In this document: in pieces, positions 1-64,000 of the stretch | Layout of the letters: the number at the start of each line of letters is the position of its first letter | Position numbering within the stretch: the first letter of the stretch is position 1 | Assembly (NCBI GenBank): GCA_900696685.1 | Contig: CAADHA010000169.1 | Location: 1 to 64,000, forward strand | From: an uncultured Planctomycetota bacterium | GTDB lineage: Bacteria; Planctomycetota; Phycisphaerae; Phycisphaerales; UBA5793 | Direction: 5' to 3' | DNA: 64,000 nucleotides | Program-made: the position numbers and the translations under genes | The notes under the pieces: model-generated | Databases searched by the model: none | Seen by the model: only the letters and a program-made list of their open reading frames with translations | What the model was told of the DNA's origin: nothing

Positions 1-190
1 CGGCCCGCTGACGCTTCGGGTTGCGCTGCGTGTTGGCGATGAGTGCCATGATCGATGAAGTCCTCGCCCACTCGTCGCGCTGGCGCTGCTCGGCCATCGC
101 GAGCAGGTCGCGCAGCGTCAGGTCGGCTGGGTCGAGGCCGAGGATGCCGGCGCAGCGCCAGATGAGTTGCCAGAGGTCGCCGCCTTCAGC
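1..190 (-). CDS. Tail assembly chaperone, -1 frame C-terminal extension (partial)
   Basis: This reading frame runs off the left edge. It encodes a conserved-looking segment (GDLWQLIWRCAGILGL, then LTLRDLLAMAEQRQRDEW and MALIANTQRNPKR) that resembles the small tail-chaperone proteins encoded just before the tape measure in siphophages. It lies in the -1 frame relative to the upstream chaperone gene and has no ATG, GTG or TTG before the conserved segment; the first ATG falls well inside it. A ribosomal -1 shift from the upstream gene, as in lambda G/GT, is the simplest explanation, but no classical heptamer is obvious. The candidate slip zone is the GCGCTGAAGGCGGCGACC stretch at about 175-192. 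The family assignment is from pattern recognition only. Confidence 0.5.
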
Positions 191-612
191 GCCTCGTTCA
201 CGATCCGTTCGATCTCGCCGCCCTCCAGACGAGCCTCGACCACGTCGCTCGCCTTGTCCATCGCCTGTCGGACCACCAGCAGCACCCGCCCGAGGTTGGC
301 CCGGTCCCTCGGGCTGGGGCAGAAAGCCACCAGCTCATCGAGCAGGGCCGCCGTGGCGGAGTCGATCGCGTCGCCGGCCATCGCGGCACCGAAAGATTCG
401 TCGCTGATCTGCCTCTGGTCCGCCTGGGGTTTCACCAGCGCAAAGAGGATGTCGCACAGGAGCACCGGGTCACGCATGAGGCGTTCGAGCAGCTCGCCGC
501 CGCTGATCACTTCGAGCAGGTCAGTGCCGGTGAGCGAGCGAATTCGTTTCAATGCCGCGACATTGATCTCGACCGTCCACTCTCTACCCGCGTTGTCCTT
601 GAAGGTCTTCAC
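118..612 (-). CDS. Phage tail assembly chaperone (gpG-like)
   Basis: A 164-residue protein starting at GTG, chosen because GGAGGGAGG lies directly upstream; longer upstream starts have no such site. The N-terminus (KTFKDNAGREWTVEINVAALKRIRSLTG) is a small beta-type domain seen in phage proteins encoded between the tail tube and tape measure genes. The final 25 or so residues are Ser/Ala/Thr-rich low complexity, which is where translation is expected to shift into the -1 frame to make the longer chaperone. It lies downstream of the tail tube gene in the leftward morphogenesis operon and overlaps a small membrane-protein gene by 29 bases. Confidence 0.6.
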   Translation of the reverse strand: MKTFKDNAGREWTVEINVAALKRIRSLTGTDLLEVISGGELLERLMRDPVLLCDILFALVKPQADQRQISDESFGAAMAGDAIDSATAALLDELVAFCPSPRDRANLGRVLLVVRQAMDKASDVVEARLEGGEIERIVNEALKAATSGNSSGAAPASSASTQPT

Positions 613-772
613 TGGTGCCTCCCTCCGATGGGCTGCTTGCGTTCCCGTCTGTTTCGCGGCCCGGGAAGGACCGCACGGCACTGATCTGCTGGCCCTTGGT
701 TTCCCGGTGGAAGGCCCAGATCAGCCAGAGGAAGAACAGTCCGTACATTGTGAGGAAGACGTAGGCCGCCAT
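584..772 (-). CDS. Small single-span membrane protein of prophage
   Basis: A 62-residue protein with one N-terminal hydrophobic segment (AAYVFLTMYGLFFLWLIWAF) and a polar tail. The ATG follows a GGAG with six-base spacing, and the 3' end overlaps the chaperone gene, so it looks translated. A holin-related or membrane-anchoring role is possible, but nothing in the sequence proves it. No homologue is recognised. Confidence 0.45.
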   Translation of the reverse strand: MAAYVFLTMYGLFFLWLIWAFHRETKGQQISAVRSFPGRETDGNASSPSEGGTSEDLQGQRG

Positions 773-846
773 GTCACACTCCAATCCTGTATGGGATCCC
801 CAATCGATGCGCGTTGATGAGACTTCACACTCTTCCGTTCCGACGG

Positions 847-1449
847 CTACGGCGTCGAGTCGTAGAGCACGCCGATGTTCAGAACGGCCGATGCCGCGGA
901 CGATGCGTTGCTCGCCATGAGGCCATCCACCGAGTCGCCTGCGAGCGGATTGACGATCTGCTGGCCGTCGAGCCAGAACCAGGTTTCGTTCTTCACGAGG
1001 TCGATCGACAGCGCGGTCACCCCGGTGTCACGAACGCTGAGGTGTCCGCGTTCTCCGAGTTTCGCGCCGATGGCGACGAGTTCATCGCCGGTGAACGCGA
1101 GGACGATCGAAACCTGCTCAGCCGCCGTCACGGCGGTGTCCTGGACGGGAAGCACATCGCCGGCCCCGCCCGAGAACGTCACGTCATCGCCCGCCACGCC
1201 ATCCACCTCCACGTCGTAGCGCCGCCCGCCATCCCCGTAGATGTCGATGGTGTCGCCGATCTGCAGCGTGGTTCCTGCAAGGGTCAGCACGCCGGTAGTG
1301 TCGGTGCTGCGCGTCGAGAGCGTGCCCGCCTCGGCGGCCGGCAGCGTGATCGGGCCCTGGCGGATGGAACCGTCAGCGGTGCGCTGAAGCGTGGCCCCCA
1401 GCGGCGCGCCGCCGATCTCGCCGGACAGTGACAGGGTACTGCTGGGCAT
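847..1449 (-). CDS. Prophage structural protein of unknown function
   Basis: A 200-residue, beta-rich, Gly/Asp/Thr-rich protein encoded between the tail tube and tail chaperone genes. The start ATG overlaps the tail tube stop codon in a TGATG arrangement and is preceded by GGAGGTG, so translation is coupled. Its composition and place in the operon suggest a virion or tail-associated component. No family is recognised. Confidence 0.5.
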   Translation of the reverse strand: MPSSTLSLSGEIGGAPLGATLQRTADGSIRQGPITLPAAEAGTLSTRSTDTTGVLTLAGTTLQIGDTIDIYGDGGRRYDVEVDGVAGDDVTFSGGAGDVLPVQDTAVTAAEQVSIVLAFTGDELVAIGAKLGERGHLSVRDTGVTALSIDLVKNETWFWLDGQQIVNPLAGDSVDGLMASNASSAASAVLNIGVLYDSTP

Positions 1450-1880
1450 CAGGCACCTCCGATCCACGAGGGGGGTGTGGCTGAGTAGGTGATCTTGGCG
1501 CTGACCGAGACGGTGATGCCTTCCTCGAGCGGCGCACTTCGGCTAAGCGAGCCGATCATGAAGTCGGCCTGCAGGCCCTGGCCGGCGGCGGCGTCGAGGA
1601 TCTGGAATCCGATGATGCCGTTGTTCAGGTACGCGTTCCTGATGGCCGTGAATCCCGCATCGGCGGTATCCCATACCATCTCGAACTCGATGGTCGCGGA
1701 CTTGAGGGTGGCGACGTTGGCGCGCCAGCCTGCATTCGCCCGCGTGGTCAGATCCGCCTCGGCCGCTTCGAGATTGAGCGTCACGTCGCGGACGTTGGTC
1801 AGTTCGAGCCATGCTCCGCCGGCGCCCTGGCCATCCACCTTGTAGTTGAGGACGGCCTCCATGCCGAGTTTGAAGCCCAT
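1449..1880 (-). CDS. Phage major tail tube protein
   Basis: 143 residues, the usual size of a siphophage tail tube subunit. The fold signature of the TP901-1/Phage_tail_2 group is visible: an N-terminal GMEAVLNYK strand, a central segment (VRDVTLNLEAAEADLTTRANAGWRANV) in which tail tube proteins carry conserved 'T(T/S)RA/N' residues, and a C-terminal beta run ending in SAKITYS. It follows the tail-completion genes and precedes the chaperones, the normal order in siphophages. It polymerises to form the tail tube. The assignment rests on motif pattern, length and synteny. Confidence 0.75.
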   Translation of the reverse strand: MGFKLGMEAVLNYKVDGQGAGGAWLELTNVRDVTLNLEAAEADLTTRANAGWRANVATLKSATIEFEMVWDTADAGFTAIRNAYLNNGIIGFQILDAAAGQGLQADFMIGSLSRSAPLEEGITVSVSAKITYSATPPSWIGGA

Positions 1881-1896
1881 GGGTCAGTCCTTTCGT

Positions 1897-2322
1897 CTAC
1901 GTCCTCACCCTGTAGGTGACCGACACGACACTCGTGAATGCGCGCTGCTGATCGAGGTGCTCAGGCGAAATGAGCGGATCGGTTGCGGTGGTGAGCCATG
2001 CGGCCTCGGGTGCGCCGGCCAGCCGCTGATGGCTCAGATGCTCGGCGATCTCCTCAACCAGCGCGATGAGCGCATCGGCGTCGGGATCGCCGGTCACCTT
2101 CTTCTGCACACCCACGTCGATGCTGCAGTCCATCCAGGAATCCCGCCGGCCAGAGGCGGTCCGCGCCACACTCCGCGGCACCACTGTCACGTGCAGGTTC
2201 GCCAGATCTTCAAGGCCCAGACTCGGCACGAGATGGCGCTCGGCGGTGAAGGCCATCGAGAACGAGGTCCCGTTGAGACTCGCCACCACGGCGTCGGCAA
2301 TGGTCAGGATCGTGCTGCTCAC
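1897..2322 (-). CDS. Tail terminator / minor tail protein
   Basis: A 141-residue protein encoded between the head-tail joining gene and the tail tube gene, the position normally held by the tail terminator. The sequence begins with a helix (ILTIADAVVASLNG) and ends in a beta strand containing SVVSVTYRVRT, as in proteins that cap the tail tube. Its ATG lies four bases inside the preceding gene. The role is inferred mainly from gene order. Confidence 0.55.
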   Translation of the reverse strand: MSSTILTIADAVVASLNGTSFSMAFTAERHLVPSLGLEDLANLHVTVVPRSVARTASGRRDSWMDCSIDVGVQKKVTGDPDADALIALVEEIAEHLSHQRLAGAPEAAWLTTATDPLISPEHLDQQRAFTSVVSVTYRVRT

Positions 2323-2702
2323 AGGTTCTCCGTCGCCACGTGCTTGGTGTGGATGCGCAGTGTGGCGCGATTCATGTCGCTGTAGCGCCAGGGCGGCTCA
2401 CTGCCCGGCGCCATGACCTCGTAGGTGTACGTGGCGATGGCGTCAGTCTCGATGATCCGATCACCCGGCTGGGGCAGGGTCACGTTACCGGCCAGAACCA
2501 AATCGGCGGCGCGGATAAGGAAGTCCCGTGATTCGATGCGCGTGAGCCCGCCCGCGTGGTCGTCCTGTTCGAAGACGGTGCGGCCGATCGTCGCCGCCAG
2601 TTCCACCTCGTTCACGCCGCGCTGGTACGTCACCATCCGCGTCAGGTGCCGGTGACGCTGATCTTCGAGCCATGACATTCCCTGGCTGAGCACATCGGTC
2701 AT
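2319..2702 (-). CDS. Head-tail joining / head closure protein
   Basis: 127 residues; it begins with a short helix (MSWLEDQRHRHLTRMVTYQRG), followed by beta strands typical of phage head-closure adaptors. It lies between the DUF2190 capsid protein gene and the tail terminator candidate, and the two downstream starts overlap, as expected in a tightly packed morphogenesis operon. Direct homology is not certain. Confidence 0.5.
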   Translation of the reverse strand: MTDVLSQGMSWLEDQRHRHLTRMVTYQRGVNEVELAATIGRTVFEQDDHAGGLTRIESRDFLIRAADLVLAGNVTLPQPGDRIIETDAIATYTYEVMAPGSEPPWRYSDMNRATLRIHTKHVATENL

Positions 2703-2708
2703 GATGCA

Positions 2709-3404
2709 TCACACCGTCGAGAGCGCCGCGCCGTCATTGCACACCACGCGCCAGACGAGGGTTCCGTTGTTGTCGATGCCGTGGAGGCGGATCGAATCGT
2801 TCACATCCGCCATCGTGATCGTGTTGTTGCCGGTCTGATTGATCGCCGACGCGACGGTGATCACGCACGTGCCCCCGTCGGTCTTGATGAACAGGAGCAG
2901 TTCCTGCCCGACGAAGGTCGGGATCGCCAGGGTCCGCGTTTCGGAGCCGGCCGTCACGATTGGAACGTATCCCGACTGCGCGACGGGGATCGCGCCGGCG
3001 TCGCCGGGGTCGGGAATGGCGCCGGTCAGTGTACTCTGGAGGCCGATCACCGAGTGGTCGACGATCACGCGCGCGGTCGCATCGGATTCAGCTGCATCCC
3101 GCACGGTCTTGCCGAGGTAGGCGTTGCCCGTTGAAGTGGTCGTCAGCGCGCCGGTCCCGGCCGTGCCGCCGACCGGATCGCCGTTGGCATCCCAGTAGAC
3201 CGCCACGCCGGCGTTGATCGCGCCTGTCACCTTGACGATGTCGTAGATGCCGGCCACGCCTAGCGATCCGAGCGCGTTGGCGGCGATCGGCGTGCGCGCA
3301 AAGCCCGGCAGTGTGCTCTCGACCACCACCTGTCCGGCTGCAACCGCGCTGCCGGGGGTGTAGTCGATGGCGTTGCCCTGCGAGATGAAAGTTGCCTGTG
3401 TCAT
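2709..3404 (-). CDS. DUF2190-family capsid-associated protein
   Basis: The first 110 or so residues match the DUF2190 pattern (ATFISQGNAIDYTPGSAVAAGQVVV, then TPIAANALGSLGVAGIYDIVK), a family encoded next to major capsid genes and linked to capsid decoration or head stabilisation. The C-terminal half is a second beta-rich domain not found in the short family members, making this an extended version of 231 residues. The ATG at 3404 was chosen over the TTG six bases earlier because GGAG lies seven bases upstream of it. Confidence 0.7.
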   Translation of the reverse strand: MTQATFISQGNAIDYTPGSAVAAGQVVVESTLPGFARTPIAANALGSLGVAGIYDIVKVTGAINAGVAVYWDANGDPVGGTAGTGALTTTSTGNAYLGKTVRDAAESDATARVIVDHSVIGLQSTLTGAIPDPGDAGAIPVAQSGYVPIVTAGSETRTLAIPTFVGQELLLFIKTDGGTCVITVASAINQTGNNTITMADVNDSIRLHGIDNNGTLVWRVVCNDGAALSTV

Positions 3405-3463
3405 GTGCAATCTCCTGAATCACGTGTGCGGCGGAGAACTGATCACTCAGATGCCGCGCCCGA

Positions 3464-5485
3464 TCATGCCTCGCCCTTACTCTTCGTGCCGCCCCGCGGA
3501 TCCTGAAGGTTCACACCGAAGTCGTGATAGCCGCGCATCTGAATGCCCAGCACGTTGAAGTCCGCCTCGGCCGTTTCGATCGTCGGTGACTCCTGCCCAT
3601 TGAGGAACGCGACCTCGATCACCGGCAGGTCGGCGGCATCCGCAAGCAGATACCACGCCTTGCTCGAGTTGCCGGTGTACTGGGCGTTGCTCAGGTAGCG
3701 GCTGACCTCCACGCGGAACTTGCCCTGGTGCGGGTTACTCACCGGGTACTTCGTGCTCGCGGTCGTGTCGCGCAGTTCCATGCTCTTGAAGAGCTGGGTT
3801 CCGATGGCGCTCAGCGCCGTGGGCACGAGCAGGATGGCGGGCATGATGCCGATGGGCTTGCCGTCGCCATCGACCTGGTCCATGAAGGTGACTTCGCCCT
3901 TGGTCAGGCCGTCAATGGTCAGGGCCGTGTCAGCGCCACTGATGAAGTTCTTGTTGCCAACCTTGAAGAAATCACTGTTGGCCAGGAAGATCGTCCAGAA
4001 GACATCGTTGATCTTCAGGCCGCTGCCGCGACCCAGTTTGCGCGGCACGGTCGTGATGGCGCCCAGGTCATCATTGATGATGTCGCGCCGGTCGATGGAG
4101 AGCAGCAGGCCGTAGGTGTCGGCCTTGTTGGTGTACTGCTCCTCACCGAGGGTGCCGTGCTTGAGTTCGCCACCGGGGGCGACGACCTCGTACTGGTCCT
4201 TGCCGATGAGGCGGTACGAGGTCACCGTCTTGAAGTCGCTGACGTTCCGCACGGCGGTGATGTTCCGCCAGGTGCGTTCAACGGAGAAGAAGCCTTCGAG
4301 GAGGAACTTGTTGGCGCCGTTGCTCAGGATGCCGCCGATGTCGATCGTGCTCAGACCCGCTTCGATGCCGGGGTTGACCGCGAACTTGAGCACGCTCCGA
4401 CTGTCGCGGAAGTTGCGGCCGCTGTATCCGTTGGCCCACGCGGCTTCAAGGAGCAGTTCCTGAAGACCGATGCCGCCGCGGAAGCGCTTGGCGGCCAGAT
4501 CAAGCGCCTGGGTTTCGCAGTGCTTCTCGGGTTCATCGAGCCCGGCGGTGAGCATGCACGCCGCTTCGAGCACCTGGGTGCTGACATTCTGGTCGTGCAC
4601 ATGGATCGCCGGGGCCTTGGGCCGGTTGGCGCGCAGGATCTCCAGTTCGGTGCGCGTGGAGTCCCAGCCTTCGCGGATCGCCTTGGCTTCGATCTCGTGA
4701 TGCTGGCCGGCGCAGAGGCGGCGCACGGCGGAGATGCGGCTCGTTTCGGCAAGCGCCTGCGCGCGGATGTCCTCGACGGCGCTGGCGTTGGCCTTGCTCC
4801 CGTCATCGGTCGATTCGCCCTTGGGCTGCGTCACCGTGCCGTTGTTGCTCGCGGTCGTGGGGGTCCCGTTGTCCTTGTTGTCACCGTCCATGATGTTCTC
4901 CTGATTCGCAGCGATCGCCGCGACGTTCACACTGGTCTTCCCGTCCGCCCCCAGGTCCACGAAACTGATCTCGCCGAGTGTCGCCTTGCGGACGACGTTC
5001 ACCGGCCCGGCGAACTCGCGGCCGTTGACGTGTACCTTCTGCCCTTCGCGGATGAACTCGAACTCCTCGACCGAGGCCCCCACCGACGCCTGCCAGGGGA
5101 ATCCGTTCTTCGAGGAGGTCACGATCTCTCGGGCCGTAGGCGTGTCGCGGGAGACGAGTCCCGAAGCGATGAGTTGCCCCTGTTCGATGCGGATCGCGTC
5201 GGTGTGGCCCACGCCCGAGGCCGGATCATGGCTGAAACGGATCGGCCGCTGTTGTGACGGAATGTTCAACCCCGCCAGATCGAGAATGACCGGATGCCGC
5301 CAGGCGGCGACGCGCATGGCGCCGCCGGTGTACGCCACCATCTTGAAGCGCGGCAGTGCCGTCTGACCTTCGCCGGCGGTTGCCTCGATGTCGATCTGGG
5401 CTGCGGCGGTGATCTCGATCGACTGCGGGGTGCTCTGCTCAGGCGGCGATGCGGCTGATCGCGTTGGCGTCTTGCTCTTTGCCAT
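3464..5485 (-). CDS. Prohead protease-scaffold-major capsid fusion protein
   Basis: A 673-residue polyprotein. The N-terminal region (about 40-195) looks like a prohead protease: PIRFSHDP contains a candidate catalytic His, KNGFPWQASVGASVEEFEFI contains a candidate Ser, and FVDLGADGKTSVNV closes the domain. A polar, low-complexity linker and helical region follow (about 199-330, scaffold-like). The C-terminal part (about 340-665) resembles Mu gpT-type major capsid subunits. In most phages these functions are separate genes. A strong ribosome-binding site inside the gene may allow separate production of the scaffold-capsid part. The start overlaps the portal gene by 47 bases. Confidence 0.75.
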   Translation of the reverse strand: MAKSKTPTRSAASPPEQSTPQSIEITAAAQIDIEATAGEGQTALPRFKMVAYTGGAMRVAAWRHPVILDLAGLNIPSQQRPIRFSHDPASGVGHTDAIRIEQGQLIASGLVSRDTPTAREIVTSSKNGFPWQASVGASVEEFEFIREGQKVHVNGREFAGPVNVVRKATLGEISFVDLGADGKTSVNVAAIAANQENIMDGDNKDNGTPTTASNNGTVTQPKGESTDDGSKANASAVEDIRAQALAETSRISAVRRLCAGQHHEIEAKAIREGWDSTRTELEILRANRPKAPAIHVHDQNVSTQVLEAACMLTAGLDEPEKHCETQALDLAAKRFRGGIGLQELLLEAAWANGYSGRNFRDSRSVLKFAVNPGIEAGLSTIDIGGILSNGANKFLLEGFFSVERTWRNITAVRNVSDFKTVTSYRLIGKDQYEVVAPGGELKHGTLGEEQYTNKADTYGLLLSIDRRDIINDDLGAITTVPRKLGRGSGLKINDVFWTIFLANSDFFKVGNKNFISGADTALTIDGLTKGEVTFMDQVDGDGKPIGIMPAILLVPTALSAIGTQLFKSMELRDTTASTKYPVSNPHQGKFRVEVSRYLSNAQYTGNSSKAWYLLADAADLPVIEVAFLNGQESPTIETAEADFNVLGIQMRGYHDFGVNLQDPRGGTKSKGEA
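4889..4902 (-). promoter_or_regulatory. Internal ribosome-binding site and ATG in the protease-capsid gene
   Basis: AGGAG followed by a six-base spacer and an in-frame ATG (codon 199) lies exactly at the junction between the protease domain and the scaffold-like linker. It is a better Shine-Dalgarno site than the one before the full-length start. Use of this site would give a 475-residue scaffold-capsid protein lacking the protease, comparable to the nested C/Nu3 genes of lambda. Confidence 0.5.
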
Positions 5486-6941
5486 CTTCTTCGTCCTTGT
5501 CTGTGTCGCCGGGGCTCTCCGCGCTGGGCTGTGCCTGCGCCGGAGTCAGCCCGAGTTCCTTCATGAGGTTGACTTCACGCGCCCGCTGGCGCAGTTCCTC
5601 TTCCCAGTCCCGACCCTGCCGGGCGAACTCGGTCGCCAGTGTGGTCGTGTGGTTGGCGAGTCGGGTCGCCTGTGCCGTGGCTTCCTTGGCGGGATCGACG
5701 TGTTCCATCCCATCCCAGAACCAGGTGTGCGGCGTGGCGACATCCCTGAGACGCATCGACTGGGGCAGCAGCCCCTCGACGAGCACCGCTTCATCGAGCC
5801 AGGCGCGGAGAATGCGATCGAGGACCGCCGTCTGGAGGTGGTTCTGCTCGACACGGATGGATTTGTAGTAGGTCTGGTGGTCGAGACGGCCAGAGGCGTA
5901 GTTGTATCCGCTGGAATTCCCGGCTGCGACATTGAAAGGCATGTTCAGGCAACGCGCGATCTCGTTGAGAATCTCGCGCTTGAACTCGGCGTAGGTCGTC
6001 GCCGGTTGCTCGGCACGGACCTGGCCGAGTTTCCAGCCGCCAGGGAGGACCGTGGCTAGACGCTTCTCGAGTTCGACGATGTCCATCGGCTCGAGGGATT
6101 CCGCTTCACCGTTGGGAGGTGCGTCGGTGTAGATGACCGCCGCGAAGTCGGCAGCAGTCTCGGCCGCCGCAATCACCGCGAGCGTGTAGCGCCGCAATTG
6201 GGCAAAGAGCGGCAGCGCTGGTGTGATGTCGGGGATGCCGCGCCACTGGCCGGGTCGATCCACGCGGTAGTAGTGAACGACCGCAGCAGCCGGCACGGTG
6301 TCGAAGTCGCCCGATGATGCGAACACGCCGCCGTCGCCGGGATGGCGACGCAGCACGGTGTAGGCAATCGGGTTGCCGAACGTATCGAAGGTGATGCCGT
6401 CGGCCTCGCCGATCCGCGGCATCCGACCGGGCGGGCCCGTGACCTGGTCGGGTTCGACGAGTCGCAGGTCGAGTTGGACTGGCGCCTCGACGGCCGGGTT
6501 GTTCGTGAGAATTCCGAAGACCTCGCCGCTCTCCGCCCGGGCCAGACGCATGGTGCGCAACTTCTCGGGCAGGTCGATCGCCCGCGACCACTGCTCGAAC
6601 GCCTTCTCGATAATGTCGTTGGCCTTGGTGTCGCCGGTGAGCATCTGGAGGCGCGGCCCCGTGCCAATGGTGTCGTTGGCGAGGGTCAGCACAATCCCGC
6701 GCGCATAGGAGTTGTTGGCGACTTCGTAACGTGCCCGGTTACGCAGAGTGCGCCGGACTTCGGGTGAGAGGGCTGCGTTGGGTGACAGGCCGTCGGCACT
6801 GGCCCAGTGGCGGCGGTTGTCGGTCGTGGTCTGGGCCGAGTCGAACTTGGCGCGGACCATCCGCACCGGCGGGCGCGACGGCGCTGCCGGCGCCTTGCCG
6901 CTATTGCCAAACCACGATGACACGAGACGCTTGAGCATCAT
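5439..6941 (-). CDS. Phage portal protein (lambda gpB family)
   Basis: A 500-residue portal subunit, forming the dodecameric DNA channel at the capsid vertex. It contains the lambda-portal hallmarks: an N-terminal R(N)RARYEVANNSYARGIV segment, a GEVFGILT segment, LRLVEPDQV, and a strongly conserved segment around residues 340-375 (CLNMPFNVAAGNSSGYNYAS, RLDHQTYYKSI). The C-terminal tail is acidic. The ATG at 6941 overlaps the connector gene stop as TGATG; a GTG three bases earlier is also possible. Confidence 0.9.
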   Translation of the reverse strand: MMLKRLVSSWFGNSGKAPAAPSRPPVRMVRAKFDSAQTTTDNRRHWASADGLSPNAALSPEVRRTLRNRARYEVANNSYARGIVLTLANDTIGTGPRLQMLTGDTKANDIIEKAFEQWSRAIDLPEKLRTMRLARAESGEVFGILTNNPAVEAPVQLDLRLVEPDQVTGPPGRMPRIGEADGITFDTFGNPIAYTVLRRHPGDGGVFASSGDFDTVPAAAVVHYYRVDRPGQWRGIPDITPALPLFAQLRRYTLAVIAAAETAADFAAVIYTDAPPNGEAESLEPMDIVELEKRLATVLPGGWKLGQVRAEQPATTYAEFKREILNEIARCLNMPFNVAAGNSSGYNYASGRLDHQTYYKSIRVEQNHLQTAVLDRILRAWLDEAVLVEGLLPQSMRLRDVATPHTWFWDGMEHVDPAKEATAQATRLANHTTTLATEFARQGRDWEEELRQRAREVNLMKELGLTPAQAQPSAESPGDTDKDEEDGKEQDANAISRIAA

Positions 6942-7141
6942 CACGCCGTACCTGGCGGCTCCAGTTGCACGAACTTCACCTTCAGCCCTTTGCCCCGGCT
7001 CGCCTTCTTGCTCTCGAGGTAGCGGTCGGCTTCGATCTGCTCGCTGAGCGAGTGCTGCTCGACACTGCCCGAGTCGCCTTGTGCCTTGGCCGGGCCTTGG
7101 GCGCTCTGCTTGATCGCCAGTTCGATGTCGGACTCAGCCAT
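6941..7141 (-). CDS. Small head-tail connector-like protein
   Basis: 66 residues, beginning MAESDIELAIKQSAQGPAKA and containing GDSGSVEQHSLSEQIEADRYL and a C-terminal GKGLKVKFVQLEPPG. Its size and its position immediately upstream of the portal gene match the gpW-like completion proteins of lambda-type phages. I recognise a similar sequence pattern next to portals in other prophages, but the biochemical role is inferred. GAGGATCAGG precedes the start. The 5' part overlaps another open frame by 160 bases. Confidence 0.6.
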   Translation of the reverse strand: MAESDIELAIKQSAQGPAKAQGDSGSVEQHSLSEQIEADRYLESKKASRGKGLKVKFVQLEPPGTA

Positions 7142-7356
7142 CCCTGATCCTCGTAGAAGTCGATGAGTACTGCCATGCGCTTGCGCCACCGCCGTTGCCG
7201 CTGGGCGTAGGTGTTCACTGCGGTGGAAACGGGGCGCCCCTCCAGGTGCGCCACCCACGCCTCCTGCACCGCGTCTTCACGGTCCAGCGCAGGGACAAAG
7301 CGCAACTCGATCACGAGCCGCGCGGGGTCATCCAGAGGTGGAAGCACATGGTTCAT
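6982..7356 (-). CDS. Sigma-factor-like small phage protein
   Basis: 124 residues. The N-terminal half (LVIELRFVPALDREDAVQEAW, then a Arg-rich helix ending RQRRWRKRMAVLIDF) resembles sigma-70 region 2-like or ECF-type helices. The C-terminal half is Arg/Ser-rich and may be an artefact of reading against the connector gene, which it overlaps by 160 bases in another frame. The real protein may be shorter or end by frameshift. A regulator of late genes is possible. No upstream ribosome site is convincing. Confidence 0.4.
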   Translation of the reverse strand: MNHVLPPLDDPARLVIELRFVPALDREDAVQEAWVAHLEGRPVSTAVNTYAQRQRRWRKRMAVLIDFYEDQGWLSPTSNWRSSRAPKARPRHKATRAVSSSTRSASRSKPTATSRARRRAGAKG

Positions 7357-7572
7357 CCGTCAGGTACGGACGGATGAAAGGCTCAGAGATTGCGGATGGG
7401 GAGGGGTGGGAGTGAAGACGTTACACGGGTAGACTCGGCAAGCGATTTCGGAGCACCATCTCCGTGTCGGACAGATCGAAAGACCAGATCGAGTAGTCCC
7501 CGCGCGCCGTCGGCGTAGGATTCCGTTACCGTCGGAACTCCGAAGCGGCCACTGCTGCAGAACTGGACGCGC
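7357..7572. other. Intergenic region between morphogenesis operon and cargo gene
   Basis: About 216 bases between the leftward structural genes and the rightward Nudix-box gene. No further gene or clear terminator is visible. The base composition becomes less GC-rich towards the cargo gene, which marks the boundary of an inserted segment. The promoter of the cargo gene should lie here, but no good -35/-10 pair was identified. Confidence 0.4.
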
Positions 7573-8808
7573 GTGGTGTTCGATCCAACGCTACCAGGCT
7601 ACGAGATCGGTAAGACTTTGCTGCAACAAGCGGCGAGTCTCTATTCGAAGTACACGACTGCGAAGGCGCGGTCGCTGATGGACCATGCGCGGGGTGCCTA
7701 TTGGAATCCGTATCTCGCGGACTTTCTTGAACGGAAGTACCCGGGACATCCGTTGCTCACCGTGAACAGTCATCGATATCCGATAGTGACCTTTCCAACT
7801 CAGTCCGATGTCGAATCCGTCCTCAAGCGACCTGTCACGTTGACTCGCCAAGGTGATTCAAGCCTGCTCCCGGGTTCGGCGCGATACAGAGCATTGGCGA
7901 CACGCCTCGGATTGGAATCGTACGACCGGCCGTGCTTTACGATGACCCATTTGCACACTGAGCCCGAGGTGACACTTGAATGCGAGTTTGGCTCGTACTT
8001 TCGTGCTTTGGACACCTGTGATGAACTGGCATGGGAGCTTGAAGTTCAGCACGAGCGGTTGACTGGGAATTCGGCTGGATGCCTCGGCGCATTCGACAAC
8101 CTGTTGAGTAGGCGCAACAAACTGCATGCGGTCGTAGATGACCCCGTGCGAGATGGGTCAAGGCGCAGCGCGGCCATTGCAGTTTCCGCATTGATCGCAT
8201 TTCGCGACGGAGATGATCTCTTCTTCCTAGCGCGTCGTCGTGGAACAAAGTCGGTCGCAGTTCAGGTTGGTATGGTGCATGTTGTGCCATCGTTCATGTT
8301 CCAACCGGCAACGAATCACTATCCAGAAGAGTTCTCGATACGCCACAATCTCTTCAGAGAGTATTTGGAGGAGTTGTTCAACCGTCCAGAACCAGAGGAA
8401 CACGAAGGGGACTCTCGCTACTTCTATGGCGATTCCCGGCTCCGGTACTTGCGGAAACTACTTGAGGATAGGTCTGCCACGCTCAAACTCACAGGCGTCG
8501 CCGTGAATTTGCTCAACTTGCGCCCAGAAGTCTGCCTCTTGCTCACCATTGATGATCCCGAGTGGTTTTCCTACCACCGTGAGCATCCAGAATCAGATCA
8601 GCGGTTCCACTTCAACGACGAATGGCTTCGAGTGGTCCATATGGGGGACAATGCCGAAAGCGCTGTTGCCCGGATTCAGTACTGCGTGGATGATGAGGAG
8701 CTGCTCGCAAGAGCCGGGATAAAGGCACCCGACATCGTGCCGCCTGGAGCAGCATGCCTTTGGCTTGGCAAGCGGGTACTTGACTCAACGATGCGACAGT
8801 CGTCGTAG
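7573..8808 (+). CDS. Prophage cargo protein with Nudix-like box
   Basis: A 411-residue protein on the strand opposite to the surrounding phage operon, with visibly lower GC. The N-terminal half (1-195) is unrecognised. The C-terminal half begins with hydrophobic strands (AIAVSALIAFRDGDDLFFLARR) and contains REYLEELF at 262-269, matching the REUxEExGU core of a Nudix box; the glycine and spacing upstream are imperfect. A Nudix-type pocket that binds or cleaves a nucleoside-diphosphate derivative is plausible. The opposite strand, composition and lone position suggest a lysogenic-conversion or defence gene. GTG at 7573 is the first start in the open frame; GTG at 7576 is also possible. Confidence 0.6.
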   Translation: MVFDPTLPGYEIGKTLLQQAASLYSKYTTAKARSLMDHARGAYWNPYLADFLERKYPGHPLLTVNSHRYPIVTFPTQSDVESVLKRPVTLTRQGDSSLLPGSARYRALATRLGLESYDRPCFTMTHLHTEPEVTLECEFGSYFRALDTCDELAWELEVQHERLTGNSAGCLGAFDNLLSRRNKLHAVVDDPVRDGSRRSAAIAVSALIAFRDGDDLFFLARRRGTKSVAVQVGMVHVVPSFMFQPATNHYPEEFSIRHNLFREYLEELFNRPEPEEHEGDSRYFYGDSRLRYLRKLLEDRSATLKLTGVAVNLLNLRPEVCLLLTIDDPEWFSYHREHPESDQRFHFNDEWLRVVHMGDNAESAVARIQYCVDDEELLARAGIKAPDIVPPGAACLWLGKRVLDSTMRQSS

Positions 8809-8817
8809 ACCATCTGG

Positions 8818-9003
8818 TCATCGGACTCCAATGACCTCCGTCGTCGTCACCCGCCTCCCGCAATGCCGACACTCGCGCCGCCTGCGGATCGCTCCAAACG
8901 GAATCCGTCGGGTGTAGATCACCTCGAAGTGGGCGCAGCCGCACTTCGGGCACAGAATGCCTCGCGGCTCCGACTCGCGTTTCGTCTTCGTTTCGCTGCT
9001 CAT
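8818..9003 (-). CDS. Phage zinc-ribbon protein
   Basis: 61 residues with CPKC...CRHC pairs (CPKCGCAHFEVIYTRR, then RRRECRHCGRRVTTTE), a single zinc ribbon resembling the N-terminal ribbon of NrdR and small Ogr/Delta-type phage activators. The ATG overlaps the terminase stop by four bases, so it is translationally coupled. A DNA- or RNA-polymerase-binding regulatory role is possible. Confidence 0.6.
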   Translation of the reverse strand: MSSETKTKRESEPRGILCPKCGCAHFEVIYTRRIPFGAIRRRRECRHCGRRVTTTEVIGVR

Positions 9004-11300
9004 CGCCGCCCTCCCTGGAGTTCGGAAAGGCGGATACGGCGCTTCGGAGCCGGGCGCGTGTCGGTTCCGTAGAGCACGGCGCCCTGCATCGACGCGGCGA
9101 TGGCACAGCCCACGAGGCAGTCGAGCCAGTGGTTGTCGAGGCCGTCCACGCGGAGTTTCCACTCATCGACCGCCCGGCCGCGACCCTGCGTCTTCACGCG
9201 GTACTCGCTCGTGAGGTGCTCGGCGAGGAGTTGATGGTTCGTCGTCGTGCGATTCGATGATCCGCCCGTGCGGCCGAACAGCGCCAGGCAGCCCGGATCA
9301 CCCATCGGCACCGCCAGGCGCGCCTGCACGAACGATTTCCAGTAGTTCGTGTCGAACACGACGTGGCGCACGGCCCGCTTGCCGGTGATGACGGGAATGC
9401 GCCAGTTCAGGCCAACGCGGTCGCCTCGCTTGCGCTTGTACTCACTGAACGGAATGCTCGAAGCGCCGACGTACCGGCCGTGGCTGGGCATGACGAGGTT
9501 CGCGTACCGGCTCTGGCGGCAGAACTGGTAGACGACATCCGACGATTGCCCCCAGTTCGCATCGATGAGACAGCGGTCGATGCGCACCATCGCGCCGTCA
9601 TCGCGTTTCCACTCCCGGCTGAGCATGGAGTCGGTCAGTCGCTCGAGCCCGGCGTAGACCGCGCCTTCGAGTCCCGCATGCGGCGCGGCCGCCGCGAGTG
9701 TTCGCCGGATGTCGCGGAGGGTGAAGTACGCGTGGGGGTCCTTCTGGTCCGGCTCGGTGCCGTAGTCGATCACGTTGCCCGTGAAGTCCTCCTCCCACGC
9801 GACAATCAACCAAAAGAGCGCCTTGGCCTGCACGTCGATGAACATGGTCAGCAGGGATGAGCCGATGGGCACCTCGCCGCGCTCGTGGCCGCTCAACTTG
9901 GCGCAGTTCTGCTCGGCGGTGAGCAGGTCTTCGTCGAGGGCCGTGCTCTCGGGCAATGGTTCGTTCTGGTATTCAGCCCAGAACGCGGCCTCATCCTGGA
10001 GCCGCAGGTTCATCGCGTGCTGGATGGCGCTGAGTTCATCGTGGTTGAACCGGTCCGGCCAGGCGACCTCGGCGCCCTCGTCCATCTCGGCGCGGCGCTG
10101 CCCGTAGAACTCGGTGGCGCGGGTGATGCCCTCGTCGGCGCGCAGCCCCTCGGCCCGCAGACGCGCGTACTCCGCCCACAGTTGTTCGCGCGTGGGGAAG
10201 GAGTACACCATCTTCGTGCGCTGCCCCTGCCACTGCGGATGCTTGTCGCGATCGAGCAGGCGGTCGGCCAGATCGTCGGGCCGCACCACGGTGAGCGTCA
10301 TGAGCCCGGCGATCTTGCGGCCCGGGCCGGCCAGGCCGAGGATGGCGCCGGCGAGGATGCGTTCGCGCGTGGCGCACTGCGATGGCGACCGTGCTGATTC
10401 ATCCGTCTGCGGATCGTCGATGAGCACCAGCGAGGGGCGGACGCTGCGGCCGTCGGGGCGCTTGTACTTCATGCCGCGGATGCGGCCGGTGATGCCGGCG
10501 ACACGGATGATGCCGCCGGATGGCAGCGAGCCAGGCACCGTCGGCAGGACGATCTCGTGCGCCGTCCATCCAATGTGGGTCTGGCTGCCTTCGAAGAGCT
10601 GCCCGGCTGCGCGCTGGTGGATGCCGTCGAGACAGTGGATGGGGAAGCACGCCTCGGGGAAGTCGTGCAGGAGGGCTTCGCTGTTCTCGAGTTCGGCCTT
10701 GATGGATTCGAGCATCTGGCCGGCGTGCTCTTCATCGGAGCCGATGAGGGAGACGAACTCGCGGTGGCCGTAGAGCAGGGCCCAGAGGCAGGCGATCTCG
10801 CAGAGGCTGGTCTTTCCCGAGCCGCGCGGCATGGCCATCGCAAACAGGCCGCCTTCGAGGACCGCCTGCTCGATGCGGGCGATGACCTTGAGGTGGTCCG
10901 GCGACCACGCCAGGTGAAAGGTCTGCGGGAAGTAGGTCTCGCAGAAGAGGCGGAAGTTGCGGCGACAGGCTTCCTTGCGACCGGCGTCGATGATCTCGGG
11001 CAGGGCGTCGATGTCGCGGCCGGTGAGAGACTCGGGCAGGTGGCGGCTCCGCACGGCGTCGGCATTCTCATCGAACGAATCATCTTCGGCGGCATCCTCA
11101 CCGGCCAGGCGCGCGTGGCGCTCGATCACCAGCCATGCGGTGTAGCGGAGCAGATCGACGGTCTTCCCGTCGCCGATGCGATAGCCGGCGCGCGTGCGGT
11201 GGCGGTGCAGCTGCCGCTCGCTGATCACCTCGCCCAGCGGTGTGCTGTTGAGCAGGCGGCAGAGTTCGGCCGGCTTGAGGCTGCGCGGGTCAATCGCCAC
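9000..11300 (-). CDS. Phage terminase large subunit
   Basis: 766 residues. The ATPase that packages DNA: Walker A PRGSGKT at 158-164, Walker B LVLIDDPQ with Asp295/296, and a coupling motif region LTVVRPDD. The C-terminal half carries an RNase H-like nuclease domain with FIDVQ, RCLIDANWG and a terminal NHWLDCLVGCAIA segment whose Asp residues fit the three-acid nuclease site. The N-terminal 70 residues resemble the adjacent small protein and may be a duplicated HTH. GTG at 11300 was chosen because GGAGG lies five bases upstream; the GTG six bases earlier overlaps that site. Confidence 0.85.
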   Translation of the reverse strand: MAIDPRSLKPAELCRLLNSTPLGEVISERQLHRHRTRAGYRIGDGKTVDLLRYTAWLVIERHARLAGEDAAEDDSFDENADAVRSRHLPESLTGRDIDALPEIIDAGRKEACRRNFRLFCETYFPQTFHLAWSPDHLKVIARIEQAVLEGGLFAMAMPRGSGKTSLCEIACLWALLYGHREFVSLIGSDEEHAGQMLESIKAELENSEALLHDFPEACFPIHCLDGIHQRAAGQLFEGSQTHIGWTAHEIVLPTVPGSLPSGGIIRVAGITGRIRGMKYKRPDGRSVRPSLVLIDDPQTDESARSPSQCATRERILAGAILGLAGPGRKIAGLMTLTVVRPDDLADRLLDRDKHPQWQGQRTKMVYSFPTREQLWAEYARLRAEGLRADEGITRATEFYGQRRAEMDEGAEVAWPDRFNHDELSAIQHAMNLRLQDEAAFWAEYQNEPLPESTALDEDLLTAEQNCAKLSGHERGEVPIGSSLLTMFIDVQAKALFWLIVAWEEDFTGNVIDYGTEPDQKDPHAYFTLRDIRRTLAAAAPHAGLEGAVYAGLERLTDSMLSREWKRDDGAMVRIDRCLIDANWGQSSDVVYQFCRQSRYANLVMPSHGRYVGASSIPFSEYKRKRGDRVGLNWRIPVITGKRAVRHVVFDTNYWKSFVQARLAVPMGDPGCLALFGRTGGSSNRTTTNHQLLAEHLTSEYRVKTQGRGRAVDEWKLRVDGLDNHWLDCLVGCAIAASMQGAVLYGTDTRPAPKRRIRLSELQGGRR

Positions 11301-11568
11301 GAGCACCTCCGTTGGCGCTGGCGCCCTCGGCCATGTCTCTGACCAACCACGCGGCGTAGTGCGCCAGGTTGATCGTGCCGTCGGGGTTGGTTGGCGCGCC
11401 GTGGTCGATGTCGCGCTCGATCATCGCCTCGCTCACCGGCTGACCGGCGACGCGCGTCAACGTGCGCGCCGTGTCGGTCACCGATAGAGCGGCGGGATTC
11501 AGCCCGGCGGCGCGCTCGGCTTGCCGTGAGTCTGGTCGAACGGGTTGTTCTTCAAGCGGCGTCGACAC
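11290..11568 (-). CDS. Putative terminase small subunit / HTH protein
   Basis: 92 residues encoded immediately upstream of the large terminase and overlapping it by 11 bases. The segment LSVTDTARTLTRVAGQPVSE followed by IERDIDHGAPTNPDGTINL looks like a winged-helix or Nu1-like DNA-binding module, and the last part (HYAAWLVRDMA) is mirrored by YTAWLVIERHA near the N-terminus of TerL. It probably recognises the packaging site, but this is inferred from position. Confidence 0.5.
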   Translation of the reverse strand: MSTPLEEQPVRPDSRQAERAAGLNPAALSVTDTARTLTRVAGQPVSEAMIERDIDHGAPTNPDGTINLAHYAAWLVRDMAEGASANGGARGD

Positions 11569-11869
11569 GGCGGCCCTCCGTAGCCCACGGCGCGCCCGGG
11601 TTGCTCGATGCGAGGCGTCGGCCCATGTGCAGACCCGGCCCGACGTGGGCCAACACGGCGCGATGTTCGGCGATTCCTAGCAGATGCCTAGCACATGGCG
11701 CGCTGCTGGCGGCGAGGTTCCCCACACTCATGCCCAGTTGTGCACAATCTGCGAATCCTGCTCGAATCCGCGGCAATTCCCCTTGCATGTGCGCGCTGTT
11801 CATGCCCTCATGTGTGCAACGCGAGGCGGAATACGCCGCCCGCCAACACCAGCGAAAGGACGCATCAAC
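11569..11869. promoter_or_regulatory. Divergent control region between packaging and accessory operons
   Basis: A 300-base gene-free stretch between leftward terminase genes and the rightward accessory cluster, so promoters in both directions are expected. It holds two tandem 11-mers, CCTAGCAGATG at 11676 and CCTAGCACATG at 11687, exactly one helical turn apart, which look like a repressor or activator site. Further right there is a palindromic TTGTGCACAA at about 11738-11747. A long open frame on the minus strand across this region is a GC artefact. Confidence 0.4.
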
Positions 11870-12340
11870 ATGACGACGAGAACCAGCGAGAACGACACAG
11901 CCAAACGAATCCGCGAACACGCCATGTTCAGCGAGACCGACCTGCGCTACCTGCGGGCCAAGGGGTACACCGACGCCGAAATCCTCGCCTTCTGGGACCG
12001 CGACCACGCGATGGGCAAGGAGCCGGTCATCCACGCGGGAACGCGCGTCGAGAGCATCGCCATCCGAGTCGAATCGGTCCAGAAGCAGGTGCGGGCCAAC
12101 GCGGCGCTCAACATCGAACTGGGCATCAGCGCCTACAAGACCGGCCGCGCCAACGTCGCGGTGAGCGACAACTACGCACCGACGTACAGCTTCGAAGCCA
12201 TCGACATCGACAACACGCGGCGGGCGCTCGCCGAGCGGATCTTCGAGAAGAAGTTCGACGAGTTGAACGCCGGCCAGCGCGGCGAACTCGACGCGGTCGT
12301 GCGGGCCTGCATGCTCGTCGCCCACATCACCACGATCTGA
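11870..12340 (+). CDS. Phage accessory protein, unknown
   Basis: 156 residues; the ATG is preceded by GAAAGGA. It opens the rightward accessory cluster. The first part (FSETDLRYLRAKGYTDAEILAFWDRD) resembles a short UBA- or helix-turn-helix-like helical pair, and the C-terminal part (TRRALAERIFEKKFDELNAGQRGELDAVVRACM) is a second helical region. No enzymatic motif is visible, and no family is recognised with confidence. Confidence 0.55.
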   Translation: MTTRTSENDTAKRIREHAMFSETDLRYLRAKGYTDAEILAFWDRDHAMGKEPVIHAGTRVESIAIRVESVQKQVRANAALNIELGISAYKTGRANVAVSDNYAPTYSFEAIDIDNTRRALAERIFEKKFDELNAGQRGELDAVVRACMLVAHITTI

Positions 12341-12382
12341 AACCCACCGCCAACCGCAATCGCGCGGGAAAGGACCACCACC

Positions 12383-12637
12383 ATGACCATCAGGCAAATC
12401 ACCATCAAGGGAGAGCGAGGCGATGTTGAGATCCGCGACGCCGACTACGGGGCGCAGATCCTGTTCGGCGAGACCTGCCTCGAGCTGTCGCGCCACAGCG
12501 GCGACGACGAACGCTGGGCCGCCGCGACGGCGACGGCCAAGGCGATCTACGGCAGCGACCGCCACGGCCGTCCGCGCTGCACCAACTCCGAAATCCACGC
12601 GGTGCGCCTCGAGATCGAGCGCGTCGCGGGCTGCTGA
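12383..12637 (+). CDS. Small phage accessory protein
   Basis: 84 residues beginning MTIRQITIKGERGDVEIRD, with beta strands in the first half and a helix in the second. GGGAAAGGA precedes the ATG. It sits 42 bases after the previous gene in the same cluster. No family is recognised. Confidence 0.5.
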   Translation: MTIRQITIKGERGDVEIRDADYGAQILFGETCLELSRHSGDDERWAAATATAKAIYGSDRHGRPRCTNSEIHAVRLEIERVAGC

Positions 12638-12661
12638 ACCGCCACGCCGGAAGGAATCACC

Positions 12662-12898
12662 ATGAGCACGACACGCGACAACCAGTTGAACACCATCGCC
12701 CGCGAGGTCCTGGGCCTCGAGACCTTGGCCACCCGCAACAGCGACAGCCTCGACTTCCACGACACCGCGGTGTGGTGCGTGAAGGAAGCGCTCGAGCGGG
12801 CGTACGAGGCCGGACGCCAGTCGGCGCGGCCGACCAAGGCCGTGTGCCCGGCCTGCGGGCGCAAGATCGAGATCACGCCAGTGCCGACGAGCAACTGA
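12662..12898 (+). CDS. DUF6900-like small protein with zinc knuckle
   Basis: 78 residues. The segment IAREVLGLETLATRNSDSLD followed by FHDTAVWCVKEALERAYEAG matches the DUF6900 pattern I recognise from plasmid and phage accessory regions. A CPAC pair near the C-terminus may be half of a metal site. GGAAGGA precedes the ATG. Function is unknown. Confidence 0.55.
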   Translation: MSTTRDNQLNTIAREVLGLETLATRNSDSLDFHDTAVWCVKEALERAYEAGRQSARPTKAVCPACGRKIEITPVPTSN

Positions 12899-12907
12899 CC
12901 AACGACG

Positions 12908-12931
12908 CGCGGCGGTGATGTTCACCGCGGC
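12908..12931 (+). other. Intergenic hairpin in the accessory cluster
   Basis: GCGGTGA, a TGT loop, then TCACCGC form a perfect seven-base stem between two co-directional accessory genes. Flanking GC bases extend it imperfectly. It has no T-tract, so it may be an attenuating or mRNA-processing structure rather than a terminator. Confidence 0.4.
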
Positions 12932-12970
12932 GCAACCACCAACCGCTGCATCAACGAAAGGAGCAGCACC

Positions 12971-14026
12971 ATGAAGAAGAACGAAGTCCAGATCGGAAAC
13001 ACGTACGCCGCGAAGGTGAGCGGCAAGATCGCCAAGGTGCGCATCGACGCCGAGAACCGCAACGGCGGTTGGGACGCGACTAACCTCGAGACGAAGAAGA
13101 AGGTGAGGATCAAGAGCGCCCAGCGGCTTCGAGCCGAAGCCGGGCCGCCGCCGAAGGCGACCGACAACAAGGATGCCAAGCAGGCCTCCGGCGTGAAACC
13201 CGGGGGCCGCGTTGTTGATAGAGATGCCCAGCGCATAGCCGAGCGCGACGCCAAGGCCGCGGCCAAGGGTCTGGTCCTCAAAACCGAGATCGTCATGGGC
13301 AAGGAGAGATCGCGCTGGGTGAAGAAGGCCGAGCAGGCCGCGGCGCAGCAGGGCGAGCCGGAGAAGACGCCGACGGCCGAGCCCAAACGCAAGGGCCGGC
13401 GCACGCCGCCGCGGATCGCGCTGGTCAACAAGGACCAGTACGCCGAGATCGCCAAGCAGGTCGAGAACCTGCCCACCAGCCGCAACCACGTGTGCTGGAA
13501 GAAGAACGGCAAGCTCTACGAACTGTTCTTCCGCGTCGATGGCCGCACGCCGCTGCTCTACCGGGCGCCGGCGACCTCGGCCGTCGATGAGAAGACCGGC
13601 TGCCGCGAGGTGGACGCGGTCGGCACCGTCACCGGCGTCTTCCACATCAAGCAGAGCATCAAGCAGTTGACGGGAAAGTCCCCGGCGCAGATCGGCATCA
13701 CCATGCCGCCCGATCGCGGCGCGCCCAAGGCACGCGGCGAGACGACGAAGAAGACCGCCGATGGCAAGCCCGACGCCAAACCGCGCAAGAAGCGCGAGGG
13801 ATTGAGTGGCCTCGACGCCGCAGCGCAGGTCCTGGGACGAGCCAAGGAGCCCCTCGACGCGAAGACGATCGCCGAGCGCGCCATCGCGGCGGGGTGGAAG
13901 ACCAAAGGCGCCACGCCGCACGCGACCTTGTACGCCGCGATGATCCGCGAGATCAAAGCCAAGGGCAAGGACGCGCGGTTCATCAAAGCCGACAAGGGCC
14001 GGTTCACGGCCCGGAAAGGAGCGTGA
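12971..14026 (+). CDS. Phage protein with HARE-HTH winged helix
   Basis: 351 residues. The N-terminal 60 residues ([20 protein letters not shown], then [17 protein letters not shown]) look like a small beta-barrel of the KOW/SH3 kind. A basic Lys/Ala-rich linker follows. The C-terminal 75 residues ([50 protein letters not shown]) match the HARE-HTH (HB1/ASXL) winged-helix domain found in restriction, chromatin and defence-linked proteins. Overall pI is very basic, so nucleic-acid binding is likely. The exact role in the phage is unknown. Confidence 0.65.
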
Positions 14027-14029
14027 GTG

Positions 14030-14254
14030 ATGGACCGGCAAGTCCAACGACTCCTCGCCCATGCCGACCAGACCCGCTCCATGATGCGCGACATGCTGGC
14101 CGCCATGCCCGCCGCCGAGAAGGCCGCGCTGATCCGCACCTGCGCCGCGGGCGATCTCGCCGACCTCGACGAGCGCACGGCGCTGCTGGTGGGCCTGCTC
14201 GCGGTGGTCGCCATCTTCGACCTGAGCGAATCGCGCGGGGAGGTGGAGCCATGA
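14030..14254 (+). CDS. Small helical phage protein
   Basis: 74 residues, mainly amphipathic helices (RLLAHADQTRSMMRDMLAAM, then LDERTALLVGLLAVVAIFDL). It follows the HARE-HTH gene by three bases with AAAGGAG upstream, and its stop overlaps the next start as ATGA. GTG at 14027 is an alternative start. Function is unknown. Confidence 0.5.
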   Translation: MDRQVQRLLAHADQTRSMMRDMLAAMPAAEKAALIRTCAAGDLADLDERTALLVGLLAVVAIFDLSESRGEVEP

Positions 14255-14439
14255 CGGCTGAGCATGAACAGCATCTCGTCGAGCCGGAAGACGCCTGCCC
14301 GCGCTGCGGTGAGCGCCACGTTGACAACCTGATCTGGATCGACGATGGGCAGCGCGTCCGCTGCGCGACATGCCTATTCGTCTACACGCCGCCGGCGCTG
14401 CGGCGGGAAGGAGGTGATGATCATGACCAGCGGCCATGA
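14251..14439 (+). CDS. Small zinc-ribbon protein
   Basis: 62 residues with CPRC and CATC pairs separated by about 20 residues (ACPRCGERHVDNLIWI, then RVRCATCLFVYTPP), a typical single zinc ribbon. It is coupled to the upstream gene by an ATGA overlap and overlaps the next gene. It may bind nucleic acid or act as an adaptor. Confidence 0.55.
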   Translation: MTAEHEQHLVEPEDACPRCGERHVDNLIWIDDGQRVRCATCLFVYTPPALRREGGDDHDQRP

Positions 14440-14953
14440 GACCAACTCGCTGCGCCAGGTGCTGCTCGCGGCCCAGCGCCTCCTCGAAGCCCGCGCCGAC
14501 GAGATGGTCACCGTCGAGGAGTGGGAGGCGCTCACGAACGCGGTCAGCGCCGCGACTCAAAAGCCAGCCGGCGGCCCGGGCGAATCCTTCGCCGTGGACG
14601 CCGGCGGCGCGCTGCTGCGCCGCGTGGTGCCCAGACGCGGCCAACCCTACGAGCATGCCTGCACGCGGGCGGTCTACGAAGAGGTCGCCCACGCCATCGA
14701 CCTGGTGGGCAGCGCCGCCTTCACGATGGAAGAGATCCGCAGCAAGGTCGGCGGCGGCGACGAGTCGAAGATGCCGCCGTGGTCGCAGGTGGCGACGGCG
14801 ATCGCGTTCCTCAAGGAGCGGTCGTGCATCGTGCCCGGCCGCGAGCGCAAGCATGTCGCCGCCACCGACGACACCTGGCTCGACGCGATGATCGAATACC
14901 ACGCGCTGCGCGAGAAGGGGCCGGAGGAGGCGGCGGCCGAAACCGGTGACTAG
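14423..14953 (+). CDS. Phage accessory protein with winged-helix-like C-terminus
   Basis: 176 residues; GGAGGTG precedes the ATG, which overlaps the zinc-ribbon gene. The C-terminal region (FTMEEIRSKVGGGDESKMPP, then SQVATAIAFLKERSCIVPGR) has the pattern of a winged helix, with helix, turn, helix and a wing. It is the last gene of the rightward cluster and is followed by a hairpin. A DNA-binding role is inferred. Confidence 0.5.
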   Translation: MTSGHETNSLRQVLLAAQRLLEARADEMVTVEEWEALTNAVSAATQKPAGGPGESFAVDAGGALLRRVVPRRGQPYEHACTRAVYEEVAHAIDLVGSAAFTMEEIRSKVGGGDESKMPPWSQVATAIAFLKERSCIVPGRERKHVAATDDTWLDAMIEYHALREKGPEEAAAETGD

Positions 14954-14976
14954 CCCGCCAACCCGTCTCACCCATT

Positions 14977-15007
14977 CACAGCCGCAGCGCCCGCCGCCGC
15001 GGCTGTG
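14977..15007 (+). terminator. Hairpin ending the rightward accessory cluster
   Basis: CACAGCCGC and GCGGCTGTG form a perfect nine-base stem around a 13-base GC-rich loop, 23 bases after the stop of the last accessory gene. No strong T-run follows, so it is a GC-type or Rho-assisted terminator candidate. Confidence 0.45.
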
Positions 15008-15043
15008 TCTGCGGGAATGCCCAACCCTCCGCTCGCCAGTAGA

Positions 15044-15727
15044 ATGAACATCATGCTCAAGTGGGCACGTCGCATCGCCATCTTCCTGCTGCTCGGCGCG
15101 ATCGCGAATGTTGCGGTCGCATGGGGATGCGTGATCGCACACGGCGAGATTACAGACAGCGGGCGACTGGCGGAGCATCGCGAGAAGAGTCGCATTCTCC
15201 TGCTCCGCATCATCTCGAAGCCAGGCTACGGGTATGCGGCCGTGCAAACTTCGTGGTCGGTCAATTCCCCGCGATTCACATACGAACGCAGTGCAACCTA
15301 CGATGGCGGCATCTGGTGGCCAAGTGGGTTGCCTGAACGGACTGGCGGGCACATCGGATACGGATGGCCGATGCTGAGCCTCAGTGCAATCATCGCGCCG
15401 GACCGTGGCGTCGGTCTGGAGTCGGTAATCCGCACCGGAACTCCAGTCACAGTCTGGGGCGGATTCATGTTGAGGCGCACCGAGTTTGTTTATCCGGCCC
15501 GTGACGCTATGCCCATGATCTTCCCGTTCCGACCGCTTTGGTTCGGTCTTGTGTTCAATACGCTCCTCTTCGCTCTTGTACTTGCGTTGCTCGCCCTTGG
15601 TCCCGCGGCGCTGAGGCGCCTGCTTCGGATTCACCGCGGTCAGTGCCCCGCCTGCGCCTACCCGCGCGGCGTCTCGCCCATCTGCACGGAATGCGGCGAG
15701 CCGCTGCCGGGCGTCGTCGCGAAGTAG
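15044..15727 (+). CDS. Planctomycete-type membrane protein with C-terminal zinc ribbon
   Basis: About 227 residues: an N-terminal transmembrane segment (IAIFLLLGAIANVAVAW), an extracytoplasmic middle region rich in aromatic residues, a second transmembrane segment (FGLVFNTLLFALVLALLALG), and a C-terminal cytoplasmic Cys4 motif (CPACAYPRG...CTECGEPLPG). The tail is the recurrent planctomycete CxxCGYxL..CPECG motif; a related protein lies at 57,229. Finding it inside the prophage suggests capture of a host gene. Start codons at 15,044 and 15,053 are equally possible; no clear ribosome site is seen. Confidence 0.6.
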   Translation: MNIMLKWARRIAIFLLLGAIANVAVAWGCVIAHGEITDSGRLAEHREKSRILLLRIISKPGYGYAAVQTSWSVNSPRFTYERSATYDGGIWWPSGLPERTGGHIGYGWPMLSLSAIIAPDRGVGLESVIRTGTPVTVWGGFMLRRTEFVYPARDAMPMIFPFRPLWFGLVFNTLLFALVLALLALGPAALRRLLRIHRGQCPACAYPRGVSPICTECGEPLPGVVAK

Positions 15728-15753
15728 TTCAAGCATTCGTACGAGCGTCGCCC

Positions 15754-17118
15754 TCACCGCATCCTCTCCTCGCGCGGCGTCATCGGGATCGGCGATTTGG
15801 CTGTGCGCTCCAGCACGGCTGGCCTGCCGGTGAAGCGCTGATACCTGTCGCAGATGAGATCTGCGTAGGCCGGATCGATTTCCATGAGGAACGCGCGCCG
15901 CTGCGTCTGCTCGGCGGCGATCAGAGTCGAGCCCGATCCTCCGAAGAGGTCGAGAACATTCTCACCGGCCTTCGACGAGTACTGCAACGCGCGCACGGCG
16001 AGTTCAGCAGGCTTGGCCGTTAAGTGCTCCATCTGGTTCGGCGGGATCTTCTTGATGTGCCAAAGGTCAGCGACGTTGTTCGGGCCGTAGAAGCGGTGTG
16101 CAGCGCCGAGTTTCCAGCCGTAGAAACATACCTCGAACGCGCCCATGTAGTCTTTTCGTGTCAGGACGGGGTGCTGCTTATCCCAGATGATCGCTTGGCT
16201 GAAGTACAGACCCGCGCGCTTGAGCGGCCCCGGATAGTTGCCGAGGTTGGCGTAGCCGCCCCAGCAATAGAAGCCTCCGCCGGGGATGAGCACGCGAGCC
16301 ATGTTGCCGAACCACGCATCGAGCATCTCCTCGAACGCTTCATCGCTCACGAAGTCGTTTTCAAGCGGCCTGTCCTTCGCTCGCATCTTGCGCGTGGTCC
16401 GGCGCTTCTCGCCCTGGCGCGCGACATCGAACGACTGGTGATGGGTGCGCCGCTTCTTCTTCGAGGCCGTGAACGACGAGTTGCCGGCGGCGATCGCGTT
16501 GTTGCTGCGCGGTTCAACTTTGACGTTGTACGGCGGATCCGTGTTCACCAGGTGAATCGGCTGGCCGTCGAGCAGTCGATCGACATCGGCCGCGCTCGCG
16601 CTGTCGCCGCACAGCAATCGGTGCTCACCGAGAATCCAAAGGTCGCCGCGCTTTGTGATCGGCTCATCGGGCGGCTCAGGGATCGCATCGGGATCGGTGA
16701 GCCCCTCCTGCACGCCCGGGTCGAAGATCTTGGCCAGGTCGTCGGCGCTGAAGCCCAGCGCCGACCAGTCGAATCCGGCGCCCTGGAGTTCGGCCATCTC
16801 GATCGGCAGCAATTCCATGTTCCACTCGGCCAGTTCGGCCGACTTGTTGTCTGCGATGCGGTACGCGCGCACCTGCTCGGGCGACAGATCGGTTGCGATG
16901 TGGATCGGAACCTTCTCGAGGCCGAGGCGCTCCGCGGCCTTCCAGCGCGTATGCCCGCAGATGATGACGCCGTCGCCATCGACGACGATGGGCTGCCGCC
17001 AGCCGAAGGCCTGGATGCTGTTCATCACGGCCTCGACGGCGTCGTCATTGAGCCGAGGGTTCTTCTCGTAGGGCTTGATCTCGGCCAGCGGCCGCAGTTC
17101 GACCTTGAACGCGTTCAT
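15754..17118 (-). CDS. ParB-domain DNA methyltransferase (N4/N6 type)
   Basis: 454 residues. The N-terminal 90 residues are a ParB/Srx-like nuclease-fold domain (LRPLAEIKPYEKNPRLNDDA, CGHTRWKAAERLG). The methyltransferase part has the catalytic motif DPPY at 194-197 and the AdoMet-binding GGSGS at 393-397, the beta-class order. It probably methylates adenine-N6 or cytosine-N4 in phage DNA. No restriction endonuclease is adjacent, so it is likely an orphan enzyme protecting the phage or regulating packaging. AGGAG lies nine bases before the ATG, and the start overlaps the upstream gene as ATGA. Confidence 0.85.
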   Translation of the reverse strand: MNAFKVELRPLAEIKPYEKNPRLNDDAVEAVMNSIQAFGWRQPIVVDGDGVIICGHTRWKAAERLGLEKVPIHIATDLSPEQVRAYRIADNKSAELAEWNMELLPIEMAELQGAGFDWSALGFSADDLAKIFDPGVQEGLTDPDAIPEPPDEPITKRGDLWILGEHRLLCGDSASAADVDRLLDGQPIHLVNTDPPYNVKVEPRSNNAIAAGNSSFTASKKKRRTHHQSFDVARQGEKRRTTRKMRAKDRPLENDFVSDEAFEEMLDAWFGNMARVLIPGGGFYCWGGYANLGNYPGPLKRAGLYFSQAIIWDKQHPVLTRKDYMGAFEVCFYGWKLGAAHRFYGPNNVADLWHIKKIPPNQMEHLTAKPAELAVRALQYSSKAGENVLDLFGGSGSTLIAAEQTQRRAFLMEIDPAYADLICDRYQRFTGRPAVLERTAKSPIPMTPREERMR

Positions 17119-18056
17119 GAGTCCGTTCTCCTTGTGCTGGTGGGTTTGCGGCCCGGGCGCGATTCCGCCGCCCCGGTGGCCGCCATGTTGCCGCCCACGT
17201 TCGCCCCTGTCGCGAGATGTGGCGTAGCGGCGTAGTTCCGGCCGCCTGCCGTGGGCACATCGCGCCCGGGCCCAAACTCGTCGCCCACCATCGGCCCGCC
17301 GTGGGCCGGCAGAGGCAGCAGGCCGATCTCGCGCTCCGAGCGCGGGGCCGCGGCGAGGCGAACCTGCATCGCGTGCGCTCCCTCGCGCCACGCGAGCGCG
17401 CAATCGGCATCGGCGTCGATCGCCGGCGGCTCCTCCGCCGGCGCTTCCGTCAGCGCCGCGCGCCCAGCAGCAGTGAGGCTGTACCACACCCGGCCGTGCA
17501 GATCGGCGCCGCTTTGGAGCCAGCCGCGGACCAGCGCCGGGATCGCCGCCTCCTCAAGTACCGACAGTCGATGGCGGTTGGCGCGCCCGGCCTCGTCGCT
17601 CCCGCACGCGGCCCAGAACGGCGGCGTGCCGGCCAGCGCCCACTCCGCCGTCCATCGCGTGCCGAGGTGCATCATCGTGGCCCGCGCATCACCGAAGGCG
17701 GCGAGGCGCTGACATACATCCCGGCCATCGGACCAGCACGGCGCGCCAGCCAGCGAGCAGGCCCGCTCGATCCCCGTGTCGAGCAGCCGCGTAGCGATCA
17801 CCTTCGTCTTCTCGACGCGGCGAGTCAGCAGGCCGCGCCGCTCCAGTCGCCCGAGCGCCTCGACATTCTCATCGCGCTCATCACGATCGCGGCCCTGATG
17901 CCGCCAGCGCAGACCAGCGCCGGACCGAAACGATCGCCGCGCCAGGTACGCCGCCGCCGCGCCGCCGCCACCCCACGGGCCGCGCCACGGCGCGAACACC
18001 GCCCACAACTCGCCCACCAGGCGACAAATCAATGTGTCATCAACACTTGCGCTCAT
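17115..18056 (-). CDS. Conserved prophage protein of unknown function
   Basis: 313 residues, starting at an ATG eight bases after GGAGGACC. The middle (ENVEALGRLERRGLLTRRVE, LVRGWLQSGADLHGRVWYSL, TAAGRAAL) has the shape of repeated winged-helix units, so a DNA-binding or replication-linked role is likely. It is co-transcribed with the methyltransferase, overlapping it by four bases. The last 70 residues are Gly/Ala-rich and probably disordered. Confidence 0.5.
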   Translation of the reverse strand: MSASVDDTLICRLVGELWAVFAPWRGPWGGGGAAAAYLARRSFRSGAGLRWRHQGRDRDERDENVEALGRLERRGLLTRRVEKTKVIATRLLDTGIERACSLAGAPCWSDGRDVCQRLAAFGDARATMMHLGTRWTAEWALAGTPPFWAACGSDEAGRANRHRLSVLEEAAIPALVRGWLQSGADLHGRVWYSLTAAGRAALTEAPAEEPPAIDADADCALAWREGAHAMQVRLAAAPRSEREIGLLPLPAHGGPMVGDEFGPGRDVPTAGGRNYAATPHLATGANVGGNMAATGAAESRPGRKPTSTRRTDS

Positions 18057-18213
18057 GTTGCGGTCCTCCGCAGCGCGCGCCAATCCAAAAAGTCGGACAG
18101 GGTCGCGTTATCATGTGTCTCTCTACTTTGGCGGCTGTTCCCGCGGGCCTGCTGGCACGCCATTTGCTGGGAAGTACCTATGCCGATGGGTGCCACCGTC
18201 GCGCACCGTCGAA

Positions 18214-18312
18214 GACCGTCACGACGGTCCCTATTAAGCGCACGCGTGCGCGCGGGCGCGCGTGTGCGCGCACGACACGATGTTGAATACAGTGGCGACC
18301 GTCGTGACGGTG
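18214..18312. promoter_or_regulatory. Paired palindromic operators flanking an alternating CG tract
   Basis: GACCGTC-AC-GACGGTC at 18,214-18,229 is a perfect inverted repeat with seven-base arms. A near-identical site, GACCGTC-GT-GACGGTG, lies at 18,297-18,312, the reverse complement over 15 bases. Extra ACCGTC half-sites occur at 18,195 and 18,205. Between the two sites is a run of alternating purine-pyrimidine CG/CA steps (about 18,239-18,273). The region lies upstream of the leftward gene at 17,115-18,056, so it is probably a repressor-bound promoter. The binding protein is unknown. Confidence 0.5.
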
Positions 18313-18339
18313 TGCAGCGGTAAGCGGCGGTGGCGTGCT

Positions 18340-20763
18340 TCACTGAACACTCCCTTCGAGGCCGATTCCCTCGTAGAACGGGACATCGCCAGCGCCACGA
18401 CGCCGCTTGATTCCAGGAACGGCGGCCGCCAGGTCTCGGCCGAACGACATCTTGCTGCTGACGACGTGGCGGCCGTCGCGCTCGCACCACCCCTGCCACG
18501 CCTTGTAGAGGTCATCCACCCATGCGCGGCAGCCCGGTGCGACGGTGCAGCACTCGCGGACGAAGGCACCGACCGGCGACGCGAGATCCTCAAGATCGCG
18601 AATGGCGTCGGCGACGCTTTCCGGCTGCACGAATCGGCCGCGCGCCTTGAGTCGCTTCCAGCCTTCGATGGCCCACAGCAGGATGCCGGGGAGTTCAGCT
18701 ATGAGTTGATCCGTGAGCGTCAGGTCTTCCTGGCCATAGAAGGAGTTGGTCAGCCGCAGCACCAGGAATCGACCGGCCAGCGCGGTGCTGGCGTCGTTGA
18801 GACGCGGCAGTTCGTTTGTGAGGAACATGAACCTCGTCGGGAGCTTCATGCTGATGGAGCCGAGGAACTTGCGATCAACGCTGAGCGTGTCCTCGCCCGA
18901 GATGCACAGAAGTCGCTCGACCACGATGCTGATGTTCTCACCGCCGAAGCGGGCATCGCTGACGATCGCGAGAGATTTGCCGATCAGGGGTTGCAGTCCG
19001 AAGTTGCCGGCGAGACTACTCGTTGTCGGCCCGACAACATTGCCTTCGCCGACGAGACGCCGCAGGATGCGACCGATCGTGCCCTTGCCCGATCGCCGCG
19101 GCCCGACGAGCAGGAGCATCTTCTGCTGGCTGGTGTCGCTCGTGAGGCAATACGCCATCCACTCCTGGAGCAGCTCCATCGACTCGATGTCATCGCCGAA
19201 GAGTTGTTCCATGAATTTGATCCAGCGCTCGGGCGGCGCGGGATCAGGTTCGTAATCGAAGTCGAGCGCGTTGACGGTGAACAGCGCCGGCGTCGGCTTG
19301 AAGATGCGACCCGTGGGAATGTGGAAGTTCAGCGACTTGCAGGGCAGAATCTCCAGCGCCGGTGGACGATCGGTCCGCGAGTCGAGCCATGAGGGGGTGT
19401 TGATTGACGCCGGCAGGTGGACGAACGAACGGATCGTGTCCAGCGCCTGCTTGACGGTAGTGGGATTGGACTCGAACGCTGCGAGTTCCAACCCTCCGGT
19501 CCCTTTGCTGAACACGTACCGCAGCGCCTGGTGCAGCCACGGCTGGAGCAGGTGCTTGAGGTATTCATCTTCGACCTGGCAGTACCGGTTGTCGCGCCAA
19601 TGCATGATCAGTCCGCCGTAGGCGTGGATGGTCCTACCCTCGTCATGCTGGTGAAACTCGCGGACGAACGCCTCGGCGGTGGGCAGGGTGCGCCTCGGCG
19701 ACAGCACGAGCCGGCCGGTTTCGGGGTCGCGCTGGCCGAGGGGCACGAATCCGGCATCATCGCCGCTGGCCGGGGCATCGTCTTGCGTTGCACGGGTTTC
19801 GGTGCTCGGGCTTTCCGCTTTCACGCTGCCGTTGGGTGTGCAGCCTGCGTCGGAGTGCGCGCGGCCCGGCGCGACCGGACGCGGCGCATCACGCAGCCAG
19901 CCATAAGGCTTGTCGTGCGACTTCGTTGCCGCATCGTCGACCTTGTGTCGCAGTTCCTTCTCGCTCCACGGCGGTTCACAGCGCGGGTTGTAGCGTTCGA
20001 GCAGCAGCCGCAGCGCAGTTTCCGGATCGAGGCAGAAGCCATGCACCATCGCGGTGGCGGCGGTGTAGGTTGTGTCGTGCCCGCCCTGGCCGGAGATCGC
20101 CGGGTCCATCGCGTCGAGGTAGGCGGTGGCGCGGCGGAGCACCGCCTCGTCGGCGGGTGCGGCAGCGCGGCGCGCCGGACGCGCCGCCGCAGGTGCTGCC
20201 GCGCCGGTGCGAGCAGCAACCGCCCGAGCGAGCCCTTCGACCGCTCTGGCAAGCACTTCGTGCTCTACGGCCGCGGGTTCGCCCGTGAGCCACTCGTAAG
20301 CCTCGCCGGACGGGTGAATGCTCGGCCCGACCACGGTCTGGCAGCCGGTGCTGCGGATCTCGACGATCATCTTCTTCGTGCCGGGAAAGTGGTGCTTTCT
20401 GGTCACCGCGCCCGGGCATCGGTACCACCAATGCGAATTGGGCGCGCTGGCGCGGCCGGTGATCGCGAGCGTCGGCGGCAGGTACTGCGGCGCCAGGTCA
20501 ATCGCCTCCGGGCAGTCGAGATCGACGTCAGTGAGCCCGCCGCTGGGCTCGCCCAGCAGGAGACCGATGTTGCCGCAGCCGCTGAAGTGCTGCTGCAGGT
20601 CGGCGTCATCGAGACGCAAGTCCGGCCACCCCGCGTCGACCGGCCCCTTCTTGCGCAGCGGGATCGGCACGCATCGAAATCCGCGCATCGTGTACGCTCG
20701 GGCGGCGTCGAGCCGGCTCATGCCGTCGTGGACCGATGCGCCGTTCTGTGTCACGGGTTCCAT
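18340..20763 (-). CDS. Phage primase-helicase (PrimPol + D5/SF3)
   Basis: 807 residues. The N-terminal domain (AYTMRGFRCVPIPLRKKGPV, GLLLGEPSGGLTDVDLDCPE, then NSHWWYRCP) is a bifunctional primase-polymerase with the DVDLD metal-binding pair. A primase C-terminal linker follows. The C-terminal half is a D5-like superfamily 3 helicase with Walker A GPRRSGKG at about 554-561, SDARFGGENIS and MFLTNELPRL. It starts and elongates primers and unwinds DNA during prophage replication. The ATG overlaps the previous stop as TGATG. Confidence 0.85.
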   Translation of the reverse strand: MEPVTQNGASVHDGMSRLDAARAYTMRGFRCVPIPLRKKGPVDAGWPDLRLDDADLQQHFSGCGNIGLLLGEPSGGLTDVDLDCPEAIDLAPQYLPPTLAITGRASAPNSHWWYRCPGAVTRKHHFPGTKKMIVEIRSTGCQTVVGPSIHPSGEAYEWLTGEPAAVEHEVLARAVEGLARAVAARTGAAAPAAARPARRAAAPADEAVLRRATAYLDAMDPAISGQGGHDTTYTAATAMVHGFCLDPETALRLLLERYNPRCEPPWSEKELRHKVDDAATKSHDKPYGWLRDAPRPVAPGRAHSDAGCTPNGSVKAESPSTETRATQDDAPASGDDAGFVPLGQRDPETGRLVLSPRRTLPTAEAFVREFHQHDEGRTIHAYGGLIMHWRDNRYCQVEDEYLKHLLQPWLHQALRYVFSKGTGGLELAAFESNPTTVKQALDTIRSFVHLPASINTPSWLDSRTDRPPALEILPCKSLNFHIPTGRIFKPTPALFTVNALDFDYEPDPAPPERWIKFMEQLFGDDIESMELLQEWMAYCLTSDTSQQKMLLLVGPRRSGKGTIGRILRRLVGEGNVVGPTTSSLAGNFGLQPLIGKSLAIVSDARFGGENISIVVERLLCISGEDTLSVDRKFLGSISMKLPTRFMFLTNELPRLNDASTALAGRFLVLRLTNSFYGQEDLTLTDQLIAELPGILLWAIEGWKRLKARGRFVQPESVADAIRDLEDLASPVGAFVRECCTVAPGCRAWVDDLYKAWQGWCERDGRHVVSSKMSFGRDLAAAVPGIKRRRGAGDVPFYEGIGLEGSVQ

Positions 20764-21083
20764 CAGTCCGGTCGCTCCTGCACCATGCGAATGGCCGCGA
20801 TCAGGCAGGGAATGTCCTCCGCGGCGATCACGACCAGCAGGCGTGAGCGGCGGCGACGTGCAAGAAGGGCTGGAACCCGGTTTCCGGCGGCTCTCCGGGC
20901 ACGATTCCATTCGCGCCAGAAGTCCGGCAGATCGACCTGCACTTCCACTACGGCAACACCTGGAAGGTCGGCATCGGGTTCATCCGGTCGCGCACCGGCT
21001 GGCGCACGGCGAACGCTCGCAAGCAAGTCGTGCGGAGGGGCAGGGTGGCGTGATTTCGGCTTGGCAGGGCGTCGTTGCGTCAC
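20763..21083 (-). CDS. Small prophage protein preceding primase
   Basis: 106 residues, basic, with a C-terminal segment SRLLVVIAAEDIPCLIAAIRMV that looks like a strand plus helix. It is coupled to the primase gene by TGATG and to the DUF1580 gene by a four-base overlap, so it belongs to the early operon. No family is recognised. Confidence 0.45.
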   Translation of the reverse strand: MTQRRPAKPKSRHPAPPHDLLASVRRAPAGARPDEPDADLPGVAVVEVQVDLPDFWREWNRARRAAGNRVPALLARRRRSRLLVVIAAEDIPCLIAAIRMVQERPD

Positions 21084-21496
21084 AGACCCGCCTCCTCGAG
21101 TTCTTGCTCGGCTTCGAGGTGGCGGCGCTGCGACTCGTGCATCGCGTTGCGCGGGGGCCTGCGACGGAGGGGTCGCCGCGGCGAGCGGGCCTCAGCGGCG
21201 GGCGCTTCTCGCTCTGGCCGATCGAAATGGACCGCATCAGCCTCGGCGAGAGCAAGGCCAAAGTCATGCAGCCATTGACGCGTGGTGTAGATGCGCGAGC
21301 CAAAGCGCATATGCTTGAGCCGGACACGCTGGCCGGACGCCGACTTGACGCCCTCCCGGCACCACCGCCAGACGCAGTTGGATGATGGCCGACCGGGTGC
21401 CAGCCTCGCGGCTTGGGAGAGCGTGATGTACTCCTCCGTCGCCAGCGCGTCAGTGCTCGTGTCGCCCGACTTCCCTGTCAAGTATTGCCCGTCCAT
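21080..21496 (-). CDS. DUF1580 HTH/excisionase-like protein
   Basis: 138 residues. The core (EEYITLSQAARLAPGRPSSN, CVWRWCREGVKSASGQRVRL, RIYTTRQWLHDF) matches DUF1580, a planctomycete family with an excisionase-like winged helix that senses substrates through a Trp/Arg-rich recognition helix. It is the first gene of the leftward early operon and is the best candidate for the excisionase or early regulator of this prophage. GAGGAG precedes the ATG. Palindromic operators lie about 75-100 bases upstream. Confidence 0.75.
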   Translation of the reverse strand: MDGQYLTGKSGDTSTDALATEEYITLSQAARLAPGRPSSNCVWRWCREGVKSASGQRVRLKHMRFGSRIYTTRQWLHDFGLALAEADAVHFDRPEREAPAAEARSPRRPLRRRPPRNAMHESQRRHLEAEQELEEAGL

Positions 21497-21568
21497 GCGA
21501 AACTCCTCACCGGTGTGGCTCGATGTTGAGCCACTTGCGATGAGCGATTTTCAACACGGCTTTCGGGT

Positions 21569-21682
21569 GGTAACTCGGTAACTCGAGTTACCGCGCCGGG
21601 CCACAACGACAGCGGCCCTACAGCAACGAGAACGCCGCTCGCAGTCGCGAGATTTTTCTCCGCTACCGTAATGTGGTAACTC
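21569..21682. promoter_or_regulatory. GGTAACTC operator cluster
   Basis: GGTAACTC occurs at 21,569, followed immediately by the perfect 16-base palindrome GGTAACTCGAGTTACC (21,577-21,592), and again at 21,675-21,682. This 275-base gene-free region separates the leftward early operon from the rightward ATPase-nuclease gene, so the repeats probably bind a repressor that controls both directions. The same GAGGAGTTTCG leader precedes both divergent start codons. Confidence 0.55.
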
Positions 21683-21771
21683 AGAGATGACTCGCGAGAG
21701 AGCGATTATCGCAGGCGGCCGAACCACCATGGCCGGACGCATAGTCCGGCGACCGATTGAGGAGTTTCGAA

Positions 21772-24700
21772 GTGACGCATCAGGCCAGCACGACAGGGCT
21801 CAACGCGCCGTCGACGCCTGAATCGGGGCGTGCGTTTGCGTCGGCAGAAGCCGCTGAGCGAGCCGTAGCAAGGATCATGTCCGATCAACGCGATCTCTAC
21901 GCCCGGCAGCCAAAGGAGCTCGTCGGCCACGCGAACAGGGAGCTTGCCGCCATCGAGGGCTATCGAGGGCGGCAGTTGCTCGAACTTCTCCAGAATGCTG
22001 ATGACGCCGCTGAGCACTCAAGTGGCGGACGCCTGCTTGTCGAACTGCTCGATGACTGCGTGGTGGTCGCCAATTCCGGGTCTGCCTTCTCCGCGAGCGG
22101 CCTTGAGTCCCTCGTCATCAGCGATTGCAGCCCCAAGCAGCTCGACCGGAACAAGTACATCGGTTGCAAGGGTCTTGGATTTAAATCGGTGCTGACTTGG
22201 TCTGAGTGCCCACTTCTGTCGAGCGGCCACCTATCGGTGGCATTCGACCGGTCGAAGGCGCTCCTCCAAATCAATGAGCTTGTTGCGACGTTCCCGGCCG
22301 TGCGAAGCATCGTGGACGACTTCACTCGCGCAGTGGGCTATCCGCCTGTGCCGATAATGCGATTCCCGTTTGTCCCGCCTGCCGCCGATCTCGCCCATCG
22401 CTACCGAGACCATGGATTTGATACAGTTCTCGTGCTCCGCCTTCCGGATGACACTCGACGTGACGCCGTGCGGCGCGATGTTCTCAACCAACTGGACGGC
22501 CTCCAGACCGAGGCACTGCTGTTCTGCCGATCCCTAACGGAGATCGAGATGCGAGGCACCGCGCCGCGGCGCTGGGAGATCCTTCGAGAAGAGGTCAGCA
22601 GGACCACGACGCGACTCATCGTTCAGAGCTCGGGCGGAGACTCGCTATGGACCCTGCACCGTCGCGAGGGGCGACTTGCTCCGAGTGAACACTCGCGCCA
22701 ACGGCGAGCTCGCGACTATGAGACCGCGATCGCCGTGCCCGACAAAACCGAGCCGGCCGCGGATCGGTGCCTGTGCGTGTTTTTTCCTACAAAGGACGCT
22801 CTGCCGCTTCCAATGGTGCTCCACGCGACGCTTGAGGTGAGCGACGATCGCAATCGCATCCACGACACTGAGGGCAACCGGCAAGTGCTCGGCGCGCTCG
22901 CTACGCAGTTGGCGGATGTTGTCGCCGCAGAGGCTACTCGCGCTCAGCCGCGCCGCGCCCTGAAACTCCTCGACGGCTTGGACCAGGTCGATCCGGAGCT
23001 CAAGCGGCTGGGTTTCTTGGAGCGTGCCGTGGTGGAGCTGAAGGAGCGGCACATCTTTCCTCGTATCGACGGACACCTGGGTCCCGCTGCGAAGGCATAT
23101 CGCACACCACATGATTCATGGCATCCGCTGCTCACGCCCAAACACTTCCCCGACGTGCTCAGCGTGCGCACGGACGAGAAACTCACCGGTGTCTTGAATC
23201 TCTTCGAGATTGGCTGGTTCGGGCAACCTGAGCTCCTCCGACGGTTGCGTTCGCAGCTTGAGGAGATGGAGCCATTGCCTGCCGGCGAACTGGTTGGCCG
23301 GTTGCTGGCAACAGAGCGACTTGGCAAGCTGCCGCTTGGCGCTTTCATACTGACCGCAAGAGGCACATTCGTCGCGCCAGACGAGCAGTGCTTTTTCACG
23401 CCCGGTGTGAATCCGTACCCGGTACCCGCGTGGGTACAGGAAATCCAGTTCGTGCATCCCGAGTTTCAGCGCGGATTGCAGTCCGCCGCCGGGGCATCGA
23501 GCATTCGCGCCCTGTCCGGACAGCTTGAGGCCCGAGAAGCTCGTGTTGATGAATACCGTCTGGACACGGTCGTCAGGGCATTGGTATCGCGCGCGCGACA
23601 AGCGGACGAGCATGCGCAGGCAGGCCGCGTTCAAGAGCTCCTGAAGTGGCTGTTTAACACGACCAACGGACAGCCCGGCATCCTCTCGGGCGTCACAGTG
23701 CCAATCGTCGATCGGAACGGCCACGTCATCGCTCCCGGTGATTGCTACCTGGGGCCTGAATATCCCGGGGGCGACATGCTGCATCGACTTTACTCGGGCA
23801 TCGAGGGCGTGCGGTTCTCGGGTTCGCCCAATCAAGTCGGCCTGGAGGACGCGGACATTCGTCGCGTTGCTGAGTTCTTGGTCGCGCTCGGTGTCCATGA
23901 CCGGCCAAGAACGGTGCCGCTTTCTCACCCTGAGAGCGAGCGCCTTGCGCTTCGGGCTCTGGAGCAGCATGATTATCCAGGGGTGGTCCGCGGGGAGGAG
24001 TGCGTGGATCTCGTTGCCGCGCTCTGCCTCTGCAAAGAGCTACGTGTCGAGGGAGCGACTGTCCCGCACCACTTTGGGCGCCTGCTTCTCGAAGCGGACC
24101 CGACGGGCCTTGTGGCCTACCTACTGACGGATGGCCAGCATTTTCTCGCAAGCGACATCATCGAGGACGCATACTTCGTGGCGCGTAAGTCTCGCGAGCA
24201 GAAGATGTGGGTGGACCGCGGCATCCGGATTCCCAACCCGGTGATGCTGGCCCTTCGTTCGACCAACTGGGTGCCGACTGTTGACGGCACTCGCTGCAAG
24301 CCGGGCCAAGTGATCCTGAGCGGCGTTGCGGGCCGCTTGCTCCGCGGGCTTTACTCGCAACACGCCATCGACATCAACGATCCGGTCATTCGCCGAAGCG
24401 GCGGCCGACGCGCCGTGAATGGCTTGCTGACACGATTGGGCGCGATCTCCTCTTTGGAAGCGGTCGACGCGGACTCGCTTTACGAGCTATTGAGCCGACT
24501 TCCCCAGGACGATCCCGACGGCCAGCACGCGCCGGGTGTCTACCGCACGCTGATTGAAGCGGGAGTCATGACTGAGGACAGCCTGTCCCGGCGGCAGTTC
24601 TTCAAGATTGGTCGGGTATGGTCGCGCGTTCGCGGAGAATCGAAGTACCTGCCGGTCTCCGAGGTCAGATACAACGCCAACGTGATGGTGCCGCGTGTCA

Positions 24701-26016
24701 TCGAGCAGCACCTGAAGCTGGCAGAGTTCCCGCGTCGAAAGTCGACCAAACTGGTGCGCGAAGTGTTCGGGGTAGAGCCGCTGGCAACCAATGACATCGA
24801 GATCGCGCTGGTTGAGAACGGCACGGAATACGCGCCCACAAGCGAGGATGCCAACGCCGCGTTCAGGCGCGCCCTTCCGTACCTTTACGCCATTCGACTA
24901 GGAAAGAAGCTCGACGATGACAATCGGGAGCGCAACCTGTTGCACCAAGCGGAACTCCGGCTATGCACTCGGATGCGGGCGGAGGCCAAGCTCCCGAGCG
25001 GGGAGACGCAGACTATCGAGATGGACAGCCAAGGGGACCGTTTGCTTCTCGATCGGACGCTCTACATGATCGATGACTTTGATCGTGGGGCGCCGTCGCT
25101 CGTGCGGTTCTGGCAAGGCGTGGCTGCTTTGGTTGCGGAGCTGTTGGGAACGGATGTCGCTGCGGAGGCGGCCAACGTTTTTCGGTGCCGGACTGTGGCA
25201 GAGATGGAGGACGTTGTCCGAGGGCTTGTGGACGACGATGCCGAGGGGAAGCTCGTGCAGGCGCACGAGCGGTTCCACCTAGAGGCGGACGAAGAACCAA
25301 CGACGCCGCGACCGTTGCTCCCGCCCGACGAGGAACCCAAGGACGGATCGGAGTCGTCCGGCGGCGATGCGGACGAGCCGCTGGCCCCGGGGTCTGACGA
25401 CGAGTTGGGGGGGGAACCTGCGGCGGGCGCTGGCAACGTTACCTTCCAGCCGGTGCAACCGCCGAAGCGAAGGACGGGCACGCGCCGAAAGCTCGTGATC
25501 ACTACCAGACCGGGCTCCGGTGTGGCGCACCGGCGCGGGCCGCTCGCGACGGAGGTCGTGACGTTCCGAGTGGTCGAGGCCTACGAACGACTGGAGGGGC
25601 GTTACCCGATCCGCGTCAGCCACCTCCACGGCGCGGAGGCGTTCGGTTGTGACATTATCAGCGTCGGGCTGGCAGAGGTGTACGAAGCTGTGCTGGCCGC
25701 GCGGGAGGTACAAGAGGCTCGTATTGCCCGGTACATCGAAGTCAAGGGGCGGAGCAGCCGCAGCGGCGAGATCGAGCTCACCGATAACGAGTATCGAAAG
25801 GCTGAGTCGGCGCGGGAGCGGTACTTCTTGTACCGCGTGTTCCGCGATCCCGACGACTCGGCTCGCTTCGAGGTGGCGATCCTCGGCGACCCGGTGCATT
25901 CCGATGCGGTCAGGCAGGTCACGCGGTTCGATCTATCTGACGGTTCCGGCGCAACGTGGTACGCGATGATCGACGTTCCCGAAGACGAGAATGGGCCGTC
26001 GGCCGAACCGCAGTAG
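21772..26016 (+). CDS. Sacsin/HSP90-type ATPase fused to DUF3883 nuclease-like domain
   Basis: 1,414 residues. The N-terminal domain is a GHKL ATPase of the sacsin type: the N-box ELLQNADDA (Asn75), a NSGSAF G1 segment and the lid GCKGLGFKS at 131-139. A long middle region (about 250-1,180) without clear known domains follows, then an acidic Pro/Glu linker (about 1,180-1,235). The C-terminal domain matches DUF3883: GCDIIS (Asp1294) and IEVKG (Glu1323, Lys1325), the layout of a PD-(D/E)xK nuclease core. It lies opposite to phage genes, between DUF1580 and integrase, a common cargo site. An ATP-gated nuclease acting in phage defence is inferred. GTG at 21,772 has GAGGAG upstream; a TTG 15 bases earlier overlaps it. 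Confidence 0.75.
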   Translation: MTHQASTTGLNAPSTPESGRAFASAEAAERAVARIMSDQRDLYARQPKELVGHANRELAAIEGYRGRQLLELLQNADDAAEHSSGGRLLVELLDDCVVVANSGSAFSASGLESLVISDCSPKQLDRNKYIGCKGLGFKSVLTWSECPLLSSGHLSVAFDRSKALLQINELVATFPAVRSIVDDFTRAVGYPPVPIMRFPFVPPAADLAHRYRDHGFDTVLVLRLPDDTRRDAVRRDVLNQLDGLQTEALLFCRSLTEIEMRGTAPRRWEILREEVSRTTTRLIVQSSGGDSLWTLHRREGRLAPSEHSRQRRARDYETAIAVPDKTEPAADRCLCVFFPTKDALPLPMVLHATLEVSDDRNRIHDTEGNRQVLGALATQLADVVAAEATRAQPRRALKLLDGLDQVDPELKRLGFLERAVVELKERHIFPRIDGHLGPAAKAYRTPHDSWHPLLTPKHFPDVLSVRTDEKLTGVLNLFEIGWFGQPELLRRLRSQLEEMEPLPAGELVGRLLATERLGKLPLGAFILTARGTFVAPDEQCFFTPGVNPYPVPAWVQEIQFVHPEFQRGLQSAAGASSIRALSGQLEAREARVDEYRLDTVVRALVSRARQADEHAQAGRVQELLKWLFNTTNGQPGILSGVTVPIVDRNGHVIAPGDCYLGPEYPGGDMLHRLYSGIEGVRFSGSPNQVGLEDADIRRVAEFLVALGVHDRPRTVPLSHPESERLALRALEQHDYPGVVRGEECVDLVAALCLCKELRVEGATVPHHFGRLLLEADPTGLVAYLLTDGQHFLASDIIEDAYFVARKSREQKMWVDRGIRIPNPVMLALRSTNWVPTVDGTRCKPGQVILSGVAGRLLRGLYSQHAIDINDPVIRRSGGRRAVNGLLTRLGAISSLEAVDADSLYELLSRLPQDDPDGQHAPGVYRTLIEAGVMTEDSLSRRQFFKIGRVWSRVRGESKYLPVSEVRYNANVMVPRVIEQHLKLAEFPRRKSTKLVREVFGVEPLATNDIEIALVENGTEYAPTSEDANAAFRRALPYLYAIRLGKKLDDDNRERNLLHQAELRLCTRMRAEAKLPSGETQTIEMDSQGDRLLLDRTLYMIDDFDRGAPSLVRFWQGVAALVAELLGTDVAAEAANVFRCRTVAEMEDVVRGLVDDDAEGKLVQAHERFHLEADEEPTTPRPLLPPDEEPKDGSESSGGDADEPLAPGSDDELGGEPAAGAGNVTFQPVQPPKRRTGTRRKLVITTRPGSGVAHRRGPLATEVVTFRVVEAYERLEGRYPIRVSHLHGAEAFGCDIISVGLAEVYEAVLAAREVQEARIARYIEVKGRSSRSGEIELTDNEYRKAESARERYFLYRVFRDPDDSARFEVAILGDPVHSDAVRQVTRFDLSDGSGATWYAMIDVPEDENGPSAEPQ

Positions 26017-26043
26017 GCGACGCCGCCGTTCGACCCTCCCGAG

Positions 26044-27381
26044 CTATCCGACGCGTCGCATGATTTCGGCCACCTTTGACTGGTCCCGTTCGGCGTAGAC
26101 GGCGTCCGTGACTCGGGCGCTGGCGTGCCCGAGGACGAGGGCAGACGCTTCGAGACCGTGTTCGCGGCGGTACAGAGTCGCGGCCGTGTGGCGGAGTTGG
26201 TATGGGAACCACCGGTGTTCCTTCCGCCATGCGTCGAGAGCATCCTTCAGTTCGTCCGTTACCAACCGATTCCGCCACTCCTCGCGGATCTCGTCGTCTC
26301 GCTTCGCGAGCGGCGGGGGAGGCGGGAACGCCACATCGCAGGCGTACTGCACTGCGCGGTAGTATGCCCGCGCGTCGTAGCGCTCTCCAGCTGCTTTCTT
26401 CGGCTCGGCTCTGCGGTTAGTGCCGGCACGGTTGCCGCATGAGAGTGGTGTCTTCCTCGCTGCGGCCCGGGCCGCACGGCGCTCCACATCTGCCTCGGCG
26501 GGGCTGAAGAGATATGCCTCCGGCGCTCGTTTCATGAACGGCGCTAGCACGGCCTGCGCCTTCGGGCCAAGGAAGAGCACGCGGTCGTGGCCCATGTACT
26601 GCGTCTTGTGGCGCTCCAGCCTCGCCACCCACACGCCGTCTGCGGCCGTGGCATCGATGTCGCATGGCCGCAGGCTCAGCACCTCGTCGGGTCGCGCGCC
26701 GGTGAGCAGTTGGAGCCGCACAGCAGCCGCGACAGGGCTGGCCATGAACGGCAGCGTCTGCTCGACCACCTCCACCGGTACTGGTTTCACGACGCGGCCG
26801 ACGCGAGCCGCGCAGCGGCCGGGTTTGAGCGGATCAACCGACAACAGTTCCACGCGCACTCTCGCCGTGACGAGTTCCTGCGATGCGGCCCACTTGAAGA
26901 GTCGACACAGCCGACGCACTTGGGCGTTCGCATACGTGATGCCCCATGCGCGCCGCCCGTGCTCTTCGTCATCGCGGACCATCTGGTCGCGCAGACGCTG
27001 CAGGCGTTTCGGGCCGAATGCCGCCGCCGGCGTCGAGCCGTACGACCGTCGCAGAAGCCGGATCAGAGATCTGTGATGGTCCTGCTCGCGCTTGTTCAGA
27101 TGGGTGCCGCGCGTGCGCCAGAAGCGGGCGCACAATTCAGAGATGGTGATGCCATCGCCCTCGCCCTCGCCGCCGGCGGGTGGCTTCTCGAAGTTGGCCT
27201 CGAAGAGCCGCCTTCCGTTGGCTTCCCATTCCGCGATGACGCGGTGGTACAACTCGCGGCTTTCGGGCGATCCTGGCTCACCGAGCCAGTAATCCCGTCG
27301 CTGCTTGGTGACGGCGTCGGTGAGAGTGACGATGGCCTGGTTGCGGTCGTGACGCTTGCGATAGCCCGGGGTCTTGGGCAC
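26044..27381 (-). CDS. int: Prophage tyrosine integrase
   Basis: 445 residues. A tyrosine recombinase: an N-terminal arm/core-binding region (ISELCARFWRTRG...), the first catalytic Arg in TGARPDEVLSLRP, the HxxR-type segment YQLRHTAATLYRREHG, LGHASARVTDAVYAE with the conserved His and the nucleophilic Tyr. The catalytic domain carries a long Lys/Arg/Pro-rich insert (about 290-375) not usual in the family. GTG at 27,381 was chosen for its GGGAGG site. The gene lies beside the 3' end of tRNA-Asp and is convergent with the ATPase-nuclease gene, 27 bases apart. Confidence 0.9.
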   Translation of the reverse strand: MPKTPGYRKRHDRNQAIVTLTDAVTKQRRDYWLGEPGSPESRELYHRVIAEWEANGRRLFEANFEKPPAGGEGEGDGITISELCARFWRTRGTHLNKREQDHHRSLIRLLRRSYGSTPAAAFGPKRLQRLRDQMVRDDEEHGRRAWGITYANAQVRRLCRLFKWAASQELVTARVRVELLSVDPLKPGRCAARVGRVVKPVPVEVVEQTLPFMASPVAAAVRLQLLTGARPDEVLSLRPCDIDATAADGVWVARLERHKTQYMGHDRVLFLGPKAQAVLAPFMKRAPEAYLFSPAEADVERRAARAAARKTPLSCGNRAGTNRRAEPKKAAGERYDARAYYRAVQYACDVAFPPPPPLAKRDDEIREEWRNRLVTDELKDALDAWRKEHRWFPYQLRHTAATLYRREHGLEASALVLGHASARVTDAVYAERDQSKVAEIMRRVG

Positions 27382-27402
27382 GGGGCACCTCCCGAAACTC
27401 CA

Positions 27403-27422
27403 GCGCGGTGCGCGCACCGCGC
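27403..27422. promoter_or_regulatory. 20-base perfect palindrome upstream of integrase
   Basis: GCGCGGTGCGCGCACCGCGC reads identically on both strands and lies 22 bases before the integrase start. It probably binds a regulator of integrase expression or acts as an attP arm site. It is GC-rich, so some chance of coincidence remains. Confidence 0.4.
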
Positions 27423-27461
27423 GGAAATCGTCTCGAGCTGCGCCCCCGACCGTCGGGAGGT

Positions 27462-27478
27462 ATCCGTAACCTACGGAT
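27462..27478. promoter_or_regulatory. Inverted repeat next to attachment site
   Basis: ATCCGTA, a three-base ACC spacer and TACGGAT form a perfect seven-base inverted repeat, 20 bases from the tRNA-Asp 3' end. Its place between integrase and the tRNA fits an integrase or excisionase arm-binding site. Confidence 0.4.
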
Positions 27479-27497
27479 TCAGCAAGGTTTTCAGAAA

Positions 27498-27571
<74 letters not shown>

Positions 27572-27800
27572 GAGGTCGGGGTGCGGCGGGTTTGGCACGA
27601 AGGGTCGGGTCTGATGGCTCCCGGTCGGGGCTTGACTCCCTCCCGGTTTCGACCCGGAATCCCGACGGCCTTTCCCGGCCGCGAAATGCCGCAAAATGTA
27701 CCGCACCTGCCCTTCCAGTCAAGACAGCCGACTGACTGAGTTGTCGCCCTCAGCGGCGCCGGCTTCTGCAGAATGCGCCGAACTATCACCCATCGACAAG

Positions 27801-27873
<73 letters not shown>

Positions 27874-27910
27874 GGGCTGCGGCCGGTTGCCTGAACCAGC
27901 CGCAATATGA

Positions 27911-27938
27911 AGGTTAGGCAAGCGGCGCGGAGCGTCAA
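27911..27938 (-). promoter_or_regulatory. Possible sigma-70 promoter for the tRNA genes
   Basis: On the minus strand, TTGACG and TAACCT are spaced by 16 bases and would start transcription about 30 bases before tRNA-Ala. The -10 matches consensus at only three positions, so this is a weak prediction. Nearby TTGCCTGAACC and GGTTAGGCAA could form a hairpin. Confidence 0.3.
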
Positions 27939-27989
27939 CAGTGGGTCGCGGACCACGACCTGGGGCGCTGGGGACGCGTGCGATGGTGT

Positions 27990-28727
27990 TCAGACCTGCC
28001 GCGCCAGCGACTGAATGACCAGCCCGGCTCCGAGGAGCGCGGCCGTCTCCACACGCAGGATGTGCGGGCCAAGGCTCAGCCGTGTCGCGGCGCCGGCGTC
28101 GATGAGCGCATGCTCTTCATCGCTGAACCCGCCTTCAGGCCCGACAAGCAGAAGAACCGGCCGCTGTGTATCCGTCCTGGCAAGCGCTTCGCCGCACGGC
28201 CGGCCCTGGGCGTCGGCGAGGACCAGCAGCGGCCGATCAGGCCGCGTCAGGCATGCCTCCAAGGGAACCGGTTCGTCGATCTCCATGAGCCATGCGCGGC
28301 CGCATTGCCGGGCGGACTCGACGGCGGTGATGGTGCGCCACTTGTCGATTCGAGTCTCGCGCGGCTCGACGATGCTGCGCGCCGTGATGAGCGGCAGGAA
28401 CCGGCTGACGCCGACCTGGCTCAACTGGTCGATCATTGCCTCCGCGCGCGATCCCTTCGGAGGCGGGCAGGCGATGATGACCTCCGGGCGCGGCCGGGGC
28501 GCGATCGAAGAAGCGATGACCTGCGCACTGATCGACCGCCGTGAAACAGAGAGGATGTGCGCGACAGCGGCGAATCCCCGCCCGCTGAAGATCTCGACCC
28601 GTTCACCGGCGCGGAGGCGCTTGATCGCTGCCGCGTAGCGTGCCTCTTCTGCGGTGATTTCCGCGGTTGCGCCGGGCGCGAGAAGTGCGGAATCGATCTC
28701 GGGCTGATAGACTCGGTGAAGGGCCAT
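27990..28727 (-). CDS. rsmE: 16S rRNA m3U1498 methyltransferase RsmE
   Basis: 245 residues, the usual RsmE size. It begins with the PUA-like domain (HRVYQP, ALLAPGATAEITAEEARYAA, IKRLRAGERVEIFSGRG) followed by the SPOUT trefoil-knot methyltransferase: PPPKGSRAEAMIDQLSQVGV, ARSIVEPRETRIDKW, ESARQCGR, LLLVGPEGGFSDEE and SLGPHILRVETAALLG, all characteristic. It methylates U1498 of 16S rRNA using AdoMet. ATG at 28,727 was chosen because it gives the standard N-terminus. It overlaps no neighbour and is transcribed towards the tRNA genes. Confidence 0.95.
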   Translation of the reverse strand: MALHRVYQPEIDSALLAPGATAEITAEEARYAAAIKRLRAGERVEIFSGRGFAAVAHILSVSRRSISAQVIASSIAPRPRPEVIIACPPPKGSRAEAMIDQLSQVGVSRFLPLITARSIVEPRETRIDKWRTITAVESARQCGRAWLMEIDEPVPLEACLTRPDRPLLVLADAQGRPCGEALARTDTQRPVLLLVGPEGGFSDEEHALIDAGAATRLSLGPHILRVETAALLGAGLVIQSLARQV

Positions 28728-29004
28728 GCAATCCTGCCGGCGCCCCGGCCAGAACAGGGCGGCAGGGCGAGAGAGGGGTGGCGGCCGACCTTGAGTCGGC
28801 GTCGGGGAATGACGATCATAACGAGTGTACCGCGCCCGGCCGGGCGCGGAGTTCTGCGGACGCCGGAGTGGTCGATCGACCGGGGCGGGGAGCATGGGTC
28901 AGACGTCGCGCCCAGTGACGGCCAGGACGCGTGAGAAACAGGAGCCGAAGAAGGCGACTGTCGGCGGGACGCACGCTTCGCCGGCGGCTTGCGAGGAAGT
29001 TTCG

Positions 29005-30078
29005 ATGCAGCCCAGGAAACCCAACAAGCCGCCAGCCGCGACCAGGCAGGATGTTGCGTCGGATCCGTCTGCCGCCGCTTCACCTCCAGATCAGGCCGGC
29101 GGGAGTACGGGCCAGAACATCGAAGGACAGGTTGAGGCGCTGCTCGATCAGGCACAGGCGCACGTGCAGGCGATATCGCAACTGTCGGCAGAGGTTTCAC
29201 CCGACGAGGCGGTTGCGCCGCCCGTGAACGAGGCGTCCAGCGAGGCGACCGTCGGGGCGGCGACGGAGGAGCCCATCGACCCGGTGGCCCTCCAGAAGCA
29301 GGTGGACGCGATTCTCGAGGAGGCGGGTCATTTCGTGGATGAACCGGCGGGCGAGGCGGACGAGGACGACGCGGCCGCGTCGCCGCTCGGCGCGGGAGCG
29401 CCGGTCACGGCGACAGCGACGGTCGCCACACCGGCGGCGTCTGCGCTTCAGGATCCGGCGCGCGCCGTCGGGCCGGCGCAGACGGACGATGAGGTCGGGC
29501 GCAGCGGCGTTGACACGACGCCCGTCGATCTTGCCGCGGTGGATGCGGTGATAGCCGACGCGGCCCTGAAGGCGCTGGAGGAGGACGTCGAGCCGGCCGA
29601 CGAGGCGACTCCTTCAGTGGGCGCAATGCCCGCTCCTCGAACGGGCGCGGGCGTCGGGCCGACCGTCGCGGCGAGTGCGGCGGCTTCATCCGGAGTGCCT
29701 GCCGTGTCGCGCAAGCCAGTTGTGAAGGGCGGCGACGCGTCGATGAGGCGCGGCAAGAAGAAGCGAGTCGCGCCTGATTCCGATCTCGACGGCGACTTTG
29801 CTCGCCCGTCGCCCGAGCCGGAGCCTTCGGCCGAGGAATCGGCAGTGCCGACCGAGCCGGCGCCGATGCCGGAACCCGGGGGAAACGTTGCGTCGTCGTC
29901 GCCTCGCGCGCCGATCGTGCAGCGGCTGGGGCGCTTCGCGCTGACGGGTCTGGCGGCGCTGAACGCGCCGTGGCACACGTGGCCGTTGCTCACTCGCTAT
30001 GCGGTGCTCGCGCTGACGCTGGGCAACGTCCTGCTGGCGGCGATTGCATTCACAGTCGTGCTGTCGCGGCTGATCTGA
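29005..30078 (+). CDS. Tail-anchored low-complexity membrane protein
   Basis: 357 residues, mostly Ala/Pro/Glu/Thr-rich and probably disordered, with short helical repeats (VEALLDQAQAHVQAISQL and VDAILEEAGHFVDE) and a single C-terminal transmembrane segment (YAVLALTLGNVLLAAIAFTV). It looks like a C-terminally anchored cytoplasmic protein. GAGGAAG precedes the chosen ATG. No family is recognised. It lies upstream of rnpA on the same strand, in the place where cell-envelope or chromosome-linked genes often sit. Confidence 0.55.
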   Translation: MQPRKPNKPPAATRQDVASDPSAAASPPDQAGGSTGQNIEGQVEALLDQAQAHVQAISQLSAEVSPDEAVAPPVNEASSEATVGAATEEPIDPVALQKQVDAILEEAGHFVDEPAGEADEDDAAASPLGAGAPVTATATVATPAASALQDPARAVGPAQTDDEVGRSGVDTTPVDLAAVDAVIADAALKALEEDVEPADEATPSVGAMPAPRTGAGVGPTVAASAAASSGVPAVSRKPVVKGGDASMRRGKKKRVAPDSDLDGDFARPSPEPEPSAEESAVPTEPAPMPEPGGNVASSSPRAPIVQRLGRFALTGLAALNAPWHTWPLLTRYAVLALTLGNVLLAAIAFTVVLSRLI

Positions 30079-30219
30079 GGACGCCTTGGCGCGCCGGGCC
30101 GCCCGGGGCTTCGCGGCTCGTGCCGCGAGTCGCGGGACATGCCCGGCTCATGCGCACGCTGCGCCCCTCCAGCGCTGCGGTCTTACACTTGGACCTCTCC
30201 CCTGGACCCGAGGCCCGGC

Positions 30220-30606
30220 ATGACTGAGCCGCCGCGACGGTACACTCTCGGGCGCAGCCGCCGGCTCACGCACGCGCGCGAGTTCTCGGCCGTGTACAAC
30301 GCGCGCTGCCGCAAGGCGGCCGGGCCGCTGGTCATTCACGGCCGGCCGAACGGCCTCGACCACCCGCGCCTGGGCCTGAGCGTGGGCCGAAGGGTCGGCA
30401 CGGCGGTGAAGCGCAACCGCATCAAGCGCCTGGTGCGCGAGGCCTTCCGCCGCCTTCAACATGACTTTCCGCGCGGCTACGATGTAATCGTCGTCGTTCG
30501 GCCGCACGAGGTTCTCAACCTCGCGGCGTATCAGGACCTGATTCACAAGACTCTCCGCCAGGTTCACAGGGAATGGGACAGGCGCGGCACATCCACGGAA
30601 ACCTGA
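30220..30606 (+). CDS. rnpA: Ribonuclease P protein component
   Basis: 128 residues. The RnpA signature is clear: YTLGRSRRLTHAREFSAVYNAR at the N-terminus, LGLSVGRRVGTAVKRNRIKR with the RNR motif near 60-75, and YDVIVVVRPH. It binds the RNase P RNA and helps mature tRNA 5' ends. The next gene, yidD, overlaps it by 34 bases, the usual bacterial pairing. rpmH, normally upstream, is not present in the adjacent 140 bases. Confidence 0.95.
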   Translation: MTEPPRRYTLGRSRRLTHAREFSAVYNARCRKAAGPLVIHGRPNGLDHPRLGLSVGRRVGTAVKRNRIKRLVREAFRRLQHDFPRGYDVIVVVRPHEVLNLAAYQDLIHKTLRQVHREWDRRGTSTET

Positions 30607-30887
30607 CCAGCAGGCGCGGGTTCTACGGCGCTGCTTCGCCCGCCGCGCGTCCATTCATCGCCCTGGTGCGACTCTACCAGATCGTGCTCGGCCCGCTGGT
30701 CGGCGGGCATTGCCGCTTTCGACCGACCTGCTCGCACTACGCCATCGAGGCGCTCGCGCGGTTCGGCGCGTGGCGCGGGACCTGGCTGACCATGCGCCGC
30801 CTTCTCTGCTGCCATCCGTGGGGCGGCAGCGGGCACGACCCGGTTCCCGGAGAAAACAAAAGGGACAGGTACATTTTATCTCCTTGA
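30573..30887 (+). CDS. yidD: Membrane protein insertion efficiency factor YidD
   Basis: 104 residues. The YidD core is present: LVRLYQIVLGPLVGGHCRF, PTCSHYAIEAL and CCHPWGGSGHDPVP. It is a small cytoplasmic-face factor that assists YidC. The start overlaps rnpA. The final residues (ENKRDRYILSP) are encoded by the left arm of an inserted hairpin repeat, so the native C-terminus seems to have been replaced by repeat sequence. Confidence 0.9.
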   Translation: MGQARHIHGNLTSRRGFYGAASPAARPFIALVRLYQIVLGPLVGGHCRFRPTCSHYAIEALARFGAWRGTWLTMRRLLCCHPWGGSGHDPVPGENKRDRYILSP

Positions 30888-30946
30888 ATATCAATATCTT
30901 ACACGCGATCATGGTTGGAAAATAAACGTACCTGTCCCTTTTGTTT
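30854..30946. repeat. Hairpin repeat with GGGACAGGTAC arms, copy 1
   Basis: An inverted-repeat element: the left arm contains ACAAAAGGGACAGGTAC and the right arm is its reverse complement, enclosing about 50 bases of AT-rich sequence that differs sharply from the GC-rich surroundings. A second copy with the same arms lies at 46,060-46,135. It resembles the REP/RAYT-type palindromes mobilised by IS200-like transposases, but no transposase is encoded here. It overlaps the end of yidD and sits 12 bases before the next gene. Confidence 0.75.
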
Positions 30947-30957
30947 GGGGCGATTTG

Positions 30958-32394
30958 ATGCCGACTCTCTCAGCCGCCGTGTCGCCCGTCGATACCGAGG
31001 CAGCCGCACCCGTCGCCGACTCGAGGCGCATCGATTCGCTCGACGTGCTTCGCGGTTTCGCGGTGCTGGGCATTCTGATCATGAACATCAATTCCTTCGG
31101 CCTGCCGATGGCGGCGTACATGAACCCGACGGTTGCAGGCGGGTTCGAGGGGGCGAACTACTGGGTCTGGGTGATCGGCCACCTCCTTGCCGATCTCAAA
31201 TTCATGAGCATCTTCTCGATGCTCTTCGGGGCCGGCGTCGTGCTTTTCACCAGCCGCATTGAAGCGCAGGGTCGAAGCGCGCTGGGCCTGCACTATCGCC
31301 GCATGGGGTGGCTGCTGCTCATCGGCCTCCTGCACGGATACCTCCTGTGGCTCGGCGACATCCTCTTCATGTATGCCCTGAGCGGGATGGTGCTCTACTG
31401 GGTGCGGCGCCGGCGGCCGGGGGCGCTTGCCGCGCTGGCGCTGACCTCGCTGCTGGTGACAACGGGCATCACCGCGCTCTCCGGCTGGTGGTTCTCGACA
31501 CTGCAGGACGCCCTGGATGAGTATGACCGAAAGGCGCTGGTGCATGCCGTGGAGGAGGCAGACCATTCAGGCGAGGCGGGCATCGAGCACGCGGGGGAAA
31601 GTTCGCTCACGGGCGAAACAGCCGACGAGCAGACGACGCAGTTGCTGAAGGGGGTGACCGTCGCTCAGGCGCGCGAAGCGATCGAGGAGATGCGCAAGGG
31701 CTACGACCCTCCGCCGGAGATACTTGAGAAAGAGATCGCGGCGATGACCGGCTCCTATTCCGACGAGATCGTGTACCGCGCTCCGAGCGTGGTGTTCATG
31801 CAGACGTTTCTTGTGGTGATCTACGGCTGGCGCGTGCTTGCGATGATGCTCCTGGGGATGGCGCTGTTCAAGTGGAGCGTGCTGAGCGCCGCGCGATCGA
31901 CGGCGTCGTATGCCACGATGGCGGCCGTCGGGTTCGGCCTCGGCATGCCGCTCGTCTGGCTGGGCTTGCAGGCTGACCTCGCCGTCGATTTCCACGTGGT
32001 GCAGGCGAAGTTTTTCAACTCTCACTACAACTACTTCGGCAGCATCTTCGTGGCCATGGGGTGGATCGGCGTCATCATGCTCCTGTGCCGCACCGCCGCC
32101 ACCGGGTGGCTGACGTCCTCCCTCGCCGCGGTCGGGCGCATGGCCTTCACCAACTACCTCATGCACACGATCATCTGCACGACAATCTTCAACGGCCGCA
32201 GCGGGCTGGGACTGGCGAAGTTCGGCGAGTTCGACCGCGTGCAACTGCTCGCGATCGTCGCGGCGATCTTCCTCTTCCAGATCATCGTCTCGCCGATCTG
32301 GCTGAGACACTTCCGCTTCGGTCCCTTCGAGTGGCTCTGGCGCTCGCTGACCTATTGGCGCTTCCAGCCGATGCGGCGGCTCGCGCCGGCATAG
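30958..32394 (+). CDS. DUF418 family membrane protein
   Basis: 478 residues with about nine transmembrane segments. The N-terminus (RIDSLDVLRGFAVLGILIMN) and C-terminal part (GRMAFTNYLMHTIICT, SPIWLRHFRFGPFEWLWRSLTYW) are typical of DUF418, a family related to acyltransferase-like integral membrane proteins of unknown function. A charged insert of about 80 residues (185-265; EEADHSGEAGIEHAGESSL and so on) between membrane segments is unusual. ATG at 30,958 follows TTG at 30,955; no strong ribosome site is visible. Confidence 0.85.
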   Translation: MPTLSAAVSPVDTEAAAPVADSRRIDSLDVLRGFAVLGILIMNINSFGLPMAAYMNPTVAGGFEGANYWVWVIGHLLADLKFMSIFSMLFGAGVVLFTSRIEAQGRSALGLHYRRMGWLLLIGLLHGYLLWLGDILFMYALSGMVLYWVRRRRPGALAALALTSLLVTTGITALSGWWFSTLQDALDEYDRKALVHAVEEADHSGEAGIEHAGESSLTGETADEQTTQLLKGVTVAQAREAIEEMRKGYDPPPEILEKEIAAMTGSYSDEIVYRAPSVVFMQTFLVVIYGWRVLAMMLLGMALFKWSVLSAARSTASYATMAAVGFGLGMPLVWLGLQADLAVDFHVVQAKFFNSHYNYFGSIFVAMGWIGVIMLLCRTAATGWLTSSLAAVGRMAFTNYLMHTIICTTIFNGRSGLGLAKFGEFDRVQLLAIVAAIFLFQIIVSPIWLRHFRFGPFEWLWRSLTYWRFQPMRRLAPA

Positions 32395-32415
32395 GGCGCC
32401 ACCCCGCGCCCGCCA

Positions 32416-33270
32416 TTACCAGTCGTTGCTCCGCTCGATGCCGAGGCGCACGAGAGCGTCGCCTGCGACCGCCTTGAAACGCTCTCTGAGCGCGGGCGTG
32501 AAGTGGTTGACCCAGTCGCCCACGATGCCCTTGCGGTTGAAGGACGAGGCGTCCTGCGTGCCTGGCGTGCGGCCGGTCGCCTTCCGGAACGTGTGGCGCT
32601 CCACGATCCGGCGCATCTGCACGGTAGAGAGGTTGATCTCATAGTAGTCGCAGATGCCGTGAAAGGCGTTCAGCGGATCGCGCAGGAGGCTCTCGTAGCG
32701 CACGACCAGGCCCCACTTCGGATCGTGGCCGCGCAGCCAGCCGTCAATCCACTCGATCCGCTGAGCCAGTTTCTCGTCAATCCACCGGGCGACTCCCTCC
32801 TCCACGCCGAGCACGCGGTACGGCTCGGCGGATTCATGCCTGTTGACGCCGTGGAGATAGAAGTAGCCGCTCACCGCCGCGTCGCGCAGGTCGCGGAAGA
32901 GGATCACGTAGGGCCGCTGAAGGCCGTTGAGCAGGTCGATGTGCTCGGGAGTGGGCTTGCAGTGCAGTTTGGTGACGGTGTAGCCCAGGGGCGGGCGTCG
33001 AAGCGAATCGGGCCGCAGCGTATGGTCTGTCTCAGTGATGTACGTGGGAATCCACTGCCGGTAGCCGGGAATCGAGGCGACCATTTTCGCCAGCCAGGTG
33101 CTGCCCGATTTCGGCATGGCGGTGATGAAGAGGTTGCGGTGCGGGTGGCGGTGCACCAGCGCCCCGGCGAGGCTCTGGAGCCGGCGCAGCGGCTTGCCGC
33201 GGAACCACGGCCGGCGGTCGGAGGCGCGGCTCTCCATCGCGGCAACGCTGACTCCAGACGCTCCAGTCAT
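32416..33270 (-). CDS. Sulfotransferase
   Basis: 284 residues. The 5'-phosphosulfate loop is PKSGSTWLAKMV near the N-terminus; the 3'-phosphate-binding strand is VILFRDLRDAAVSGYFY followed by VRYESLLRDPLNAF; the C-terminal FNRKGIVGDWVNHFTPALRE matches the RKGxxGDWKNHFT end motif of cytosolic sulfotransferases. It moves sulfate from PAPS to an unknown acceptor, perhaps a carbohydrate or lipid. Two starts (33,270 and 33,237) are possible. It is convergent with the DUF418 gene. Confidence 0.88.
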   Translation of the reverse strand: MTGASGVSVAAMESRASDRRPWFRGKPLRRLQSLAGALVHRHPHRNLFITAMPKSGSTWLAKMVASIPGYRQWIPTYITETDHTLRPDSLRRPPLGYTVTKLHCKPTPEHIDLLNGLQRPYVILFRDLRDAAVSGYFYLHGVNRHESAEPYRVLGVEEGVARWIDEKLAQRIEWIDGWLRGHDPKWGLVVRYESLLRDPLNAFHGICDYYEINLSTVQMRRIVERHTFRKATGRTPGTQDASSFNRKGIVGDWVNHFTPALRERFKAVAGDALVRLGIERSNDW

Positions 33271-33565
33271 ACAGCCGCACGATAGCGCGCGTCCGCGAAG
33301 CAGACCGGGTGGAGGGAGATGGTGAAGGCCGCCCATCTCCCCGATGCGAGGCGCGTCACAGCATTCGGGTTCATCCCCCAGCGCCGCGATCGCCTCACCA
33401 GCGACTGGTTCCCGAATCAGGGACGGCTCCCTCCTGTTCGCCATCGTGGTGCGCCGGCGAGCGGCGTCCTAGACTCGGCGTTGCCGCCCGTCGGCGCGCC
33501 GTAGGCGCCATGGGAGGTGCGCCCGGCGGGCCGTCTGCCGGACAAGCCGCGATTCTGCTGCCGCA

Positions 33566-35101
33566 ATGTCCTCGCCAATCACTCAATCCGAGCCGACATC
33601 GGAGCGCCCGGCCGCGCTGGCGGTCTCGCCGCTGCGCGAGTTGATTGCGCTGGCGTGGCCGACTGTTCTCACGATGACCAGTTACACGGTGATGCAGTTC
33701 GTCGATGCGATGATGGTCAGCCGCGTCGGCTCGCTGGAGTTGGCGGCCCAGGGCAACGGAGGCCTGGCGACCTTCATGCCCCTGTCGTTCATGCTGGGCG
33801 TGCTGTCGATGGTGAACACCTACGTGAGCCAGAATCTCGGGGCCGGCCGTCCGCGCGAGGCGCCGCGCTACGCCTGGGCCGCCATCTGGATGAGCCTCGC
33901 CGCCTGGATCGTCCTGCTGCCCTACGCCGCGTGCATGGGAATGCTCTTCTCGAGCGTCGGCCACGAGCCGGAACTCATCGCCCTCGAGACGGCCTACGGG
34001 CAGATTCTCATGTTCACGTGCTTCACGACGCTGATGAGCCGCGGGCTGAGCCACTTCTTCTACGGCCTGCACCGGCCCAAGATCGTCTTCGCCGCCACCA
34101 TCGTCGGCAACGTGACCAACGTCCTGGGCAACTGGGTGCTCATCTTCGGCCACCTCGGTTTTCCGAAACTCGGGCTGACGGGGGCTGCGATCGCCACGGT
34201 GATCGGCACGTCCGTCGAACTGCTCATCCCCCTGGCCTTCTTCCTCGGGCCGGGAATGAACGCGGCACTGGGGACGCGCCGCGCCTGGCGTCCGGATTGG
34301 CGCACCATGCGCCAACTCTGGCGCGTCGGCTGGCCGCGAAGCCTCACCTTCGGCAACGAGATGGTCTGCTGGGCCGTCTTCATGATCTACCTCATCGGGA
34401 CCTTCGGCAAGGAGCACAGCACGGCCGGGTGGATCGCCCTGCGCTACATGCACCTCAGTTTCATGCCGGCGGTCGGCATCTCCGTCGCCGTCACCGCGAC
34501 GGTCGGGCGCTACATCGGGGCCGGCCGGCCCGACACGGCCAACCACCGCGCGTGGCTCGGCGTGCGCCTCGCCATGGCTTACATGGGAACCTGTGCGGTG
34601 CTCTTCGTTCTCCTGCGCGAGCCCCTGGCGAGAGTGCTCATCAAGCCCGGCGATCAGGCCGAGGCGGAGATCCTGAAGATCGCGATGCAACTGCTCATCT
34701 GCGCCGCGGTCTTCCAGGTCTTCGACGCCCTGGCCATCACGCTCAGCGGCGCACTGAGCGGCGCGGGAGACACCGTCTGGCCCGGCATGGTCACCATGAT
34801 CACGTCATGGACCTGCATCGTCGGCGGCGGCTTCGCCTTTGTCACCTGGGCGCCGGGACTGCAGTCGCTCGGCCCGTGGATCGGCGCTTCCGCCTACATC
34901 ATCCTCCTCGGCCTGGCCTTCCTCTGGCGCTGGACCAGCGGCCGCTGGCGGTCGATCAGGCTGCTCGACGTTGGTGCCCCCGCCGCGGCTTCAGCACCGG
35001 GCGAGCCGCCTGCAACCGGAGATGAGGCGCTCGCCGGCGCGGCCGCGCCCGTCGAGAGCAGAGAGATCGAGGCCCAGGCAAGCCCCGCGGGCGCGCCATG
35101 A
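33566..35101 (+). CDS. MATE family efflux transporter
   Basis: 511 residues with twelve predicted membrane segments. MATE features include ALAWPTVLTMTSYTVMQFVD, the first half repeat near GSLELAAQGNGGLATF and VNTYVSQNLGAGR, and the matching second half AVTATVGRYIGAGRPDTANH. It exports drugs or metabolites using a Na+ or H+ gradient. The C-terminus has an added 40-residue Ala/Pro-rich tail. Its stop overlaps the mutY start, so the two may be co-translated. Confidence 0.9.
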   Translation: MSSPITQSEPTSERPAALAVSPLRELIALAWPTVLTMTSYTVMQFVDAMMVSRVGSLELAAQGNGGLATFMPLSFMLGVLSMVNTYVSQNLGAGRPREAPRYAWAAIWMSLAAWIVLLPYAACMGMLFSSVGHEPELIALETAYGQILMFTCFTTLMSRGLSHFFYGLHRPKIVFAATIVGNVTNVLGNWVLIFGHLGFPKLGLTGAAIATVIGTSVELLIPLAFFLGPGMNAALGTRRAWRPDWRTMRQLWRVGWPRSLTFGNEMVCWAVFMIYLIGTFGKEHSTAGWIALRYMHLSFMPAVGISVAVTATVGRYIGAGRPDTANHRAWLGVRLAMAYMGTCAVLFVLLREPLARVLIKPGDQAEAEILKIAMQLLICAAVFQVFDALAITLSGALSGAGDTVWPGMVTMITSWTCIVGGGFAFVTWAPGLQSLGPWIGASAYIILLGLAFLWRWTSGRWRSIRLLDVGAPAAASAPGEPPATGDEALAGAAAPVESREIEAQASPAGAP

Positions 35102-36288
35102 CTGCGCCGAAACGCAACCGAACATCCGCCGCCGCGGCTCCGCCGAAACGCGCGGACAACGAAACACTCGCGCCCGCGGCCGCGCAGCGAATCGCCCGAG
35201 CGCTCGAACAGTGGTATGCGAAGCATCGGCGCGACCTCCCCTGGAGGCGCCGCGCGCAGAATCGGCAGGACCGCGCCTACCGCACGCTCATCGCCGAGTA
35301 CATGCTTCACCAGACGCAGGTTGTCCGCGTGCTCGAGTACTACGAGCGTTTTCTCGAGGCGTTCGGCGACGTTGCCGCTCTCGCGCAGGCGAGCGAGCAG
35401 CAGGTGCTCGCGCTCTGGCAGGGGCTGGGTTACTACCGCCGCGCGCGCCACCTGCACCAGGCCGCGAAGATGATCTGCGACGATCACGGCGGACGAATTC
35501 CGGGCGATGTGGACGCCCTGCTCGCACTGCCGGGCGTCGGGCGCTACACCGCCGGCGCCGTCGCCTCCATCGCTTTCGGCCGACGCGCCCCCATCGTGGA
35601 CGGCAATGTGCAGCGCGTCATCGCCCGCTGGTTCGAGATAGGCGGCGGGGAGCGGCCGGCGAACGCGGAGGTCTGGCGCTGCGCCGATCGCCTCGTGAAG
35701 TCGTGCAGCGAGCCGGGCGCGTTCAACCAGGCACTGATGGAACTCGGCTCGACCGTGTGTCTGCCGCGGCAGCCTTGCTGCGACGGGTGTCCGGCCGCGC
35801 GCTGGTGCCGCGCACGAATCAATAAGACGGTCGAACAGTTCCCCTCGGCGCGCCGTCGCGCACGCACGCCCGTGATCCACTCCGCTTGCCTCGTTGCGCA
35901 TCGCGGAGGACGGATCCTGCTGGCGCAGCGGCCCGCGACGGGCCTCTGGGCCGGGTTGTGGCAGTGCCCGACGCTCGAAGGCGAGTCGCGCGCCACGTGG
36001 GAGCAACTGGCGGCGTTCGTGAAGAGCCGCCACGGTCTCGCGGCGGCGAACCCCGGCTACGCCGGCGCCTTTGCCCACCAGACGAGCCACCGCCGCATCC
36101 TGTTCGACATTTGGATCGCCGGACGCGCGGCAGGTCGGGCGCGGCGGGCGCGATGGGTCCGGCGTGAGGATCTCGCGCAGTTCCCCCTCTCCAATGCTCA
36201 GAAGCGAGCGCTCGCCCTCGCGCCGCGGCCCACGGGAGCAGGGGCGTACACTGCCGCCGCGCGGGAGCAGCGGCACCGAGCGTCCTAG
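35098..36288 (+). CDS. mutY: A/G-specific adenine glycosylase MutY
   Basis: 396 residues. It excises adenine opposite 8-oxoguanine. The HhH-GPD domain carries the catalytic Glu in AEYMLHQTQV, the helix-hairpin-helix LLALPGVGRYTAGAV, and the catalytic Asp in VDGNVQRVI. Four cysteines in a C-x6-C-x2-C-x5-C pattern (CLPRQPCCDGCPAARWC) bind the 4Fe-4S cluster. The C-terminal NUDT1-like domain (HSACLVAHRGGRILLAQRP) recognises 8-oxoG. A basic, Ala/Pro-rich N-terminal extension of about 25 residues is present. It overlaps the MATE gene by four bases. Confidence 0.93.
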   Translation: MTAPKRNRTSAAAAPPKRADNETLAPAAAQRIARALEQWYAKHRRDLPWRRRAQNRQDRAYRTLIAEYMLHQTQVVRVLEYYERFLEAFGDVAALAQASEQQVLALWQGLGYYRRARHLHQAAKMICDDHGGRIPGDVDALLALPGVGRYTAGAVASIAFGRRAPIVDGNVQRVIARWFEIGGGERPANAEVWRCADRLVKSCSEPGAFNQALMELGSTVCLPRQPCCDGCPAARWCRARINKTVEQFPSARRRARTPVIHSACLVAHRGGRILLAQRPATGLWAGLWQCPTLEGESRATWEQLAAFVKSRHGLAAANPGYAGAFAHQTSHRRILFDIWIAGRAAGRARRARWVRREDLAQFPLSNAQKRALALAPRPTGAGAYTAAAREQRHRAS

Positions 36289-36323
36289 ACTGCCGATCTG
36301 AAAACCGACGGCTCACGCATCCC

Positions 36324-37286
36324 ATGCTCCTCACGCTGACCGCCCGATCTCTCGCCCCCCGCCTCGGCGCTCGCGGCCCGATGGCCGTGTCAATGGCCGA
36401 ACTGCCGCGCTTCGTGTTTCAGCAGACGGCCCTTCGCGGCCTGGCGGTGGACACGTCGCTGCTCAAGGGCTGGGGACTGGACAGGCTCGAAAGCCTCCGC
36501 ACCCAGGCCGACCAGGCCGGCTGCCCGTGCCTTCTTTTGCGCGAATCGTTCCCCGTCGCCTCGGGCCATGCGCCGGGTGCGCACTTCGATGAGGCCATGA
36601 AGCGAGTCGATCTCGTCGCGCGCGCGGCACACCGCCTCGGCTGCAACGCCCTTGCTCTTCAGCCCGACTGCCCCGGCGCCCAGGCCGACGATCGCGCCTT
36701 CGACTTCCACGTTGCCTTTTACCGCCGCCTCATCGAGCGCCTCGACCGCCTGGAGGTGAATGTGCTCATCGAGCCGGCCGCGGGCTGGCTCGGCACGCCG
36801 CAGTGGCACGTCGAACTGGTCAAGAAGGTCGGCGGCTTCCGCATCGGAACACTGCCGACATTTGAGGCCGCCTGCCGCACGCCCGACTGCGTGGCGGCGC
36901 TTCGCCAGACGGCCCCCTACGCCGGCGCGGTGCTCGCGTCGTTCAGCAATCATGATGTCCCGGAAGCCGTTCTCGATGCCGCTGCACCCGCCGATGACGA
37001 GACATCCGATGAAAAGCCGGGGCGCACCACGAAGAAGAAGACCGTGCGCAAGGGCGCCTCGGCCTCAGCGACCGCCACGGCGACCAGGTCCAGGAAGAAG
37101 ACGGCCCGCAAACCCAAGGCCGAAGATTCTCCGCCTCCTCCCTCGCGCTTCCTCGACTGCGTGAAGGCGCTCGGGGCCGTGGGCTATGAGCAGATACTCG
37201 CCCTTGACTATCTCGGGTCGGGCGATTCAGTTGCAGCGGTCAACGCGGCGCGCAAGCAGATCGAGACCTCGCTGGAGGCGACCTGA
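36324..37286 (+). CDS. TIM-barrel sugar isomerase-like protein with basic insert
   Basis: 320 residues resembling the xylose isomerase-like/AP endonuclease family 2 TIM barrel: FQQTALRGLAVDTSLLKGWG, RVDLVARAAHRLGCNALALQ, VNVLIEPAAGWLGTP and EQILALDYLGSGD. The metal-binding Glu/His set cannot be fully traced. Between the last strands is a Lys/Ala/Thr-rich insert (about 229-275: KKKTVRKGA, TRSRKKTARKPKA) like histone H1 tails, suggesting nucleic-acid or polyanion contact. Function is unknown. Confidence 0.65.
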   Translation: MLLTLTARSLAPRLGARGPMAVSMAELPRFVFQQTALRGLAVDTSLLKGWGLDRLESLRTQADQAGCPCLLLRESFPVASGHAPGAHFDEAMKRVDLVARAAHRLGCNALALQPDCPGAQADDRAFDFHVAFYRRLIERLDRLEVNVLIEPAAGWLGTPQWHVELVKKVGGFRIGTLPTFEAACRTPDCVAALRQTAPYAGAVLASFSNHDVPEAVLDAAAPADDETSDEKPGRTTKKKTVRKGASASATATATRSRKKTARKPKAEDSPPPPSRFLDCVKALGAVGYEQILALDYLGSGDSVAAVNAARKQIETSLEAT

Positions 37287-37287
37287 G

Positions 37288-38046
37288 ATGGTCATTCATG
37301 CCGCGGCACAGGCGCTCGCTCACGCCTCGACCCGTGAAGGAACCGCGCCGGTGCGATCAGAAGTCACTATCACGATCGACGGACCGGCGGGCACAGGCAA
37401 ATCCACCACCGCCCGCCTGCTCGCTCGGCGCCTCGGGCTTGAGTTTCTCGACACCGGCTCGATGTACCGCGCCGCCGCCCTCATCGCGCTCGAGGCTCGC
37501 CTCGACCTCGGCGACGCGAAGCGCATCGCCGCAGCGGCTCGGTCGGCCGGGATGCGTTTTGACTGGTCCGCCGACCCGCCGCGACTCTGGCTCTCTTCGC
37601 CCGTCCCGCGCGACGTGACCGACCGCCTGCGCGACGGCGACGTGACGCTCGCGTCGTCGGCCATCGCGCGGCTGCCGGAGGTGCGGGCGATCCTCGTCGA
37701 CGCCCAGAGGCGCCTGCGCGCCGACCATCCCCGCCTCGTAAGCGAGGGCCGCGACCAGGGGTCGGTCGTTTTTCCCGACGCCGATGTCAAGTTCTTCCTC
37801 GACGCCACGCCGCAGGCGCGGGCCCGGCGTCGGGCGGACCAGTTGCGCCGGGCCGGCCAGAGCGTCGATGAGCCGCGGCTTCTCGCCGAGATCATCGAAC
37901 GCGACGAGGCCGACCGCAACCGCGACACGGGGCCGCTCATCATCCCCGAGGACTCCGTCGTCATCGATACCACTTGCATGACGCACGAGCAGGTGCTCGA
38001 AGCCCTGGAGCGGGAAGTGCACGCTCGCCTGGGGCCGCTGGGCTGA
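37288..38046 (+). CDS. cmk: Cytidylate kinase
   Basis: 252 residues. The P-loop is DGPAGTGKSTTAR, with LDTGSMYRAAAL, EGRDQGSVVFPDADVKFFLDA and the RRADQLRRAG and RDEADRNRD segments, all diagnostic for Cmk. It phosphorylates CMP and dCMP. ATG at 37,288 lies two bases after the TIM-barrel gene stop, so these genes are probably co-transcribed; an internal GTG at 37,351 would give a shorter N-terminus. Confidence 0.93.
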   Translation: MVIHAAAQALAHASTREGTAPVRSEVTITIDGPAGTGKSTTARLLARRLGLEFLDTGSMYRAAALIALEARLDLGDAKRIAAAARSAGMRFDWSADPPRLWLSSPVPRDVTDRLRDGDVTLASSAIARLPEVRAILVDAQRRLRADHPRLVSEGRDQGSVVFPDADVKFFLDATPQARARRRADQLRRAGQSVDEPRLLAEIIERDEADRNRDTGPLIIPEDSVVIDTTCMTHEQVLEALEREVHARLGPLG

Positions 38047-38059
38047 GGGGTTTGCGTCG

Positions 38060-38827
38060 ATGCTGCTCCTTGATTACCTCCGATCGCGTAACCCCGGCAT
38101 ACCGCTGCCGCGCGTCCTCGCCTACACCTCGTGCTGGTATCCCATCCGCGCCTTCTTCACGACGCTCTACCACATGCAGGTCGAGGGGCGCGAAAACGTC
38201 CCCGCCTCGGGCGGCGTGCTCGTCGTCGCCAACCACCAGACCAACTTTGATCCGCCTCTCATGGCCGTCGGATGCCGGCGCCACTTTCACTTCGTCGCCA
38301 AACTCCCGCTCTTCACCAACCGCTACGCCGGCGCGATCATCCGCTACTACAACGCGATCCCCATCGAGCAGGGCAAGCCCGACACCGCGGCCATCAAAGC
38401 CTCCATCGAGCATCTGCGGCAGGATCGCGCCGTGCTGATCTATCCAGAGGGCAACCGCACGCACGACGGCGCGATGAACCGCTTCAAGGCGGGCATGGCC
38501 CTGCTCATCCGCCGCGCCAAGGTGCCCGTCGTCCCCCTGGCGATCGAAGGCGCCTTCGACGTCTGGCCGCGGTGGAAGTCAAAGCCGAGTCTCACGGGAC
38601 ACATCCGCATCCGCTTCGATCCCGTGATCCCCTATGAGGAGCTGGTCGCCGCGGGATCGCAGGGGATGCTGGAGATGCTCGAACGCAGGATCGACTCCAT
38701 GCGCCTCGACCTCCGCCGCAAGATCCGCGCTGCGTCGCACGGCCGCTGGCCTCGCCCCGGGCCGGGTGATTACCGCTTCGACGACCCCATCCTCCAGAGC
38801 CTCCGGACCCCCGATCCGGATGCGTAG
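38060..38827 (+). CDS. plsC: 1-acyl-sn-glycerol-3-phosphate acyltransferase
   Basis: 255 residues. The PlsC motifs are NHQTNFD (NHxxxxD, catalytic His-Asp), the FVAKLPLF segment, and YPEGNRTHDG (glycerophosphate binding), followed by PVVPLAIEGA. It adds the second acyl chain to form phosphatidic acid. It starts 13 bases after cmk, and the cmk-plsC pair is common in bacteria. The C-terminal 50 residues extend past the catalytic domain. Confidence 0.9.
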   Translation: MLLLDYLRSRNPGIPLPRVLAYTSCWYPIRAFFTTLYHMQVEGRENVPASGGVLVVANHQTNFDPPLMAVGCRRHFHFVAKLPLFTNRYAGAIIRYYNAIPIEQGKPDTAAIKASIEHLRQDRAVLIYPEGNRTHDGAMNRFKAGMALLIRRAKVPVVPLAIEGAFDVWPRWKSKPSLTGHIRIRFDPVIPYEELVAAGSQGMLEMLERRIDSMRLDLRRKIRAASHGRWPRPGPGDYRFDDPILQSLRTPDPDA

Positions 38828-39127
38828 AGCGGCGGCGACGCCGAAATCGGCCCCCGCCATCAGAGCCACGGGATCCCGGCAATTGGCAAGATCGCCCATG
38901 ATCGGCCGATGAGGGGGAGGGTAAACCCTGACTTCTCTATCGAATAGTTGGAATTTGCATCGAATTTGTGTGTTTTTTAGAATCATTTGAACCTTTGCGC
39001 GTCATATTCCATACATAGAGGGCAGAGTCCGTCTCCGCGCCGCCGAGGCGCCTGTGTAGCCCGACCAGAGGCCAGACATATACACGCCCTGGGAGTGAAC
39101 CGGGCGGACGGCCCTCAAGGTAAAAAA
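38828..39127. other. Intergenic region before the sigma factor
   Basis: 300 bases between plsC and the sigma factor gene. The first half is ordinary GC-rich sequence. From about 38,930 to 39,020 it is unusually AT-rich for this genome and contains the predicted promoter. The rest would form a GC-rich structured 5' leader of about 105 bases. Confidence 0.5.
38987..39015 (+). promoter_or_regulatory. Predicted sigma-70 promoter of the sigma factor gene
   Basis: TTGAAC at 38,987-38,992 and CATACA at 39,010-39,015 are separated by 17 bases in an AT-rich stretch. Transcription would start near 39,022, giving a leader of about 105 bases before the ATG at 39,128. Confidence 0.4.
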
Positions 39128-40204
39128 ATGCGCAAGAGCGACACTCCAACCCGATCCCCATTCGAGCAGATGCAGTTCCACGGCGGCCTGCGGACGCCCA
39201 TGCGTTCGGTCCGCTCGCCTGCCCTGCCTGACCTGCGCCCTGACGACGCGCGCATCATCGCCGAACTGCTCAGCGGCCCGATCGACTTCATCGACAGCCC
39301 GGCGTTCCACGAGCGCGAGGCACAGGTCCGCATCTACGAGAAAACCATCGCCAAGCCGGACATCTCCTGGTATCAGCCGCTGATGGACCGCCTGACGCGC
39401 TCGCCCAACCAGTCGGTTTCGAGCGGGCAGATCAAGCGCCTCTCCAGCAAGCAGGAGCGCGTCCTTTTCCACCAGTTCAACTACGCCAAGTTCCGGATCC
39501 GCAAGATCCAGAAGGAACTGGGGATGAAGGGCGACGAGCCGGCGTCGATCGAACCGACCGCCGAGCAGATCCGTGAACTTCTCCGGTGGCACCGCAAGGT
39601 CGAGGACCTGCGGACGCAGATCGCCGAGAGCAACGTCGGCCTCGTCATCGCCATGGCGCGCCGCACGCGCATCCGCGACCTCGAGTTCGCCGACCTCGTC
39701 AGCGAGGGCAACATGGCTCTTCTTCGCTCGGCGGAGAAGTTCAACGCGGACTACGGCTTCAAGTTCTCGACCTACGCCTGCCAGTCGATCCTCAAGGCGT
39801 TCAGCCGTCTCGGGGTGAAGGCCAGCCGGCACCGCGAGCGCTTCCCCGTCGAGTTCGAGCCTGAACTTGAAACGGCCCGGCCCTTCGACGAGCGCCGCGA
39901 GATGCTCGACCAGGACTGCGCCGAGGAAGTCGCGAGCATCGTTCGCGAGAACCGCTGCGGCCTGACCGACGTTGAGATGTCGATCATTCGGCATCGCTTC
40001 GGCATCGGCGAGGAGGGCATGCCGCCCGCGTCCCAGGATCAGGACCGCAGCCTCACTCTCGGCCAGGTCGGCCAGATCGTCGGCGTGGGCAAGGAGCGAG
40101 TCCGGCAGATCCAGGTCAAGGCGCTGGCCAAGATCCGGCGCGAACTGGAGAGCCGCTTCCTCTACCGTGAGGAAACGCAGGACCCCAGCACCATCACCAA
40201 CTGA
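39128..40204 (+). CDS. RNA polymerase sigma-70 family factor
   Basis: 358 residues. Region 2 is clear (ESNVGLVIAMARRTRIRDLE, FADLVSEGNMALLRSAEKFN, FKFSTYACQSILKAFSRLG), and region 4 has the HTH LTLGQVGQIVGVGKERVRQIQ. Region 1.1 is absent, and the 100-residue N-terminal extension is unlike RpoD, so this is an alternative, group 2/3-type planctomycete sigma factor. AAGG lies seven bases before the ATG. It is monocistronic, with a promoter upstream and a strong hairpin downstream. Confidence 0.88.
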   Translation: MRKSDTPTRSPFEQMQFHGGLRTPMRSVRSPALPDLRPDDARIIAELLSGPIDFIDSPAFHEREAQVRIYEKTIAKPDISWYQPLMDRLTRSPNQSVSSGQIKRLSSKQERVLFHQFNYAKFRIRKIQKELGMKGDEPASIEPTAEQIRELLRWHRKVEDLRTQIAESNVGLVIAMARRTRIRDLEFADLVSEGNMALLRSAEKFNADYGFKFSTYACQSILKAFSRLGVKASRHRERFPVEFEPELETARPFDERREMLDQDCAEEVASIVRENRCGLTDVEMSIIRHRFGIGEEGMPPASQDQDRSLTLGQVGQIVGVGKERVRQIQVKALAKIRRELESRFLYREETQDPSTITN

Positions 40205-40243
40205 CGCCGCCACGGCGCGGCTGAAAACTCTCACTCTCCTTCG

Positions 40244-40273
40244 CAGCGCCACGGACGAAAGTCCGTGGCGCTG
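40244..40273 (+). terminator. Strong hairpin terminator after the sigma factor gene
   Basis: CAGCGCCACGGAC, a GAAA tetraloop and GTCCGTGGCGCTG form a perfect 13-base-pair stem 40 bases after the sigma stop codon, followed by TTCGTTG. The tetraloop and stem length make it a convincing transcription end, although the T-tract is short. Confidence 0.7.
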
Positions 40274-40368
40274 TTCGTTGACGGCTGCATCGCGCGCGGG
40301 CCGATGGTTACAATCGACCACGGATCGACTCACCGCTCCTCGACGCACACCAGGCAACCGGAGCCACC

Positions 40369-41958
40369 ATGCCCTCGTCCGGCGCCGAACAGATCGCGAT
40401 GGACAGCAGCGCCTTCACCACACTCGACTGGGCCGTCCTCTGCGCCTACGGCGCACTCCTGATCATCACCGGCTGGATCGTCTCGCTCCGCAAGCGAACG
40501 AGCACGGGCGACTACTTCCTCGGCGGGCGCAACCTGCCGGCGTGGGCGGTGGCGGTCTCGGTGCTGGCGACCTCCCTCTCGGCCGCGACCTTCATCGGCG
40601 GGCCGGAGCAGTCCTACAAGGGCAATCTGACCTATCTCTCGGCCAACATCGGGGCGATCATCGCGGTGGTGGTCGTCGCCGCCTTCTTCATCCCCGCCTT
40701 CTACCGCTCCAACGTCAGCACGGTGTACGAACTGCTCGAAGCACGTTTCGGACCGACGGCGCGGACCTGTTCGAGCCTGATGTACATGGCCGGGCGGGTG
40801 CTGGCGAGCGGGTCGCGCATCTATATCGCCGCCATCCCCGCATCGCTCATCCTCTTCAACGACACTGATCCGGCCCACCTCTGGCTCGCCATTGTGCTCT
40901 TCATGGTCGCGGGCGTCGGCTACACGTTCGTCGGCGGCGTGGCGAGCGTGATCTGGACCGATGTCATTCAGACGATCGTCTTCGTCGGCGCTGCGCTCAT
41001 TGCCGGCGCGATCCTGCTCAATCGCATTCCCATCGGCATGGGGGAACTGCTCGGCGTGCTGCGCGAGCCGGCGCGCGATACCGCCTCGAAACTCACGATC
41101 ATCGACCTCTCAACAAACCCCTCAACGACGTACACGCTCTGGACCGCGATCCTCGGCTTTGTGCTCTTCAACGTCGCGGCCTACGGCACGGACCACGACC
41201 TCGCACAGCGCACGCTGACGTGCAAGTCGGCCCTCAAGGGCAGCCGCAGCGTGATCGGGGCCATCCTCATCGGCCTGCCGGTGACGCTTCTCTTCATGCT
41301 CATCGGCCTGCTGCTGTTCGTGTTCTACAAAAGGCCGGATGTGATGGGCGCGGCCGGGCCGCACGCCGCGCCCGACGCCTCGCGCGAGGTGTTTCTCAGT
41401 TTCATCATCAACGAACTGCCGGCGGGCCTGCCGGGGCTGATGATGGCGGGCCTCTTCGCGGCCGGACTCTCGACCGTCAACTCATCGCTCAATGCGATGG
41501 CGTCGGCCTTCACCAACGACGTGTACAAGCGCCTCGTTCCGGGCGAGGACGAGAAACATTACCTGCTCGTCGGCCGGCTCGCCGTGACGGGCTGGGGCGT
41601 GGTGCTCGCGATGTTCGCAGGTCTGTGCATGCTCTGGCACGCGGAGAGCGAGCAGACGCTTATCGACTTCGCACTCGGCGTGATGACGTATGCCTACCCC
41701 GGCCTGCTGGCCGTCTTCCTCACGGCAATCTTCACGCGGCGGGGCAACAGCCCCAGCGCCGTGGCTGCCCTCATCATCGGGACGGCGGCCGCAGTCCTTC
41801 TCACGCCGGGCTGGTTCAATGATCTCAAGCCGCAATACCTCATCGATCTCAAGCCCGCGTTCCCCTGGCGGCTCCTCGGCTGCACGGCGCTGGCGATGAT
41901 GGTGTGCGTGGCGGGCCGGCCGAAGGTTCAGGTTGCTTCGGGCGATGCCGCGTCATGA
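40369..41958 (+). CDS. Sodium:solute symporter (SSS family)
   Basis: 529 residues with about 13 membrane segments. SSS-family features include GDYFLGGRNLPAWAVAVSVLAT, SAATFIGGPEQSYKGNL, the YELLEARFGPTART segment and GLFAAGLSTVNSSLNAMASAF, which contains the Na2-site-like Ser/Thr residues. It uses the sodium gradient to import a solute. It is the first gene of the operon with GH20, AnmK and MurQ, so the substrate is probably an amino sugar or muropeptide sugar. Its stop overlaps the next start as ATGA. Confidence 0.9.
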   Translation: MPSSGAEQIAMDSSAFTTLDWAVLCAYGALLIITGWIVSLRKRTSTGDYFLGGRNLPAWAVAVSVLATSLSAATFIGGPEQSYKGNLTYLSANIGAIIAVVVVAAFFIPAFYRSNVSTVYELLEARFGPTARTCSSLMYMAGRVLASGSRIYIAAIPASLILFNDTDPAHLWLAIVLFMVAGVGYTFVGGVASVIWTDVIQTIVFVGAALIAGAILLNRIPIGMGELLGVLREPARDTASKLTIIDLSTNPSTTYTLWTAILGFVLFNVAAYGTDHDLAQRTLTCKSALKGSRSVIGAILIGLPVTLLFMLIGLLLFVFYKRPDVMGAAGPHAAPDASREVFLSFIINELPAGLPGLMMAGLFAAGLSTVNSSLNAMASAFTNDVYKRLVPGEDEKHYLLVGRLAVTGWGVVLAMFAGLCMLWHAESEQTLIDFALGVMTYAYPGLLAVFLTAIFTRRGNSPSAVAALIIGTAAAVLLTPGWFNDLKPQYLIDLKPAFPWRLLGCTALAMMVCVAGRPKVQVASGDAAS

Positions 41959-43844
41959 GTGACGCGCCGCTGCTCATTCCGTCGCCGCGATCGCTGCGCC
42001 TCACGGGCGGACTGGTGCCGATGCCGCAAGGACCGTGCAGGGTCAGCGGAACCGGTGACTGGCCTGAACTCCAGCCGCTCGAAGCGCAGCGGGCCGTTGC
42101 CGAGTGCAAGGCGCACGTGAACGTGCGCTTCACGCGAGAATCGGTTGATCCCCGCTCGACGCGCGGCCAGTGGTATCGGCTGACGATCACCCCGCCGACG
42201 GACGACCGCACGGCTCTCGCGCGAATCGAGGCGCACACGGAGATCGGCGCTCGATACGCGCTGCGCACGCTGGCGCAACTCGTTCGGTGGGCGCGCTCTG
42301 CAAAGCCCATGCATGGCAATGCTTGCGCCTTGCCTTGCTGCGTGATTGAAGATGAACCATCGTTCCCATGTCGCGGCGTCATGCTCGACATCTCGCGCGA
42401 CCGCGTGCCGACGATGGAGATGCTCTTCGAGATCATCGATCACCTTGCGGCGCTGAAGATCAACCACTTTCAACTCTACATCGAGCACACATTCGCGTAC
42501 ACGGGGCACGAAGAGGCGTGGCGCGACGCCTCGCCGATGACGCCTGAAGAGGTCCGCGCCCTGGACGCATACGCGGCGCAGCACGGCATCGAACTCGCGG
42601 CGAACCAGAACTGCTTCGGCCACCTCGCGCGCTGGCTCGCTCGTCCCCGCTACGCGCCGCTTGCGGAGACGCATGGCGACTGGGTATTCGATAACGGGCA
42701 GGTCCGCGTGCCGCGATCGGGGCCGTTCAGTCTCTGCCCGGTGGATCCGGGATCGCTGCGACTTGTTGAAGACTGGCTGGGTCAACTGCTGCCGTGCTTC
42801 ACTTCGCCGCGCGTGAACATCGGCTGCGATGAGACGTTTGATGTAGGGACGGGGCGCAGCGGCGAAGCGGTTGCGCAGCGAGGCCGGGCGGCGGTGTATG
42901 CGGAGTATGTCAGCGCCGTTGCAGCCGTCGCACGACGGCATGGCAAGTCATCCATGTTCTGGGCCGACATCGCGCTGCGCGAGCCGCGCTCGCTTGAACT
43001 GCTGGATGCCGATCTCACCGCGCTGGTGTGGGGGTATGAACCCGATGCGCCCTTTGATCAGTGGTGCAGAGTGATTCGCGAAGCCCCGGGCGGCAGCGCG
43101 CGGGAAGTGTGGATGTGCCCCGGCACGAGCGCGTGGCGCAGCATCACCGGCCGCACGAGCGAGCGGCGCGGCAACCTCATCGCCGCCGCCCGCGCCGGCC
43201 TCGCCTGTGGCGCGACGGGATACCTCATTACGGAGTGGGGCGACCACGGCCACCGGCAGCAGTGGCCTGTCACTCTGCACGCCCTCGCCGACGGCGCCGG
43301 CGTCGCGTGGAACGCGGATGCCGCGGATCGCTTCGATGCGGCCGCCGCATCATTTCACCTCATGGGCGATGCAAGCGGCCTCGTCGGACCCTGGCTGGAA
43401 GAGCTCGGCGACCTCGACGGCCCGCTTCGCGGCGCGTGGGAGATGGTCCAGGGGCCGGGGCCGCCTCCGGAGCGCGTCCTCAACGCCACCGCCCTCTACA
43501 GCGACCTGCACGAACCGCTGAGCGCCGAGCCGCACTACGGAGGCCACGCGTCGAACTGGGGTTTCCTGAAGGCGCGCCTTTCAACTCTGCTCGCCGACAG
43601 GCCGCGCTTCCCCACGGAACTCCTGCACGATGAAATCCGGCTGACATTGGAAGTGTGCCGCTTCGGCATCATGCGCGGGTTGTGGCGGCGGGGGCATCGC
43701 GAGTGGGCGGCCCCGGACCTCGCCCGGTTCATGCGGCAGATTATCGAAGAACACCGCCGCCTCTGGCTCAAGCGCAGCCGCATCGGCGGTCTCGACGATT
43801 CCTGCCGATACTATCAGAGGATCGCTGAGGAACTCGAGCGTTAG
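41955..43844 (+). CDS. GH20-like beta-N-acetylhexosaminidase
   Basis: 629 residues. The N-terminal domain (PLLIPSPRSLRLTGG...) is the alpha/beta GH20b-type domain. The TIM barrel starts with PCRGVMLDISRDRVPTMEML and LKINHFQLYIEHTF, and carries the catalytic Asp-Glu pair in INIGCDETFD and WADIALREP. It likely removes terminal GlcNAc or related residues. No signal peptide is visible, so it may act in the cytoplasm on imported material. The gene overlaps the symporter and precedes anmK. Confidence 0.85.
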   Translation: MSDAPLLIPSPRSLRLTGGLVPMPQGPCRVSGTGDWPELQPLEAQRAVAECKAHVNVRFTRESVDPRSTRGQWYRLTITPPTDDRTALARIEAHTEIGARYALRTLAQLVRWARSAKPMHGNACALPCCVIEDEPSFPCRGVMLDISRDRVPTMEMLFEIIDHLAALKINHFQLYIEHTFAYTGHEEAWRDASPMTPEEVRALDAYAAQHGIELAANQNCFGHLARWLARPRYAPLAETHGDWVFDNGQVRVPRSGPFSLCPVDPGSLRLVEDWLGQLLPCFTSPRVNIGCDETFDVGTGRSGEAVAQRGRAAVYAEYVSAVAAVARRHGKSSMFWADIALREPRSLELLDADLTALVWGYEPDAPFDQWCRVIREAPGGSAREVWMCPGTSAWRSITGRTSERRGNLIAAARAGLACGATGYLITEWGDHGHRQQWPVTLHALADGAGVAWNADAADRFDAAAASFHLMGDASGLVGPWLEELGDLDGPLRGAWEMVQGPGPPPERVLNATALYSDLHEPLSAEPHYGGHASNWGFLKARLSTLLADRPRFPTELLHDEIRLTLEVCRFGIMRGLWRRGHREWAAPDLARFMRQIIEEHRRLWLKRSRIGGLDDSCRYYQRIAEELER

Positions 43845-43868
43845 CGGGCGGCAGGAGCAGATCGAGAG

Positions 43869-45011
43869 ATGGCCAGGAAACCGGATACGACGACACGACT
43901 CGTTGCCGGCTGCATGACCGGCACAAGCATTGACGCCCTTGACGTTGCACTCGTCGAACTGACCGGTCGCGGCCTCGACGTGCGCGTGCGCCTGGTGCGG
44001 ACGCTCAGCCGCCCTCGCGGGACGATGGGCGAGGCGCTGAGGCGATTTGCCCGCCAGGAGGCGCTCTCGGCCGGTGCGATCGCGGCGCTCAACCACGAGT
44101 TCAGCGATCTCCACGCCGACGCGGTTGAAGAGGTCATCGGCGCGGACGTGGCCGACCTCGTCGCCGTGCACGGGCAGACGGTGTACCACGCGCCGCCGCT
44201 CACGTGGCAACTGCTCGAGCCGGCGGTTGTGGCGCGGCGTCTGTGCGTGCCGGTGGTGAGCAACCTGCGCGCGGCCGACGTGGCCGCGGGCGGGCAGGGC
44301 GCGCCGATCACGCCGATGGCCGATTACATCATGTTCAGGGATGCGAAGGAAAGGCGGGCGGTCCTCAACCTCGGCGGGTTCTGCAACTACACGACTCTTC
44401 CGCCTGCCGGCGTGCGGGCGGATCACTTCAAGGCCCTCGACGGCATCGAGGCCGGCGACATCTGCGCGTGCAATCACGTGCTCGACGGCCTGAGCCGCCT
44501 CTTGTTCAACCTTCCCTTCGACGAGGGCGGCTCGCAGGCGCTCCAGGGACATCTCGACGAAGCATGCTTCACTCGATTCGTGGATGTCTTCGAGCATCAG
44601 CGTGACCTGCGCCGGTCGCTGGGCACCGAAGACGATCTTGCGCAGGGGCTGGCGCGCGTAACACAGGCGGCGGGGCGCGACGCGGCCGTCTCCACAGACC
44701 AGCGCGCCAACATCCTTCGCTCCGCGTGCGCGGCCGTGGCCGCCGTGGCGCTCGATCGCGTCGGCGCCGTCGATCGACTCATCCTCGCCGGCGGAGGCGT
44801 GCTCAACAAGGCCCTGCTCGGCGAGTTTCAGAAGCGGGCGACGTGTCCGGTGAACCGCAGCGACGACCTCGGCGTGCCGGCGCCGTACCGCGAAGCCATT
44901 GCCATGGCGGTCCTCGGCGCCCTCTGCGAGGAGCGCATTCCCATCACGCTGCCGCAGGTGACGAAACTTTCCGGCCCCGCGCCCGTCGCCGGCTCGTGGA
45001 CGTATCCATGA
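43869..45011 (+). CDS. anmK: Anhydro-N-acetylmuramic acid kinase
   Basis: 380 residues. AnmK hallmarks are GCMTGTSIDALDVALV at the N-terminus, VAVHGQTVYHAPP, QGAPITPMADYIMF, AVLNLGGFCNYT and LILAGGGVLNKAL. It converts 1,6-anhydro-MurNAc into MurNAc-6-phosphate using ATP, part of peptidoglycan recycling. Its stop overlaps the murQ start as ATGA, so the two are translationally coupled. Confidence 0.95.
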   Translation: MARKPDTTTRLVAGCMTGTSIDALDVALVELTGRGLDVRVRLVRTLSRPRGTMGEALRRFARQEALSAGAIAALNHEFSDLHADAVEEVIGADVADLVAVHGQTVYHAPPLTWQLLEPAVVARRLCVPVVSNLRAADVAAGGQGAPITPMADYIMFRDAKERRAVLNLGGFCNYTTLPPAGVRADHFKALDGIEAGDICACNHVLDGLSRLLFNLPFDEGGSQALQGHLDEACFTRFVDVFEHQRDLRRSLGTEDDLAQGLARVTQAAGRDAAVSTDQRANILRSACAAVAAVALDRVGAVDRLILAGGGVLNKALLGEFQKRATCPVNRSDDLGVPAPYREAIAMAVLGALCEERIPITLPQVTKLSGPAPVAGSWTYP

Positions 45012-45961
45012 GCGCCTCCGCGCCCGAGCATCCTCCCGACCGCGGACACGTGCGCACCGAGCACCGCAACGAGCGGACGATGAACCTGCACGAGTTGAGC
45101 GTCGCGCAGTGTGTTGCGGTGATGCAGCGCGAGGATCGGGCGGTCTTTGAGGCCATGGAGCGCGCAGCGCCGGCGCTGACGGCCTTCATCGAGGCGGTCG
45201 AGCCGGGCTTTGCGCGCGGCGGGCGGCTCGTCTACATCGGTGCCGGAACATCCGGTCGCCTCGGCGTGCTCGACGCTGCCGAAGCGCCGCCGACCTTTCA
45301 GATTCCGCCGGACCGGATCATCGCGATCATTGCGGGGGGAGATGCGGCGCTGCGAAAGTCGAGCGAAGGGCGCGAAGATGATCCGCGTGGCGCGGAGAGC
45401 GAACTGGCGGCTCTGCGCCTCACGCGCGACGACGCGGTGCTGGGGATCGCCGCGGGGGGGACGACGCCTTACGTCCTCGGCGCGATCGCGTTTGCGAAGT
45501 CGGGATGTGAAGACGCAAGCGGGGTCGGAGACGCAGGAGCGCCGTTGACGGGACTGCTGACGTGCGCGCCGATGGAGCGCCCTTCGTGCGTCGATTCTCT
45601 CATCGTCATCGAGACAGGCCCCGAGGTGCTCACGGGATCGACGCGCCTCAAGGCGGGGACCGCGACGAAACTCGCCCTCAACACGATCTCAACGACGCTG
45701 ATGATCCGTACCGGGCGCGTCCATGAGAACCTGATGGTCGATCTCCGGGCGAGCAACGCGAAACTGCGCGACCGCGCGGCCCGCATCATCATGACCCTCA
45801 CCGGCCTTGAGCGCGGCGAAGCGCTGGCGCTGCTCGACAAGGCGGGCGGGGCGGTCAAGACCGCGATCATCATGCAGCGCCGCAGCATCGATTGCGCCGC
45901 AGCCGAGCAGATGCTCGCGCAGCACCGCGGAAGACTCGATGCGGCGCTTGGCGACCGGTGA
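45008..45961 (+). CDS. murQ: N-acetylmuramic acid 6-phosphate etherase
   Basis: 317 residues. It cleaves the lactyl ether of MurNAc-6-phosphate to give GlcNAc-6-phosphate and D-lactate. Conserved segments are TEHRNERTMNLHELS, RLVYIGAGTSGRLGVLDAAE, PPTF, GPEVLTGSTRLKAGTATKL, and MRTGRVHENLMVDLRA-type residues. Compared with E. coli MurQ there is an extra stretch (GCEDASGVGDAGAPLTG, about residues 165-181), encoded by a GAAGACGCAAGC repeat element that has inserted in frame. It completes the recycling operon. Confidence 0.95.
   Translation: MSASAPEHPPDRGHVRTEHRNERTMNLHELSVAQCVAVMQREDRAVFEAMERAAPALTAFIEAVEPGFARGGRLVYIGAGTSGRLGVLDAAEAPPTFQIPPDRIIAIIAGGDAALRKSSEGREDDPRGAESELAALRLTRDDAVLGIAAGGTTPYVLGAIAFAKSGCEDASGVGDAGAPLTGLLTCAPMERPSCVDSLIVIETGPEVLTGSTRLKAGTATKLALNTISTTLMIRTGRVHENLMVDLRASNAKLRDRAARIIMTLTGLERGEALALLDKAGGAVKTAIIMQRRSIDCAAAEQMLAQHRGRLDAALGDR
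45509..45550 (+). repeat. In-frame GAAGACGCAAGC element in murQ
   Basis: The sequence beginning GAAGACGCAAGCGGGG matches, over about 45 bases with several differences, the left half of the palindromic element in the molybdoenzyme gene. In murQ it adds GCEDASGVGDAGAPL between two conserved segments that are nearly adjacent in E. coli MurQ, and the frame is kept. Confidence 0.6.
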
Positions 45962-45976
45962 TGCTCGATGGCGGGT

Positions 45977-46007
45977 GGCATGGCCTCGCGCTTCGCGTGG
46001 CTATGCC
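45977..46007 (+). terminator. Hairpin after murQ
   Basis: GGCATGGCCTCGCG, a CTT loop and CGCGTGGCTATGCC form a 14-base stem with one mismatch and one G-U pair, 15 bases after the murQ stop. It may end the recycling operon, although no T-tract follows. Confidence 0.5.
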
Positions 46008-46059
46008 GGGCGCGAAGGAGCGTGCGAGTGCTGTTGCACGTTCGGGCAAAAAGGGGAAT

Positions 46060-46135
46060 CAAAAGGGACAGGTACATTTATTCTGGTCCGTAACACCTTG
46101 TCACATAACGACATAAAATGTACCTGTCCCTTTTG
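46060..46135. repeat. Hairpin repeat with GGGACAGGTAC arms, copy 2
   Basis: The arms CAAAAGGGACAGGTACATTT and their reverse complement enclose about 35 bases. The arms are shared with the copy at 30,854-30,946, while the loops differ. It lies between two convergent genes (murQ and the copper ATPase), where it could act as a two-way terminator. Confidence 0.75.
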
Positions 46136-46143
46136 TTCGGCGG

Positions 46144-48399
46144 TCATCGACGCCGCGCCAGGCGCCACTTGAGGCGCAGGGAGTTACCGATGACCGAGAG
46201 GTCGCTCAGGCCCATCGCGGCGGCGGCGAGGAGCGGACCTTGCATCCCCAGCAGGCCCAGCGCCGCCACGGGAATCGCCAGCGTGTTGTAGATGAAGGAC
46301 ATGAACAGGTTCTGCCTGATCGTGCGCAGCGTGTCGGCGCTGAGAGCCAGAAGATCGACAAGCCGGTCGAGACTCTCGCCGGGAATCACGACATCCGCGG
46401 CTTCGATGGCGATGTTGGCGCCCGAGCCGATGGCGATGCCCACGCCGCCGCGGCTGCCCGCCTCGGCGAGCGCGGCGGCGTCGTTGATCCCGTCCCCGAC
46501 CATGGCGGCGACTCGACCCTGCTGCGCCGCCTCGCGCACCGCCGCGACCTTGTCCTCCGGGCGCAACTCGGCGCGGATCATCTCCGGCTTGAGTCCCGCC
46601 GCGGCGCCGATGCGAACCGCAACGGCCTCTCGATCGCCCGTGAGGAGCATCGCCTCGACGCCGCGCGATCGCAGGTTCTCGATGAGTTGCCTCGCCTGCG
46701 GGCGCATCTGATCGCCGAAGGTGATCGAGCCGATGGTCCTGCCGTCCACGACGACGATGCTGCGCGTGGCGTCATCGTTCTCGTTCGTCGCCGATTCATA
46801 CCCCGCATCTTTCGCGGCGCTCGGAGAGAGGACGTGAACCTCGCGCCCCTGCACGCGGCCTGAAAGCCCCTTGCCGCTCGATTCATCCACCTGGTCGGCG
46901 CGCGGCACGTCGAGCGAGCGCTCCTGCGCCGCGGCGACGATCGCCTTGCTGAGCGGATGCGTCGAAGCGCCGGCGAGGGCGGCGGCGAAGCGCAGCGGCT
47001 CATCCTCCGCCTCCTGCACCGCGGGCCTGCCCTGCGTGAGTGTGCCCGTCTTGTCGAAGAGGATGAGATCGACCTTGGCGCAGCGTTCGAGGGTGGCGGC
47101 GCTCTTGACGAGGATGCCGCGCCGGCTGGCCGCGCCGCTGCCGACCATCACCGCCGTCGGCGTCGCCAGCCCCAGTGCGCAGGGGCACGAGATCACCAGC
47201 ACCGTCGTCGCGTTCACCAGCGCGTGTGTCAGATTGTCCGCCTCGGCGAAAAGAAGCCAGCCGAGGAAGGCGATCGCCGCAATCCCGAGGACCGAGGGCA
47301 CGAAGATTGAACTGATGTAATCGGCGAGGCGCTGAATCTCCGCCTTGCTCGACTGCGCGCTGCGCACCATCTCCGCAATCCGCGAGACGGTCGTGTCCAG
47401 GCCGCTGGTCTCGGCGCGAACGATGAGCCGCCCCGTCTGGTTGAGCGAGCCGGCGACGACCTTTGCGCCGGCCGTGCGCTGCACGGGCATCGACTCGCCC
47501 GTCACGATCGACTCATCCACGCTCGAAGAGCCGCTCACGACCTGCCCGTCCACCGCGATGCGCTCGCCCGGGCGCACGAGCATCAGGTCGCCCGGCACGA
47601 TGTCGGCCGAGCGCACAACCTCTCCCGATGAGTCCGCTTCGCTGGTGAGCCTCGTGACTTCATCGGGCTGGAGGGAGAGGAGTTCGCGGATGGCCGAGCC
47701 GGCCGCGGCGGTGGTGCGGGCTTCGAGCCAGTGTCCGATGGAGATGAGCGTGAGCAGGCCGGCGGCCTCGCTGAAGTAGAAGGGCTGCTGCGGGCGATAG
47801 CCGAGCAGGTGGCCGAGGAGCACGACGACGGAGAAGCCGAACGCAGCCGTGGACCCGATGGCAATGAGCGTGTCCATGTTCGTCGTGCGCTTCGTCGCGG
47901 CGTGCCAGGCGGACTTGTAGAACGCGCTGCCGACGTAGACCTGCACGATCGTCGAGAGCACGACGCTCAGCCAGGTGTACCAGTTGAGTTCGCCATGCAG
48001 GTGTTCGATGCCCGTCCACGAAGCAGGCAGGTGCATGGGGATCATCGGCAGCGAGGCAACGACGCCGACGAGCGCGCGGCGTCGCCAGGCGACGGCGTGG
48101 TGCGCCTGGCGCTGCTCGATCTCGCTGCGCTGATCGGCGACGGATGTGCGAACGGCCAGGGGCCGGGCCTTGTAACCCGCGCGATCCACGGCCTGCACCA
48201 GTGACTCAACGTCAAGGCCCGATCCCTCGACATCGGCCGAAGCGTGCGCGAGGCTGACGCGCGCCGATTCCACGCCGGGGACTGACTTGAGCGCCCTCTC
48301 GACGCTGCCCACACAGCCGGCGCAGTTCATCCCATCGACGGAGAGTCGGAAGCGGTCGGATGCGGCAGTCTCATGCGCCGCGTGAGGCGAGAGGGGCAT
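46144..48399 (-). CDS. copA: Copper-exporting P1B-type ATPase
   Basis: 751 residues. A single N-terminal heavy-metal-associated domain has GMNCAGC. The P-type core holds the membrane metal site SCPCALG, the phosphorylation motif DKTGTLT, the TGES-type actuator VTGESMPV, HPLS in the nucleotide domain (ASTHPLSKA) and GDGINDAAAL. CPC plus HMA indicates Cu+ export. ATG at 48,399 was preferred, but another lies 48 bases upstream. The gene diverges from the TauE-like permease with about 85 bases between. Confidence 0.92.
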   Translation of the reverse strand: MPLSPHAAHETAASDRFRLSVDGMNCAGCVGSVERALKSVPGVESARVSLAHASADVEGSGLDVESLVQAVDRAGYKARPLAVRTSVADQRSEIEQRQAHHAVAWRRRALVGVVASLPMIPMHLPASWTGIEHLHGELNWYTWLSVVLSTIVQVYVGSAFYKSAWHAATKRTTNMDTLIAIGSTAAFGFSVVVLLGHLLGYRPQQPFYFSEAAGLLTLISIGHWLEARTTAAAGSAIRELLSLQPDEVTRLTSEADSSGEVVRSADIVPGDLMLVRPGERIAVDGQVVSGSSSVDESIVTGESMPVQRTAGAKVVAGSLNQTGRLIVRAETSGLDTTVSRIAEMVRSAQSSKAEIQRLADYISSIFVPSVLGIAAIAFLGWLLFAEADNLTHALVNATTVLVISCPCALGLATPTAVMVGSGAASRRGILVKSAATLERCAKVDLILFDKTGTLTQGRPAVQEAEDEPLRFAAALAGASTHPLSKAIVAAAQERSLDVPRADQVDESSGKGLSGRVQGREVHVLSPSAAKDAGYESATNENDDATRSIVVVDGRTIGSITFGDQMRPQARQLIENLRSRGVEAMLLTGDREAVAVRIGAAAGLKPEMIRAELRPEDKVAAVREAAQQGRVAAMVGDGINDAAALAEAGSRGGVGIAIGSGANIAIEAADVVIPGESLDRLVDLLALSADTLRTIRQNLFMSFIYNTLAIPVAALGLLGMQGPLLAAAAMGLSDLSVIGNSLRLKWRLARRR

Positions 48400-48483
48400 G
48401 GAGAAGTCTAGCGGCGGCGTCGATCGCGAAGCCGTAAGCGTCGGCACGCGCCAATGCGCCTCTCAGCGGGCATACACTGCGCC

Positions 48484-49296
48484 ATGCCCGGGATCGAGAC
48501 TTCTGAGATCTGGCAACTCGTGGCGGCGGGCCTGCTGGCGGGGCTGCTCGGCGGACTCATGGGCGTGGGCGGGTCAATCATCATGATCCCCATCCTCACT
48601 CTCGCGCTCAAGCACGATCAGCATCTTTCACAGGCGGCGGCGATGATCGTCAACGTCTTCGTCGCGCTGCTTGCGCTTTCGCGCCATCACCGCGCCCGCG
48701 CCGTCCGCTGGGATGTGATGCTGCGCATGATCCCCGCCGGGCTGGCCTGCATGATCCTCGGCGTCCTGGTCGGCAATCTCCTCGACGGCGCCACGCTCAA
48801 GGTGATCTTCGGTTCGTTTCTCCTGATCGTCTTCAGCGTGTACGGCCTGCGCCTCTTCCAGGATCGCCACGGCGCCCCGAGGCGCGAGCCAAGCGTCACA
48901 TGGGTTCCCGTCGGCGTCGTCGGCGGTCTGATGGGCTTCTTCGGCGGCCTGCTGGGCATCGGAGGCGGACCGATTGCCGTGCCCCTTCTTCAGCGCATCT
49001 GCGACCTGCCCCTGCGGCAGGCGATCGCCACAAGCAGCGCCGTCATGGGCATCACCTCGCTGATCGGCGCCATACAGAAGAACATGGCCCTTGACTCCCT
49101 CGTCGGAGCGCACGGTGAGCCGCTCAACCTCGATTACCACTTCAGTTTCTCCATCGCGCTGTGCCTGGCGCCGACGGCGATGATCGGCGCCTTCTTCGGC
49201 GCCGGCTTCTCGCATGCGCTGCCCGAGCGCCTCCTCCGCGCCGCCTTCATGGTCCTGCTCCTCTGGGCCAGCCTGCAGATGCTCGGCGTGCTGTGA
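48484..49296 (+). CDS. TauE/SafE-type sulfite exporter family permease
   Basis: 270 residues with eight hydrophobic segments. The two halves each begin with the family repeat: AAGLLAGLLGGLMGVGGSIIMIP and GVVGGLMGFFGGLLGIGGGPIAVP. This fits the TauE/SafE exporters of sulfite and organosulfonates; the substrate here is unknown. It diverges from copA and is convergent with the molybdoenzyme gene. ATG at 48,484 was chosen over one 30 bases earlier to give a family-length N-terminus. Confidence 0.85.
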   Translation: MPGIETSEIWQLVAAGLLAGLLGGLMGVGGSIIMIPILTLALKHDQHLSQAAAMIVNVFVALLALSRHHRARAVRWDVMLRMIPAGLACMILGVLVGNLLDGATLKVIFGSFLLIVFSVYGLRLFQDRHGAPRREPSVTWVPVGVVGGLMGFFGGLLGIGGGPIAVPLLQRICDLPLRQAIATSSAVMGITSLIGAIQKNMALDSLVGAHGEPLNLDYHFSFSIALCLAPTAMIGAFFGAGFSHALPERLLRAAFMVLLLWASLQMLGVL

Positions 49297-49340
49297 GGCT
49301 GGAGCATGCGCGTCTCGCCCGCGCGAGACAATGGGAGGCG

Positions 49341-52211
49341 TCACACAACTCGAAACGCCTCAGCGCTCGGCCGCACCGCCCGCGCGAACCACAGCGGCCG
49401 GCGCAAGGCATCCGGCCCGGGCCCCGGGCGCGTTCTGGCCAGCCACTCGCGGTAGACCTCCATCGACTTGTTCGTATCGACGAAGACATCGCCGTATTGG
49501 TCATCCGGCCCGGCGCGCGAAATCGTCACCGCCTGGTGCCAGCAATGCATGCCCGAGATCGGATCGGGCTGCACGGGGAACGTCAGATTCTGATGTACGC
49601 CGCCGTCCGACCACCAGATGCGCTTCGTGTCCGGATCATCGCTGGCGTATGGTCCGATCTTCTCAACTTTCCGGAAGCGGAACTGGCCCGGTGCGACTTC
49701 TTCGCGCGAGACTCTGCACGCGGCCATGCGGTCCGTGCCGTCATCAAAGAGCCTCCAGCGGCCGAGGTGGTGCGAGCATGCGATCACGCCCGGCCGCATC
49801 GCCTCCGTCACCCACACCTTGTTGATGAAGTGGCCGATGCGCGTGGCGACCTTGATGAGGTCCGTCGTCTTCACGCCGTGCATCTCGGCGTCTTGCGGAT
49901 GCATCCAGACGGGGTTGGCATTGGAGAGTTCGTAGAGCCACTTGGCGTTGGCGCTGCGCGTGTGAATGAGCGTCGGCAGGCGGAACGTGGGGATGAGGAC
50001 GTACTGCCCCATGGCGCGGTCCATGTGCTTGCGGTGGATGTGGCTCTCGATGTACGCGGGCAGGTCGTGCTCGGGCCACTTCCACTGCTTCATCGTCTCG
50101 CTGTAGAGTTCAAGTTTGCGCGACGGCGTGTTGAAGCCGGTAACGAAAGCGTCGCCGTGTTTCACACCGACGATCGAGCCGCCCTTGACAACACTGCCGT
50201 CTTCGCGATTTTCCGCGCCCTGCGTCTGTTCGGCCTTGAGTTTGGCGAGGTGTCCCGTGTACGCCTCGGCCTCGACGAGAAACGCGCCGTGGCGCTTCAT
50301 GTATTCGAGCGGCGTCATGCCCACGGCCCTGGCCGCCTCGGGCAACCCCGGCACCGAGTTCTCGAAGATCCAGCGGTAATACTCCTCGATCGTGATCTTC
50401 GCGCCGGGCCGATACGGCGACTCGAAATACTTGCGTACACCCAGCGAGCCATCCGGGTCGATGCGCCAGGAGAGTTCGATCCAGAACTCATCCTCTTCCC
50501 AGACTTCGCCGGGATTCGCCTGATAGGTGAACTCGACGCTCTGGCCGAGGCGCTCAGCCGCGACGCGCAGCACCGGCTGGCGGAAACTGATCCACTTGGC
50601 CGCGTGCGTCTCCTGGCTCATGAGGTCGTGGCGCTCGGCGCCGTTGCCCATGGGCAGGACATAGTCGGCATACTGCGCCGTTTCGCTCCACACCGGCGTG
50701 AGGGCGGCGTGCAGGCCGATCTTGTCTTCATCGCGCAGCATCCTCTCCCACATCATCCCGTCGGGGTTTGTCCAGACGGGGTTGTAGACGCGGGTGAAGT
50801 AGACATCGACTCTGCCGCGTTCTTCTTCAAGGAAGTGCGGCAGCAGATACGAGAGTTCGTGGTACGCCAGCGGATACTCGATCGGGTAGAGCAGTTCGCT
50901 CCAGACGTTCTGCGGCGGGGGCTTGAGAAAAGGCGGGGGGACGAACTTGTTGTTGCTGTTGAGGTGCGTGCCGCCGACGGTGTTCACCGCGCCCATCAGC
51001 ACGACAATGAACTGAAGGCACCGCGCCACCTGCCACCCGCCGAGGTTGCCCGCGGCGGCGTTACGCCAGACGTGCGTCGCCAGCGCGCTGCCGGCCGCGC
51101 CGATCTCGCGCGCGATCGTGCGGATCGTCTCGGCGGGAATGCCGCACTCGCGCTCCGCCGCCTCGGGGGTTGCGCAGGCGTAATGCCCTTTGAGATGCTC
51201 AACGAAACGATCAAACTCAAGCGGGTCGTTCGGCGCCTTGGCTCTGAGATACTCGCGCCAGTTCACCCACTGCCTCACATACTCGCGATCGAAGAGATTC
51301 TCGTGCAGCAGCACATGCGCGATGGCCAGAAGGAGCATCGCCTCGGTGCCCGGCCAGGGCGCGAGCCAGTGGTCGGCCATTGAGGCGGTGTTGGAGTGGC
51401 GCACGTCGATGACGCAGATCTTCGCTCCCCGGTTCCTGCCTTCGATGATGCGCTGCGCGTGCGGGTTGAAGTAGTGCCCGGTTTCGAGGTGAGATGAGAG
51501 CATGAGGATGAACTTCGCGTTGGCGTGATCGGGCGAGGGGCGGTCGGCGCCGCACCACAGCGCGTAGCCCACGCGTGCCGCCGAGGAGCACACGTTGGTG
51601 TGCGAGTTGTGCCCGTCCACTCCCCACGCCTGGAGGACGCGGTCCATGTAACCGTCGTGCCCCGGCCGGCCGACGTGGTACATGATCTCCGTGCGGCGGT
51701 CCTCGATGAGCGCTGTGCGGATGCGGGCGGCGAAGGTGTCGAGCACCTCATCCCACGTCGTGCGCTCGAACTGGCCCGAGCCGCGCGGCCCGACGCGCTT
51801 GAGGGGGAAGAGAATGCGATTGGGATCCTGCACCTGGTTGAGCGTCGCGGGGCCTTTGGCGCAGTTCCTTCCGCGCGAGGCGGGGTGGTGGGGGTTGCCT
51901 TCGAGTTTGGTGATTTTCAGTTGAGGAAGTGAAGACGCGGCGCTTCGAGGCGACGACGCAAGCGGCGTTCCACGCGAGGCGCCCTGGCTTGCGTCTTCGC
52001 TTCCCGCGCCCTTCTCGACATACGCCACCAGCCCGCACGCGGCCTCGCAGTTGAAGCACGTCGTGGGCACAAGCACGTAGCGCTTCTCCACCTTGCGCGG
52101 CCACGCCGCGGGGTCGTACTCCACCCAGTCATCCCACCGGTCCATCGGTGGAAAGGACTCAAGCGGCGTCGTCGTCATTGTCTCAGGATCGTGTGATCGC
52201 ACGTTGTTCAC
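49341..52211 (-). CDS. Molybdopterin-dependent oxidoreductase, catalytic subunit
   Basis: 956 residues. The N-terminal 4Fe-4S motif is CFNCEAACG...NCAKG, followed by the Mo-bisMGD fold (EIMYHVGRPGHDGYMDR, HTNVCSSAARVGY with a Cys as candidate Mo ligand, as in polysulfide/thiosulfate reductases). The C-terminal MGD-binding domain has PVWMHPQDAEMHG. No Tat signal is visible, so a cytoplasmic-facing site is possible. A Ser/Ala-rich insert (GSEDASQGASRGTPLAS...) between cluster cysteines derives from a palindromic repeat. It follows the ferredoxin-NrfD gene by 96 bases. The substrate is unknown. The start is uncertain (GTG at 52,211 or 52,202, ATG at 52,178). Confidence 0.85.
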   Translation of the reverse strand: MNNVRSHDPETMTTTPLESFPPMDRWDDWVEYDPAAWPRKVEKRYVLVPTTCFNCEAACGLVAYVEKGAGSEDASQGASRGTPLASSPRSAASSLPQLKITKLEGNPHHPASRGRNCAKGPATLNQVQDPNRILFPLKRVGPRGSGQFERTTWDEVLDTFAARIRTALIEDRRTEIMYHVGRPGHDGYMDRVLQAWGVDGHNSHTNVCSSAARVGYALWCGADRPSPDHANAKFILMLSSHLETGHYFNPHAQRIIEGRNRGAKICVIDVRHSNTASMADHWLAPWPGTEAMLLLAIAHVLLHENLFDREYVRQWVNWREYLRAKAPNDPLEFDRFVEHLKGHYACATPEAAERECGIPAETIRTIAREIGAAGSALATHVWRNAAAGNLGGWQVARCLQFIVVLMGAVNTVGGTHLNSNNKFVPPPFLKPPPQNVWSELLYPIEYPLAYHELSYLLPHFLEEERGRVDVYFTRVYNPVWTNPDGMMWERMLRDEDKIGLHAALTPVWSETAQYADYVLPMGNGAERHDLMSQETHAAKWISFRQPVLRVAAERLGQSVEFTYQANPGEVWEEDEFWIELSWRIDPDGSLGVRKYFESPYRPGAKITIEEYYRWIFENSVPGLPEAARAVGMTPLEYMKRHGAFLVEAEAYTGHLAKLKAEQTQGAENREDGSVVKGGSIVGVKHGDAFVTGFNTPSRKLELYSETMKQWKWPEHDLPAYIESHIHRKHMDRAMGQYVLIPTFRLPTLIHTRSANAKWLYELSNANPVWMHPQDAEMHGVKTTDLIKVATRIGHFINKVWVTEAMRPGVIACSHHLGRWRLFDDGTDRMAACRVSREEVAPGQFRFRKVEKIGPYASDDPDTKRIWWSDGGVHQNLTFPVQPDPISGMHCWHQAVTISRAGPDDQYGDVFVDTNKSMEVYREWLARTRPGPGPDALRRPLWFARAVRPSAEAFRVV
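51926..52004. repeat. Palindromic element inserted in the molybdoenzyme gene
   Basis: The ends GGAAGTGAAGACGC and GCGTCTTCGCTTCC are inverted copies, enclosing a second GACGCAAGC motif. The element is about 79 bases and in frame, adding about 26 low-complexity residues between two conserved regions of the enzyme. The motif GAAGACGCAAGC is shared with murQ (45,509) and with the intergenic copy at 52,279. Confidence 0.65.
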
Positions 52212-52278
52212 TCCATCCCTTCGCGCCGCATCGCCCCGCCCTCATCGCACTGCGGTTCCCGCCGTTCACTTGCACCCG

Positions 52279-52301
52279 CACGCCGCTTGCGTCTTCGCCT
52301 C
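52279..52301. repeat. Intergenic GAAGACGCAAGC element
   Basis: On the minus strand GAGGCGAAGACGCAAGCGGCG lies in the spacer between the ferredoxin-NrfD gene and the molybdoenzyme gene. It is a third copy of the motif, this one outside coding sequence and apparently shortened. Confidence 0.55.
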
Positions 52302-52307
52302 ATTCAA

Positions 52308-53807
52308 CTACGAAAGCGGCGGCAACTGGCCGGCGCGCACGAAGGCGTACTCATATAAATACAATCCGACGAGCACTACGCCGATCATCACTCCGGGCAG
52401 CACCCATGCCAGTCCGCTGACGCCGGCGAGGACGATGAACGAAGTCCAGAAGCATGGAAGCGGCCCGAGGCGCACTATACCAAGGAATCCCGCCGCCTGG
52501 CGCGCGTTGTCGGTGCCGTGCGCGCCCTTGAGTTCATTGAGCGCCAGCAGCACGTGCGACCAGATCGACGCGAGGAGCACCAGTCGAACCATCACATCTG
52601 TCTGGCCGAAGACCTGCCAGGCGCCAGGTTGAAAGGCAATGAACACAGCGGTGCCGAGCATGATGGCCTGCGCGATGAGGTGCGGCAGGAGCCACTTGCT
52701 TTCCCACAGGTCGCGCCCCTTGCACTGCGCGAACAGAAAGGCCGTGTACCCCGCCACCGCCAGCGCGATGGGCACGTTGATCCAGCGCACGACGTTGGCC
52801 GCCGCATCCATCTCCATCCAGCGCAGCAGGATCGCAAGCGGGGTCGTAACGAGGTACACGCCGAGGATCACCCCGCCCTTGACAAGCCAACTGTTCCAGT
52901 TCGGCCGCGTGACCATGCGATAGAAGCGCATCGGCTTGGCGAGGTCTTCGACCAGCAGGGCGCAGGTGATGAGCGTGAAGAGCAGCGAGACGATCTCGGG
53001 CATGAACCGCTGCGCCCAACTGCCGTATTCGAGGCCGAGGATGCGCGCGAAAGGCGCCAGAATGCCCGTTCCGGCTGCGACTCCCTTCGTGACGAGGTAG
53101 AGCGCCACCGGCCAGCCCCACTCGACCTTGTGCCCCGCGTCGAGCACGGTCCGCGCGTGGGGCGTCGTCGGCGCCGAGGCCGGCCAGGGCTCGCGCTTGT
53201 GCGGCGGGCGGTCGCTCCAGAGGTACATCTCCGGCCGCTCGGCGCTGCCGGGCCGCAGCGCCACATCTGACGCGCCGATGTAGCGCACGTTCGGCCCCGT
53301 GCGCTGCTCGGGGCGGCGCACCTTCGTCTCGTGGTTGAGAACCATCAGCGAGATGCGCGAGGCCGGGTCGTGCAGGTCGCCGGAAACGATCGCCCCGACG
53401 GGGCAGACGTTCACGCACGCCGGCTCAAGGTTCTTCTCGATGCGATGCGCGCAGTAGTGGCACTTCTCAACCGCCCCGAGGTCCTCGTTGAGATAGATCG
53501 CGTCATACGGGCACGCCTGCATGCACGCCCGGCAGCCGATGCAGGCGTCGCGGTCGAGATCGACAATGCCGTCGCGGCGCTTCTCGAGGGCGTTGACGGG
53601 GCAGATGGTTACGCACGGCGCCTCGGTGCAGTGGTTGCACCGCTGCACGAGGAACATGCGGCGGACGTCGGGAAAGAGGCCGACCTCGGTGTACTTGACC
53701 GAGGTGCGGAAGCCGCCGACGGGCACGGTGTTCTCCGCCTTGCACGCCACGGTGCAGGCGTGGCAGCCGATGCAGTCGTCGTGATTGATAACAAAGCCAT
53801 ACTGCAT
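52308..53807 (-). CDS. Ferredoxin-NrfD fusion, quinone-linked electron transfer subunit
   Basis: 499 residues. The N-terminal 190 residues contain four 4Fe-4S cysteine groups (CIGCHACTVACK, CNHCTEAPCVTICP, CIGCRACMQACP, CHYC...CVNVCP), as in PsrB/NrfC/DmsB. The rest is an NrfD/PsrC-type integral membrane domain with eight hydrophobic segments. In most systems these are separate subunits. It likely carries electrons between the molybdoenzyme and quinone. No signal peptide is seen. ATG at 53,807 fits the family N-terminus (MQYGFVINHDDC). Confidence 0.88.
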   Translation of the reverse strand: MQYGFVINHDDCIGCHACTVACKAENTVPVGGFRTSVKYTEVGLFPDVRRMFLVQRCNHCTEAPCVTICPVNALEKRRDGIVDLDRDACIGCRACMQACPYDAIYLNEDLGAVEKCHYCAHRIEKNLEPACVNVCPVGAIVSGDLHDPASRISLMVLNHETKVRRPEQRTGPNVRYIGASDVALRPGSAERPEMYLWSDRPPHKREPWPASAPTTPHARTVLDAGHKVEWGWPVALYLVTKGVAAGTGILAPFARILGLEYGSWAQRFMPEIVSLLFTLITCALLVEDLAKPMRFYRMVTRPNWNSWLVKGGVILGVYLVTTPLAILLRWMEMDAAANVVRWINVPIALAVAGYTAFLFAQCKGRDLWESKWLLPHLIAQAIMLGTAVFIAFQPGAWQVFGQTDVMVRLVLLASIWSHVLLALNELKGAHGTDNARQAAGFLGIVRLGPLPCFWTSFIVLAGVSGLAWVLPGVMIGVVLVGLYLYEYAFVRAGQLPPLS

Positions 53808-53990
53808 GGGTCCAGTGTATGGGGGTCGGTGGCGCGGTTCATTGGGGAGCGTCGAGGCGGGTTCGTACGCGTTCGGCGCGACGGCAGGCGGCGGAAGCCG
53901 CCGGATCGCGCCGCCGGCCTTCGCTCTCGCCCCGCCCGTGCAATAGAATGCGAACGCACGATCCGCAGTGGCTGCAACAGGAGCACGCAA

Positions 53991-54359
53991 ATGACGAAAC
54001 GATCATCCGCGAAGAAGCCGTCGTCGAAGAAGTCAAAGGGCAGCGCAGGCGTCCCGCAGACTTTCAAGGATTTCATCACGAAGTACCCCGCGCTGGGCGA
54101 AGCGCACGAGCGCGTGGCCCGCGCCGTCGAGAAGGCCGGGCCGCTCGATGGGAAGACCTGCGCGCTGATCAAGATCGGCATCTGCCTCGGGGCCGGGCTT
54201 GACTCCGCCCTGCGCAGCCACGTCCGGCGGGCCATGCAGGCCGGTGCGACGAAAGTGGAGATCGAGCAGGCCATCCTCCTCGCGATGAACACCTGCGGCC
54301 TGCCGCGCACCGTCGCCGCATGGTCGTGGGCGCACGAGCAGTTTGCCCGCGGCGTGTGA
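53991..54359 (+). CDS. AhpD/carboxymuconolactone decarboxylase-like protein
   Basis: 122 residues. The family pattern FKDFITKYPALGEAHERVAR, LDGKTCALIKIGICLGAG, DSALRSHVRRAMQAGATKVE and EQAILLAMNTCGLPR is clear. The usual AhpD CxxC is absent; single Cys residues occur in KTCALI, IGICLG and MNTCGL, so the peroxide-relay chemistry is uncertain. AGGAG lies seven bases before the ATG. It diverges from the ferredoxin-NrfD gene. Confidence 0.8.
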   Translation: MTKRSSAKKPSSKKSKGSAGVPQTFKDFITKYPALGEAHERVARAVEKAGPLDGKTCALIKIGICLGAGLDSALRSHVRRAMQAGATKVEIEQAILLAMNTCGLPRTVAAWSWAHEQFARGV

Positions 54360-54369
54360 GGAGTGTGCC

Positions 54370-54617
54370 GGTTCACTCACCACGAAGGACACAAGGATAC
54401 GAAGGGGGCACACAGGGTGAGAGCACAGCCGCAAAGAGGCACAGATGGCGCAAAGGGAGGGCGTTGGAGTTCTCTTTCATGCCCGCGAACGCGAGATTCC
54501 AGCGACTGCCGAAGAATCGAACCAGGCAAGAGTGATCTCCCGCGCGTGCGAACAGAGCGAAGTCATCCTCTTCCACCCTTTTGCGTCTCCTGTGCGTCAT
54601 TGCGGCCGTACTGACTC
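54370..54617. repeat. Degenerate planctomycete intergenic repeat
   Basis: The segment containing CACCACGAAGGACACAAGG and later GCCGCAAAGAGGCAC, with a far end TTTTGCGTCTCCTGTGCG, resembles a GAAGGACACGAAGG-type repeat I have seen in planctomycete intergenic DNA. The copy is decayed and no gene is visible in it. Confidence 0.4.
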
Positions 54618-55235
54618 ATGAATCGGCTGCCCGTCTACATCCTCGCGGGTGGAAGGAGTTCGCGCTTCGGCAGCGACAAGGCGCGGGCGCTGCTCGACGG
54701 CGAGGCGCTCATCGTGCGCCTGGCGCGGCAGGCGGCGCCGGTCGCGGCGGGCATCGCCGTCGTCGCTGACGCGGCCGACCGTTACGCCGACCTCGGCCTG
54801 CGCACCATCGCCGACCGCCGCCCGGGCCTCGGCCCCCTCGCCGGGCTCGAAGCGGCGATGCTCGACCTGATCGAATCGTGCGCCGCCCGCACCGGAAAGC
54901 GGGGCGAGTGTCCGTTTCCCGGCTGGCTTGCTCTTCTCACATGCGACATGACGCGCATCGAGCCGGCGTGGATCGAGCAACTCCTCGCGGCCGCCGGCGG
55001 CCGTGCACGCATCATCTGTTTCCGCGACGCCGGGCGGCGCCACCCTTTCCCCGGCCTCTACCACGTCGATCTGCTCGCGCCGATTCAGCGTCGGCTCAAT
55101 GATCGCTCTCTCGCGGCACAGGAGTTGATAGGAGCATCCGAACACCTCGACCTGCCGGCCCCATCCGACTGGCCGCAGATCGCGCAGGTCAACACGCCCG
55201 ATGACCTCCGCCGCGCCGCGCGCGGGCTATGCTGA
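54618..55235 (+). CDS. mobA: Molybdenum cofactor guanylyltransferase
   Basis: 205 residues. The nucleotidyltransferase signature is YILAGGRSSRFGSDKARALLDG, then ADRRPGLGPLAGLEAAM, LLTCDM (metal-binding Asp) and HPFPGLYH, with a final NTPDDLRRA. It attaches GMP to molybdopterin to make MGD, the cofactor form used by the neighbouring oxidoreductase. The neighbourhood supports co-function although the strands differ. Confidence 0.9.
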   Translation: MNRLPVYILAGGRSSRFGSDKARALLDGEALIVRLARQAAPVAAGIAVVADAADRYADLGLRTIADRRPGLGPLAGLEAAMLDLIESCAARTGKRGECPFPGWLALLTCDMTRIEPAWIEQLLAAAGGRARIICFRDAGRRHPFPGLYHVDLLAPIQRRLNDRSLAAQELIGASEHLDLPAPSDWPQIAQVNTPDDLRRAARGLC

Positions 55236-55286
55236 TGAACCGCGTGCGGCCCCGCCGCCGGGCCGCATGAAAGGAAGGTCCGCTCC

Positions 55287-55844
55287 ATGAACGGCGCCTG
55301 GGTTCACCTCGGTTCGGTCCATCTGCCCATCGCCCTTGCCGTCATCTCCGTCCTGCTCGTGCTCTTTGCACTGGTGACGAAGAGTCCGGCCCGCCTCAAG
55401 TTCGCCCTCGAAATGATCGTCATCGGGGCCGTGCTGAGTTGGCCGGCCTTCCTGAGCGGCGAGAAGGCCGAGCACGTCGTCGAAGACTTCCGCGGCAATG
55501 TGCGCGAGCGGCTCATCCTCGAAGACGTGGACCTCAGAGCCGTCATCCGCGACCACGAGCAGTGGGCGGAGAAGGCGCACTACTGCTTCCAGGCGGCGGG
55601 CGTCGTCGCCCTGCTCGGCTGGCTTTTCTGCCGCAACGCCGAAAAGTTCCGTCTGCCCCTGGCGATCGTCGCCCTTCTCTTCACCGGCGGCACGGCGGGC
55701 CTCATGGGCTGGACCGGCCACCTCGGCGGGCAGATCAGGCATCTCGAAATCCGTGAAGCCACTGCGGGCGCTTCCACAACCTCTCAAGCCGACCCTCCCA
55801 ACGCCGGTGCGCCGCGCGAACGCGAAGGTGAGGACGAGAGGTAG
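55287..55844 (+). CDS. DUF2231-like membrane protein
   Basis: 185 residues with four hydrophobic segments, including HLGSVHLPIALAVISVLLVLF, a region seen in DUF2231 proteins with possible haem-ligating His residues, and later GWTGHLGGQIRH. The C-terminal tail is polar and Pro/Glu-rich. A redox or cytochrome-related role is possible. It starts 51 bases after mobA with GAAAGGAAGG upstream, so these may be co-transcribed. Confidence 0.6.
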   Translation: MNGAWVHLGSVHLPIALAVISVLLVLFALVTKSPARLKFALEMIVIGAVLSWPAFLSGEKAEHVVEDFRGNVRERLILEDVDLRAVIRDHEQWAEKAHYCFQAAGVVALLGWLFCRNAEKFRLPLAIVALLFTGGTAGLMGWTGHLGGQIRHLEIREATAGASTTSQADPPNAGAPREREGEDER

Positions 55845-55931
55845 ATCGCCCGGCGGGCAACCCGCGGTTTCCGCCGTGGGCTGTTGGCGCTTCACGCCTC
55901 AAGCCCCCAGGCCTCCCCCTAGAATCCGCCC

Positions 55932-57059
55932 ATGCGGGCCATCGTGACCGGCCAGGTCGGGATGAACAAGAAAGAGTACCTCGACGCCGTCAAGCGCCTT
56001 TCAAGTGAACAGGGTGTGGGCATCGACCTCTTCCACGTCGGCGACATGATGTACGCCGAGGCGCCCGACGTGCGTCCCGGCCGCATCCTCGACCTTCCGC
56101 TGAGCCGCCTGCACGCACTGCGCCGCAGCGTCTTCAAGGACATCATCAGCCTCGCCGCCTCGTCGCGCCACCTCATCGTCAACACGCATGCGACGTTCCG
56201 CTGGCGCCATGGCCTCTTCTCCGCCTTCGACTTCGACCAGATCAAGGCGCTCGAACCGGACATGTTCATCTGCCTCGTGGACAACATCGAGGTGGTGCAC
56301 CACCGCCTGCACCGTGAGCACGACATCGACGCGACCATGAAAGACTGCATGGTCTGGCGCGAGGAGGAGATCCTCGCGACCGAACTCATGGCCCAGGCCG
56401 TCGGATGCCGTGAACGCTTCTACATTCTCGCGCGCGGCCGGCACCAGGACACGGTGCGCTCATGCGTGCAACTCATCACCCGGGGCGACATGCGCAAGGT
56501 ATACCCGAGTTTCCCGATGAGCCACGTCTTCGACATGCCCGAGGTGCTCGCGGAGATCGACCGCTTCCGCGTCGAACTCGCCAGGCATTTCATCACCTTC
56601 GACCCCGGCGACGTCGATGAGAAACTGCTGCTGGAGCGTGCGATCGCGGCGGCGCGCGAGGGGCGCGACTTCCTCGAAGTCGAGCCGCACTCCTTCGGCG
56701 GACGCCGAGTCAGCGACGAACCGATCCGCGTGCCGGTCCGGCAGGTGCTCGACATCGCCGGCGACGTGGACGGGCAGATCTACATGCGCGACTTCAAGTT
56801 GATCGACCAGGCCGACATGATCGTTTCGCTCATCCCCGAACTGCCCGGCGGCATCCCAGGCCTGAGCAGCGGCGTGGAGCGCGAACTGCATCACGCCTTC
56901 GAGCACACCAAAGAGGTCTACGTCGTCTGGAAGCCGGCCAAAAACCCCTCGCCTTTCATCACCGAGACTGCCACGCGCATCTTCCGCACCGTCGACGAGG
57001 CTCTGGCGTGGTTCGAGAGCAAGGGCATGTTCGCGCAGCGCGATCTGTTCGGGAATTGA
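55932..57059 (+). CDS. Adenylate kinase-like and deoxyribosyltransferase-like fusion
   Basis: 375 residues. The N-terminal half begins RAIVTGQVGMNKKEYLDAV, which aligns with archaeal adenylate kinase-type P-loops but has lost the GKT/GKS signature. It is followed by HLIVNTHATFRWRHG. The C-terminal half (GDVDGQIYMRDFKLIDQADM, SLIPELPGGIPGLSSGVERE, HAFEHTKEVYVVWKP) has the shape of a nucleoside 2-deoxyribosyltransferase-like domain with a Glu at the expected nucleophile region. Both parts suggest a nucleotide ligand. The role is unknown. Confidence 0.6.
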   Translation: MRAIVTGQVGMNKKEYLDAVKRLSSEQGVGIDLFHVGDMMYAEAPDVRPGRILDLPLSRLHALRRSVFKDIISLAASSRHLIVNTHATFRWRHGLFSAFDFDQIKALEPDMFICLVDNIEVVHHRLHREHDIDATMKDCMVWREEEILATELMAQAVGCRERFYILARGRHQDTVRSCVQLITRGDMRKVYPSFPMSHVFDMPEVLAEIDRFRVELARHFITFDPGDVDEKLLLERAIAAAREGRDFLEVEPHSFGGRRVSDEPIRVPVRQVLDIAGDVDGQIYMRDFKLIDQADMIVSLIPELPGGIPGLSSGVERELHHAFEHTKEVYVVWKPAKNPSPFITETATRIFRTVDEALAWFESKGMFAQRDLFGN

Positions 57060-57228
57060 TATCCGAACCGCAGCCCGCAGCGCCGGCAAGGAACGGGAGA
57101 GCGAAGCCACAAGAGAGATCGGCGGCTGCGCCGAGCCGATCCGCCCAACCACGCTTTCGCTTCGGCCTGGACGGCGCTCCGCGGCCGTTGCTGGACTTGC
57201 GGCCGGTCGCGGGCAAGATAAGCGCTGC

Positions 57229-57651
57229 ATGATTCCCGGAGTCCGCGACATCATTGTGCAGCGGCACTTCCTGCGGGGGCTGATCCGCCTGCTCAGTCTG
57301 CCGTGTTTCATCCTCGCCCTCTGGCCGTGGTCATCGTGGCTTCTCGAGGGGCTGAGCGACGGCGACCTGTTTGACTTTTCCTACTACTGGAGCCGCATCA
57401 TGAAAGGTGCATGGCTGGCGGGAACGGGCCTTGTGTTGCTCGTGTTCAACCGCTGGCTGGTGCTGTGGATGCTCCCCATGCCGCGATCGGGCGAGTGCCC
57501 GGCCTGCGGCTTTCCGGCGCGGGGCCTGAGCAAGCCGCGGTGTCCGGAATGCGGCCTGGACCTGCCGGCCGACCTTGTCTCTCCGGCGAGTCCGCCGAGT
57601 CCGCCGCCCGCGCCGCCTCCCGTGCAGTCGCAACGCCCCGAGCGGTGTTGA
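57229..57651 (+). CDS. Small membrane protein with zinc-ribbon tail
   Basis: 140 residues: two transmembrane segments (LIRLLSLPCFILALWPW and AWLAGTGLVLLVFNRWLVLW), then CPACGFPARG...CPECGLDLP, the planctomycete Cys4 tail, and a Pro-rich C-terminus. A related tail occurs in the prophage-borne protein at 15,044. The function is unknown. Confidence 0.6.
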   Translation: MIPGVRDIIVQRHFLRGLIRLLSLPCFILALWPWSSWLLEGLSDGDLFDFSYYWSRIMKGAWLAGTGLVLLVFNRWLVLWMLPMPRSGECPACGFPARGLSKPRCPECGLDLPADLVSPASPPSPPPAPPPVQSQRPERC

Positions 57652-57812
57652 CCGCTCGGCCTGCCTGGCGGGGATGAGGATTCGCCAGCGTACCTCGGAG
57701 GGCATCGGCGATTCGCTCCCATTACCCTGGTCCCGGAAATCGCCGCAAGTCGCCCCCTCTGCGATCCGATAAACGCAGGTGTGGATGGACCCGCCTTCAG
57801 GGGGATCGCGCC

Positions 57813-58220
57813 ATGGAAGAGAGTCCGCAGACCCGTTCCGAACGCCGCACCAGCGAGCGCATGCAGGTCGTGCGCCCCGCCAAGGTCTTCGACCCGAGGG
57901 CGCAGCGCTACCACGCCGCCCAGACATGCAACATCTCGGCGGGCGGAGCGCTGCTGAAGGTGCAGCGCACGCTGCCGGTCTTCAGCGGAGATCGGCTGGA
58001 GGTGGTCATCGAGGCCGAGGAGGAGGTGCGGCGCCTTCTCTCGCTCGACGACGCCGTGGAGTCGCGAGGCGTGCGCGTGAGGGCGATCGACCGTTACACG
58101 CAATCGGTGGCGGTGCAGTTCCACGCGGGCGAGGAGTCGGCCGCGCAGGAACCGCCCGACCCGGTCATTCACACGCGCGTGGAGCCGATTCGCGGCCGCA
58201 CGCAGCGCGCTGCGGCGTGA
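57813..58220 (+). CDS. PilZ domain protein
   Basis: 135 residues. The RxxxR motif (RRTSER) near residue 10-16 and NISAGGALL, the (D/N)xSxxG motif, are the two c-di-GMP-binding elements of PilZ. It probably responds to cyclic di-GMP. It stands alone, 92 bases before a convergent LptD gene. Confidence 0.8.
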   Translation: MEESPQTRSERRTSERMQVVRPAKVFDPRAQRYHAAQTCNISAGGALLKVQRTLPVFSGDRLEVVIEAEEEVRRLLSLDDAVESRGVRVRAIDRYTQSVAVQFHAGEESAAQEPPDPVIHTRVEPIRGRTQRAAA

Positions 58221-58311
58221 GTTGGCCCGATGATGCTCCGTTTGACCGGATGGCATGGCGTCGTGCTGCGCGCCGCTGATGTGCAACGCCATCGCGCCGC
58301 CGTCGGATCGC

Positions 58312-61300
58312 TCAGCGATCCTCGTCGCGCGGGTTGAGGATTCCGCCGTAGCGCCGGCCCGCCGTGCCTCGGGGTGAGATGCTCAGGCTCACCGTCGTAT
58401 CTTCACGGTACTGGTTGTGGCTCACGCCGATGATAATGTCCAGTTGCGGCGTCTTGCGGATCAGTTCCACGTTCGTCGTCTGCGACTCGTCGCGGTCGAG
58501 GTCGAACGTCACCGAACCCCGGAACAGGTACAGAGGCGAAACGGTGTAGCCCAGGCCGCGGCTCAGCAGGGTCGAGTCGTCCGCATCGGCGTAGCGCAGG
58601 TCGGTGTAGGAATAGAGGTCGCGCGAATGGTCGAGGCGGTAGCCCAGCGCGCTCCGCGCCACGGCGCTCTCGTTGAGGTCGTAGATGAGGTTGCCCGCGA
58701 TGGCGAAGTGATCGCTCACCAGCCAGAGGAAGTCGCCGGCGAAGTGGTCGCCGAAGCGAGAGAGTTCCGGCCGATAGTCGAAGTAGCGCGGGATGGAGTA
58801 GTCGCCCTGCGTCTCGGAGGTGTGCAGGACGACGTCGGTGTCGACGGTGAGGACGTCGACGCTGCGCCATCGCCCCGGTCCGCCGCGCTGGGTCTGCCAC
58901 GTGTTGCGCAGGCCGACGCGCATCAGCGTGCCGGTCGAGATCCCCTCGATATCGAGGTCGTAGATCGGGTAATCGCCGACGCCCGCGTCGGAGTCGGCGG
59001 AGAAGAGCGTGACGCTGGGCTCGATGATGTGCCGCATGCGGTGCAGGTCGAGCAGGCGGCTGCTGACCGTGTTGTCCACGCGCGAGAACTGCGTCGCCAC
59101 GCGCACGCCTCCGCCGCCGAACCAGCGGATCGCCTCGCTGGCCGCGTTGAACTCGTCGAAGTCGTTGTCGTAGGCCGTGAACCGACCGACCACGAAAGGA
59201 ACGATCCGGAAGATGCCGGCCTGCATGGGCATCGCCAGTTCCTGGCGCGTCGTGAACCGATCGACGTACTTCTCCTGGTAGCCCGCCAGCAGCGCGGCCG
59301 TCGAGAGGTTGGTCGAGGAAGGAATGCCGAAGCCCGCGCGGCCCTGGCCGATCTCCTCGAGCGTGTGCCTCGGGAAACTCAGCCTCATGCGGCTCAACTG
59401 GTACTCGCTCGACCACGAGACCTTGCCGCTCCAGAGCGAATCCGCGTAGCGGTAATAGCCGATCTCGGGCATCTTCTCGACGAGGTAGCCCTGCGACTGG
59501 AGGAGGTCCTCGTTGGCGATGAAGTCGTTGAGGTCGTACTTGGCGAAGGCCTCGAAGGCCCAGTTGTCGCGCTGCTGCCTGGCGTAGAGGCGCGTCTGGT
59601 ACTCGCGCCGCTCATCCGCATCGCCTTCGAAGAACGAGTCGACGATGTTGGGGTCGGAGAGGTAGGAGAGTTCGCCGATGACGGTCCAGTCGTCGGGCAG
59701 GCGGTGCATGTGGGACCAGGTGAAGATGCCGCGCAGGTCTTCCTCGACGTCGCGCTTGGCGCCGGAGGAAAGTTTGTCTTCGCCGTCGTCGAAGATGGTC
59801 CAGGCGAAGAATCGGCCGCGGGCGTCGCGCGTGCGGTAGACGGCGTCGACGCCGGCCGCCGGCCCTCGCTCGCTGTAGTAGTCGAGGAGGAGTCCGGCGT
59901 CGTTGCCGGCGGGGACTTCCAGGCCCATGAGACTCAGCAGGTCCCACTCGCTCTTGAACGTGGCGCCGTTCTGGCTGTTGCCGCCGAAGGTCAGGCGCCT
60001 CAGCGGAAACTGTTCGACGCGCCCCTTGTAGCCCGGCACCCAGAAGATCGGCGCCTCCCCGACGCGCAGCGTCGCGTCGCGCACCTTCACGTAATCCTCC
60101 GACTGGCGCGTCACCGGGTCCTCTCGCTTCTGAAGCGTCACCGTCCCCGCGCCGATGCTGACGTGCGGCGTGTAGAACTCGCTCGTCGAAAGGCGCACGC
60201 GGTCGGCCTGCCATTCGTGCCGCGTCGTCTGGCGGATCTCCTCGGCGCGCATGTAGATCGGGACGCGGGCGTCCGCGTTGTAGGTGTGCACGACGCCGTC
60301 GAGCACGATCCCGCGGTTGGTCGAGAACTCGTAGTAGACGCGCGGGCCGCGCATCGTGTACTTCCCGTCCGTCGCCACCACGTCGCCCTCGAGATAGATG
60401 CCCCGCACCATCTCCGACGAGATCTGCTGCCTCGCCAGGTCTTCGGGCGCAATCGGATCGGTGAAGAGCACCGCCCGGTCGGCGGTGAGCGTGAGTTGGC
60501 GCGGCTCGCGCTCGCCGGGCCGCACGCTCAGCTCGAGGTACTGCACGACGAGGTTGTCGCGCAGCGTGATCGTGCCCTCGGCTCCATCCTCGCTCACGCG
60601 GTATTCGAGGCGCCCGTCCATGCGGAAGGCGATGACCGCCTCGGGCGGGATGCCGACCTGCGGGCGGAACGGGTCGGGGGGCGCTGTCTCGCCGGGCGGG
60701 CGGGGCAGATCGATCAGTGCGGGGGGGGGCGGCGGCGCGATGCGCTCGATCTTCGGTCCGGCCTCCTCGTCCCGCGCGGCCGCGCGCCGCAGGTGCTCGA
60801 GCAGCCTCGCCTCGCCTCGCTCGAGCACGGGCGACGGGATCGTCTCGATCTGCTCGTTGAACTCGTCACAGCGCAGGCGCACCGGGCCCAGGATCGCCGC
60901 CGTCACCAGCAGTTCATCGCCTTCGGAGGTCATGCCCGAGGGGCGGTTGACGGCGCTGACCCGATCGAGATAGAGCGCCACCTCGCTGACCACGCCCTCT
61001 TCCTCATTCCGGCGGATCACCCACGCAACGGCGCTCTGGGCGGCGAAGTGGTAAGGCCCGACCTCGGCCGTCACCCATCCTTCGAGGTACAGCCTCTGAA
61101 CGTCGCCCTCGCGCCAGATCGTGGCGCGCAGGGCGTGCAGAACGGCCTCGCCCTCGACGGCCGCCAGCCCCACGCCGTCCTGAGAGAGCAGGCGCGAGGC
61201 GTTCCCGATCCCGACCGGCTGCGCGGAGATCGCGTTTTCAGCGGTCGTGAGTGCGATGGCGGCGGCCGATGTGCCCGCGCCGGCCCGCGCGCCGCGGCCC

Positions 61301-61377
61301 GAAGGCACGAGCAGCAGAGCCGCCGCCGCGGCAAGGGTCATCCGGCGCAGGAAATTGGAGCAGTGCAGCGCATCCAC
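58312..61377 (-). CDS. lptD: LPS-assembly protein LptD
   Basis: 1,021 residues, longer than the 780 or so of E. coli LptD. The N-terminus has a hydrophobic signal-like segment (MTLAAAAALLLVPSGRG). An OstA/beta-taco region runs to about 430 (GIYLEGDVVATDGKYTMRGP, TSEFYTPHVSIGAG). The rest is beta-barrel strands with alternating polar and aromatic residues, ending RGTAGRRYGGILNP. The four cysteines of E. coli LptD are not conserved. It shows this planctomycete has an LPS-type outer membrane. A long Pro-rich spacer (PPPPPALIDLPRPPG) follows the N-terminal domain. Confidence 0.85.
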   Translation of the reverse strand: MDALHCSNFLRRMTLAAAAALLLVPSGRGARAGAGTSAAAIALTTAENAISAQPVGIGNASRLLSQDGVGLAAVEGEAVLHALRATIWREGDVQRLYLEGWVTAEVGPYHFAAQSAVAWVIRRNEEEGVVSEVALYLDRVSAVNRPSGMTSEGDELLVTAAILGPVRLRCDEFNEQIETIPSPVLERGEARLLEHLRRAAARDEEAGPKIERIAPPPPPALIDLPRPPGETAPPDPFRPQVGIPPEAVIAFRMDGRLEYRVSEDGAEGTITLRDNLVVQYLELSVRPGEREPRQLTLTADRAVLFTDPIAPEDLARQQISSEMVRGIYLEGDVVATDGKYTMRGPRVYYEFSTNRGIVLDGVVHTYNADARVPIYMRAEEIRQTTRHEWQADRVRLSTSEFYTPHVSIGAGTVTLQKREDPVTRQSEDYVKVRDATLRVGEAPIFWVPGYKGRVEQFPLRRLTFGGNSQNGATFKSEWDLLSLMGLEVPAGNDAGLLLDYYSERGPAAGVDAVYRTRDARGRFFAWTIFDDGEDKLSSGAKRDVEEDLRGIFTWSHMHRLPDDWTVIGELSYLSDPNIVDSFFEGDADERREYQTRLYARQQRDNWAFEAFAKYDLNDFIANEDLLQSQGYLVEKMPEIGYYRYADSLWSGKVSWSSEYQLSRMRLSFPRHTLEEIGQGRAGFGIPSSTNLSTAALLAGYQEKYVDRFTTRQELAMPMQAGIFRIVPFVVGRFTAYDNDFDEFNAASEAIRWFGGGGVRVATQFSRVDNTVSSRLLDLHRMRHIIEPSVTLFSADSDAGVGDYPIYDLDIEGISTGTLMRVGLRNTWQTQRGGPGRWRSVDVLTVDTDVVLHTSETQGDYSIPRYFDYRPELSRFGDHFAGDFLWLVSDHFAIAGNLIYDLNESAVARSALGYRLDHSRDLYSYTDLRYADADDSTLLSRGLGYTVSPLYLFRGSVTFDLDRDESQTTNVELIRKTPQLDIIIGVSHNQYREDTTVSLSISPRGTAGRRYGGILNPRDEDR

Positions 61378-61473
61378 CGGCGGCCATCATACCGAACCCC
61401 AGGTACACCGGCAACCGCCGCGAGTCGTGATCGGATCGAGGCAAAGCCGCGACTCGTGCCGAAACCGCAATCA

Positions 61474-62277
61474 TCAATAGAACGACAGCGTCGTTCCGTC
61501 GCGCCAGGTGCGAGCCGGCTGGACCGCCCCCTGGGAGAGGCCCCAGAGGATGCGCTCGGCGGGAGTGGCCGTCAGGAGCGAGAGCCAGCGCTGGGGCCTG
61601 GTGCCGGCGCGAAGGCGCACCTTCGCCTTTCCCGGCTCCCAATGCGACAGGACGTGCGACCAGGCTTCGTTCCAATGCCGCGCGCGCAGGTGGATCGGAT
61701 CAAAGCCGTACCACGCGCCGCGCTGTTCAGCCAGTGCGACGCACCCGCCGTGCGTCATCCGGCGCATCATGCCGTCGAGCGATTCCACGTGCTCGTGCAA
61801 CTGCTCGAGGCGGAAAGGGCGCAACGGAAAGTAGAGGCGGCGGAACAATTCGAAGCGCCGGCGGCCGAGGCGCCGCAGGCTCTCGACCGGCAGGGCCGTC
61901 ATCACGATGCGGCTGTCCGCCGCGCGCAGGCGCGACACGGCCTCCGCCAGCCAGCGGGCGAGCGTCTCGGGGTCGACGCCGTAGGCGATGTCGTTGCCGA
62001 CGTCGGTGATGAGGGCCCACGTCGGCGCGGGCTTGCCCGCTTCCAGCGCCCTCCAGAGTTCGCACTCGAGGATGCCCGGCAGGCGGCGCCCCAGAACGCT
62101 GCTCCACTGACCGAATGATCGGCCGTGCCCCAGCGCGATGAGCATGTCGCAAGGCCGGCCGACCTGCGCTCGCGCCATCTGCGTGATCGTCGAGATGCCC
62201 AGCGTGAGATTGCTGGCGCCGAGGAGCACGACGCGAGGCCGCGCGTCGTCCGACGCCGTCTGTTCCACCCGCTGCAT
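61474..62277 (-). CDS. SGNH/GDSL-type hydrolase-like protein
   Basis: 267 residues. The block I pattern is RVVLLGASNLTLG with the catalytic-type Ser after GA; ALITDVGNDIAYG matches the block with Asn-Asp (GxND); GFDPIHLRARHW supplies the Asp-x-x-His pair. Together they fit an SGNH esterase. The starts at 62,277 and 62,322 cannot be separated. It lies upstream of lptD on the same strand, 97 bases away, and diverges from the HIT gene. Confidence 0.7.
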   Translation of the reverse strand: MQRVEQTASDDARPRVVLLGASNLTLGISTITQMARAQVGRPCDMLIALGHGRSFGQWSSVLGRRLPGILECELWRALEAGKPAPTWALITDVGNDIAYGVDPETLARWLAEAVSRLRAADSRIVMTALPVESLRRLGRRRFELFRRLYFPLRPFRLEQLHEHVESLDGMMRRMTHGGCVALAEQRGAWYGFDPIHLRARHWNEAWSHVLSHWEPGKAKVRLRAGTRPQRWLSLLTATPAERILWGLSQGAVQPARTWRDGTTLSFY

Positions 62278-62342
62278 GGGCCATTCTAGAGGTCTGGGGG
62301 TATCCTCATCTATCAGCAACACGCCGAAACCGGAGGTTCGCC

Positions 62343-62765
62343 ATGTCCGATCTCGATACTCTCTTCGAGCGCATCGCCCGGGGCGAGATCCCGTCTTACC
62401 GCGTCTACGAAGATGAGCACATCTTCGCCTTCCTGGACATCAATCCCCTCAGCCGGGGACACACGCTGGTGATACCGCGCGTGCGCTACGAGCGGCTGGA
62501 GGAGTTGCCCGAGGAGGTCGGAGCGGCGCTGGGGCGAGCGCTGCCGCGCATCGCCGCGGCGGTGATCAGGGCGACGGGCGCGCCGGCGTACAACGTCCTG
62601 CAGAACAACGGCCGCGGGGCCGGCCAGGCCATTCCCCACGTCCACTTTCACATCATCCCCAGGTACGCCGACGGCTCAGGCCTGCCCCATCACTGGCCCG
62701 CGCGCACGCTCGACAAGTCCGAGGCGCCGCAACTGGCGCAGCGCATCGCCGGATTCCTCGCGTGA
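62343..62765 (+). CDS. HIT family protein
   Basis: 140 residues. The histidine triad is HVHFHII, preceded by PAYNVLQNNGRGAGQAIP. The N-terminus (LFERIARGEIPSYRVYEDEH, DINPLSRGHTLVIPR) is typical of Hint-type nucleotide hydrolases. It hydrolyses AMP-linked substrates. The gene is monocistronic. Confidence 0.93.
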   Translation: MSDLDTLFERIARGEIPSYRVYEDEHIFAFLDINPLSRGHTLVIPRVRYERLEELPEEVGAALGRALPRIAAAVIRATGAPAYNVLQNNGRGAGQAIPHVHFHIIPRYADGSGLPHHWPARTLDKSEAPQLAQRIAGFLA

Positions 62766-62893
62766 TCGGCCATGTGTAGTTCGATCGTCGCGCCGATCCA
62801 GGTCCGCGGCCGGGCCTGATGAATGCGCGTTGAGGCCGATGAGGTGCGTCCGGCCGCCGTCCATGCGGGCGGCCCGGCCGGATGAAAGGAAGA

Positions 62894-63802
62894 TCACCCG
62901 CCCGTCGAGGGGGGGGGCGCAAAGCCGTTCGCACGACGCTCGGCCGTCTCGAGCCGAAGGTGGATCACCTGGAGCCGGTTGCGCACCTGCTCCATCGTCG
63001 GCCGGCGCTCGGGATCGGGGTCCACGCATTCGGTGATCAGGTCGCTGAATTCGCGGCTGATGTTCGGCTTGATCTCGATGGGCGGAATCGGGCGGTCGAT
63101 CTGATGATCGTCCTTGGCGACGCCCAGGCCCGTGCGGTCGGTCATGGCCGTCGGAATGTGCCGTCCGGTGACGCACCAGTACATCGTGGCGCCGAGGTTG
63201 TACACGTCGGTGGCGGGCGTGATGGCGCGGCGGTGAACCTGCTCAGGCGCGATGTAGTCCATCGTTCCCTGGATGCGCTCCTTGATTGTCCCGATGCTGC
63301 ACGACTGTCCGAGGTCGATGATCTTCGCCTGGCCCGAGTCCGTCACGATCACGTTGTTGGGCTTCATGTCGGCGTGGACGAAGCCGCGGCTGTGCATATA
63401 CATCAATCCGTCCGCGACCTGCGTGAAGATGTCCGCCGCCTCGAGGAACGTCGCCGGAGGCTCCTTGTCCAGCGCGATCCCGTCCACGAGTTCGAGCAGC
63501 AGGAACATCTCCGAGACGCGAAGGACCCGGCGGTTCTTGATGAGCCGCTCGACGCGGCGGACGTTCGGATGGTTGAGTTGCGTACCGACCGAGTACTCGA
63601 CTTCGGTCTGGTCGAGGAAGCGCTGGTCCTTCTCGGTTTCCTTGCGGACGTGCTTGAGGGCCCAGATCTGCTTGGACCGGGGATCCTGAACGAGGTAAAG
63701 GAACGACGCGGCCCCGGTGCCGAGGTCCTTGAGGACGCGGAAGCCTGCGATTTCAGACCCGGGGGCCACGGTGCAATCTCGCTGTACCACAGACTGGTTC
63801 AC
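62894..63802 (-). CDS. Serine/threonine protein kinase
   Basis: 302 residues, with a complete kinase domain: glycine loop LGTGAASFLYLV, catalytic Lys in ALKHVRK, the loop FVHADMKPNNVI (HRD changed to HAD), DLGQS (DFG changed to DLG), and the APEQ segment. The HAD change removes the Arg that normally couples to activation-loop phosphorylation, so it may be constitutively active. The C-terminal LITECVDPDPERRPTMEQV is typical of bacterial kinases. There is no transmembrane or PASTA domain, so it is cytoplasmic. Confidence 0.9.
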   Translation of the reverse strand: MNQSVVQRDCTVAPGSEIAGFRVLKDLGTGAASFLYLVQDPRSKQIWALKHVRKETEKDQRFLDQTEVEYSVGTQLNHPNVRRVERLIKNRRVLRVSEMFLLLELVDGIALDKEPPATFLEAADIFTQVADGLMYMHSRGFVHADMKPNNVIVTDSGQAKIIDLGQSCSIGTIKERIQGTMDYIAPEQVHRRAITPATDVYNLGATMYWCVTGRHIPTAMTDRTGLGVAKDDHQIDRPIPPIEIKPNISREFSDLITECVDPDPERRPTMEQVRNRLQVIHLRLETAERRANGFAPPPSTGG

Positions 63803-63980
63803 GTCTCAACCCTGCCCACGGGCATTAACGCCGGGCCGCATGTCCGGTCAAGCGAACAGGCACCATGACCTCGACGCCCGACCTCTCGGATCGGTCCCAT
63901 TCGGGCACAACTTGATCCCAAACTCACGACCTGGCGTGATCCCTGTGCCAGGGAACCGCCTCCTTCTCGACACGGGCCGG

Positions 63981-63986
63981 ATTATA
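63981..63986 (-). promoter_or_regulatory. Possible -10 element of the kinase gene
   Basis: TATAAT on the minus strand in an otherwise GC-rich gene-free stretch (63,803-64,000). The matching -35 would lie at or past the window edge, so the promoter cannot be completed. Confidence 0.3.
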
Positions 63987-64000
63987 GATGGCTACGTCGT

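Follow-up and report, generated by a model that had tools for sequence, protein, structure and literature searches.

We examined one gene in a stretch of 64,000 nucleotides (the window) from an uncultured Planctomycetota bacterium. The gene (21772..26016, + strand) encodes a protein of 1,414 amino acids, as the initial annotation had claimed. Its open reading frame could start at a TTG (21757, giving 1,419 amino acids) or at a GTG (21772), with a common end at 26016. The GTG is the likelier start because a probable Shine-Dalgarno sequence, GAGGAG (21759..21764, + strand; read by eye), ends 7 nt upstream of it. The GC content by codon position (0.71/0.46/0.73) is gene-like, and at the third position it is below that of most genes in the window.

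The product matches PADLOC's TmtA model (PDLC03964) with E = 1e-181. (In the numbering of the 1,419-residue form, residues 31-1134 match positions 7-1103 of the model's 1538. PADLOC also counts a second stretch besides this best one, which stops at residue 1134.) Eight additional TmtA models match below 1e-5. By profile match, then, this is a member of the Tiamat family; we take TmtA to be the Tiamat protein. Millman et al. reportedly described Tiamat in 2022 as a single-gene anti-phage system. Because of the TmtA match, the earlier idea of a novel candidate system is not supported.

The gene lies in a prophage, between a DUF1580 gene (21080..21496, - strand; PF07618, 4.8e-6) and a tyrosine integrase (26044..27387, - strand; the end is approximate and the frame is open to 27528). 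Both flanking genes agree with the previous description of it as prophage cargo in this position. Beyond the integrase is a tRNA-Asp(gtc) (27497..27572, - strand). The 3' half of this tRNA (27495-27539) is a probable att site, because it recurs in truncated form in another locus, L053. The phage genes include a primase/helicase (18340..20910, - strand) and the large subunit of a GpA-type terminase (9000..11306, - strand). A ParB-methyltransferase fusion (15754-17487) is also a phage gene, and to the left of the terminase are portal, head, and tail genes (1449-6944). As had been noted, tmtA and the phage genes (DUF1580, primase, methyltransferase, integrase, head, and tail) occupy opposite strands, though tmtA is not the only prophage gene on the plus strand: others are at 7573-8808 and within 11684-15727. 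No partner gene adjoins it, also as noted. The left end of the prophage falls off the contig. A search of the INPHARED phages gave no match, and the primase, used as a probe of viral contigs, found no relative.

The two ends of the protein

The N-terminal part contains a GHKL/sacsin ATP-binding core at about residues 57-160 (21940..22251, + strand), as identified by NCBIfam, the structural model, Foldseek, and the alignment. NCBIfam's sacsin ATP-binding model matches at 7.3e-17. The match to Pfam's SACS stays below the Pfam cut-off, and sequence profiles compared with the PDB give a sacsin match only at 0.61. It includes E71, N75, D78, N101, G103, K122, and a lid at 130-139 that reads IGCKGLGFKS. 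E71, N75, D78, G131, G134, and G136 are identical throughout an alignment of 39 members of the ~1,400-aa class, window included. (All the residues named in the initial annotation, namely N75, the lid, D1294, E1323, and K1325, are where it placed them in the translation.)

The predicted structure of residues 1-1183 has a mean pLDDT of 86. With this model, Foldseek's best match is HSP90B (1.4e-5), followed by TRAP1 (3.6e-5), sacsin SR1 (2.9e-4), and MORC3 (8.6e-4). The computation shows an HSP90/sacsin-like fold with an intact ATP site in the modeled N-terminal and middle part: the N-box, the glycine lid, and a second domain of HSP90 type are all present. The earlier assignment to the sacsin/HSP90-type GHKL ATPases thus stands on both the NCBIfam match and Foldseek. 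The GHKL/HATPase N-terminus expected of a Tiamat protein is likewise seen with NCBIfam, Foldseek, and the aligned residues.

A linker at about residues 1170-1250 (25279..25521, + strand; low pLDDT at 1173-1183 and 1230-1251, the modeled parts) leads to a NOV_C/DUF3883 domain at about residues 1260-1372 (25549..25887, + strand). This PD-(D/E)xK-like domain was recognized by a domain match, an HMM, the model, and the alignment. D1294 of the GCD motif (codon 25651..25653, + strand) and E1323 and K1325 of the ExK motif (codons 25738..25746, + strand, including the valine between them) do not vary among the 40 aligned members of the ~1,400-aa class, window included. D1294 loses its invariance when the distant L023 joins the alignment (A1). 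Position 1340 is E in 37 of the 40, Q in two, and A in one. (The ~1,400-aa alignments omit L091, L092, the ~1,500-1,650-aa class, fragments, and the duplicate L107. Alignment A7 also omits the partial L045, and A6 and A7 omit the plasmid rows L016-L018.) In the model, the residue blocks of 1260-1379 have pLDDT 82-97, and the elements run H-E-E-H-E(ExK)-H-E-E. Judged by eye, this predicted order agrees with the alpha-beta core topology of PD-(D/E)xK nucleases.

For this domain, Foldseek found no matches at E ≤ 0.001 in the PDB or BFVD; its list has Rep15 on top (0.017), then TSEN, Hjc resolvases, and the D212 nuclease, all weak. A sequence-profile search of the PDB found no credible solved relative (the best was LsrG, at 0.02). 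PADLOC's HmaA and PDC-S36 models match the NOV_C region weakly, and a literature search pairing NO VEIN with nuclease found nothing. In an excerpt of one paper, a domain analysis presents DUF3883, fused there to an SNF2 helicase, as a novel REase domain of an R-M operon (PMC3710099), and an excerpt of another places a DUF3883/NOV_C domain in a presumed type II REase (PMC10609329). The proposed nuclease-like C-terminus is supported: topology and motif together point to a nuclease fold, although no Foldseek match is significant, and by computation the domain carries an intact PD-(D/E)xK-like site.

Such a domain might act on the host. TmtA could be a sensor that licenses its NOV_C domain to cut host DNA or RNA, which would kill or arrest the infected cell rather than clear phage DNA (abortive infection). 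RNA is a possible substrate because the weak Foldseek hits include both Holliday resolvases and tRNA-splicing endonucleases, and a single protein with a sensor-like N-terminus, a large middle region, and a tethered effector would suit this role. Nevertheless, we consider abortive infection unlikely: the neighborhoods of homologues hold many restriction-modification genes, and the REase label in the excerpt of PMC3710099 also points to restriction.

A swappable slot between integrase and DUF1580

Our main new result concerns the location: related planctomycete phages have a swappable slot between the integrase and DUF1580. In the window, the slot spans 21626..26056. This interval has no blastn match in a prophage of the same genus (L167), although the regions on either side match there at 86% and 91%. 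That prophage is 86-92% identical where aligned and carries ietAS in place of tmtA. Other related slots hold Mokosh, ShosTA, PDC-S39, or Hen1-Pnkp.

For a census of slots, we drew 41 loci from a list of 78 integrase places (our own included, and mostly nearer ones) and added three viral contigs. Of these 44 loci, we kept 34. We excluded L135 (identical to L168), L203 (a reversed hit at 28%), and eight loci in which no DUF1580 was found (L178, L184, L188, L190, L192, L194, L200, and L205). A system that PADLOC recognizes is present in 9 of the 34 slots (6 by scan and 3 by similarity) and absent from 25 (11 scanned and 14 not scanned themselves). tmtA occurs in just two, the window and L134, and in both it is alone between DUF1580 and the integrase, like a single-gene system. 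Related phages thus have like flanks around unlike defense systems, as in a phage defense hotspot. Cargo that was not recognized includes a 1,165-bp insert that is 98-99% identical in four genomes, a 356-aa gene in L181, and genes of 411-415 aa in L196, L197, and L199.

The location might also suggest that TmtA serves the phage itself, as a chaperone- or topology-type ATPase for replication, integration, or excision, with no role in defense. It does sit between the integrase and the DUF1580 and primase genes, and the DUF1580-tmtA-integrase block is common to a second phage (L002/L134) at 82% nucleotide identity, versus 71% for the primase and 70% for the methyltransferase. But the same-genus prophage lacks tmtA, which is why we set this reading aside as the main one. 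With tmtA in only two of the 34 slots, and with homologues elsewhere sitting among defense genes, we find phage housekeeping very improbable.

The slot also bears on the "operators of its own" that had been ascribed to the gene. GGTAACTC occurs five times in the window versus 0.37 expected, with four of the five at the tmtA locus, so these sites are not random. The operator-like GGTAACTCGGTAACTCGAGTTACC is at 21569..21592, and a second GGTAACTC site is at 21675..21682, with 90 bp from its start to the start of an inverted copy at 21585. GGTAACTCGGTAACTCGAGTTACC keeps its place next to DUF1580 in related slots that carry other cargo. In 16 of the 34 slots, whatever the cargo, GGTAACTC is found at the edge next to DUF1580, and in L136, L167, L170, L185, and L186 it is the end of the cargo that faces these sites. 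So the sites are real, but the idea that they are tmtA's own operators is not supported, because they remain with DUF1580 even where the phage has different or reversed cargo.

Homologues, proposed function, and known systems

Among homologues, we looked at 40 of 80 genome loci for N6_Mtase and at 20 of those for neighboring genes, chosen mainly for long contigs. The 117 neighbors of the 20 homologues match 258 PADLOC families, versus 12 for 119 control ORFs from the same contigs (1e-20). The initial annotation had named homologues mostly in non-mobile housekeeping contexts as a refutation; these 20 did not refute its proposal. Together with the slot cargo of sister phages, the enrichment lends support to the defense role that had been proposed. 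Three of the five plasmid homologues we looked at have little or no plain defense context. Among the matches listed, only G394 and G428 have an integrase-family match within 20 kb of the homologue (by eye).

N6_Mtase lies within 20 kb of a homologue in 10 of the 40 genomes (11 hits versus 0.95 expected, at E ≤ 1e-10). In L042, L043, and L048, the match ends about 0.4 kb ahead of the homologue, and a 2,724-bp ORF follows it. This arrangement raises the question of whether TmtA is a MORC-like ATPase-nuclease that assists a DNA methyltransferase, here perhaps the ParB-methyltransferase fusion. According to an excerpt of PMC2292703, a DNA-looping role in R-M systems has been proposed for prokaryotic MORC/paraMORC ATPases. 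Yet 30 of the 40 genomes have no N6_Mtase hit at that threshold within 20 kb. The ParB-methyltransferase also occurs in phages with other cargo, such as L167 and L168, so we count it among the core genes of the phage rather than as a dedicated partner. A restriction accessory seems improbable to us.

Instead, TmtA is probably a single-protein anti-phage system of the Tiamat family that belongs to the exchangeable cargo of a temperate planctomycete phage and works as an ATP-gated clamp with a nuclease. We infer defense by a nuclease-tipped GHKL clamp. By analogy to HSP90, MutL, and MORC, TmtA would be a homodimeric clamp gated by ATP. It would sense something that a competing phage makes, or close on that phage's DNA. 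Once closed, it would activate the nuclease domains on their flexible tethers, and these would cut the nucleic acid of the phage or, with lower probability, that of the host. The lysogen and its resident prophage would therefore survive superinfection. The fold at the ATPase end, the motif at the other, and the invariant residues make Tiamat a testable ATP-gated nuclease.

More tentatively, a widespread lineage of planctomycete phages may use the interval as a general slot for defense cargo. The 1,165-bp insert and the genes in L181, L196, L197, and L199 would then be undescribed defense systems, and Tiamat would be a DNA clamp, gated by ATP, to which a restriction nuclease is tethered. In P2/P4 phages, anti-phage genes have been picked by position alone. 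The slot offers a natural, bounded place to do the same in planctomycete phages.

How does TmtA compare to known proteins and systems? Like HSP90/TRAP1 and sacsin SR1, it has the ATPase and a following domain of similar fold (by Foldseek, with low query TM-scores of 0.09-0.22), and the N-box (E71xxxN75xxD78) and glycine lid are conserved in the ~1,400-aa class. Unlike them, it has an extra C-terminal nuclease-like domain. Also, the adenine-binding motif of HSP90 carries an Asp, which in TmtA appears to be replaced by N101 (39 of 39 sequences). With the prokaryotic MORC/paraMORC proteins, it shares a GHKL ATPase and a restriction-rich context, and MORC3 is among the Foldseek matches; but its nuclease-like domain is in the same chain, whereas the excerpt of PMC2292703 has separate helicase and endonuclease genes. 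The C-terminal domain family is common to TmtA and the REases in the excerpts of PMC3710099 and PMC10609329, with a GHKL ATPase where the former has the SNF2 helicase.

In excerpts of one review and two surveys (PMC12926258, PMC10740426, and PMC10482375), the way Tiamat works is listed as unknown or poorly understood, and one of these surveys describes Tiamat as almost always chromosomal in Actinobacteria (PMC10482375). Our gene resembles Tiamat in its TmtA profile match, its single-gene layout, and its GHKL-type N-terminus. It differs in sitting on a temperate phage, in the integrase-DUF1580 slot. Its product falls in the ~1,400-aa class, in which the NOV_C end is clear; relatives of ~1,500-1,650 aa have a weak or absent match to a C-terminal HMM built from the ~1,400-aa class. 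Finally, P2/P4-type phages have defense hotspots with interchangeable systems. There, as here, fixed core genes surround a slot of interchangeable defense systems, ShosTA included. The slot we describe is in planctomycete phages, is bordered by the integrase and DUF1580, and has repeated GGTAACTC sites at one edge.

A Tiamat-type gene in a prophage

We confirm the gene at 21772-26016 (+), a 1,414-residue open frame with GAGGAG before its GTG start and gene-like GC by codon position. It belongs to an already known family. The PADLOC model PDLC03964 for TmtA, which we take to be the Tiamat protein of Millman et al. (2022), matches residues 31-1134 (1e-181; 1,419-residue numbering), and eight further PADLOC TmtA models also match (all below 1e-5). 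Close relatives are in an IMG/VR viral contig, L002 (87% protein identity), in a Phycisphaerae genome record, L027 (86%), and in another genome of the same order (66%).

One scan of genome contigs yielded 222 relatives from 319 candidate stretches, and the best 80 of the 222, which we retained, come from many phyla. Matches occur in 12 of the 392 genomes that we sampled from the phylum, three of them at full length (own genome included in both counts). Fifteen plasmid records match, and three of these cover at least 80% of the query. No relative was found among the INPHARED phages. In plant metagenomes, all "Tiamat" matches were on plant sequences, according to the available text of PMC12409356; the plant protein NO VEIN, after which NOV_C is named, is a possible homologue.

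Left of the TmtA gene, on the minus strand, are a GpA-type terminase, portal, head protease, head decoration and tail genes, a primase, and a fusion of a ParB N-terminal domain to an N6/N4 DNA methyltransferase (15754-17487). This fusion also occurs at two related phage loci, L167 and L168; it is a core gene of the phage lineage and may mark phage DNA. Besides TmtA, the prophage has plus-strand ORFs at 7573-8808 and within 11684-15727. A gene with a HARE-HTH domain (12971-14026, +) is 93% identical in L167. The ORF at 7573-8808 (411 residues, between portal and terminase) lies in a low-GC region (~58%) and has no match in Pfam or PHROG; this region is perhaps a second cargo site.

Rightward, the order is DUF1580, TmtA, tyrosine integrase and tRNA-Asp. 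(The window begins at the contig start, and the prophage is seen from its integrase end only.) At L053, a locus in another assembly, the 3' half of the tRNA-Asp recurs truncated, with no tRNA detected there by ARAGORN, so the tRNA-Asp is the probable att site. L053 also holds a remnant of the DUF1580-TmtA 5' end (9543-12339, 78% nucleotide identity to the window), in which TmtA runs into an HsdR-like type I restriction subunit, with a ThiF-DUF6791 gene beyond. This junction, from a single metagenome assembly, may be a real chimera or an artefact.

The integrase-DUF1580 slot

We searched for further slots with the integrase as a probe. Viral contigs gave three loci, 70 of 392 genomes of the phylum matched (E<=0.001), and 62 of 400 genomes of the order matched at 78 places (E<=1e-60). 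From 44 loci examined, window counted, we obtained 34 non-redundant integrase-DUF1580 intervals of 179 to 5,334 bp. The clearest case of exchanged cargo is L167, from a genome of the same genus. In a comparison reaching left to about 12481, it aligns to 12481-21625 in three pieces (86-92%, with 15053-15864 unaligned) and to 26057-27571 (91%), with no alignment across 21626-26056.

In place of TmtA, L167 carries IetA (1.7e-68) and the subtilase IetS (6.8e-36). L186 has the same pair (IetS 3.4e-33; its IetA is 83% identical to that of L167). Other slots hold Mokosh MkoA and MkoB (1.1e-216 and 1.5e-52; viral contig L136), ShosT and ShosA (2.8e-20 and 4.7e-66; L185), or PDC-S39 (1.6e-37; L175), and the L175 gene recurs in L179 and L206 at 85-86% nucleotide identity. 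In total, 9 of the 34 slots contain a PADLOC-recognised system: six by scan (the window, L136, L167, L175, L185 and L186) and three by similarity (L179, L206 and L134, a second phage with the DUF1580-TmtA-integrase block). The scan covered eleven more slots and was negative in L168, L169, L171, L172, L181, L187, L197, L199, L201 and L202. In L170, which carries the RNA-repair genes Hen1 and Pnkp-ligase, it gave just a methyltransferase-region match to mads_2 and no recognised system. Among the other 14 slots, those of L176, L177 and L180 match the L168 slot at 98-99% identity, and L198 is the same as L197.

The window has five copies of the operator-like sequence GGTAACTC (0.37 expected), and four of these sites lie in the DUF1580-TmtA gap. 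We had initially annotated these as operators of the TmtA gene itself. That reading does not stand, as the sites recur beside DUF1580 with unlike cargo. Sixteen slots bear them, including all nine PADLOC-positive ones, and the start of the last site is 80-107 bp ahead of the DUF1580 match. Thirteen of the 16 have a pair of sites with 90-bp spacing, again with unlike cargo (the 13 include close relatives: L168/L176/L177/L180 and L179/L206). In L136, L167, L170, L185 and L186, the cargo is directed toward DUF1580 and the sites lie beyond the cargo's end; this placement assigns them to the DUF1580 side and with it to the genes of the phage itself. The TmtA gene starts ~90 bp from the nearer site, and in the window the sites may act on both promoters.

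The slot of L181 has GGTAACTC sites and a gene for 356 residues (11075-12145, -). A 1,165-bp slot insert (3595-4760 in L168) is 98-99% identical in L168, L176, L177 and L180, which are from different genera and two families; this identity indicates recent spread of the phage. None of the papers that a search of an open-licence library listed on defence in planctomycete prophages deals with such a slot, judged by titles and abstract openings, so within those bounds we call it unreported.

Neighbours of homologues elsewhere

For 20 homologues, we compared the nearest ORFs (117, with a maximum of three on either side) with 119 control ORFs taken from the same contigs at a distance of 74 kb or more. 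The neighbours matched 258 PADLOC families at E<=1e-20 and the controls 12, counting families rather than proteins, with related models counted repeatedly. The 25 neighbour families listed include type I/II methyltransferases, Septu PtuA/PtuB, Mokosh MkoA, mads_2, Ankyrin and PD-T4-6; the control matches were to mads_3 (four members), mads_2 (two) and ten models with one member apiece. For these 20 homologues, the context did not refute the defence role proposed in the initial annotation.

N6_Mtase (PF02384) lies within 20 kb of a homologue in 10 of 40 genomes. By our count by eye, 11 of 89 hits are this close, versus 0.95 expected (Poisson P = 6e-9, uncorrected for contig ends). At L042, L043 and L048, an N6_Mtase match is ~0.4 kb before the homologue and a 2,724-bp ORF follows it, as if the homologue were placed within a type I-like restriction operon.

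We read plasmid contexts at five loci of the 15 records. The homologue is accompanied by AbiE genes and a cysteine desulfurase/DUF4007 cluster (L018), by Druantia DruA (L019), by HEPN, WYL and RecB-like nuclease genes (L017), or by adjoining conjugation and stress genes (L016); at L020, no obvious defence gene is beside it. A link between Tiamat and mobile DNA is not new, since a Pseudomonas island hotspot with phage-like proteins also carries Tiamat (PMC12629846, in the text available).

Domains and proposed mechanism

Several results support the reading of the N-terminal part as a sacsin/HSP90-type GHKL ATPase. NCBIfam's sacsin ATP-binding domain matches (1,419-residue numbering); Pfam SACS is below its cut-off (24.1 versus 32.8 bits). 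A model of residues 1-1183, from 39 sequences of the ~1,400-residue class only, has a mean pLDDT of 86.4 and a pTM of 0.51. At E<=0.001, Foldseek gave 37 matches in PDB, including HSP90, TRAP1, HtpG, sacsin SR1 and MORC3. E71, N75, D78, N101, G103, K122, G131, G134, G136 and R360 are invariant in all 39 of these sequences.

At the other end, Pfam's NOV_C (DUF3883) matches 1266-1368 (2.2e-11; 1,419-residue numbering). We modelled residues 1230-1414 from 40 sequences, again of the ~1,400-residue class only (mean pLDDT 78.9, pTM 0.70; blocks of 1260-1379 at 82-97). The modelled elements run helix, strand, strand, helix, strand (with ExK), helix, strand, strand, which we read as the PD-(D/E)xK order. 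E1272, R1277, D1294, R1320, E1323, K1325 and Y1354 do not vary among these 40 sequences. Three results speak against a nuclease. D1294 loses its invariance once the distant L023 joins the alignment. For relatives of ~1,500-1,650 residues, a C-terminal HMM finds either a weak match or nothing. Foldseek, at E<=0.001, matched nothing in either PDB or BFVD. (The best-ranked PDB matches, all at E>0.001, were to Rep15, followed by tRNA-splicing endonucleases and Holliday resolvases.) Our nuclease call therefore rests on motif, topology, Pfam family and published descriptions, in the parts available, of DUF3883 as a novel REase domain (PMC3710099) or a presumed type II REase (PMC10609329). Between the two domains, ~80 residues, of low confidence where modelled, look like a flexible tether.

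From these relationships of sequence and fold, the conservation and the context, we infer a mechanism; the available text of PMC12926258, PMC10740426 and PMC10482375 gives none for Tiamat. Closure of a TmtA dimer would license the tethered nuclease, whose target would be phage nucleic acid. The main alternative is that the nuclease targets host nucleic acid, which would be abortive infection. In the phage-directed mechanism that we propose, ATP would drive the closure, on the model of HSP90, MutL and MORC; relatives of MORC have been proposed to loop DNA in restriction-modification systems (PMC2292703, in the text available).
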